DNA of 33,132 nt from Candidatus Woesearchaeota archaeon (GTDB lineage: Archaea > Nanobdellota > Nanobdellia > Woesearchaeales > GW2011-AR15), in assembly GCA_016928835.1 (NCBI GenBank), contig JAFGJW010000013.1, forward strand, positions 1-33,132. Reading direction: 5' to 3'. Under the pieces are notes generated by a model, which searched no databases, had not been told where the DNA came from, and was given only the letters and a program-made list of their open reading frames with translations. Below, piece by piece: positions 1 through 33,132 of the stretch. Made by a program: the position numbers and the translations under genes. Position 1 is the stretch's first letter. Every line of letters starts with the position of its first letter.

Positions 1-125
1 AATATTACCGTCATTAATTCAGGAGGGTTGAAGAACAGCTCCCTGTCAGATGGCCTCGTTATTGATTTGGTGCCACCTGATAATATTGTTATCCAGACAC
101 AAAAATTTAAAAATATTAGTACTGG
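1..125. repeat. Near-identical DNA block shared with 3503-3627
   Basis: Bases 1-125 align without gaps to 3503-3627. By eye there are 2 mismatches in the first 78 bases and 8 over all 125. Similarity then drops sharply, although both copies stay in the same reading frame of the two paralogous surface-protein genes. The window begins inside the block, so its left end is unknown. Confidence 0.9.
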
Positions 126-1680
126 TGACTGGCAAGACATACCAGGCGGGGACTGTATAAACACACTTGACTTGAATTTCAGCTGGTATGCAGATGATGC
201 AGACTCTTATATTAGCGGCTACAGTTACTTGCTGACTTCAGATTCAACCAAAAACCCGGATCAAATACCTGAAGGCTTAATAGGGCAGCTTGAGTGTGAG
301 ACATTTCACTTATTTGAGGATATCGGCAGTGCCAGCTATTATTTTAAGGTGAGGGCCAGAGATGCTGCCACCAACTGGGGCGAGATAAAAAATTTCAGTT
401 TCTGCGTTGATAACTCTCCGCCACACTGGCTTAGATTGATCTCGAGTAATTTTGATCCAAAAAGCAAAAAGATAACCTTTATTTGGACAGCTTCGAGTGA
501 TGAGCAGAGTGGCATCCTAAATTATATGATTAATATCACAGACCCGAATAATAATGTGTTGAGTTATGAGACGAGCGGCACAAGCTATGAACTTTCAGTT
601 ACTGAGTCTGGAGATTACACAGCGATTGTCGGAGCCAGAAACGGAGCTGACATATGGAGATGGTCGACAGAAGGAGATTCGACAACAGATCTTACCCCGC
701 CCGGTGTTTACGTTATTACAAATGGGGTGTTGATTACAGATAATCCTATTTTGATGATTAAGACAGATGAGAAATCAGTCTGTGAATATAGTTTTGACAA
801 CAGCGTATATTACAGGTTCCTCTATACAAATTCAACTTATCATGAAACAAAAACAAGTGCTCCTCAAGGGGCAAACCTTGTATATTTGAATTGTACAGAT
901 ATGTCAAGGAACTCAAATAATAGTGTCACAATGAGCTTTACTGTGAACACAACAACTACAATAGATTCGATTTGGGTGCCGGACACTCTTTCTGAATACC
1001 AAGGCATTTTAATATCAGTCTTAGTTAATGTTACAGACACAGATTCTGTTAAGCTCGGTGGTGTTGTCTTAGATCAATTTGACGTTGAAATTGATGATGC
1101 AGATATTGAATTCAGTATTTTTGACCAGGGCAATGGACACTACAACCTTTCGTTTAATATACCCTCAGAATTAGGAACACACGGTCTGATAGTAAAGACT
1201 AGGAATAGAGAGAGCAACGAGCTCGATTTGACTGTCCTGCCGCTGAGGTTAAGTGTGGATTATAGAGAAAGCCAGATTAATTCTCCGACAAGAACAGAAC
1301 AGACAGTCTATGGCTCAACCACATCAGATATTGGACTTGCTACAGAAGACACAAATGCAGATTTTGATTATGGTTCTGGCTATTTAAACTTAAGTTCGGA
1401 TTATACAAAAAATGTTTTTATCTTCAACACACCTTCATTTACAAATATTATTAGGAAAGACAGGTATCTTGAGAACAGCGAATTCCTTGACTTGACTACA
1501 CCTTCGTTTGGCTATGCGTATACTGATAGTTACTATTTAAGATTAATACTATACTATAAGGATATCTCCCTTCTGCTTGATAATCCTTTTGGACTATCTC
1601 GTAGAAGACAGGATATAATGCTGCAAAAGACTTTTACCGGAGCAAAAAGAACAGTAATTATTTCAAAAATGGTGTCATAA
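1..1680 (+). CDS. Secreted Ig/fibronectin-like surface protein, 5' end cut by window
   Basis: The reading frame is open from base 1 and ends with TAA at 1678-1680, giving 559 visible residues. The TTG at 28 is an internal leucine, because the preceding codons match the homologous segment (residue 608 onward) of the next gene. The visible part is a string of beta-sandwich-like repeats rich in N-x-S/T sites, with a GARNGADIWRWS segment near residues 210-220 that the paralogue shares. The conserved end contains a RYLE..EFLDL block. No transmembrane segment is visible, so the protein is probably secreted and held by other surface components. It lies 1 base upstream of its longer paralogue and heads the visible pilus operon, which suggests an adhesin or pilus-associated role. 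Exact function is unknown. Confidence 0.85.
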   Translation, partial: NITVINSGGLKNSSLSDGLVIDLVPPDNIVIQTQKFKNISTGDWQDIPGGDCINTLDLNFSWYADDADSYISGYSYLLTSDSTKNPDQIPEGLIGQLECETFHLFEDIGSASYYFKVRARDAATNWGEIKNFSFCVDNSPPHWLRLISSNFDPKSKKITFIWTASSDEQSGILNYMINITDPNNNVLSYETSGTSYELSVTESGDYTAIVGARNGADIWRWSTEGDSTTDLTPPGVYVITNGVLITDNPILMIKTDEKSVCEYSFDNSVYYRFLYTNSTYHETKTSAPQGANLVYLNCTDMSRNSNNSVTMSFTVNTTTTIDSIWVPDTLSEYQGILISVLVNVTDTDSVKLGGVVLDQFDVEIDDADIEFSIFDQGNGHYNLSFNIPSELGTHGLIVKTRNRESNELDLTVLPLRLSVDYRESQINSPTRTEQTVYGSTTSDIGLATEDTNADFDYGSGYLNLSSDYTKNVFIFNTPSFTNIIRKDRYLENSEFLDLTTPSFGYAYTDSYYLRLILYYKDISLLLDNPFGLSRRRQDIMLQKTFTGAKRTVIISKMVS

Positions 1681-1681
1681 T

Positions 1682-4600
1682 ATGAGGAATTTTAAGATAT
1701 GTATATTGCTTATGCTTTTCGGACTGTTCTTAGTATTCCATAATGTGATTGCAGATTCAATTTGTATCCTTAATATTGGACAACCGGGATTTGGTCAAAC
1801 AAATCCTGATTACACATCAATTAGAACAGTTATCCTTAATTTGTCGTTTAATGAGAATGCCTCTGAGTGTAGATACATTAATTATGACAATGCTGGTATT
1901 GCACCACAAAATGATAATGAAAACTGGACATCCTGGGAATCATGTATTGAGCAGAAATATTGGCTGCTCAGCCCAAATGACGGTAGCAAGACTGTGTATT
2001 ATCAGGTAAATTCTTCTTCTACATCTGGCTACTCTTTCGATGATTATATCCTATACTGCAATTTTGACTCAGACTTCATTTGTGAAGATGAAGAGGAAGG
2101 GATTAATATGAGGAATTATACTTATCTGGATACAACTAACAATAAGGCTTATGAAGACAGGACAGAGGCATCTTCACCGGCATATGACACTACAACAGAG
2201 ATAGACGACAGTTATTCAACATTGGTTGATAATGATAATTCTTACCAATCCTATCAGACAATTGGTACAGATTATTACCCTTATACTAGATTTGAAATGA
2301 AGCTTGATGAGTCAATAGCAGATATGAAAAATCTTTCACTTTCCTGGGTGGGTTACGGAGACTTAGTTTATTTTGGAGGAACTGAGGGATTCAATATCTT
2401 GGTTTTTAACTGGGTTTCGGAAACATGGGGCTCCAAGTCTGCTTCAACAAATGCTAATGAGCAAATCGTAAGAATAAATATCACAAACCCACTTATGAGC
2501 GGAGAGATTAATGAGACTGGGGGTATGAAATTTGTTGCTAGAGGGCCAGATATGTCATCCGGTGAGGAGGAATGCGGAGGCATCTGCTACGCCAATATCT
2601 CAACTGATCTTGTTTCCTTGGAAGTCATAACTGACAGTGATCTTGTTTCTGGAAAAAATAAGAGCGCTGTCAGAATAAACTCAAACCACTCCCAGACCCT
2701 TACTTATCCTGTCAGCGGTAATATGGAGTTAGCTCAAGGAACTGTTGAATTCTGGACAAGACCTGATTGGGACAAGAATCAAGGAGCTGACCACTGTTTC
2801 TTGCATATACCGACTTCTTCTGGGGCTGATGGATTTCATATTTTATATGATGTAGATGAAACCTTAATAGTATTTAAGATCATGGGTGAAGGGAAGGAAT
2901 CTTATGTCAGCCAGCCGGCTGAATTAACTGAAAACGAGTGGGTTCATATAACGGCGGTATGGGATTTTGAAGAGCTTGTTGGCGACTACAATATGGACTT
3001 ATATCTTGACGGTTCTAATTCTGGAAATACTTATTATGCTGCAGACAATCTGCCGGAGGTTTCTGACACAGAAGGATTCATTTATGTAGGCTCCCTGTCC
3101 AATAAAACTGTGCATTGCAACTGCACAATCGACAACTTTGTAATTTTTGATTATGCCCGCAGTGAGCAGGACATTTATTATGACTGGCTGGGAGAAGTGC
3201 TTTCTGATTGGAGCCTTAGTCTGGTTAATGATTCTATATATTATAACCACACAGGCGCAGGCATGGACACAACTGCGCCAACTGCGCCAACTATTGTTGA
3301 TGGTGATTTTACTAATAATTGTGACGAAGTTACTATCAGCTGGTACGGTGCCTATGATTTTGAATCTGAGCTGCTGGGCATTCCCTTAATATATGAGTAT
3401 TATCTCTACAATGGCACAGATTTACTTGCATCAGGCACAACACTATCAACAAGTTTCCCAGCATCAGGACCTGGAAGAGAGCACGGTGATAATCTTACTG
3501 TCAATATTACCGTCATTAATTCAGGAGGGTTGAAGAACAGCTCCCTGTCAGATGGCCTTGTTATTGATTTGGTGCCGCCTAGTAATATAGTAATCCAGAC
3601 ACAGAAATTTAGAAATATTAGTACTGGAACATGGATGGATTTGCCAAGCACAGGCTGGGTTAATACGTATGATTTGAATTTCAGCTGGTACGCAGATGAT
3701 GTGGAGTCTTACATAAGCGCCTATAGTTACATACTCACTTCAAGCCAATCAGAAGAACCAGATGACATTCCAGAGGGCCAGCAAAATCAACTGCAGAATG
3801 AAACATATCATGTATACAATGGCATTGGCAGCAACCAATTTTATTTTAAGGTTAAGGCAAGGGATGCCGGCGGTAATTGGGGTGCTGTTGCCACTTATAG
3901 TCTAGGAGTTGATAACACGGCCCCTATAAAACCTGTGCTCATTTCACGAGTCTTCAATGCAACAAATAAAAGCATAACCTATGCTTGGTCTGAGTCAGAT
4001 GATATAAGTGGCGTCATTAGTTATAGGATAAATATTACAATTACAAATATTAGCGGACAAGTTGACAGTTTTGAGACTAATTCTACAAGCCTTAAATATA
4101 ATATAAGCGAGACAGGAGATTATTATGCTATTATAGGGGCTAGAAACGGAGCTGATATTTGGAGATGGTCTAATGAGGAAGAAGGTGCAGCAGACCTTAC
4201 ACCTCCCATAATTAACTCCTATCTTAGAGGCAAAGTCATTACGATAGAACCTATACTCTATGTTACAACTGATGAACAAGCCATATGTGAGTATAGCTTT
4301 GATGGCCTAACATATTATAATTTTTCATACACTAATACAACCTTCCATGAAATCATGATATCGGTTTCAGATTCTACAGATTATAATTACTATATCAAGT
4401 GTGCTGACCTTTTTGGCAACTCAGATACGATTGGAGCAGATTTTACAACAGATACAACAATGGAGCCTGCTGAGATTTCATTTGCAGAATCTCCTTGGTC
4501 TTATGAAGCTCAGAAAGGAATAATCTATTTCAATGTCTCATCAGAAAGCAGCGATAAAATCGGAGGATTAAAGCAATCTGATTTCTCCCTAACAATCAAT

Positions 4601-5218
4601 GATACAGAGCATGAGAATACTTTTGTGGACCTTTCAAATGGTTCATACGCAGTATTCTTTAGTTCTCCAAACGAGCCCGGGAATTACTATGCAAGAGTCT
4701 CAGTTAAATCATATTCTGAAATAACCCCCTTTACAGTACTACCCTTGGTATTTTCATTTTCTTATGATGCAGGAGAAATGCTAAACAATGTTGTGATTAG
4801 CAGCAATATTCTTGTTGAAGAATCAAATACCTCTTCCCGAGGCTTAGCATCTGAGCAGGAAAGCATTATTCTATTCAACACCTCTACCTCAATAAAAGCA
4901 GAGAGTGAATTAGGCTCGAAACTGATTTTGTTTTCTACAAAAGATGACTTGAACATTAATCACAGAAACAGGTATTTGGAGAGACAAGAATTTCTTGATC
5001 TCATAACGCCAAATTTTGCTTTCCTACTTGATGACGAATACATTTTAAGACAGATTCTGACTTATAATGATATCCATATCACTACTTCAGAAAGAAATGA
5101 GCTTTCATCCGGTGTTCACACAATGGTGATTGAGAATCTGAATTCAAGTGATACCACTTTAATTAGACTGTCCAAGACACAAATATACTCTGAAAAAAAG
5201 GTGTTTCAGTATGACTAA
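1682..5218 (+). CDS. Giant secreted surface protein with LamG-like and Ig/fibronectin-like domains
   Basis: This 1178-residue protein starts with a clear signal peptide (about residues 1-25: charged start, long hydrophobic core, then A-D-S). Residues about 327-502 look like a LamG/concanavalin-like sandwich, with GTVEFW, WVHITAVWD, LYLDG and IDNFVIFDYAR motifs. From about 530 to the end there are Ig/fibronectin-like repeats. Residues 608-1178 are homologous to the truncated gene just upstream. N-glycosylation sequons are abundant, and no C-terminal membrane anchor is seen. A GGTG motif at 1669-1672 precedes the ATG, and the last 8 bases overlap the next gene. LamG folds commonly bind glycans or proteins, so a cell-contact or adhesin role with the downstream pilus genes is inferred, not shown. 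Confidence 0.85.
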   Translation: MRNFKICILLMLFGLFLVFHNVIADSICILNIGQPGFGQTNPDYTSIRTVILNLSFNENASECRYINYDNAGIAPQNDNENWTSWESCIEQKYWLLSPNDGSKTVYYQVNSSSTSGYSFDDYILYCNFDSDFICEDEEEGINMRNYTYLDTTNNKAYEDRTEASSPAYDTTTEIDDSYSTLVDNDNSYQSYQTIGTDYYPYTRFEMKLDESIADMKNLSLSWVGYGDLVYFGGTEGFNILVFNWVSETWGSKSASTNANEQIVRINITNPLMSGEINETGGMKFVARGPDMSSGEEECGGICYANISTDLVSLEVITDSDLVSGKNKSAVRINSNHSQTLTYPVSGNMELAQGTVEFWTRPDWDKNQGADHCFLHIPTSSGADGFHILYDVDETLIVFKIMGEGKESYVSQPAELTENEWVHITAVWDFEELVGDYNMDLYLDGSNSGNTYYAADNLPEVSDTEGFIYVGSLSNKTVHCNCTIDNFVIFDYARSEQDIYYDWLGEVLSDWSLSLVNDSIYYNHTGAGMDTTAPTAPTIVDGDFTNNCDEVTISWYGAYDFESELLGIPLIYEYYLYNGTDLLASGTTLSTSFPASGPGREHGDNLTVNITVINSGGLKNSSLSDGLVIDLVPPSNIVIQTQKFRNISTGTWMDLPSTGWVNTYDLNFSWYADDVESYISAYSYILTSSQSEEPDDIPEGQQNQLQNETYHVYNGIGSNQFYFKVKARDAGGNWGAVATYSLGVDNTAPIKPVLISRVFNATNKSITYAWSESDDISGVISYRINITITNISGQVDSFETNSTSLKYNISETGDYYAIIGARNGADIWRWSNEEEGAADLTPPIINSYLRGKVITIEPILYVTTDEQAICEYSFDGLTYYNFSYTNTTFHEIMISVSDSTDYNYYIKCADLFGNSDTIGADFTTDTTMEPAEISFAESPWSYEAQKGIIYFNVSSESSDKIGGLKQSDFSLTINDTEHENTFVDLSNGSYAVFFSSPNEPGNYYARVSVKSYSEITPFTVLPLVFSFSYDAGEMLNNVVISSNILVEESNTSSRGLASEQESIILFNTSTSIKAESELGSKLILFSTKDDLNINHRNRYLERQEFLDLITPNFAFLLDDEYILRQILTYNDIHITTSERNELSSGVHTMVIENLNSSDTTLIRLSKTQIYSEKKVFQYD
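3503..3627. repeat. Second copy of the near-identical block at 1-125
   Basis: This copy encodes residues from about 608 of the 1178-residue surface protein. It matches bases 1-125 at about 117 of 125 positions, far above the identity of the flanking paralogous sequence. That pattern fits recent gene conversion or domain shuffling between tandem copies. Confidence 0.9.
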
Positions 5219-5690
5219 GAAGAGTCAGTTTTATCTATTTGCGATTGTGTTGCTATGTAGCTATCTCTTTATGAGCCTTACCGGCCGTTTGACTCTCAGA
5301 CAAGTTGACAGGGATTTTGAGGATTTGTATAATAATTATATCTACGAAGGCATTCGGGTGATAAACAGTGCTGAGTACCACGGGGTTGATGTAAGCGAAA
5401 GGTATGATAATTTTACCTTGGATTTTATCAACTATGCATTACAAAAAAATATTGATCTTGGGATTCTGTATATGATTGTAATCGACAATAAAATTAGAAT
5501 AGTTAATTATTTAAATGAGCCAGTATCTTTAGATTATAATATATATCCGCCTATACTGATGCAGGATGAGGGAGCGTTAATAAATCGTACAGACATAATA
5601 ATAGTTGGGATAGGGGATATTAATTATGAGTATAACATCACCCCAGAGTATCAGACGCAATTGAAAGTGCTATTCAGAAAAGAGGTGTAA
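5211..5690 (+). CDS. Small pilin-like membrane-anchored protein
   Basis: This 159-residue protein has a short basic N-terminus (MTKKSQ) followed at once by a hydrophobic stretch (about residues 7-24) and then a soluble domain with N-x-S/T sites. That is the layout of archaeal type IV pilin-like or minor pilin proteins. The lack of a clear G/A-processing site leaves a simple membrane-anchored protein possible. The ATG lies 8 bases inside the upstream gene and has an AAGGTG ribosome binding site. The next gene begins 1 base after its stop, so it is part of the pilus operon. I recognise no specific family. Confidence 0.75.
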   Translation: MTKKSQFYLFAIVLLCSYLFMSLTGRLTLRQVDRDFEDLYNNYIYEGIRVINSAEYHGVDVSERYDNFTLDFINYALQKNIDLGILYMIVIDNKIRIVNYLNEPVSLDYNIYPPILMQDEGALINRTDIIIVGIGDINYEYNITPEYQTQLKVLFRKEV

Positions 5691-5691
5691 A

Positions 5692-6141
5692 TTGACAAAG
5701 AAGGCCATGTCCCAGTATCTAAGCTGGATTTTATTAATACTTTTTGCAGTAGGTCTCAGCTCGTTTATGCTGGTCTGGACAAGAAATTATGTAAAAGGAC
5801 AGAGTGATGATCTAACCTCAAGAGCAGATAATGCAATGTGCGACGACGTATCTCTTAATCTTGACGGTTATTGTCAAAATTCGCAAACTTTAAATATGAA
5901 TATTACCAATACAAATCTTCTAACAATAGCGTATTTAAGGCTAAGATTTATTGATCTTTATGATAATATTGCTGATAAAAAGATTGAAGCTGATATCTCC
6001 CCTGGAGACACTGAGAGAATCACAGTCCTCAAGCAAGGTACATTGCGCCAGGTGAGGGTTGTCCCTGTTATGATAAATGACAAGAAAGAAATTATTTGCA
6101 ACGGGAAAGGCGTATCATTAGAGGAGATAAAGCAATGCTAA
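5692..6141 (+). CDS. Pilin-like protein with TTG start
   Basis: This 149-residue protein has the pilin layout: MTKKAMSQ, then a hydrophobic helix (about residues 9-28), then a beta-rich domain with several cysteines (CDD..., DGYCQN, IICNGKG, KQC). The start is TTG at 5692, supported by AGAGGTG at 5681-5687 and by a sensible lysine-rich N-terminus. It resembles the next gene's product in architecture: helix, a CTVD/CDDVSL-like cysteine shortly after, then an N-x-T-rich sheet. Probable minor pilin or pilus tip protein. The cysteines may form surface disulfides. Confidence 0.75.
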   Translation: MTKKAMSQYLSWILLILFAVGLSSFMLVWTRNYVKGQSDDLTSRADNAMCDDVSLNLDGYCQNSQTLNMNITNTNLLTIAYLRLRFIDLYDNIADKKIEADISPGDTERITVLKQGTLRQVRVVPVMINDKKEIICNGKGVSLEEIKQC

Positions 6142-6147
6142 AAAGAG

Positions 6148-6669
6148 GTGGTTAAACTGTCAAAACTCATATTCTCAAGAAAGGGAGTTTCTCCGCTTAT
6201 AGCAACTGTGTTACTTATTGCTTTTTCAGTTGCACTTGGGGCAGTTGTAATGAACTGGGGGAGAAGTTTTGTCCAGGAAAAAACAGAGGACGTTGATGAG
6301 AAAGCAGGCACTCAGCTCAAGTGCACTGTTGATATTCTCCTGGATTTTGTAGAGATTAGCAGCGAGAAGCAGGTTTGTTATAATTCGACAGCAAAGCGAG
6401 TTGAATTCATTATTGAAAATATAGGAACCATCAGTGCAGACGGAATAAGCCTACAGATAATTGATGCACAAGACCATATTTATACTTTCCAAAACACTAG
6501 CACTCTAGGTGCTGGCAATGCATCAAAATATTCCTTTAATAATAATGCTATGGACGCTTCGCTTTCCTACATTGGAATCTCTCCTATGATTCTAGCTCCT
6601 GGCAGCGCAATACCGCAGGTCTGCTCATCAAACAAATTAGCGATTAGCGAAGTGAATGAATGTGATTAA
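6148..6669 (+). CDS. Archaeal type IV pilin
   Basis: The N-terminus carries the classic archaeal pilin motif SRKGVSPLIATVLLIAFSVA: basic residues, a glycine for prepilin-peptidase cleavage, then VSP and a hydrophobic assembly helix. The remaining ~135 residues form a beta-rich domain with cysteines. Length of 173 residues is typical. The start is uncertain. GTG at 6148 is part of the best ribosome binding site (AGAGGTGG, 6144-6151), so translation may really begin at CTG 6157, six bases after GGTG. This is the most confidently recognised structural subunit of the operon. Confidence 0.85.
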   Translation: MVKLSKLIFSRKGVSPLIATVLLIAFSVALGAVVMNWGRSFVQEKTEDVDEKAGTQLKCTVDILLDFVEISSEKQVCYNSTAKRVEFIIENIGTISADGISLQIIDAQDHIYTFQNTSTLGAGNASKYSFNNNAMDASLSYIGISPMILAPGSAIPQVCSSNKLAISEVNECD

Positions 6670-7071
6670 ATGGAGCATGAAAAAAGACATACAAGGGTTA
6701 AAATACTATTATTTGCGGTCTTCACAATATTTACGCTTGTATTTATTGGATGGATTTACAGATTTTATGTAGAGGCAAGATATAAAATACAGGAAGATAC
6801 ACTCGAGATTGACTGCTCAGAATATGATTTTGATATAATCACCCAGGATTTATCCAATAAAGGCCATATGTTCGAAGTTAGAAACACAGGCCATACTACT
6901 CTGTCACAGTTGGTTATTGAGGGAGGGAATATTAGAAGAGAGATAAACTTTACAGGGATACTGCCTAAAGAAACAAGCTTTATCCGTATAGAGAATCTGT
7001 CCTCAATAAGTCAAGTGACAGTATATGTTAAAAACTGCCAACAAAAAGGCAAAACATACGAATTAAAATGA
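6670..7071 (+). CDS. Small single-pass membrane protein of the pilus operon
   Basis: This 133-residue protein has a basic N-terminus (MEHEKRHTRVK), one membrane helix (about residues 11-32) and a soluble beta-rich domain containing two cysteines. The ATG directly follows the stop codon of the pilin gene (TAAATG), and its own stop overlaps the next start (ATGA), so translation is probably coupled. It lacks a recognisable prepilin cleavage site but keeps pilin-like size and architecture, so it may be a minor pilin or an assembly factor. No family recognised. Confidence 0.7.
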   Translation: MEHEKRHTRVKILLFAVFTIFTLVFIGWIYRFYVEARYKIQEDTLEIDCSEYDFDIITQDLSNKGHMFEVRNTGHTTLSQLVIEGGNIRREINFTGILPKETSFIRIENLSSISQVTVYVKNCQQKGKTYELK

Positions 7072-7790
7072 AAAAAAAAGGGCAAGTGTGGGTATCTGCT
7101 ATATTGTACACATTAGTTGCAGCGATGGCTATCGTGATTATATTACAGACTGGAATACCTATCTTAAGTAGGTTTAAGGATCAGGCTACTTTCACAAAAA
7201 CAAAAGATGTTATGCTTAACCTTGACAAACATATTACTGAGATAGCCAGAGAAGGGGAAGGCTCGCAGAGGGTTGTGACTATTGACATCACAGACGGTAA
7301 ACTTATAGTTGATAATAATCAGATTGTGTGGGAGCTGGAGACAAAAAATAAATTAATAGATCCAAGAACCAGTCAAATAGAAGGCAACTTAATTATAACA
7401 AGCAATGCCAATGTGCAAACAATTGAGACAGACAATGATTTCATTATGCAGACGCAGATTAAGAATGATACTTTTTCTGTCAATATCAGCAAAATTGGGT
7501 CAAGGAATAATTGGATGGATATCAATACATCGAGCTTGCTGAATTATATCAGTTTCAATGATAATATGATGAACGGAACCTTTAACTTTAGTCTAAATTA
7601 TGATCCCTCCTCAACTTCTGGAAATGGATACACAGAAATGATTCCATCTGGCAACAATTCCAATCTTGGCAAGGCAAAAGTAGTTGCTCATATTAACTCA
7701 AGCTTTGCAGAATATGAGCTTGAGTTTGTGCTTGAAAGCTATGCTGATTTTTTAATCGCAAGAGTCAAAAATTTTGTTCCAAAATCGTAA
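7068..7790 (+). CDS. Pilin-like protein (KKKGQ-type N-terminus)
   Basis: This 240-residue protein begins MKKKGQVWVSAILYTLVAAM, a short lysine-rich leader with glycine before a hydrophobic helix, as in archaeal pilin-like proteins. The C-terminal ~200 residues are beta-rich with many N-x-S/T sites. The ATG overlaps the preceding stop (ATGA at 7068-7071). After this gene comes a 15-base gap and then the ATPase. It is probably an exported pseudopilin or larger minor pilin. The specific role is inferred only from position. Confidence 0.75.
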   Translation: MKKKGQVWVSAILYTLVAAMAIVIILQTGIPILSRFKDQATFTKTKDVMLNLDKHITEIAREGEGSQRVVTIDITDGKLIVDNNQIVWELETKNKLIDPRTSQIEGNLIITSNANVQTIETDNDFIMQTQIKNDTFSVNISKIGSRNNWMDINTSSLLNYISFNDNMMNGTFNFSLNYDPSSTSGNGYTEMIPSGNNSNLGKAKVVAHINSSFAEYELEFVLESYADFLIARVKNFVPKS

Positions 7791-7805
7791 AATGTTCCTT
7801 ATAAA

Positions 7806-9365
7806 ATGGCAGAAGAGACAAAGACAATATTTCAGATTGATACTAGACCAGAGATAGTACAGTTACCAGACATCAGAGAAAGGAGTTCTATTAACATAAG
7901 ATATCCATTACTTAAACCATATGCTTATGCACATATCTTCTGGGATGAGAAAGAAAGTGAACTAGTGTATTTTGTCGAGGAACCTAAACTGTTGCCAGCA
8001 GAGAGAGAAATCCTTCGGTTGATTCAGCTTGCTCTGGAGGAGATGATTAATATTAGCTACACACATGCAAGCAAGATGAATCTTGTTATACAATATCTGG
8101 AGAGGAATGTGCAGGCAATTCTCGTGGAGCTCGGCACCAAGGTATCTAGGGAAACTTACTTAAAACTGATGTATTACTTGTTTCGGGATTCAGTAGGTTT
8201 AAACAGAATTGAGCCTTTGCTGCATGATTATTATATAGAGGATATTGAATGCAACGGGCTTAATTTTCCGCTTTATGTAGTGCATAGAAAATTTGAAAAC
8301 ATGCGGACAAATATTTTGTATAGAAATCCCCAAGAACTGTCTGATTTTGTCGAAAAATTAGCCCAAAAATGTGGTAGATACGTATCTTATGCCAAACCGC
8401 TTCTTGACGGCACCCTGCCTGATGGAAGCAGGGTTAATGCTACTTATACTGAAGACATAACAACCCGCGGCCCTACTTTTACAATAAGAAAATTTACCAA
8501 AGACCCATGGACCCCGATTCATTTAATCAACTTTGGAACAGCACCGGCAATTGTGTTTGCATATATATGGCTGGTGATAGAAAACAAATCCAATATTATG
8601 GTTGTCGGTGAGACTGCATCAGGGAAGACTACTTTCTTAAATAGCATTTTGAGCTTTATTCCTCCTGATGCCAGAATATGCTCTATTGAAGATACTCGGG
8701 AACTTAATCTGGCCCATGAAAATTGGATGCCCTCAGTAACCAGAACTGGGTTTGGCATCCCGAATTTAATAGGGAGGGAGTATGGTGAAGTAACTTTGTT
8801 TGACCTCTTGAAAGAGAGCTTTAGGCAGAACCCTGATTATGTTATTGTCGGGGAAGTGCGCGGCAAAGAAGCATTTGTTCTTTTCCAGGGAATGGCTTCA
8901 GGCCATTCAAGCTTTGGTACATTCCATGCAGGCAGTGTTGAGACTCTGGTTAGAAGACTTGAAACACCCCCAATTAACCTATCCCCTTCGTTAATTGAGT
9001 CTCTGGATATTGTGTGTGTCATGACCCATCTGAAAGAAGTGGACAAAAATATTAGACGAATAAAGCAATTGGTTGAGGTTCAGTCTGTGGAAAGGGAAAT
9101 TGGACAGGTAAACAAAAATATCGCATTTACATGGAACCCTGTTAATGATACAATAGACCAGTCAGGTGAACTTACCATGATTCAGAAAATAAGCCAAAAA
9201 ACCGGTGCTTCTGTAGAGGAGTTAACGAATGAGATAGAGACACGTGCTAGGCTATTAGAGATTATGGCAGAGCAAAAAATTGAGGGATTTAAGTCTGTTA
9301 ATGAGATAATAAAGAGCTATTATGTTAAACGAGACCTGGTCCTTAAGAAGTTTAATCTATTATGA
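7806..9365 (+). CDS. Type IV pilus/secretion ATPase (FlaI/TadA/GspE superfamily)
   Basis: This 519-residue AAA-like secretion ATPase would power assembly or retraction of the filament from the cytoplasmic face. Visible motifs are Walker A GETASGKTT (268-276), Asp box IEDTREL (294-300), Walker B VIVGEVRG with catalytic Glu350, and His box GHSSFGTFHAGS (366-377). An upstream domain (about 60-230) has the usual GLNRIEPLLHDYYIEDIECNG block. The length matches archaeal members. No clear ribosome binding site precedes the ATG at 7806, unlike its neighbours, and a TTATAAA lies just upstream at 7800-7806. The stop overlaps the next start. Family assignment is firm. Pilus versus secretion cannot be decided from sequence, but the pilins favour a pilus. 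Confidence 0.95.
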   Translation: MAEETKTIFQIDTRPEIVQLPDIRERSSINIRYPLLKPYAYAHIFWDEKESELVYFVEEPKLLPAEREILRLIQLALEEMINISYTHASKMNLVIQYLERNVQAILVELGTKVSRETYLKLMYYLFRDSVGLNRIEPLLHDYYIEDIECNGLNFPLYVVHRKFENMRTNILYRNPQELSDFVEKLAQKCGRYVSYAKPLLDGTLPDGSRVNATYTEDITTRGPTFTIRKFTKDPWTPIHLINFGTAPAIVFAYIWLVIENKSNIMVVGETASGKTTFLNSILSFIPPDARICSIEDTRELNLAHENWMPSVTRTGFGIPNLIGREYGEVTLFDLLKESFRQNPDYVIVGEVRGKEAFVLFQGMASGHSSFGTFHAGSVETLVRRLETPPINLSPSLIESLDIVCVMTHLKEVDKNIRRIKQLVEVQSVEREIGQVNKNIAFTWNPVNDTIDQSGELTMIQKISQKTGASVEELTNEIETRARLLEIMAEQKIEGFKSVNEIIKSYYVKRDLVLKKFNLL

Positions 9366-9565
9366 AAGAGATAAAATATATTAAAAAGGACTTGGAGAAG
9401 TTGGTCCTATTGTCTGACTTGTATTATGACTTGTGCCAGAAAGAGACCTCCTCCGATAATGACCTAGAAATGCAGAAATTGAAAGCATATATTGCAAAGG
9501 AGGAGATGCTCAAAATCAACTATAAAATCCACAAACTAATAAAAAGATTGCAGGCTAGGCTCTAA
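9362..9565 (+). CDS. 67-residue helical protein between ATPase and platform genes
   Basis: The protein is almost entirely charged and helix-forming (lysine, glutamate and leucine heptad-like spacing), with no membrane segment, so it is likely a short coiled coil. Its ATG overlaps the ATPase stop (ATGA), and the platform gene begins 18 bases after its stop, which argues for a true gene and a partner role between ATPase and platform. The first ~60 residues of the next protein are also charged and helical, so they may pair. No known family recognised. Confidence 0.7.
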   Translation: MKEIKYIKKDLEKLVLLSDLYYDLCQKETSSDNDLEMQKLKAYIAKEEMLKINYKIHKLIKRLQARL

Positions 9566-9583
9566 AGGGGGAGGCTGGAACTA

Positions 9584-11569
9584 TTGGACAAAATAAAGTC
9601 TTATTGTAGCAGTATATCAAATATTCTGGATGAGGTTCAAGTTTATTATAATTATAAAACACAATTAATTAATGACCTAAAAACACTGGATAAGCAATAT
9701 CAGAGAGGAGACTTTAATTACAAAACCTATATCTCAATTAGGAGCAAATTATTAGCACAGCAGTCAAAAAATGAATGTTTGGAAGACTACGATTCTTATA
9801 TTGATGTGCTGTTGCGGAATGCAGACCATCTTAATGCACAGCTGCTTTCTCTTATCTATAATGATAATACACATGAGGATATAAAAACATTCCCTAAAAA
9901 AGTCCAAAAATCTGTTATTACAACAAAAAATCTACCTTTATTAAAAGACTTGAAGATGGGAGAAGGGGATGTTAGATTAAGAAGGCAAAAAATGAGTAGG
10001 GTTATGGAGATTCCCTCTCACAATGCTATTGAGAAAGAGTTAAGAGGTCGTCTGGCAAAGGATATAGAAATGAAAGATGTATCTCCACTTGACTGGATGC
10101 CTGATAGAAATATGAGTGTGCCGGTTCCGAGCGGGATTCAGCAAGATATGCCCATTCCATTTGATGAAGATAAAATAAAGAGTATGAGTGCAGCTGTTAA
10201 ACCTAAACTAAACAGGGTATCTGATACACTTGATCTTGAACCCACTCTGAGGGAGGATTTGGACAGTAGAGATAAGGAACCACAAAAAATTGCTGAGAAG
10301 ATAGTGCCCCTGCCTGGACCATTGCCATTAGAGGATGTGCCTATTCCGAGACCACATAAATTAAGGTTTCCCAAAAATTTGATTTATGCTTTCCAGTCAA
10401 AAGAGAAACCGATTCTTGAAAAAATTGAAAGCAAGGAGCATGTGACTATGCAGAATATATTGAGTCTGGATTTTATAAGGTATTTATTCTCTAAAGATAA
10501 ACAATTGGATTACATAGGCAGAGAAACTAAGCTGGCTCCTTCTATATTCTTATATGAAGAGGATATGGTGGGAGGAGAGAAATGGCAACCCAGCAAAACA
10601 GAGGTCTTGGATCCTTTCCTACTTCAAAAGCAAGTAAAAGAAATAAAGAGTCTTATATCAATGAAAAAGCCGGCTATATATAAACCAAGTTCGCTGGGAT
10701 ACTTTGCCAATATAACTGTGAGAAGAATAAGCATATATTTTATTGAAAAATTTCCAGATTTTTTCAAAAAACTCTACCAATCACTTCGTTTCTCAAATGT
10801 AAAAATACTCTCGAACACTTATATCAATATCATGATGTTATTTACACTAATTGCATTGGTTTTCAGCATTCCTATTTTCACAGTATATTTTTCCTTGAAG
10901 GGTGCTTCTGTCATTGGTATTATCTTTAAGACACTGGGGATGACATTAATTACATCCATAACAGTATTTTTTGGCATGTATTATTATCCTTTTGCCAGAA
11001 TAAAAAGCAGGCGCCGTTCAATAAATACTAACCTCCCTTTTGCCATAGATCATATGTCCTCTGTTATTGCATCAGGTGTTGCGCCTGTAACTATGTTTAA
11101 GCTTATAAGTGCATCAAAAGAATATGGAGAAGTTTCTATTGAGATAGCTAAAGTGACCAATTATATTGAAGTATTTGGCTATGATGTGCTTACAGCAATT
11201 AGAGCTGTTGCAGCATCCACGCCGTCAGATCAATTGAAGGAATTTTTTGATGGTCTTATCTCAACTATAGAGACCGGTGGCTCACTCAAAGATTATCTGT
11301 CTCAGAAGTCAAAAGAGGCGTTGCTTGCATACAGGCTTGAAAGGCAGAAATATGTAGAGTCTATTTCAACTTATTCGGATATATACACAGGCGTTCTAAT
11401 AGCGGCGCCATTATTTTTTGTGACTGCGCTCTCACTAGTAAGTATGCTGGGTGGCAAGATTGGCGGAATGGATATTAATGTTTTGATTACATTTGGTACT
11501 TATGTTATAATACCTGTATTAAATGTCATTTTTATTTTCTTCCTTGAAGTGACACAACCAGAAGTATGA
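9584..11569 (+). CDS. FlaJ/TadC-type platform protein with long cytoplasmic N-terminus
   Basis: This 661-residue protein carries the membrane platform of the filament machine. The C-terminal part has hydrophobic segments near 412-437, 442-468, 606-630 and 636-657, flanking a T2SSF-like cytoplasmic domain (about 480-600). The first ~400 residues are soluble. They start with a charged helical region, then a proline-rich segment (about 165-265, MPVPS/PLPGPLP-like) and a folded-looking stretch. That extension is longer than in ordinary FlaJ and may be a regulatory or docking arm. The start is TTG at 9584, with GGGGGAGG at 9567-9574. The stop overlaps the next gene, which encodes a second platform protein. 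Confidence 0.88.
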   Translation: MDKIKSYCSSISNILDEVQVYYNYKTQLINDLKTLDKQYQRGDFNYKTYISIRSKLLAQQSKNECLEDYDSYIDVLLRNADHLNAQLLSLIYNDNTHEDIKTFPKKVQKSVITTKNLPLLKDLKMGEGDVRLRRQKMSRVMEIPSHNAIEKELRGRLAKDIEMKDVSPLDWMPDRNMSVPVPSGIQQDMPIPFDEDKIKSMSAAVKPKLNRVSDTLDLEPTLREDLDSRDKEPQKIAEKIVPLPGPLPLEDVPIPRPHKLRFPKNLIYAFQSKEKPILEKIESKEHVTMQNILSLDFIRYLFSKDKQLDYIGRETKLAPSIFLYEEDMVGGEKWQPSKTEVLDPFLLQKQVKEIKSLISMKKPAIYKPSSLGYFANITVRRISIYFIEKFPDFFKKLYQSLRFSNVKILSNTYINIMMLFTLIALVFSIPIFTVYFSLKGASVIGIIFKTLGMTLITSITVFFGMYYYPFARIKSRRRSINTNLPFAIDHMSSVIASGVAPVTMFKLISASKEYGEVSIEIAKVTNYIEVFGYDVLTAIRAVAASTPSDQLKEFFDGLISTIETGGSLKDYLSQKSKEALLAYRLERQKYVESISTYSDIYTGVLIAAPLFFVTALSLVSMLGGKIGGMDINVLITFGTYVIIPVLNVIFIFFLEVTQPEV

Positions 11570-12465
11570 AATTCAAAAGAATATATCTTTTTGGCATTGG
11601 CCTGGGCTTGGCAATTTCACTACTTGATATACTTTTATTTTTGGGAACAAGATGGTTCATCCCATTATTAATAATTTCGGTTACAATAGCTTGGGGTCAT
11701 TTCTGGTTTGATTTTTTCTTGGAAGGGCAGAAGCAGAGGGAGCTTGAAATAAGATTCCTTGATTTTGTTAGGAACCTGGCAGGAGCAATTAAATCCGGCA
11801 TGCCGGTACCAAGAGCAATCACCCATGTTTCCAAGATTAATTATGGTGCGCTTACACCTTATGTGACTAAACTTGGATACCAGGTGGGATGGTCAATACC
11901 TGTGCATAAAGCCCTTATTTTTTTTAGCAACAGCACGAGGAATGATGTAATCAAGAGATCTGTTTCGACTGTGATTGAGGCAGAGCAGTCGGGCGGCAAC
12001 ATGGAGGATGTTTTAGAGTCTATTACAAGCTCTCTTGTGGAGATAAAAAAGATTAAAGAGTCACGCAGAGCGAGCATTCATTCCCAGGTTATTCAATCAT
12101 ATGTCATCTTTTTTGTATTTCTTGGGGTTATGCTGGTTATTCAGAACTTATTAGTGCCATATTTGCTCGGCCAGGAGCAGTCCGATGCTTTTACCGGCGG
12201 ATTAGGTTTGGGAACAGGCCCACAGTCATCCTCTCTTGTCTTGAGTGTTGATATAAAATTTGACTCCTTTGCATCTTTCATTGTCACATTATCAAGATGG
12301 TTTGTCTCTTTAAGAGGGATTTTCATAATGCTTAGCCTTATTCAGGGTTTTTTTGCAGGAGTGATTGTTGGCAAGCTTGCAGAAGGGGATTTGACATCAG
12401 GATTAAAACATTCGTTAATCTTAATGACTATAGCATTCTTTATTATGACCTTATTTGGGACTTAG
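11566..12465 (+). CDS. Second FlaJ/TadC-type platform protein
   Basis: This 299-residue membrane protein has N-terminal hydrophobic segments (about 5-25 and 29-50) and a T2SSF-like cytoplasmic domain (about 55-170) with the characteristic FLDFVRNLAGAIKSGMPVPRAI and EAEQSGGNMEDVLESI stretches. Further membrane segments lie near 175-195, 251-270 and 283-299. It overlaps the first platform gene by 4 bases (ATGA). Tandem platform proteins are usual in Tad-like systems and in several archaeal pili, where they form a heteromeric base. This is the last gene of the + strand operon. Confidence 0.9.
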   Translation: MKFKRIYLFGIGLGLAISLLDILLFLGTRWFIPLLIISVTIAWGHFWFDFFLEGQKQRELEIRFLDFVRNLAGAIKSGMPVPRAITHVSKINYGALTPYVTKLGYQVGWSIPVHKALIFFSNSTRNDVIKRSVSTVIEAEQSGGNMEDVLESITSSLVEIKKIKESRRASIHSQVIQSYVIFFVFLGVMLVIQNLLVPYLLGQEQSDAFTGGLGLGTGPQSSSLVLSVDIKFDSFASFIVTLSRWFVSLRGIFIMLSLIQGFFAGVIVGKLAEGDLTSGLKHSLILMTIAFFIMTLFGT

Positions 12466-12593
12466 TTCTTTTTTGATTTCTTATTTCTATCTGCAAGGCT
12501 CAGCAGGTAAATAAATATGCCAAGGCATACAAGAAAGAGCCCGACTCCCAAAGGCGAGCCCCAGTTTGCAGGACTAAATAATGCTTCTATCAT
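12462..12593 (-). CDS. 43-residue single-pass membrane microprotein
   Basis: On the - strand an ATG at 12593 opens a 43-codon frame with a good ribosome binding site, GAGGTG at 12599-12604. The product starts MIEALFSPANWGSPLGVG, continues as a hydrophobic helix (about residues 17-34) and ends in a strongly basic tail (DRNKKSKKN), the profile of a small inner-membrane protein with its C-terminus inside. Its stop codon overlaps the end of the platform gene by 4 bases in the convergent direction. No family recognised. The codon content and ribosome binding site make it unlikely to be random. Confidence 0.65.
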   Translation of the reverse strand: MIEALFSPANWGSPLGVGLFLVCLGIFIYLLSLADRNKKSKKN

Positions 12594-12735
12594 GTTTGCA
12601 CCTCATTTATATTAAAAACTATTTGGTTATAAAATTGTTTTGATTTTTTATGGTGAATTTTAAGTAAGTGATTAAAAGAGACCGAGATAACCAAAGCAGT
12701 TGCTTGAATCAGCTTTTATAGTGTGATATATGTAT

Positions 12736-12749
12736 AAAAATTAAAAAAA
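12736..12749 (-). terminator. T-tract terminator after the cysteine-protein operon
   Basis: On the - strand, T-rich tracts separated by AA begin about 15 bases after the stop of the gene at 12764-13021. Such tracts are the usual archaeal intrinsic terminator, and no hairpin is needed. The rest of the gap (12594-12735) holds only AT-rich sequence and candidate TATA motifs for the microprotein. Confidence 0.55.
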
Positions 12750-12763
12750 TAAGAAATCAAGTC

Positions 12764-13021
12764 TTATCTTATAGCATTCTTCACTGCATCCGACCAGTCA
12801 GCATTGCTTGTTCCTGCCAGTGGCATACCATTAGGCATCATATTTACAGGGACGTTCTGCGGACCGCCTAGTGCTTTGCTCACCTTTTTTCTTACACATT
12901 CATTCTGTTTGTCTCCTTTGCAGTACATATTTACAAAACCCTGCAAAGCCATCTTCTTGTCTTCATCTGTTTCATATTCCTTAAAAAATGCACATGTTGC
13001 CAAGTTTTCACAGTCTGCCAT
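12764..13021 (-). CDS. Four-cysteine small protein, copy B
   Basis: This 85-residue protein has C4-x5-C10 in MADCENLATCAFF and C34-x7-C42 in MYCKGDKQNEC, followed by VRKKVSKALGG and a VPVNMMPNGMPL segment. The pattern C-x2-L-x2-C-x-FF ... YC-x-G-x5-C-x-R resembles, from memory, a widespread uncharacterised small protein family often found beside bacterial sensory genes. The four cysteines could bind a metal or act as a redox switch, but this is inferred. A GAGGTGA ribosome binding site precedes the ATG, and copy A lies 18 bases upstream. The two share blocks of 57 and 58 identical bases. Confidence 0.85.
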   Translation of the reverse strand: MADCENLATCAFFKEYETDEDKKMALQGFVNMYCKGDKQNECVRKKVSKALGGPQNVPVNMMPNGMPLAGTSNADWSDAVKNAIR

Positions 13022-13039
13022 TTACTTCACCTCATTATC

Positions 13040-13300
13040 CTAGCTATTAGCAATTGCTTTTACTTCTGCTGGCCAATTTGAATCAGATGTTCCAAGAATT
13101 GGTTTTCCGTCTGGTTTCATATTTACTGGAACATTTTGAGGCCCACCTAATGCTTTGCTCACCTTTTTTCTTACACATTCATTCTGTTTGTCTCCTTTGC
13201 AGTACATGTCTACAAAACCCTGCAATGCTTGTTTTTTTGCTTCGTCTGTTTCATATTCCTTAAAAAATGCACATGTTGCCAAGTTTTCACAGTCTGCCAT
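13040..13300 (-). CDS. Four-cysteine small protein, copy A
   Basis: This 86-residue protein is nearly identical to copy B through residue ~60, with all four cysteines conserved (C4, C10, C34, C42). It differs mainly at the last ~20 residues, where a G-T-S-x-x-W segment remains. A GGAGG site precedes the ATG. It sits directly downstream of the Cache-HAMP receptor on the same strand, 100 bases away, with a perfect palindrome and a mini-ORF in the gap. The strong conservation with a variable tail suggests a shared cysteine-based core and a tail-specific partner or target. Confidence 0.85.
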   Translation of the reverse strand: MADCENLATCAFFKEYETDEAKKQALQGFVDMYCKGDKQNECVRKKVSKALGGPQNVPVNMKPDGKPILGTSDSNWPAEVKAIANS

Positions 13301-13303
13301 TTG

Positions 13304-13339
13304 CTATGCCTCCATTGTTAAGATAATAAGGTGATTCAT
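13304..13339 (-). CDS. Possible 11-codon leader ORF
   Basis: On the - strand ATG at 13339 opens an 11-codon frame (MNHLIILTMEA) that ends with TAG three bases before the ATG of the four-cysteine protein copy A. It has its own AAGGTGA ribosome binding site (13346-13352), which lies in one arm of a perfect palindrome while the start codon lies in the other. It could couple translation to an upstream signal, or be accidental. There is no protein evidence beyond the ribosome binding site. Confidence 0.25.
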   Translation of the reverse strand: MNHLIILTMEA

Positions 13340-13352
13340 AATGAATCACCTT
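13328..13352. promoter_or_regulatory. Perfect 12-bp palindrome upstream of the four-cysteine genes
   Basis: AAGGTGATTCAT and its exact reverse complement flank a single central base. As RNA it folds into a strong hairpin about 30 bases before the copy A start codon and about 50 bases after the receptor stop. It is not followed by a T-run, so it is a weak candidate for a terminator. An operator, an RNA processing or stability element, or a translation switch fits better. Confidence 0.6.
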
Positions 13353-13400
13353 TATTGATTTAATCTGTGGTTTGTCTTGTCTAAAGAGCATAATACTCTC

Positions 13401-15005
13401 TTATTCTTTCTTCTTATGTTCCTTTTTTTCTCCTTTCAAATACTTTATTGCACCCACTAGCAAATTCATTGTCATCCCAATCTCTTCTACTTCGTCACCT
13501 GTTTTTATTTCAGGTATTTTTGCATCTAAGTCTCCGTCAGCAATCTTTTTCCCTGCTTTTGTCATCTTTGATAATGGATCTGTTATCCCTTTGGCAAAGA
13601 GTAAACTAACTGCAACCACAATTATTATTGTGACTAATGTTATCATGAAAATTGTATTCTGAGTGCCCATACCTTCTGTTTTTAATTTTATATCTTCTCT
13701 TGCGTCATCAGCAGGTTTTGTAATCTCTCTGACAGGTACAACAAGAGCAACAGACCATCCTGTCGTTGGAATTGGTGCATAAGTGAAGTATATATCTTCA
13801 TTTATTGCTGGGCAATTGAAGACTTCTGAACCCTGCTCGCCATTAATCATCTTTTCAACAACATCAGGTTGTTTGCATATGTCTCTGAGATCCATTCCTC
13901 TTTTGTCAGCACTTGGGTGTGCAATTACTTTTCCTTTATCATCAATCATCAGCATGTAGCCTGTGGCGGCATATTTAACGTCAACAACATATTCTGATAA
14001 AGTATCCCAATCTATGGGGAATTCAATAAATGCCACCATCTTAGATCCTGAGTTATCAAATTCGCTATATATAGGATGTATTACCTTAACTACATCTGAT
14101 CTAGTACAAGCCTCTGTTGACCATACCGGCTCAACTTTACCATTGTCCCTCAGAACCCATGGGCTTTTGCAGTAATAAGAGTTCCCTATACCATTTGATG
14201 CTGTATGGAACGGCTCCTCTCCAGGTCTTGAGTAAGTAAATTCTACTGCACGGTTTCTATCTCCCCAATAACCCATCCTTGCATTAGCTATTCTTTTATT
14301 TGAATCAATAATAAATTTTGCAGGTTCAAATACAGTCATCTTCTCTTTAATTCTTTCCTGCGCATCCTCATCAAGAAGTTCAAACATGAAATCTACTAAT
14401 GCAAACCTGTTCCCCTTTGTAAATATGGCTTTTCCAACAACAGAATGAAGGTCAGACCATAATTCTTTTTCTATCATAAACCTAGGAAAGAACCTATCTT
14501 TATCCTCGGAAGGGTTAAGGTTTGGGAAATTGCTATTCAAGAGAGCTGTAAGCACTTCATCCAACTTTGCTTTTTGCTCCTTGTCTAACATCTCTAATAG
14601 TTTATTGTACTTTTCATTTTGAATAGTTCCATCAAGAATTCCTTGAAGTTTTGCCTTATTTGTGTGTTCTGGCCAGTCGCTTGTTGCCCAAAAAGCAAAC
14701 GATTCTCCTGAATATTCAACATATTTTAGGTTAGGATTTTCATAGATACTGTGAATTTCTCTGGCCAATCCTTCTAGAGTTCTCTCAGTCTCTTGAAAGA
14801 ATTCATTAATTTCAGTAGCTCGCTCATCTGTGACAGCTCTCATATTGTTTTCTGCTTGATGCATCAATGCCTGCGCACTTACATCTGCAACATCTGAACC
14901 GAGTTTTTTAGCATCGTTTAGAGCTAGGTAGCCTACAATAAATAATGGCACCACTGTTAAAAAAAGCATAATTGCCAAAAGTTTTTTTACAATAGAAATT
15001 TTCAT
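13401..15005 (-). CDS. Cache-HAMP transmembrane receptor lacking an output domain
   Basis: This 534-residue protein has one membrane helix at about 8-30, a ~420-residue outside region, a second helix at about 450-474, and a HAMP linker at 475-524. It then stops in a lysine-rich tail (KGEKKEHKKKE). The outside region looks like a double-Cache ligand sensor: a long N-terminal helix, then a membrane-distal part, then a GYMLMIDDKGKVIAHPS motif typical of the second Cache half. No methyl-accepting, kinase or cyclase domain follows HAMP, although such modules normally do. The ribosome binding site is AAAGGAGGAC. It sits in an operon between small cysteine proteins, which may carry the signal. Family assignment is firm, mechanism unknown. 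Confidence 0.9.
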   Translation of the reverse strand: MKISIVKKLLAIMLFLTVVPLFIVGYLALNDAKKLGSDVADVSAQALMHQAENNMRAVTDERATEINEFFQETERTLEGLAREIHSIYENPNLKYVEYSGESFAFWATSDWPEHTNKAKLQGILDGTIQNEKYNKLLEMLDKEQKAKLDEVLTALLNSNFPNLNPSEDKDRFFPRFMIEKELWSDLHSVVGKAIFTKGNRFALVDFMFELLDEDAQERIKEKMTVFEPAKFIIDSNKRIANARMGYWGDRNRAVEFTYSRPGEEPFHTASNGIGNSYYCKSPWVLRDNGKVEPVWSTEACTRSDVVKVIHPIYSEFDNSGSKMVAFIEFPIDWDTLSEYVVDVKYAATGYMLMIDDKGKVIAHPSADKRGMDLRDICKQPDVVEKMINGEQGSEVFNCPAINEDIYFTYAPIPTTGWSVALVVPVREITKPADDAREDIKLKTEGMGTQNTIFMITLVTIIIVVAVSLLFAKGITDPLSKMTKAGKKIADGDLDAKIPEIKTGDEVEEIGMTMNLLVGAIKYLKGEKKEHKKKE

Positions 15006-15032
15006 TTTTAACTGTCCTCCTTTTTTGATATC

Positions 15033-15206
15033 TTATATATTATCAAATTCTTTAGCCTTGTCCTCTCCTAACAATCCTTTTACTTTTTCTCTGCATTTTT
15101 GTACACAATCTTCTTCACTCATAGAATCCACCAAAGCAGCAGTAGCAGGACCAAAGAATTTAGACATCAATTGCTTGCACTTATCTTTCTTTGAAATGTT
15201 TGTCAC
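15033..15206 (-). CDS. Small cysteine protein heading the receptor operon
   Basis: The core ends in a helical segment with ALVDSMSEEDCVQKCREKVKG and LLGEDKAKEFDNI. There are three cysteines, two as C-x3-C. The start is ambiguous. GTG at 15206 (57 residues) lies inside the best ribosome binding site AAGGTGA, while an in-frame ATT at 15197 (54 residues) lies at normal spacing. A longer frame reaching TTG 15245 would run into the promoter and is unlikely. The receptor gene follows after 27 bases. No family confidently recognised. Its position and cysteines tie it to the same putative sensing system. Confidence 0.7.
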   Translation of the reverse strand: MTNISKKDKCKQLMSKFFGPATAALVDSMSEEDCVQKCREKVKGLLGEDKAKEFDNI

Positions 15207-15247
15207 CTTTTTTAATAGTATATATCTAAATATTCTGGAAAACAAAA

Positions 15248-15258
15248 CTTATAAATAT
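15248..15258. promoter_or_regulatory. Shared, near-symmetric TATA box between divergent genes
   Basis: The sequence CTTATAAATAT is a good archaeal TATA element in both directions. Its centre is about 27 bases from the + strand ATG at 15280, predicting a leaderless HxlR-type transcript. Read leftward, a start near 15225 would leave room for the AAGGTGA ribosome binding site of the small cysteine gene. A second leftward TATA-like stretch lies at 15219-15230. Confidence 0.6.
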
Positions 15259-15278
15259 GAGTTCACAATTTAGAACTC
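15259..15278. promoter_or_regulatory. Palindromic operator candidate
   Basis: GAGTTC (15259-15264) and GAACTC (15273-15278) form a perfect inverted repeat around an 8-base AT-rich centre. The site lies between the TATA box and the start codon of the HxlR-type gene and just upstream of the leftward promoter. A dimeric regulator bound here would block the rightward promoter and could also affect the leftward operon. Confidence 0.65.
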
Positions 15279-15279
15279 T

Positions 15280-15651
15280 ATGGATAAAATAAAAGACTGC
15301 CCAATACTGAAATATCATTATTTTCTAGGGAGGAAATGGACCTACCCTATTCTCTTCCATATGAAAGAAAACCAGGGATATGCCTTTAGTGATTTTATAT
15401 ATATTACAAATCGAAAAATTAGCAGATCACTTTTGCTGTCTTTTTTGAATGAATCCATTTCTCTTTCGATTATAAAAAAAAAGAACCAGAGATATATGTT
15501 AACAAAACTTGGCTTAGAATTAAAAAAGGAATTTATTGAAATAAAAGATAGGTTGTTAAAACATCATATACTCCCACATAATATATGCAGTTTAAAGTGT
15601 TTGATCAATAGAGAAAGAGATTGTATCCTTACAAAATCCTATATAAAATAA
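15280..15651 (+). CDS. HxlR-type winged-helix regulator with extra cysteines
   Basis: This 123-residue protein follows the HxlR pattern: an N-terminal cysteine (C7 in DCPI), LGRKWTYPILFHM, a FSDF..ITNRKISRSLLLSFLNES recognition region, then KKKNQRYMLTKLGLELKKEF. HxlR family members are DNA-binding dimers that often sense electrophiles or oxidants through the N-terminal cysteine. Three further cysteines (C103, C107, C115) lie in the C-terminal tail and could bind metal or form disulfides. The gene appears leaderless, and a palindrome abuts its start codon, suggesting autoregulation and control of the divergent receptor operon. Confidence 0.8.
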   Translation: MDKIKDCPILKYHYFLGRKWTYPILFHMKENQGYAFSDFIYITNRKISRSLLLSFLNESISLSIIKKKNQRYMLTKLGLELKKEFIEIKDRLLKHHILPHNICSLKCLINRERDCILTKSYIK

Positions 15652-15663
15652 GCCAGTTTTATT

Positions 15664-16200
15664 TTATTTAATCAGTGTTTCTAGTTCATAAGCTTCTATA
15701 TCTATTCTATCAAATATTTCATTTTCCAGATAATAGAACAATTCTTTTACTTTCTGCCAGTCTTTGTCGCCTTTTAAATTATATCTCTTTTCTAGGTAAC
15801 TAAACCTCTCTTTTAAAGAAACAATCTTGTCATGATTAACTCGTTTATCAGCATAATTAACTATTTTTTCTTCCCAGCTATTTAGGCCGACTAATACTTC
15901 ATATAACATGTGCTTCTTTACCAAGTTAGCTAGCTCTGGATATTTCCCTGTTAAGAATGATTCTCCATCCACGCCATGGGTTGCTTTTTTGTTTTTTTTT
16001 ATTTCATCCCATTTCTTGATATCATGGAGCAGAGATGCTTTCTCAACTAATTCTACGTTTATTTTAATACCTTTTTCTATTAATTTCGTGGCAAGAAGAA
16101 CAGCTATTTTAGTTACAATAACAGAATGTGTAATAATATTTTTAGGAGTACCTTCTTTTTTTAATAATTCAAAGCATTCTTCTCTTGATGGAAGGTTCAT
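15664..16200 (-). CDS. HD-domain phosphohydrolase
   Basis: This 178-residue protein has a complete HD metal-site pattern: H25, H59-D60 (LLHDIKKW), H75, H97 and D118 (NYADKRV). The family hydrolyses phosphate esters, often of nucleotides. The substrate cannot be told from sequence. The ATG at 16200 lies about 28 bases from a TATA element, so the transcript is probably leaderless and independent of the response regulator gene upstream. It converges on the HxlR-type gene with a 12-base gap. Confidence 0.85.
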   Translation of the reverse strand: MNLPSREECFELLKKEGTPKNIITHSVIVTKIAVLLATKLIEKGIKINVELVEKASLLHDIKKWDEIKKNKKATHGVDGESFLTGKYPELANLVKKHMLYEVLVGLNSWEEKIVNYADKRVNHDKIVSLKERFSYLEKRYNLKGDKDWQKVKELFYYLENEIFDRIDIEAYELETLIK

Positions 16201-16223
16201 ATTCCGGACGTATAAGTTATGGA

Positions 16224-16231
16224 TTTATAAA
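16224..16231 (-). promoter_or_regulatory. TATA box of the HD-domain gene
   Basis: TTTATAAA read on the - strand is centred about 28 bases upstream of the ATG at 16200, the spacing expected for a leaderless archaeal transcript. No ribosome binding site is present. Confidence 0.6.
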
Positions 16232-16242
16232 ACTATATAATA

Positions 16243-17769
16243 CTAAGAATATGCTCCCAATAATTCGCCAACATGGTAATAATCCATGTTGAATTTACTT
16301 ACATAACCAACAATCAGTCCTTCTCGTTGAAGAGTTATTAATTCGGTTTTGATGCTTGCTTCAGGTACGCCTTCTGCAGAAATCTGGAAAGACATAATAA
16401 TAATTTTAGGTATCCCCTCGCTTCCATATCTTTCTTTAATTCGCCTGACAAGATCATACCCTTTCATATTTCCGGGACCTAGATCGATATCAACGAGCAT
16501 TGCATCAGGAAGTGAGCTGGTGTTTTCCGCAAAATCTAAAAATTGTTCTCCGCTCACGAAATAGCCGGGATATCCATTATCCGGTCCTGACTCTTTATCC
16601 TGAACACCATATAGTCCATATCCTAATAGCTTGAGATGTGTGGCATACAATAAGCCAAGTTGATCATTTATTACTGCAATCTTCAGTTTTTTATTAGGAG
16701 CACGAATCTCATGAATCTTAAAGACATCTTCAAGAGTATGCCCGATTAATGGTCCGGTGAAAGCATGAGGAACGTCTCCAATCTCTCGAGCTTGTTGTTG
16801 AGTCAGATAATCATCACGTTTTTCAATTATTGCACACTGGTTGATAATAGGTTGAATTAATTCCGTGTACCTTCCCATTAACCTATTCCAATAATTTCTA
16901 TCTTTTTGAATTAGGTTAGGCAATGTGTAAACGAAGAATTTCACAGTTTTCCTATCCATTCTTTCAGCTTTTCGAAAAAATAGCTCACGGCGCCTATAAT
17001 CCAAGTATTCCATAAACCCATTTCGAATAGCAATTTGATTTGGTGTTTCAGCTTCGAAACCTTTTAGGTTTTCCATTAGGTAAGTAAAGACCACATGTGT
17101 TCTTAGCAATCTGCCAAATCTCACGGTTTTTTTGCCATCTCTTTCAAAGGTGCCATGCAATAAGAACCAGATATCTTTTTCGGAAAAATTAAAATTCTCA
17201 AATAACTGTTTTACCCGAGGCATCTGAAAGTGCCTGGAAATGATTCTATAACTTTCAGCGTCGCAATCTGATACTCTTGCTGCCTCCAGCTGATCTAAAA
17301 GGTCACTTAGCACCAATTCTATTTGTGTATTGAGTCTTTCATAAACCATAGGCTCTTCTGTCCCTTTATTGGCTAAAAAGAGAACCCTTAAATTTTTTTC
17401 TTCTGCAGCTTGTTCAATTCTTTGGATTGAAGTCCTGGGCGACAAACATTCTATTTCCAGTGTTTCCCCTAAATAATTTATTTGGGCACTAATGTAAGGT
17501 GCCTCTTCTCCAATCTGCGGCGGTTTATACACGGTACCATCATGACTGAGAAATAAGAAGGGATACCTTCCACTTGCAGTTGCCAAATCTACAAGTCCTT
17601 CAAGAGTTGCAGCATTACGATTGCTTAAATAACGCCACCACTTTTGATGGAGACTGTTAGCACTTTTTCCAGCAGATGATTCTGGAAGCTCAGTAGTTAA
17701 GAAACAATAATCCAGTATTTTAAGGCGCTTAACTAACTCTTCTGAATTTTTTCCAGTTCTTCTTACCAT
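16243..17769 (-). CDS. Response regulator receiver domain fused to an unrecognised N-terminal region
   Basis: I place the start at ATG 17769 (508 residues), because a strong TATA box is centred ~26 bases upstream, making the mRNA leaderless. GTG at 17778 is the alternative. The last ~137 residues are a receiver domain: LKIAVINDQ with acidic D379, phosphoacceptor D437 in LVDIDLGPGN, S470 in IIMSF and K502 in VSKFN. The first ~370 residues are soluble, charged and helical in the middle, and I recognise no fold. A histidine kinase partner is not in the window. The nearby Cache-HAMP receptor lacks a kinase domain. Confidence 0.8.
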   Translation of the reverse strand: MVRRTGKNSEELVKRLKILDYCFLTTELPESSAGKSANSLHQKWWRYLSNRNAATLEGLVDLATASGRYPFLFLSHDGTVYKPPQIGEEAPYISAQINYLGETLEIECLSPRTSIQRIEQAAEEKNLRVLFLANKGTEEPMVYERLNTQIELVLSDLLDQLEAARVSDCDAESYRIISRHFQMPRVKQLFENFNFSEKDIWFLLHGTFERDGKKTVRFGRLLRTHVVFTYLMENLKGFEAETPNQIAIRNGFMEYLDYRRRELFFRKAERMDRKTVKFFVYTLPNLIQKDRNYWNRLMGRYTELIQPIINQCAIIEKRDDYLTQQQAREIGDVPHAFTGPLIGHTLEDVFKIHEIRAPNKKLKIAVINDQLGLLYATHLKLLGYGLYGVQDKESGPDNGYPGYFVSGEQFLDFAENTSSLPDAMLVDIDLGPGNMKGYDLVRRIKERYGSEGIPKIIIMSFQISAEGVPEASIKTELITLQREGLIVGYVSKFNMDYYHVGELLGAYS

Positions 17770-17787
17770 GTAAGGCACGGGACTACA

Positions 17788-17799
17788 TTTTATATAAAA
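17788..17799 (-). promoter_or_regulatory. TATA box of the response regulator gene
   Basis: A near-symmetric TTTTATATAAAA lies on the - strand about 26 bases before the ATG at 17769. This supports leaderless transcription starting at that ATG and a start four codons shorter at the N-terminus than the longest frame suggests (M4, not the GTG). Confidence 0.6.
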
Positions 17800-17805
17800 A
17801 TATTA

Positions 17806-17824
17806 CTAAAAAATAAGAAAAATT
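17806..17824 (-). terminator. T-tract terminator after dnaK
   Basis: Read on the - strand, two T-rich tracts (TTTTT and TTTTTT) follow within a few bases of the dnaK stop codon. They lie between dnaK and the TATA box of the response regulator gene, as expected for an archaeal terminator ending the chaperone operon. Confidence 0.55.
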
Positions 17825-17828
17825 GTAA

Positions 17829-19712
17829 TTATTCCTCCTCCTTCTCATCATCAACAACTTCTGCATCAACTACCTTTTCTTTATGCTTTCCTTTCGTATT
17901 TTTCTTTGTCTCTGTTTCTGCCCCTGCTTGCTGTTGTTGCTTTGCTGCCTGCTCCTGCGCCACTTTCTGGTAAAGTTCGGTTGACATTGCCTGCACTTTC
18001 TTGTTTATCTCTTCCAGTTTTTTCTTTATCTTTTCTATGTCTTTTTTATCAGGTTTCATAAGCTCCTTTAACTCGTCAATCTCTCTCTTTACTTCTTTTA
18101 ACTTACTTTCTTCCACCTTATCTTTGAATTCATCAAATAGTTTTTCGGTGCTGTAAATTAATGTATCTGCTTGATTAATTATCTCAACTTCTTCTTTCCG
18201 CTTTTTATCTTCTTCAGCGTGCTTCTCTGCCTCTTTCTTCATTTTCTCTATCTCGTCCTCATTAAGCTTCTGTGAGGCTGTTATCTTTATACTCTGCTCC
18301 TTACCTGTTCCAAGGTCTTTTGCAGTTACATGTACAATGCCATTTGCGTCAATGTCAAATGTTACTTCAATTTGTGGTATGCCGCGTGGAGCAGGCGGAA
18401 TTCCAATAAGGTCGAACTGACCCAGCAATTTGTTGTCAGCAAACATAGGTCTTTCGCCCTGTCCAACTCTTATTGTGACAGCAGTCTGGCTGTCTGCTGC
18501 TGTTGAAAAAATCTGCGATTTTTTTGTTGGTATTGTAGTATTCCTTTCAATTAATGTTGTGAACACTCCTCCAAGTGTCTCAATACCAAGCGAGAGCGGA
18601 GTCACATCCAACAACAAGACATCTTTCACCTCTCCAGCAAGCACTCCGCCTTGAATTGCAGCTCCTTGTGCAACGCATTCCATAGGGTCTATGCCTCTTT
18701 CTACTTTTTTTCCTATGGTGTCTTCAACAAATTTTTGCACAATTGGCATTCTCGTAGGACCGCCAACTAAAACGATTTTATCAACCTCATCTGGTTTTAA
18801 TTTAGCGTCCTTTAACGACTGCATTAAGGGTGTCCTGCACTTCTTTATTATTGGCTCGATCAATTGCTCAAGTTTTGACCTTTTTAATTTTAATTCAAAA
18901 TGCTTCGGCCCTTTGTCGTCTGCAGTGATGTAGGGTAAATTTATTTCTGTGTCAAGCACTGTTGAAAGTTCAATCTTGGCTTTTTCTGCAGCTTCTTTCA
19001 ACCTCTGCATGGCAACAGGGTCTTTTTTCAAATCAATTCCTTCTTTTTTATTAAACTCGTCAACAAGATAATCAACTAGGATATTATCCATATCAGTACC
19101 ACCAAGCTGGGTGTCGCCTGAAGTTGATTTAACCTCAAATACTCCTCCTCCAAATTCCATTATAGTGCAATCTAATGTGCCTCCTCCTAAATCAAAAACA
19201 AGTATCTTATGATCCTTCTCAGCTTTGTCCAAACCATAAGCTAGACTGGCAGCTGTTGGTTCATTGACAATCCTTACAACCTCAAGTCCGGCAATCTCTC
19301 CTGCATCTTTCGTTGCCTGTCTTTGGTTATCATCAAAATATGCAGGCACAGTAATAACTGCTTTTTCCACTTTATCTCCAAGAAATGCTTCCGCATCTCT
19401 CTTGATCTTTTGAAGTATGAAAGCAGAGATCTCCTGAGGAGTATATTCTTTGCCATTTATCTTATACTTGTGCTTAGTTCCCATCTTCCTCTTTGCTGCA
19501 GTTATTGTCCTTTCCGGGTTAGATACAGCCTGTCTTTTCGCAGGTTCTCCTACGAGGAGTTGGCCGTCTTTGGCAAAAGCCACCACGCTTGGAAATGCTT
19601 TTCCATAGAGGCTTGAACCTTCTGCACTTGGAATAATCCTAGGTCGCCCCGCCTCTAAAAATGCAGCTGCGCTGTTGGAAGTGCCTAAATCAATACCAAT
19701 TATCTTACTCAT
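17829..19712 (-). CDS. dnaK: Hsp70 chaperone DnaK
   Basis: This 627-residue bacterial-type Hsp70 binds unfolded polypeptides in an ATP-driven cycle. The nucleotide-binding domain begins [13 protein letters not shown] (IDLGTTNS-type phosphate 1), with [32 protein letters not shown] and FDLGGGTLD. The linker is [19 protein letters not shown]. The substrate domain and helical lid run to a Q-rich, charged tail ending [14 protein letters not shown], close to the usual EEVD-like bacterial tail. The ATG overlaps the preceding gene (ATGA). It is the last gene of the grpE operon. Archaeal dnaK genes are known to derive from bacteria. No dnaJ accompanies it here. Confidence 0.98.
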
Positions 19713-20044
19713 TGTACATCACCTTCAATTGTTTCAAATTTCATAAGCATTAATGCCCCCTCGATAACCAACCTTTCAGGGATTGTATCATCAGTCTGAG
19801 GATTTATTATTTGGCATATCTTCTGTGTCATGCCAAGCGGAATACCAATATTCAATGAAACATCGAAAACCCTGTCTATTCCAATATGATATAGTAATGC
19901 TGCGCTCTCCACAAGTGTTTCATCAATCTGTTTTCCTTTAGAGTTATCAATTGCTAACTTCTTGAATTCAAGTGCACGCTTGAACTCTTCTTCATTAAGA
20001 TGTGTTTTTAGATATTCTTTGATTTTATCTTGAAGCGGTTTCAT
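19709..20044 (-). CDS. Degenerate HD-like small protein in the dnaK operon
   Basis: This 111-residue, largely helical protein contains [17 protein letters not shown] (about 45-61), which mirrors the AALLHDIG core of HD phosphohydrolases. The catalytic His-Asp pair is replaced by Tyr-His (Y52, H53), so hydrolase activity is unlikely. The end ([15 protein letters not shown]) resembles the last HD helix. The resemblance is weak and comes from pattern only. It overlaps its upstream neighbour and dnaK by 4 bases each, so its output is probably matched to DnaK. A binding or adaptor role is a guess. Confidence 0.6.
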
Positions 20045-20340
20045 TCTTCTTTATTATCTCGTATTTCTTGGACTCTTTGAGGCGTGAGGATTTCTCTCTC
20101 TTCTTTATTTGTCTGCCTGTGAGGTATTATTTCAGTTACTTCCAGTAATTTGACAAGCAGATTTATATCTATCTCACTCCTATTTTTCACGCTTCCGAGT
20201 GCCTCATACAAGCTTTGGTCAGTTGTGATTAAGTCATAAGTGGTATCTTTGCATGCAATTAATGTGTGTAATTTTTCATTTCCGCATAAATATCTCAGTA
20301 TGGCTTCTGGCTTCAGGAATACCTTTTCTTTCTGTATCAT
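20041..20340 (-). CDS. Small protein of the chaperone operon, possibly PIN-like
   Basis: This 99-residue protein has a segment VFLKPEAILRYLCGNEKLHTLI followed by DLITTDQSLYEALGSV, which resembles the start and second helix-strand unit of PIN domains. The first catalytic aspartate would be replaced by lysine (K12), and the protein is shorter than a full PIN domain (~130), so it is unlikely to be an active nuclease. The C-terminal third is charged. It overlaps both neighbours by 4 bases. The PIN link is tentative, and hypothetical protein is the safe call. Confidence 0.55.
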   Translation of the reverse strand: MIQKEKVFLKPEAILRYLCGNEKLHTLIACKDTTYDLITTDQSLYEALGSVKNRSEIDINLLVKLLEVTEIIPHRQTNKEEREILTPQRVQEIRDNKEE

Positions 20341-20930
20341 TTTAGTTCCTCAATTAAGCCCTTGATTCCGAGTATTTCTTCCCAATCTTGTTCATACCCA
20401 AGTTTTTCATATTTTAGGATTTTACCTAATTCTTTTTGGTCTGGAACAAGCTCTTCAAGCTGTGCGCCCACAAGAGTTTTTCCACCTGATTTGAGGTATG
20501 TTGCATACTGTCTTATTGATTCTGGATCATTTGGATTGAGGAAATAATTGAGATGAAACCAGATAATAAGCTCTTCGCCATAATCCTTGCAGTTCATGGC
20601 AACCCTGCATTCCAAGGGTTTAACCTCATGTATGCTGCATCCCTTCTTAGGGTTAAAAAACACGCACTGCCCAAACGGCAGGTTATCTTTTTTATTTGTC
20701 TTAGGCTTCCACAGTGTGGTATGGAATTTTTCCTGGCTTTCAAGATATTTCTCTTTTAATTTATCCTGGCTGATTTTTAGGAATTTGGCAATTCTTTCCA
20801 AATCCTCCTCAACCAGGAACCCACTGCCGAACTTGCAGGCATTCTCACATCTTTCGCATCGGCACGGCTCGCCCAATTCCAATATATTTTTAAGTGGGGT
20901 ATTCTTGTGTATCATCTTATATCTCTTCAC
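20337..20930 (-). CDS. YkgJ-type cysteine-cluster protein (zinc or iron binding)
   Basis: This 197-residue protein matches the YkgJ family layout: CRCERCENACKFGSG (C23, C25, C28, C32), a DLERIAKFLKIS helix, then FGQCVFF (C89), GCSIHEVKPLECR (C98, C108) and MNC (C114). Eight cysteines in this arrangement are known to bind metal or an iron-sulfur cluster. The reaction, if any, is unknown. The GTG at 20930 overlaps the grpE stop (GTGA). ATG at 20915, five codons later, is an alternative start. Its tight coupling to grpE and dnaK suggests a link to protein quality control, perhaps redox related. Confidence 0.85.
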   Translation of the reverse strand: MKRYKMIHKNTPLKNILELGEPCRCERCENACKFGSGFLVEEDLERIAKFLKISQDKLKEKYLESQEKFHTTLWKPKTNKKDNLPFGQCVFFNPKKGCSIHEVKPLECRVAMNCKDYGEELIIWFHLNYFLNPNDPESIRQYATYLKSGGKTLVGAQLEELVPDQKELGKILKYEKLGYEQDWEEILGIKGLIEELK

Positions 20931-21376
20931 TCGCTGATTTTAACTTTTGAATGCCTAAGCACCCTATCCTTAAGCATATAACCTTTCTGTAATTCTTCAA
21001 GTACTGTTTCTGATTCTTTGTCTGATTTTTCTTTTAACAATACCTCATGTTTATATGGATCAAATTTCTGTCCTGCAGCATCAATAGGTTGAAGACCCTC
21101 CTGTCTTAAGATAGTTAAGAGCTGTGAGTAGAGCGGCCTAATTTTCTGCTCCGTTTCCTTATCTCTCATAGCCTGCTCAAAGCTGTCCAGCAAGGGCAGG
21201 AATTTTTTTATCAACTCAGCGTTGGAATAGGTTATATGGTGTGAAAATTCTTTTTCAACCCTGTTCTTATAGTTGATGAATTCTGCCTGGACTCTTTTTA
21301 AAGTATCTGTGATATCATCAAGTTGTTGCTTTAAAGATAGTTTTTTTGCTTTTGTTTTTTCTGGCTTTTTGCTCAT
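20927..21376 (-). CDS. grpE: Nucleotide exchange factor GrpE
   Basis: This 149-residue GrpE releases ADP from DnaK. The N-terminal half is a long helix (KKLSLKQQLDDITDTLKRVQAEFINYKNRVEKE), followed by KKFLPLLDSFEQAM and the C-terminal beta domain (LQPIDAAGQKFDPYKHEVL ... GYMLKDRVLRHSKVKIS). All of this is typical. A short GGTGATC lies before the ATG at 21376. It leads a run of five overlapping genes ending with dnaK. The 84-base gap upstream carries the likely groEL terminator, so a separate promoter for grpE is possible. Confidence 0.97.
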   Translation of the reverse strand: MSKKPEKTKAKKLSLKQQLDDITDTLKRVQAEFINYKNRVEKEFSHHITYSNAELIKKFLPLLDSFEQAMRDKETEQKIRPLYSQLLTILRQEGLQPIDAAGQKFDPYKHEVLLKEKSDKESETVLEELQKGYMLKDRVLRHSKVKISE

Positions 21377-21400
21377 GCGCGATCACCATAAAAAGGGTAC

Positions 21401-21418
21401 AAAAAAGCTTCTGCTTTT
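21401..21418 (-). terminator. Hairpin with T-run between groEL and grpE
   Basis: On the - strand AAAAGC and GCTTTT pair around a 4-base loop, and the second arm runs into T6. It starts about 42 bases after the groEL stop and about 25 bases before the grpE ATG. It may end or attenuate transcripts from the upstream hsp20-groEL genes. Confidence 0.5.
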
Positions 21419-21460
21419 CTGTATTCAAAAAATAAAATATTTTGTTTGACTTGCAGCTAA

Positions 21461-23095
<1,635 letters not shown>

Positions 23096-23102
23096 TCATC
23101 AC

Positions 23103-23366
23103 CTATTTGACTATTGCAAGTACATCTTTCATTTCCATAATAAGATGTTTCTTTCCATCTATCTCAACTTCCTGTCCGCCGTAACTTTCATAAACAACAA
23201 TGTCCCCTGCTTTTACTGTGACTTCTTTGCCGTCTCCAACTGCCACTACCTCTCCTTGCACTGTTTTCTCTTTTGCGGAGTCTGGTATATATATACCTGA
23301 TTTTGTTTTATTTTCAGCCTCTTTTGGTTTTATCAATACTCTATTACCAAGTGGTTTTATTTTCAT
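23103..23366 (-). CDS. groS: Co-chaperonin GroES
   Basis: This 87-residue GroES, shorter than the ~97 usual in bacteria, has [44 protein letters not shown]. The mobile loop that contacts GroEL is [12 protein letters not shown], and the tail ends DVLAIVK. A GAGGGGTGA ribosome binding site precedes the ATG. It lies 13 bases after cdc48 and 10 bases before groEL, so it is cotranscribed with both. Confidence 0.97.
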
Positions 23367-23379
23367 TTTTCTTCACCCC

Positions 23380-25515
23380 TCAACCGAAATAGTTTTGTCT
23401 AAATTTCTCTTTTTTTGATTTTTCTGATATGGTCTCAAGCGCCGTATCAAAATGTTTCTTGGAAATTTTTACTCCTTTTTTAGTCTTTGCTTTTGCTTCC
23501 CTTATTGCTTCCATGCCTGCTTCCCTGCATATTGCTTCAATATCTGCACCGCTTTTGCCATCAGTTTTTTCTGCATATTCTGATAAATCAATGCCATTTT
23601 CCAAGGGCATCTTTCTTGTATGGACTTTAAATATCTCATGCCTTGTGTCCTTGTCTGGCAAAGGAATACCTATCTTAAGATCAATCCTCCCTGGTCGCAG
23701 CAGGCTTGGATCAATCAAATCCGGGCGATTGGTTGCTGCAATTACTACTACTTTTTCTAACTCTTCTATCCCGTCTAGCTCTGTTAGCAGCTGATTCACC
23801 ATTCTCTCTGTTGCATCACTTGAATGTGATCCTCTGATTTGTGAGATTGAGTCAAACTCATCAAAAAATATGATTGAAGGAGCAACCTGTCTAGCTTTCT
23901 TGAATATTTCTCTTACATGTTTTTCAGACTCACCAACCCATTTACTTATTAGCTCAGGGCCTTTAACAGAAATAAAATTCGCATTTGCTTCATTTGCAAT
24001 TGCCTTTGCTAAAAGTGTCTTACCTGTGCCGGGCGGTCCGTATAATAATATGCCTTTTGGCGGCTTTATTCCTGCATTCTTAAAAAGCTCCGGTTCAATA
24101 AGCGGCCACTCTATAACCTCTCTTAACTGATTTTTTATATCTTTAAGACCGCCAATATCATCCCATTTTGTTTTTGGCCGCCTGATAAGTACTTCCCTCA
24201 TAGCGCTAGGCTCAACTTTTCTAAACGCAGCCATAAAGTGCTCCATCTTAACATTTATCTTTTCCAGCACGTTGCTTGGGACTTTTTCTTCAATTGTCTT
24301 CAGACTTGGTATATAATTCTTGAGGGACTTCATCGCAGCTTCTTTGCAGAGCACTTCCAAATCTGCTCCTGTATATCCAATAGTGATTTCAGATAATTTG
24401 TTTAGATCAACGTCTTTTGCAAGGGGCATGCCTCTAGTATGTATCATGAGAATCTCTTTTCTTGCCTTGGCATCAGGTACATTAATAAAAATTTCCCTGT
24501 CAAATCTGCCTGGTCTTCTTAGAGCAGGGTCCAATGAATCTGGTCTATTTGTTGCTGCAATTACAACAACTTGCCCTCTTGACTTCAGGCCATCCATTGA
24601 AGAAAGGAGCTGTGCAACAATCCTTCTCTCCACCTCGCCCGTAACTTCTTCTCTTTTTGGTGCGATTGCATCGATTTCATCAACAAAAATAATGGAAGGT
24701 GCATTTTTCTCGGCCTGCATGAAAATATCTCTAAGACGCTTTTCTGATTCACCATAGAACTTGCTCATTATCTCGGGTCCGGCAATTGAATAGAAATTTG
24801 AATCTGTCTCAGAAGAGACTGCTTTTGCGAGCAAGGTCTTGCCAGTTCCTGGCGGACCAGACAAAAGGACGCCTTTTGGTGCTCCGATTCCAAGTCTTTC
24901 AAAGACTTCAGGATGTTTCATTGGCAGTTCAATCATCTCTCTTATTTGGTCAATTTCCTCATCTAGTCCACCTATGTCTTCGTAAGTTACTTCTGGGATT
25001 TTTAGTACATCCTCACTGACAGGTGTGTCCAAGACTTCAATAGTTGTTAGATCAGATACCTTAACATAACCTTTTGGATTAACACCAGTAACAACAAAAT
25101 GGAGGGTTGTTCCCAGCACGTCAATAGCGAGTTTCTGGTTTTTTATAAGTGGTTTTTCATAAAGCTTTTGTTTGAAATATTGCTGCGGGTTACCTCCAAA
25201 TTTTATCTGTTCTGTTGGAGCAAGGGTTATAGTCGTAGCGTTTTTAGCATCAACTTTTTTGAGCTCAACTTCGTCGCTTAAGGAAGTGCCGGCATTGAAC
25301 CTGATTACACCATCAATCCTTATAATGTCAAGATCTTCGTCCTCATGCCGAGCCCGCCATACTATAGCAACTGCTTCCCTTTTCCCTTTTATGGAGATAA
25401 CATCTCCTGCCTCTAGTTTAAGTTTGTGCATATTATTAGAGCTGATTCTAGCAATAGCTCTTCCAACATCCATTTGGATTGCTTCTGCAACATTAAGTTT
25501 AATTGATTCTGCCAT
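23380..25515 (-). CDS. Cdc48/VAT-type double AAA ATPase
   Basis: The product (711 residues from ATG 25515) is an unfoldase related to Cdc48, p97 and archaeal VAT, feeding substrates to degradation. After an N-domain (about 1-180), D1 has Walker A GPPGTGKT (220-227) and Walker B IIFVDEID (275-282). D2 has GPPGTGKT (493-500) and IIFFDEFD (548-555). Both keep the ATNRPD and arginine-finger regions (RRPGRFD, LRPGRID). The frame extends to TTG 25524, but that codon lies between the htpX stop and the ATG, and no ribosome binding site favours it. It lies 12 bases downstream of htpX. Confidence 0.97.
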
Positions 25516-25527
25516 TATTATCAATTT

Positions 25528-26373
25528 TCATAATTTTAGTGAGTTAAGTTTTTCAACTCTCTTGCTTATCGGAGGGTGTGTTGAAAATAAATTTATTAGT
25601 GCCTGGCCGCTGAAAGGATTAACAATAAATAAGCTTGCTGTTGCTTCATTGCCTTTAGCCATTGGACGTAATTTAGTACCCTGTTCTAATTTAAGTAAGG
25701 CATTTGATAATCCCTTATGATTATGCAAGAGCCTGGCTGCCGATTCATCTGCAATATATTCCCTTGATCTTGATATGGCTAATTGAATAAGTGTTGCTAT
25801 TATTGGTGTGAGTACTGCAAGGACCAATAATTCTATACCGCTGCCTCCTCTTCTGTCCCTGCTGTCATACCCTCCAAATATTGCAGTCCATCTTGCCATT
25901 GCGGCAACATAGGAAATCACCCCTGCTATGGCTGCTGCAATAGTGGCAATCAAAGTATCCCTGTTCTTAATATGACTTAATTCATGAGCTATTACTCCTT
26001 CAAGCTCCTCTTTGTTCAGTAAATCAAGAATTCCCGTTGTGCATGCTACTGCAGAATTTTTCGGGTTCCTGCCTGTGGCAAAAGCATTTGGATTAGCAGA
26101 GTTTATGATATAGACTTTAGGCGTAGGTAAATTTGCCTTTCTTGCGACCTCTTTAACTATAGAATATAATTCTGAACCCCTTTCAGCTTGTCTTGCTCTG
26201 TACATAGCAAGGACAATTTTGTCAGAAAACAAGTACACAATAAAGTTTAAAGACAATGCAAGTATTAATGCAATAGTAAGTCCAGTGGTGCCACCAATAA
26301 ATTGACCTACAAAAAGCATTAGTCCTGTTAAGGCTCCAAGAAGGAGCACTGTTTTTAATTGGTTTTTTATCAT
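25528..26373 (-). CDS. htpX: HtpX-type membrane zinc protease
   Basis: This 281-residue M48 family protease has two N-terminal membrane helices (about 7-27 and 30-50), then HELSH (130-134), with Glu131 as the catalytic base and His130 and His134 as ligands. The third ligand is Glu205 in SREYIADESA, and further hydrophobic segments lie near 143-165 and 180-200. HtpX degrades misfolded membrane proteins. A GAGGAAA site precedes the ATG at 26373. It sits 32 bases after hsp20 and 12 bases before cdc48, within the stress operon. Confidence 0.95.
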   Translation of the reverse strand: MIKNQLKTVLLLGALTGLMLFVGQFIGGTTGLTIALILALSLNFIVYLFSDKIVLAMYRARQAERGSELYSIVKEVARKANLPTPKVYIINSANPNAFATGRNPKNSAVACTTGILDLLNKEELEGVIAHELSHIKNRDTLIATIAAAIAGVISYVAAMARWTAIFGGYDSRDRRGGSGIELLVLAVLTPIIATLIQLAISRSREYIADESAARLLHNHKGLSNALLKLEQGTKLRPMAKGNEATASLFIVNPFSGQALINLFSTHPPISKRVEKLNSLKL

Positions 26374-26405
26374 GCTATTTCCTCTTTTAAATAGAAAATT
26401 AAAAA

Positions 26406-26876
26406 TTATTTAACTTCTATCTTTTTCCTCTTATCTCTTTCTTCTTTTGTCTTTGGAATCTTAATCTCTAAAACTCCATTCTTGTATGTTGCATCTGCTT
26501 CATCTGCTCTTACATTAGCTGGAAGAGCAAAGCATTTGTAGAAACCTCTGTAGCTCCTTTCTAATCTGTATATGCCCTTCTTTTTGTCCTCTTTTTCCTG
26601 TTTTTTCTCAACCTTGACTTCTAGCATGTTGTCTCTTACATTAATGCCAATCTCCTCCTTGCTGACACCAGGCATCTCAAGTGTAGCAATAACAGCATTG
26701 TCTGTTTCCCACACATCTGAAAGAGGTTGTCTGTAGTTACTTATCTCTATATCCTTTGATTCTGGTCCGGTTATCATTCTCCTGCTGTCATATGGACCAT
26801 AGAAGTTCTCAAACATCCTGTCCATTTCTTCTTGCATCCGCCTCATCTCGCCCCACAATGTCCATCTGCGTGCCAT
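26406..26876 (-). CDS. Small heat shock protein (Hsp20/alpha-crystallin)
   Basis: The start is ATG 26876 (156 residues), which sits 7 bases after GGAGGTG. A longer frame starting at GTG 26885 would begin inside that site. The N-terminal arm (MARRWTLWGEMRRMQEEMDRMFENF) precedes the alpha-crystallin domain, with PLSDVWETDNAVIATLEMPGVSKEEI, the SYRGFYKCFALP strand and the KNGVLEIKIPK A-x3-nGVL motif. The tail has an IEV anchor like the I-x-I motif. It prevents aggregation of unfolding proteins and heads the - strand stress cluster, divergent from a winged-helix regulator. Confidence 0.96.
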   Translation of the reverse strand: MARRWTLWGEMRRMQEEMDRMFENFYGPYDSRRMITGPESKDIEISNYRQPLSDVWETDNAVIATLEMPGVSKEEIGINVRDNMLEVKVEKKQEKEDKKKGIYRLERSYRGFYKCFALPANVRADEADATYKNGVLEIKIPKTKEERDKRKKIEVK

Positions 26877-26916
26877 ATATACCACCTCCTGCTCTATATA
26901 AAAGCACCCCTTAATC

Positions 26917-26933
26917 GTTGACTTTAAGTCAAC
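26917..26933. promoter_or_regulatory. 17-bp palindrome at the head of the stress cluster
   Basis: GTTGACTT and AAGTCAAC flank a single central T as a perfect inverted repeat. It lies between hsp20 and the divergent regulator gene, about 41 bases upstream of the hsp20 ATG and 78 bases upstream of the regulator ATG. It is the most obvious operator for the adjacent winged-helix protein. Confidence 0.6.
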
Positions 26934-26957
26934 ATAGTAGATGTAAAATTAAGCTAG

Positions 26958-26965
26958 TATTTAAA
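26958..26965 (-). promoter_or_regulatory. Candidate TATA box for the hsp20 cluster
   Basis: Read on the - strand this is TTTAAATA. A start about 26 bases downstream, near 26936, would place the palindrome at 26917-26933 directly over the beginning of the transcript. A second TATA-like element (26895-26903) is only ~20 bases from the ATG, too close to leave room for the ribosome binding site. Confidence 0.4.
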
Positions 26966-26979
26966 GTTTTCGGAAAAAA

Positions 26980-26987
26980 TTTATAAA
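26980..26987 (+). promoter_or_regulatory. TATA box of the winged-helix regulator
   Basis: TTTATAAA is centred about 27 bases before the ATG at 27011, and no ribosome binding site lies between them. This predicts leaderless transcription of the regulator gene. Confidence 0.65.
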
Positions 26988-27010
26988 TTGATGTAATATA
27001 ACCTTATACA

Positions 27011-27418
27011 ATGGCAATAAGGCATCGGAAGATTGTAATAATAAACTCCAGCAAGCCCTCTGATGATAATATAAATCAGGAACTTCAATGGTTCTGCAAC
27101 AGTCTTGGTTTATTTGGCACGAGAGATAAAGATAAAAGCTGTTTCCGACTATTTATTATTCTCTTAAAGTCGCTAAAGAGCGGAGACGAATTAACAAGCG
27201 ATCAGATTGCTGCAAGAGTAGGCTTATCAAGAGGCACTGTTGTTCATCACCTGCATAAACTGATTGGCTCTGGCTTAGTAGTATCAAGGCAGAATACTTA
27301 TTCTCTGAAAGTAGACAATTTGAAAGAATTAGTTGATGAAGTGGAGAGAGACATAAACCGGACAATGAGAAAATTAAAAGATGTTGCTGAAGGTTTGGAT
27401 GACAGATTGGATTTGTAA
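27011..27418 (+). CDS. Winged-helix regulator divergent from hsp20
   Basis: This 135-residue protein has a central winged helix (about 45-100): SCFRLFIILLKSL, then ELTSDQIAARVGLSRGTVVHHLHKLIGSGLVVSRQNTYSLK, followed by a charged C-terminal helix (KELVDEVERDINRTMRKLKDV) that probably mediates dimerisation. The fold is of the ArsR/MarR-like class used by archaeal heat-shock repressors such as Phr, although I cannot claim orthology. Position, head-to-head with hsp20 and beside a palindrome, makes it the prime candidate to control the stress cluster. Confidence 0.8.
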   Translation: MAIRHRKIVIINSSKPSDDNINQELQWFCNSLGLFGTRDKDKSCFRLFIILLKSLKSGDELTSDQIAARVGLSRGTVVHHLHKLIGSGLVVSRQNTYSLKVDNLKELVDEVERDINRTMRKLKDVAEGLDDRLDL

Positions 27419-27420
27419 AT

Positions 27421-27434
27421 AAAAGAAAAAAAAT
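27421..27434 (-). terminator. T-tract terminator in a convergent gap
   Basis: Read on the - strand, the gap between the LamG gene stop and the regulator stop is a run of T residues interrupted once. It could end transcription from the LamG gene. The 15-base gap holds nothing else. Confidence 0.45.
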
Positions 27435-28417
27435 TAAGCAAGATTTGTGCAAAGAACACAATTGGCACCATTCCAACAATAGGCCATATTTTTTCGGACA
27501 GATAATTCAGCACATACTGCCTCAGGCGGCAAAGGCTCATTGAATATTTTTACATTATCAAGCCATCCTTTATATTCTTCATCATAATTGCCTGGATTCT
27601 CACCTATAGCCAAGAAATCTGTGCTGCTGTCATATCCCAATCCAGTATAATTTCTTCTTGTTCCGTCTTTGAAGATTACAACTTGGTTGTTAGGTTTGTC
27701 AAATACAATTGCTAGATGTTGCCAGTGCCACTCATCCGCATATAAGTCTGTATCTATCCAACCATTTCCGTTAAAAAAGGCAAATCGTGCACCATTTACT
27801 CCTAAATCATTAAGAATTAAAGACCAATCGTGGCCATTATCATCTGTAGATATGATCTGGCAGTAGTTGGCTCCTCCATGTGAATGGCACCAATCATAAT
27901 TTGGAGTTCCGTGATAGGGTTTTGGCTGGACAGATACAAAAAATGTAGCTCCGGTAGATGTTTGTGATGATTGGTCAATTTTAAGTTGCGTTGAGATATT
28001 ACCACCATTGAAATTCAGGCAATTGCCACCAGTTGAACAATTATCCAACCAATTTGCAGTCCCGCTTTTGATACCAGGATTATTGTACTCTGAGGAGTCA
28101 AATATATCAATACCACTTCCTTCATTTAGTTCATAAAACATCTTTGGACATACACAGACTGAACATTTTTCCCCAGTTGGTCTGTAACTGATACAACCAG
28201 CACCAACATGGCAGGGAAGCAACGGACATGGAGGTTCGCGGTCTATTTCTCCTTCAGTGCTTGCTTTGCTTATCTCAAAGGCGGCTCCAGCAGTATCCCC
28301 TCCCGATGAGACAATTGTATTGTTACTTACAATAACAACCAATCCGAATATGGCAACTATTGCCACAATAGCTACAATTGACATATAAACCATAGTATTT
28401 TTTTCTTTGTGTTCCAT
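27434..28417 (-). CDS. Membrane-anchored LamG-domain protein
   Basis: This 327-residue protein has a single N-terminal membrane helix (about 9-31). Then comes a short cysteine-rich stretch (CPLLPCHVGAGC, CSVCVC, about 65-90) and a LamG-like domain (about 93-300) recognised from YELNEGSGIDIFDSS, CLNFNGGNISTQLKID, WQHLAIVFDKPNNQVVIFKDG and GWLDNVKIFNEPL. The C-terminal tail has more cysteines (AYCWNGANCVLC). An AAGGTGA site (28422-28428) lies 4 bases before the ATG, and a TATA box is upstream. It is a cell-surface protein, probably glycan or protein binding. The cysteines may form disulfides outside the cell. Confidence 0.88.
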   Translation of the reverse strand: MEHKEKNTMVYMSIVAIVAIVAIFGLVVIVSNNTIVSSGGDTAGAAFEISKASTEGEIDREPPCPLLPCHVGAGCISYRPTGEKCSVCVCPKMFYELNEGSGIDIFDSSEYNNPGIKSGTANWLDNCSTGGNCLNFNGGNISTQLKIDQSSQTSTGATFFVSVQPKPYHGTPNYDWCHSHGGANYCQIISTDDNGHDWSLILNDLGVNGARFAFFNGNGWIDTDLYADEWHWQHLAIVFDKPNNQVVIFKDGTRRNYTGLGYDSSTDFLAIGENPGNYDEEYKGWLDNVKIFNEPLPPEAVCAELSVRKNMAYCWNGANCVLCTNLA

Positions 28418-28456
28418 ATTATCACCTTATAGTATCACTCTTTGTGGAGTAAGTCC

Positions 28457-28464
28457 TATATATA
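28457..28464 (-). promoter_or_regulatory. TATA box of the LamG gene
   Basis: TATATATA is centred about 44 bases upstream of the ATG at 28417. It predicts a short leader that includes the AAGGTGA ribosome binding site. Confidence 0.55.
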
Positions 28465-28469
28465 CTTTT

Positions 28470-28829
28470 CTACCCAATTTTGGGCACTATCGCCAACAGA
28501 ACACCTATTCCAGCAAAAACAGCAAGAAGGAACATAATTATGTAAAAGAGAAGCACAATAAATAGCTGGATTAGCCATGCAAAGAACGCCTTGAGCCATC
28601 TCAACCTGAATACCTCATGATATATCCAGATTAACAAGAAAAAGGCGAGAATTCTTCCCAGGAATCCAAGCTGAGAAGCTATAAAGGAATAGACGATTCC
28701 AGCAATGAAGTTTACAAGAACTGTCTTAAGCAGAGATGTTTTGCCTCCAAGTAATTTGACGGCAAAATAAAGTGGCAGCGATGCTATAATAAAAATGAGG
28801 ATGTCAAAGATTAGATTCGCAATATTCAT
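28470..28829 (-). CDS. Four-helix integral membrane protein
   Basis: I place the start at ATG 28829 (119 residues), because a TATA element is centred ~29 bases upstream and there is no ribosome binding site. The longer frame would start inside the predicted non-transcribed region. Nearly the whole protein is hydrophobic, with segments near 4-24, 30-52, 58-75 and 85-113, and few charges. No family recognised. It is divergent from the thioredoxin-reductase-like gene and upstream of the LamG gene. Confidence 0.75.
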   Translation of the reverse strand: MNIANLIFDILIFIIASLPLYFAVKLLGGKTSLLKTVLVNFIAGIVYSFIASQLGFLGRILAFFLLIWIYHEVFRLRWLKAFFAWLIQLFIVLLFYIIMFLLAVFAGIGVLLAIVPKIG

Positions 28830-28853
28830 GCTGCAATAGAACAATTTTCATTT

Positions 28854-28864
28854 TTTATATTTAT
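28854..28864 (-). promoter_or_regulatory. TATA box of the four-helix membrane protein gene
   Basis: ATAAATATAAA on the - strand lies about 29 bases before the ATG at 28829. It supports the shorter, leaderless start for that gene. Confidence 0.55.
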
Positions 28865-28878
28865 GCATTTCAATAGTT

Positions 28879-28888
28879 ATTTATAATA
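28879..28888 (+). promoter_or_regulatory. TATA box of the thioredoxin-reductase-like gene
   Basis: ATTTATAATA is centred about 35 bases before the ATG at 28918, predicting a transcript with a leader of only about 10 bases. It lies 15 bases from the divergent TATA at 28854-28864. Confidence 0.5.
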
Positions 28889-28917
28889 GAAGGAGTTTCT
28901 TAGAGTGGGAAAGTAAT

Positions 28918-29820
28918 ATGTATGATGTAATTATTCTTGGCCAAGGCCCTGCAGGATACACTGCTGCAATCTATGCTGCAAGATACAAATTAAATACCAT
29001 GGTTATTGGAGAGCACTCTGGCGGACTAATAGTGGATGCTTTTATTGTAGAGAATTATCCGGGCTTTAAGAAGATTTCTGGCATGGAATTGATGATGAAA
29101 ATAAGGAAGCATGTTGAATATTTTGATGTTGAAATCAAGGATGAGAAGATTGTTGATGTTAGTAAGAAAGCAGATGTTTTTGTAGTAAAGACAAATGAGT
29201 CAGAATATAAAACCACTAACATAATTTATGCACTTGGCTCAGAAAAAAGAAGACTTGAGGTGCTAGGTGAGAAAAAATTCCGCGGCCATGGTGTAAGCTA
29301 TTGCTCAACTTGCGATGGACCTTTTGCCAAAAACAAGATTGCAGGAGTTGTTGGAGGCAGTGATTCAGCATTGTTGACTACTATTTTATTAAGCAAATAT
29401 GCAAAAAAGATATATATAATCTACAGGGGGAGCAAATTAAGAGGGGACCAGATCAATATAGACAAAGTAAGAAAAGACTCAAAAGTTGAGTTGGTATACA
29501 ATTCTAATATTATAGAGATTACTGGTGAGGAGAATATTGATAAGGTTAGACTAGACACAGGAAAGGAGCTCGAACTAGAGATGTTGTTTGTGGAGATAGG
29601 TTCAATACCTCAGATTAGTATGGCAGAAAAGCTGGGATGCAAAATAGATGAAAATGGATATCTTATTGTTGACAATTATATGAGAACTAATGTTGAAGGG
29701 GTATTTGCGGCTGGAGATATTACAAATACCTATACACATTTCAAGCAAATGACCATGGCAGTCGGCCAGGGTGCACTCGCTGCCTATTCAGCATATGAAA
29801 AAAATAAAAGAGAAAGATAA
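28918..29820 (+). CDS. Thioredoxin-reductase-like flavoprotein
   Basis: This 300-residue protein has the two-nucleotide-domain fold: FAD motif GQGPAG (8-13), redox CSTC (129-132) in YCSTCDGPF, second nucleotide motif GVVGGSDSA (143-151) and the GVFAAGDIT (261-269) FAD-binding end. The enzyme class passes electrons from a reduced cofactor to thioredoxin-like proteins. In NADPH-specific enzymes an HRRxxFR motif binds the 2'-phosphate. Here the matching place reads YRGSKLRG, so cofactor use is uncertain (see findings). Thioredoxin itself is not in the window. It is followed by eight trinucleotides that are all stop codons in frame. Confidence 0.9.
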   Translation: MYDVIILGQGPAGYTAAIYAARYKLNTMVIGEHSGGLIVDAFIVENYPGFKKISGMELMMKIRKHVEYFDVEIKDEKIVDVSKKADVFVVKTNESEYKTTNIIYALGSEKRRLEVLGEKKFRGHGVSYCSTCDGPFAKNKIAGVVGGSDSALLTTILLSKYAKKIYIIYRGSKLRGDQINIDKVRKDSKVELVYNSNIIEITGEENIDKVRLDTGKELELEMLFVEIGSIPQISMAEKLGCKIDENGYLIVDNYMRTNVEGVFAAGDITNTYTHFKQMTMAVGQGALAAYSAYEKNKRER

Positions 29821-29841
29821 TAATAGTAATAATAATAATAA
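29818..29841. repeat. TAA trinucleotide repeat
   Basis: Eight trinucleotides, seven TAA and one TAG, begin with the stop codon of the thioredoxin-reductase-like gene. It is a short tract of low complexity. The rest of the 105-base gap before the next gene carries only AT-rich sequence and the AAGGTGA ribosome binding site. Confidence 0.6.
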
Positions 29842-29925
29842 GCATAGGAGTTATTTACCAGTGCTAATGAATACAAACATTAAAATACTCAATATCAAAC
29901 TAGTAATATGATAAGGTGATTAAAT

Positions 29926-30795
29926 ATGTCACAGCATAAAGACCAGCGGATAGGTGTTTTTGTTGATGTTCAGAATCTATATTACAGTGCAAAGCATCTC
30001 TACAAGCGAAAAGTTGATTTTAGTCAAATACTAAAACAGGCTGTAAACAGAAGAAGGCTCATACGTGCTATAGCATATGTTATTAAGGCAGATGTTAGAG
30101 ATGAGGAAAATTTCTTTGAGGCTCTTGAGAAAATTGGTTTTGAGGTTAGAGCAAAGGACCTGCAGATATTTTACGGTGGACACAAGAAAGGAGACTGGGA
30201 TGTTGGTATTGCTATGGATATTATGAGATTGGCTGGGAAGCTTGATGTTGTCGTACTAATAAGCGGTGATGGTGATTTTAAAGACCTCTTAGAGCATGTT
30301 AAAGCACTGGGATGCAGAGCAGAAGTAATGGCTTTTGGCAAGACCTCAAGCTCAAGACTGAAGTCTGTATGCGATGCATTTGTTGACATGGACGAGCAAA
30401 AAAATAAATTCCTTATCTATCAGCCGAGGAGAGAGTTTACACCTAAGGGAGGACCGAGAGGCAAGTCCGGGGACAGTCGTGATGCTAGAAGAGATTCAGT
30501 TGGTGAAGTCAGCTTCATGCAGAAAATCAATATGGATCAGCCCAGCCTAGCGGCAAAAGAAAAAACTGTAATTCCAATGCCAAACGAGCAACCCAAACAA
30601 CCTGAACAGACCTTGGATAAGAAGACTGAAAAGATAGATGAGCCTAAGACTGAACAAGTAGAAAAAGTAAGTGAGGCAGAGAACGCGAAGCCAATCAAAA
30701 GAAAAGGCAACAAGCCAGTAAAAAAGAAAGAGTCCAGCGGTAACAGCAAAAAGAAGAACATACTCAACAAGATCATTGACCGGGTCAACAAATAG
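29926..30795 (+). CDS. NYN-domain (LabA/DUF88-like) protein with lysine-rich tail
   Basis: This 289-residue protein has an NYN domain (about 8-160) of the PIN-like nuclease superfamily: IGVFVDVQNLYY with D14 and N17, GDWDVGIAMDIM with D92, and SGDGDF with D115 and D117. The acidic set expected for metal-dependent RNA cleavage is kept. Residues ~165-289 are a low-complexity, Lys, Glu and Pro-rich tail ending in a strongly basic stretch, probably disordered and RNA- or membrane-contacting. An AAGGTGA site lies 6 bases before the ATG. RNA turnover or stress control is the family guess. The substrate is unknown. Confidence 0.85.
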   Translation: MSQHKDQRIGVFVDVQNLYYSAKHLYKRKVDFSQILKQAVNRRRLIRAIAYVIKADVRDEENFFEALEKIGFEVRAKDLQIFYGGHKKGDWDVGIAMDIMRLAGKLDVVVLISGDGDFKDLLEHVKALGCRAEVMAFGKTSSSRLKSVCDAFVDMDEQKNKFLIYQPRREFTPKGGPRGKSGDSRDARRDSVGEVSFMQKINMDQPSLAAKEKTVIPMPNEQPKQPEQTLDKKTEKIDEPKTEQVEKVSEAENAKPIKRKGNKPVKKKESSGNSKKKNILNKIIDRVNK

Positions 30796-30796
30796 T

Positions 30797-31987
30797 TCAT
30801 TTTTTATTTCTCTTTATTATTAAATATACATTAATAGCAACTAAGACTGTTACTAGAATACTTAGTATTAATATTGACCTTGGCATCTTGTCCTCTATCC
30901 TATCACTTGATTCTATGACTCTTCCAGCTAATGACGTCCTAATTTCATCAAGAGAAACATATATATCAAATAATTTCTTTGTAACTTTGTCAAGATAATG
31001 CAAGTCAATTTCTAACTTGTAGTCACCGACATTCACTTTTTCTGTATTCCAGTACGCCTTAATTTGTTGCTTAGCTTGTGGTTCTATATCTACTGAAGAG
31101 CTTGTGTACTTGGTGTAGATTTTATCATTTTTACCTTTTACATAGACATCAGCATATATGCCGCTCATCTTCTGGTTCCATTTGTTCTCAAGTAAGATAT
31201 CAAATTCTGCTATGCTTCCCAGCTTGAAGTGGGATACACTGATATCGACTATATCAATCATATAAGTGCCAATGTTAAATGGCTTTTCATCTTTTGTGGT
31301 TTTTTCGTCGTATAATACTGTGGCAACTGCCAAATATGTCCCTGGCTCAAGTTCTGGCAGCCAGTTAATTGAGAGCAATTCCTTATTTTTTGAAGGAACA
31401 CTCTTGCTGTCACTTTTCAAAGTTGCCAATTTCATATTTAATGGACTATATATGTCAATAATTGCTTTTACTTCCAGGATATCTTCTTCACCGAGATTGT
31501 TGACTTCCACTACAAAATTTGATGATTTGCCTGTGTCAAAATTGCCTACAAACAGCTTTGCTTCTGCATATTTTCCTTCGTATGGAACAAATATTATTAG
31601 TTTGGAAACTACTGCAATACTGGCACTAACTTGGGTCCCTTTTGTATCCTGCTCATCTGGTATTTCCCTTATTACTGTCCTTATCTCATGAGGGCCTTTG
31701 CTTTCCAGTTGTTCAGGCATATTTATTGTGTAGGACACAATTTTGGAATCAATGCTTTCTGTGAACTCTATTAATTGTTGATTGAACTCAATAGACTCTG
31801 ACAATTCACCCTCTGCATATAACATTACCTTAAAATCCCTTTTATTGTTGTTTAGGATTTTTAGCTGCATTTCAAGTTGTTCGCCCGGCTTATATAATAT
31901 CTCTTCCGAACTTGGAACAACTCCTAGGCCATTCACTAGTAACGGGAAGAGTACAATTATTGTGCAAAGTAACAATATTTTCTTCAT
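30797..31987 (-). CDS. Surface protein with signal peptide and C-terminal anchor
   Basis: I use ATG 31987 (396 residues), because it starts MKKILLLCTIIVLFPLLVNG, a clean signal peptide, and overlaps the stop of the upstream gene (ATGA, 31984-31987). The frame extends 6 codons further but would destroy the signal peptide. The middle is made of beta-sandwich-like domains with LEMQLKILNNNKRDFKVMLYA, NNLGEEDILEVKAIID and similar stretches, like NEW3/CARDB-type extracellular repeats. Near the end there is one membrane helix (about 373-390) and a basic tail (KRNKK). It may anchor the partner made from the overlapping gene. Confidence 0.85.
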   Translation of the reverse strand: MKKILLLCTIIVLFPLLVNGLGVVPSSEEILYKPGEQLEMQLKILNNNKRDFKVMLYAEGELSESIEFNQQLIEFTESIDSKIVSYTINMPEQLESKGPHEIRTVIREIPDEQDTKGTQVSASIAVVSKLIIFVPYEGKYAEAKLFVGNFDTGKSSNFVVEVNNLGEEDILEVKAIIDIYSPLNMKLATLKSDSKSVPSKNKELLSINWLPELEPGTYLAVATVLYDEKTTKDEKPFNIGTYMIDIVDISVSHFKLGSIAEFDILLENKWNQKMSGIYADVYVKGKNDKIYTKYTSSSVDIEPQAKQQIKAYWNTEKVNVGDYKLEIDLHYLDKVTKKLFDIYVSLDEIRTSLAGRVIESSDRIEDKMPRSILILSILVTVLVAINVYLIIKRNKK

Positions 31988-33132
31988 GTTGGGGCTTCCT
32001 CCCATACAAACAATACACTTACCTGTTTTTCTCCAGGCGCTTCAGCTGGTGGAACTGTTATAAGCATCTCAATCTCAGCTTCGTCGACAGAATCAGAGTA
32101 GTTAAGCTGGCTTACTATGGATTGGTTATTTGCAGTAAGATTTATCCATTCTGTCTCAGATGAGGATGCATCAAATGAGTTTGGTTCAGATGACGAATTT
32201 GCCGCCTTTATTCTCACATATTGTGTGTTTAGACTGACGCTTGACCAAAGACTTTGATTCGCTGAAATGTTTATCAGATCAGCCCAGTAATTGCCGTCAT
32301 TCCTTATTACAAATGGATACGGATCATTATTGGTAGTGTTCTTTGTTTCACTAAGCTCCATTAATCCAAAGTCAATTGAATCATTTACTATGGTTATTGT
32401 GATTGATTTTCGCAGTGTGAAATTCCATATGTCGCTCCAGTCTCCAAATTCCTGGCTGTCATTTGCTCTCACACGCCAGAAATACGTAGTGAAGTCTAAT
32501 TCTGATGACTGCTCATAGTATAAATTAGGAACTCCGGTTTCATTAATAAGAGGAGAACTCATATCCTCACTCAGACTTACTTCTATATGATAGTTTAGTG
32601 TGTCGCCTTCCAAATCATATGCTGCAGTCCAGTTGAATTTTGGTGTTCTGTTGGTGAAAAAGGAATCATTGCCTGCTGGATATGAGAGATTTACTTTTGA
32701 TGGGGCACTGTTAGAGAAATTGTATGCTGAGGAGTAATATGCCGAGTAATTGCTGCCGTCATATGCTCTCACGGTACAATTCCAGTATTCTTGTGAGGAG
32801 GTATTGCCAGAGCCGAGTGTATCTATTATTGTGTTAGTGTTGTTCATATAACCTGTATAATTACCGCCACTGTGGAAAACAGAATTATTATACCACCAGT
32901 ATTCTATTGTAAAGCTTGAGTTGAAATCATCTATTGCAGTCACATTACAATCTAAGCTATCAGATAATGAAGGTGAGGTTGGTGAGATGTTAATCTCTGT
33001 GATAGACGGCGCTGAGTTTGCTGTTACAGTCAGTGTCTGATTTGCCTCGCCATACACTCCATTATATGTAGAGTTAACTTTTATTTCATAGCTTCCTGCA
33101 GTTGATGGCGCTGTGAATGTGTACGAGTAATC
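31984..33132 (-). CDS. Ig/fibronectin-like secreted protein, 5' end cut by window
   Basis: The frame is open to the last base (33132), so the gene starts beyond the window. The GTG at 33057 is internal, since upstream codons continue a beta-sandwich pattern (TFTAPSTAGSYEIKVNSTYN). Visible are an Ig-like unit (PSITEINISPTSPSLSDSL ... YWNCTVRAYDGSN), a fibronectin-like unit (NLSYPAGNDSFFTNRTPKFNW ... YFWRVRANDSQEFGDWS) and a final sandwich ending EKQVSVLFVWEEAPT. N-x-S/T sites are abundant. It has no membrane anchor in the visible part. It overlaps the anchored surface protein gene by 4 bases, so the two are probably made together. Confidence 0.85.
   Translation of the reverse strand, partial: DYSYTFTAPSTAGSYEIKVNSTYNGVYGEANQTLTVTANSAPSITEINISPTSPSLSDSLDCNVTAIDDFNSSFTIEYWWYNNSVFHSGGNYTGYMNNTNTIIDTLGSGNTSSQEYWNCTVRAYDGSNYSAYYSSAYNFSNSAPSKVNLSYPAGNDSFFTNRTPKFNWTAAYDLEGDTLNYHIEVSLSEDMSSPLINETGVPNLYYEQSSELDFTTYFWRVRANDSQEFGDWSDIWNFTLRKSITITIVNDSIDFGLMELSETKNTTNNDPYPFVIRNDGNYWADLINISANQSLWSSVSLNTQYVRIKAANSSSEPNSFDASSSETEWINLTANNQSIVSQLNYSDSVDEAEIEMLITVPPAEAPGEKQVSVLFVWEEAPT

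Follow-up and report, generated by a model that had tools for sequence, protein, structure and literature searches.

The 33,132-nt window, that is, the whole stretch of DNA analysed here (Candidatus Woesearchaeota archaeon, JAFGJW010000013.1), contains a set of five genes with two promoter elements and a stem-loop, arranged as follows.

12764 to 13021, minus strand: four-cysteine protein A, 85 aa, tandem duplicate of B
13040 to 13300, minus strand: four-cysteine protein B, 86 aa, with C4, C10, C34 and C42 (alignment of homologues)
13328 to 13352, minus strand: perfect 12-bp stem-loop in the interval between the receptor and four-cysteine genes (z = -3.05)
13401 to 15005, minus strand: output-less receptor, 534 aa, with an N-terminal transmembrane (TM) helix, an extracytoplasmic Cache-type sensor, TM2, HAMP and a tail (Pfam dCache_1 and HAMP)
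15033 to 15197, minus strand: probable STAC-like protein, 54 aa, with C7, C31, C35 and FGPATA (family alignment, AlphaFold2, gene order and start context)
15249 to 15257, plus strand: TATA box TTATAAATA of the regulator gene, conserved in L078
15260 to 15277, no strand: palindrome AGTTC-N8-GAACT, probable operator, adjoining the TATA box of the regulator gene
15280 to 15651, plus strand: divergent HxlR/DUF24-type winged-helix regulator with C7, C103, C107 and C115 (alignment of six sequences, PDB matches)

The receptor stops 14 Lys-rich residues after its HAMP domain (residues 469-520, above the curated Pfam cut-off; the dCache_1 match at residues 333-420 is below it). Pfam detected no kinase, cyclase or MCP module in this protein, and the output domain that follows HAMP in MCPs and histidine kinases is missing. 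The original prediction, which had described this architecture, named a local truncation or an assembly error as a possible cause. Eleven related receptors, from nine further genomes and one paralogue in the window genome, likewise stop shortly after HAMP with Lys-rich tails, so that this cause is ruled out and the output-less state is conserved. HAMP is the sole cytosolic domain in 12 of 12 receptors, none of which has an effector module; HAMP and the tail are common to all, and the sensor domains vary (Cache types, 4HB_MCP). When the receptor HAMP profile was compared with the PDB, Af1503 was the best match, both as a HAMP chimera of Af1503 type (E = 1.7e-10) and as the HAMP of Af1503 itself (E = 2.5e-10). 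Other output-less HAMP proteins also occur in the phylum: in several, the tail is longer or the small protein is of LGP/IGP type (L115, L119), and in others no small partner can be recognised.

The small protein adjoining the receptor was first delimited as an ORF at 15033-15245 (minus strand) with a TTG start. Homologues place the true start near 15197, where the probable start is an ATT codon preceded by an AGGTGA Shine-Dalgarno sequence. The protein belongs to an uncharacterised family of about 54 aa, found at 29 loci in Woesearchaeota, Pacearchaeota, ANME-2/Methanosarcinales and two gammaproteobacteria. The C-x3-C pattern previously noticed in it is present but incomplete as a description, since an alignment of 25 intact copies revealed a third conserved cysteine, C7 (C7 and C35 in 25/25, C31 in 22/25). 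The AlphaFold2 model (pLDDT 93.4) predicts four helices, with helices at 3-15 and 17-24 and a second hairpin at 31-43/45-53. The motif FGPATA/FGPASA lies at residues 15-20, between helices 1 and 2 (GP at 16-17), with F in place of the L of LGP; GQ is found in 2 of the 25 copies. Foldseek searches with the model returned nothing below E = 0.001, 5A1Q included among the non-matches. Searches of Pfam, NCBIfam and the PDB with the small proteins gave no matches, and STAC was not found by the PDB sequence search. Comparison by hhalign with an LGPATK small protein encoded beside another output-less receptor gave a weak match (E = 0.015, probability 3%). Considering its motif and modelled topology, the small protein is probably STAC-like; it would bind HAMP in place of an output domain.

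Among the loci retrieved with the small protein as query, from which all linkage counts are drawn, 12 carry an output-less receptor. It is adjacent in 11 of them (window, G373, G150 C43, G213 C38, G187 C3, G134 C69, L052, L055, L062, L063 and a broken copy in C7 of the window genome) and one gene away in the last (G134 C40, broken). The small cysteine protein is a recurrent genomic partner of the output-less receptor. It must have other partners than the receptor, since some copies have no receptor alongside (L057, L059, L064, L069, L070, L142, L143 and G134 C70). The L069 copy comes from a cultivable organism, Kistimonas asteriae strain KMD 001. About thirteen loci adjoin [NiFe]-hydrogenase or hyp genes, among them C15 and C7 of the window genome, G150 C1, G134 C13, G336, G187, G373, L052, L053, L055 and L058. 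The linked hydrogenase is group 2-like, and its closest solved relative is Huc, from Mycobacterium smegmatis. MCP/CheW genes adjoin the small protein in G213 C43, L052, L055 and L063. The surroundings are mostly of hydrogenase or chemotaxis type; transport-type neighbours, judged by eye, were seen only in G134 C40 (PstS-like) and C70 (transporter-like).

The assignment of the divergent gene to HxlR-type regulators, with its four cysteines, held: its relatives match Pfam HxlR and a six-sequence profile matches YodB (E = 5e-13), the window regulator by itself being below the Pfam cut-off. PDB matches of the profile include YodB, HxlR, HypR/YybR and QsrR. C7 and C107 are invariant across the six relatives, and in the alignment C7 falls on Cys11 of HxlR and on the cysteine of HypR; the sensing residues are Cys6/Cys101 in YodB and Cys11 in HxlR (PMC8063818, PMC7835342). 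The protein thus resembles thiol-type HxlR/DUF24 regulators in sequence. The predicted TATA box and palindrome were found between the divergent genes, and both recur at the orthologous promoter in L078. The window contains a single occurrence of the palindrome where 0.02 would be expected, and the whole genome has one perfect copy; the palindrome is probably the operator of the regulator.

The two four-cysteine proteins are also present as predicted; they are 79-83% identical, and their four cysteines are invariant among homologues. A bacterial small protein, found with an approximate consensus probe, is homologous to them (hhalign E = 1.3e-7, computed on the real sequence) with all four cysteines aligned, which places them, by sequence, in a wider bacterial family. 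Scans of GTDB contigs with the four-cysteine protein and of viral contigs gave no matches, and its AlphaFold2 model (pLDDT 55) is not usable. Four genomes carry four-cysteine genes, and all four contain the small protein; in a sample of 371 genomes, intact four-cysteine genes were detected in two, both with the small protein. In G377 and G187 the four-cysteine gene stands alone, divergent from a cysteine-bearing regulator, and in G373 it is located at a contig end. Most receptor loci lack it. A role as regular partner of the receptor is ruled out, since in these three genomes the four-cysteine gene is not beside the receptor. The idea that cysteine proteins are genomic partners of the receptor therefore stands for the small protein, at 12 loci, but not for the four-cysteine proteins. 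Likewise, receptor and small protein, and regulator and small protein, stay linked across genomes, whereas the four-cysteine genes are unlinked elsewhere. The window appears to merge two modules, receptor with small protein and the four-cysteine genes.

We propose, with a probability of roughly 60%, that the locus encodes a transmembrane receptor split in the manner of Af1503/Af1502, in which a STAC-like protein replaces the output domain under HxlR/DUF24 control. The Cache domain would sense an extracellular ligand, and HAMP with its short tail, the entire cytoplasmic part, would transmit the conformational state to the separate four-helix protein standing in for the missing output domain. 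Given its three conserved cysteines and its sharing with [NiFe] hydrogenase and chemotaxis clusters, this protein probably connects sensing at the membrane with taxis or with redox/hydrogen metabolism. As first suggested, the cysteines may carry a redox or metal signal. The divergent thiol-type regulator would control the genes via the palindrome at its own promoter, and the four-cysteine proteins would form a second small-protein module with the same regulator type, joined to the receptor operon in the window genome.

Other readings of the locus have to be weighed against the split receptor. All five genes could form one dedicated redox pathway, with the four-cysteine proteins receiving the signal from the receptor. 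Same-strand organization with short gaps, a single divergent cysteine-bearing regulator and the co-occurrence of four-cysteine and small proteins in the 371 genomes (P = 2e-4, or 0.014 excluding the window genome) are consistent with it. However, a 100-bp gap holding the perfect 12-bp stem, possibly a terminator or processing site, precedes the four-cysteine genes. The strand and gaps of the predicted single operon were thus found, but whether it includes both the receptor and four-cysteine genes is uncertain. Together with the separate location of these genes in the three genomes above and their absence from most receptor loci, this makes a five-gene pathway very unlikely.

The small protein could instead chiefly serve the hydrogenase as an accessory factor, in maturation or in the handling of metal or electrons, its proximity to receptors reflecting a shared redox regulon. 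It lies beside a [NiFe] small-subunit gene or within a hyd/hyp operon at about nine loci, some of them without a nearby receptor, and its conserved cysteines would suit such a role. Yet receptor pairs exist with no hydrogenase nearby (window, G150 C43, G213 C38, L062, L063), other copies adjoin MCP/CheW or unrelated membrane proteins, and the motif and predicted topology are STAC-like; we regard this role as rather unlikely. Alternatively, HAMP-only receptors might enter mixed chemoreceptor arrays, with the small protein as a CheW/MCP-side adaptor. The gene orders MCP-small-receptor (L052), CheD-CheR-MCP-CheW-small-receptor (L063), MCP-CheW-small (G213 C43) and CheW-small (L055) point in this direction, as do che operons adjoining small protein and hydrogenase in C15 of the window genome and in G336. 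But the receptor has no CheA/CheW-binding hairpin, the window copy has no adjoining che gene, and the gammaproteobacterial and several ANME copies have none nearby, which leaves the array route unlikely.

A bolder extension of the split-receptor reading, which we consider improbable, is that the cysteine-bearing STAC microprotein acts as a diffusible redox-gated messenger common to output-less receptors, [NiFe] hydrogenase and chemotaxis. If so, one adaptor would read both outside ligands and the hydrogen/redox state, implying that DPANN archaea and ANME perform hydrogen or redox taxis. The present family offers a way to study signalling by archaeal receptors that have HAMP but no output domain: its members are small and well conserved, their genes often neighbour a single receptor gene, and they are linked to an enzyme that can be read out, the hydrogenase. 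A direct test of a receptor-adaptor pair therefore becomes feasible. It may also connect hydrogen metabolism with sensing in Woesearchaeota and ANME-2 archaea.

The gene combination had been thought undescribed, but its core has a published counterpart. Af1503-like receptors end in HAMP and are coupled to STAC proteins of 60-90 aa, with the motif LGPx(x)A separating h1 from h2 (PMC4834066). Like Af1503 of Archaeoglobus fulgidus, the window receptor combines an extracytoplasmic sensor, TM helices and a HAMP-only cytosolic part with an adjoining gene for a small helical protein. The sensor domains differ (Cache), and the surroundings appear to differ as well, being often rich in transport genes for Af1503-like receptors and mostly hydrogenase, chemotaxis and thiol-type regulator genes here. 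The small protein shares with Af1502 (5A1Q) and the CbrA/CrbS STAC domains four helices in two hairpins (predicted on the window side), GPx(x)A between h1 and h2, and the coupling to output-less receptors. It differs in length (54 aa), in FGP instead of LGP, in its three conserved cysteines and in having no significant sequence or Foldseek match; Af1502 was likewise undetected by sequence searches (PMC4834066). In CbrA, the STAC domain docks beneath the transporter, and a 2026 preprint, which describes the STAC-domain role as unclear, proposes that the domain passes motion on to the kinase (PMC13022988). The regulator shares with YodB, HypR, QsrR and HxlR the winged helix, an N-terminal Cys at the reactive position, a C-terminal Cys and a palindromic site, and differs in being archaeal, in its extra C-terminal cysteines and in its divergence from a receptor-STAC operon. 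BCY19589.1 (Leptolinea plasmid AP024711) shares the four cysteines of the archaeal four-cysteine proteins, which are longer, in tandem in the window genome and HxlR-linked. Since FGPATA between helices 1 and 2 of the four-helix model matches Af1502, which is coupled to Af1503, receptor and small protein fit this known arrangement, of which the cysteine-bearing, hydrogenase- and chemotaxis-linked variant appears to be new.

All five genes that the original prediction joined into one sensing system are present in the window, which makes up contig C18 of a genome 1.53 Mb long and 95% complete. Among the loci found, its closest relatives with a name are assemblies labelled Woesearchaeota archaeon.

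12764-13021 and 13040-13300, minus strand: four-cysteine proteins, tandem duplicates
13401-15005, minus strand: receptor, with N-terminal hydrophobic segment, Cache-type sensor, second hydrophobic segment and HAMP in that order
15033-15197, minus strand: small C-x3-C protein, 54 aa
15280-15651, plus strand: HxlR-type regulator

Type IV pilus/archaellum-like genes (5211-12465, plus strand), including T2SSF (11566-12465, plus strand), stop just short of this set. A chaperone and redox cluster at 17829-30795, read by eye, comprises DnaK, GrpE, a bacterial-type chaperonin-like protein, a Cdc48-like ATPase, HtpX-like and Hsp20-like proteins and a thioredoxin-reductase-like flavoprotein (28918-29820). 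Close to the chaperone genes, a protein at 20337-20930 carries a CxxCxxxC cluster (CRCERCENAC).

The receptor's lack of an output domain, as predicted, is genuine. HAMP spans residues 469-520 of 534; of all solved structures, Af1503 is the best match to its profile. A Cache-HAMP protein of 423 aa from a genome of the same family (G373) ends in KGKQKKK and is 50% identical to the window receptor across HAMP and tail; the window's own genome has a 313-aa paralogue on contig C7. Among 12 aligned output-less proteins, sensors vary (sCache_2, Cache_3-Cache_2, dCache, one 4HB_MCP) while HAMP and a short Lys-rich tail are common to all, which suggests that these receptors may share one cytoplasmic partner. 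The small C-x3-C protein is the candidate. A different output-less neighbourhood was seen in locus L119 (2157-5991), where HAMP-only proteins adjoin Roadblock/LC7 proteins and an IGPVA small protein.

A two-sequence profile search of 371 genomes from the phylum detected the small protein in six, with up to six matches per genome. A GTDB contig scan gave 22 loci, among them ANME-2/Methanosarcinales, two gammaproteobacteria and a Euryarchaeota record. Sampling the phylum to which the Methanosarcinales record belongs contributed one further genome, which has two copies. The set comprises 29 loci, counting two frame-broken copies. In the 25 intact copies aligned, C7 and C35 are invariant, C31 is present in 22 and FGPATA/FGPASA is nearly invariant. 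No match was found in Pfam families or solved structures. ATT (15195-15197) is the probable start codon in the window; homologues in several genomes use TTG or GTG. The frame-broken genes (G000:C7:106124-106296, L020, in the window's genome; G134:C40:12581-12746, L047) each lie upstream of an intact HAMP-only receptor, and the former also lacks the first cysteine and one C-x3-C cysteine, like a decaying gene.

An output-less receptor adjoins the small protein in 12 of 29 copies (once at one-gene distance), and about 13 of 29 belong to or border on operons for [NiFe] hydrogenase or hyp genes. Since the loci were located through the small protein, these counts describe its contexts and not the share of all receptors having it. 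Many neighbours were named by eye from translations and part were scanned against Pfam, which identified the small (PF01058, PF14720) and large (PF00374) hydrogenase subunits. The closest solved relative is Huc, the hydrogenase-2 of Mycobacterium smegmatis. Chemotaxis genes also occur in these loci:

L052: MCP, small, receptor, hypC, hypD
L063: CheD, CheR, MCP, CheW, small, receptor
L055: CheW, small, hydrogenase; then HxlR divergent from small, receptor, hycI, hypC, hypD

A V4R protein stands beside the copy in L064. In two gammaproteobacterial (L069, L070) and two ANME/Methanosarcinales loci (L059, L142), the STAC-like cysteine protein adjoins small uncharacterised membrane proteins, with neither receptor nor hydrogenase beside it.

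The four-cysteine proteins, predicted to act with the receptor, are instead a separate module. Of the 371 genomes, G187 and the window genome encode them (a third match, in G084, is weak and stop-interrupted); outside this sample, G373 and G377 do. The small protein is present in each of the four. The four-cysteine gene stands alone with an HxlR orthologue in G377 and lies at a contig end in G373. Its divergent neighbour in G187 is an AsnC-type regulator whose C-terminus carries a cysteine cluster. All four cysteines also align in a bacterial protein encoded on a Leptolinea plasmid (hhalign E 1.3e-7). In the window, a gap of 100 bp and a perfect stem of 12 bp lie ahead of these genes, which makes their co-transcription with the receptor, as proposed, uncertain.

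The regulator was aligned with five related proteins; four of these are divergent from a small or four-cysteine gene. The alignment matches YodB, HxlR, HypR/YybR and QsrR, and C7 shares its column with Cys11 of HxlR and the cysteine of HypR; the sensing residues of YodB are Cys6 and Cys101 (PMC8063818, PMC7835342). The palindrome AGTTC-N8-GAACT, which has one perfect copy in the window genome, lies beside the TATA box and recurs in L078; there, a four-cysteine gene has a regulator orthologue (49% identical) as its divergent neighbour. A second class of regulators with cysteines in this role is the AsnC type, with clusters at the C-terminus: one is encoded divergently from an output-less receptor (L112, 3426-3938), another from a four-cysteine gene (L049, 7428-8003).

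Beyond the conservation, linkage, absent output domain and predicted fold established for the system, the STAC-like protein would read the HAMP state and then act on hydrogenase, chemotaxis or membrane partners, while the regulator would control the gene set via its palindrome. The cysteines of the STAC-like protein could form a thiol or metal switch; that it serves as a redox messenger is unlikely. The combination had been proposed as new. Its receptor/small-protein core is probably of an already known kind, whereas the open-access literature searched gave no description of the variant with cysteines, of its link to hydrogenase and chemotaxis genes or of the four-cysteine module.

Af1503 exemplifies a family of archaeal proteins whose only cytosolic part is HAMP. 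They are frequently coupled to proteins of 60-90 aa such as Af1502, in which h1 and h2 are separated by an LGPx(x)A motif; the STAC domain is a four-helix bundle of two hairpins (Korycinski, Hartmann, Lupas; PMC4834066). The STAC domain of CbrA packs beneath the transporter and is a proposed coupling element (PMC13022988). The window protein is predicted (pLDDT 93.4) to form helices at 3-15, 17-24, 31-43 and 45-53, with GP between the first two, and agrees with STAC proteins in motif, predicted topology and gene position. Comparison with STAC gave no statistical sequence or fold similarity; sequence searches with Af1502 likewise gave none, according to its authors (PMC4834066). We consider it probable (roughly 0.6) that receptor and small protein form a split receptor of the Af1503/Af1502 type.
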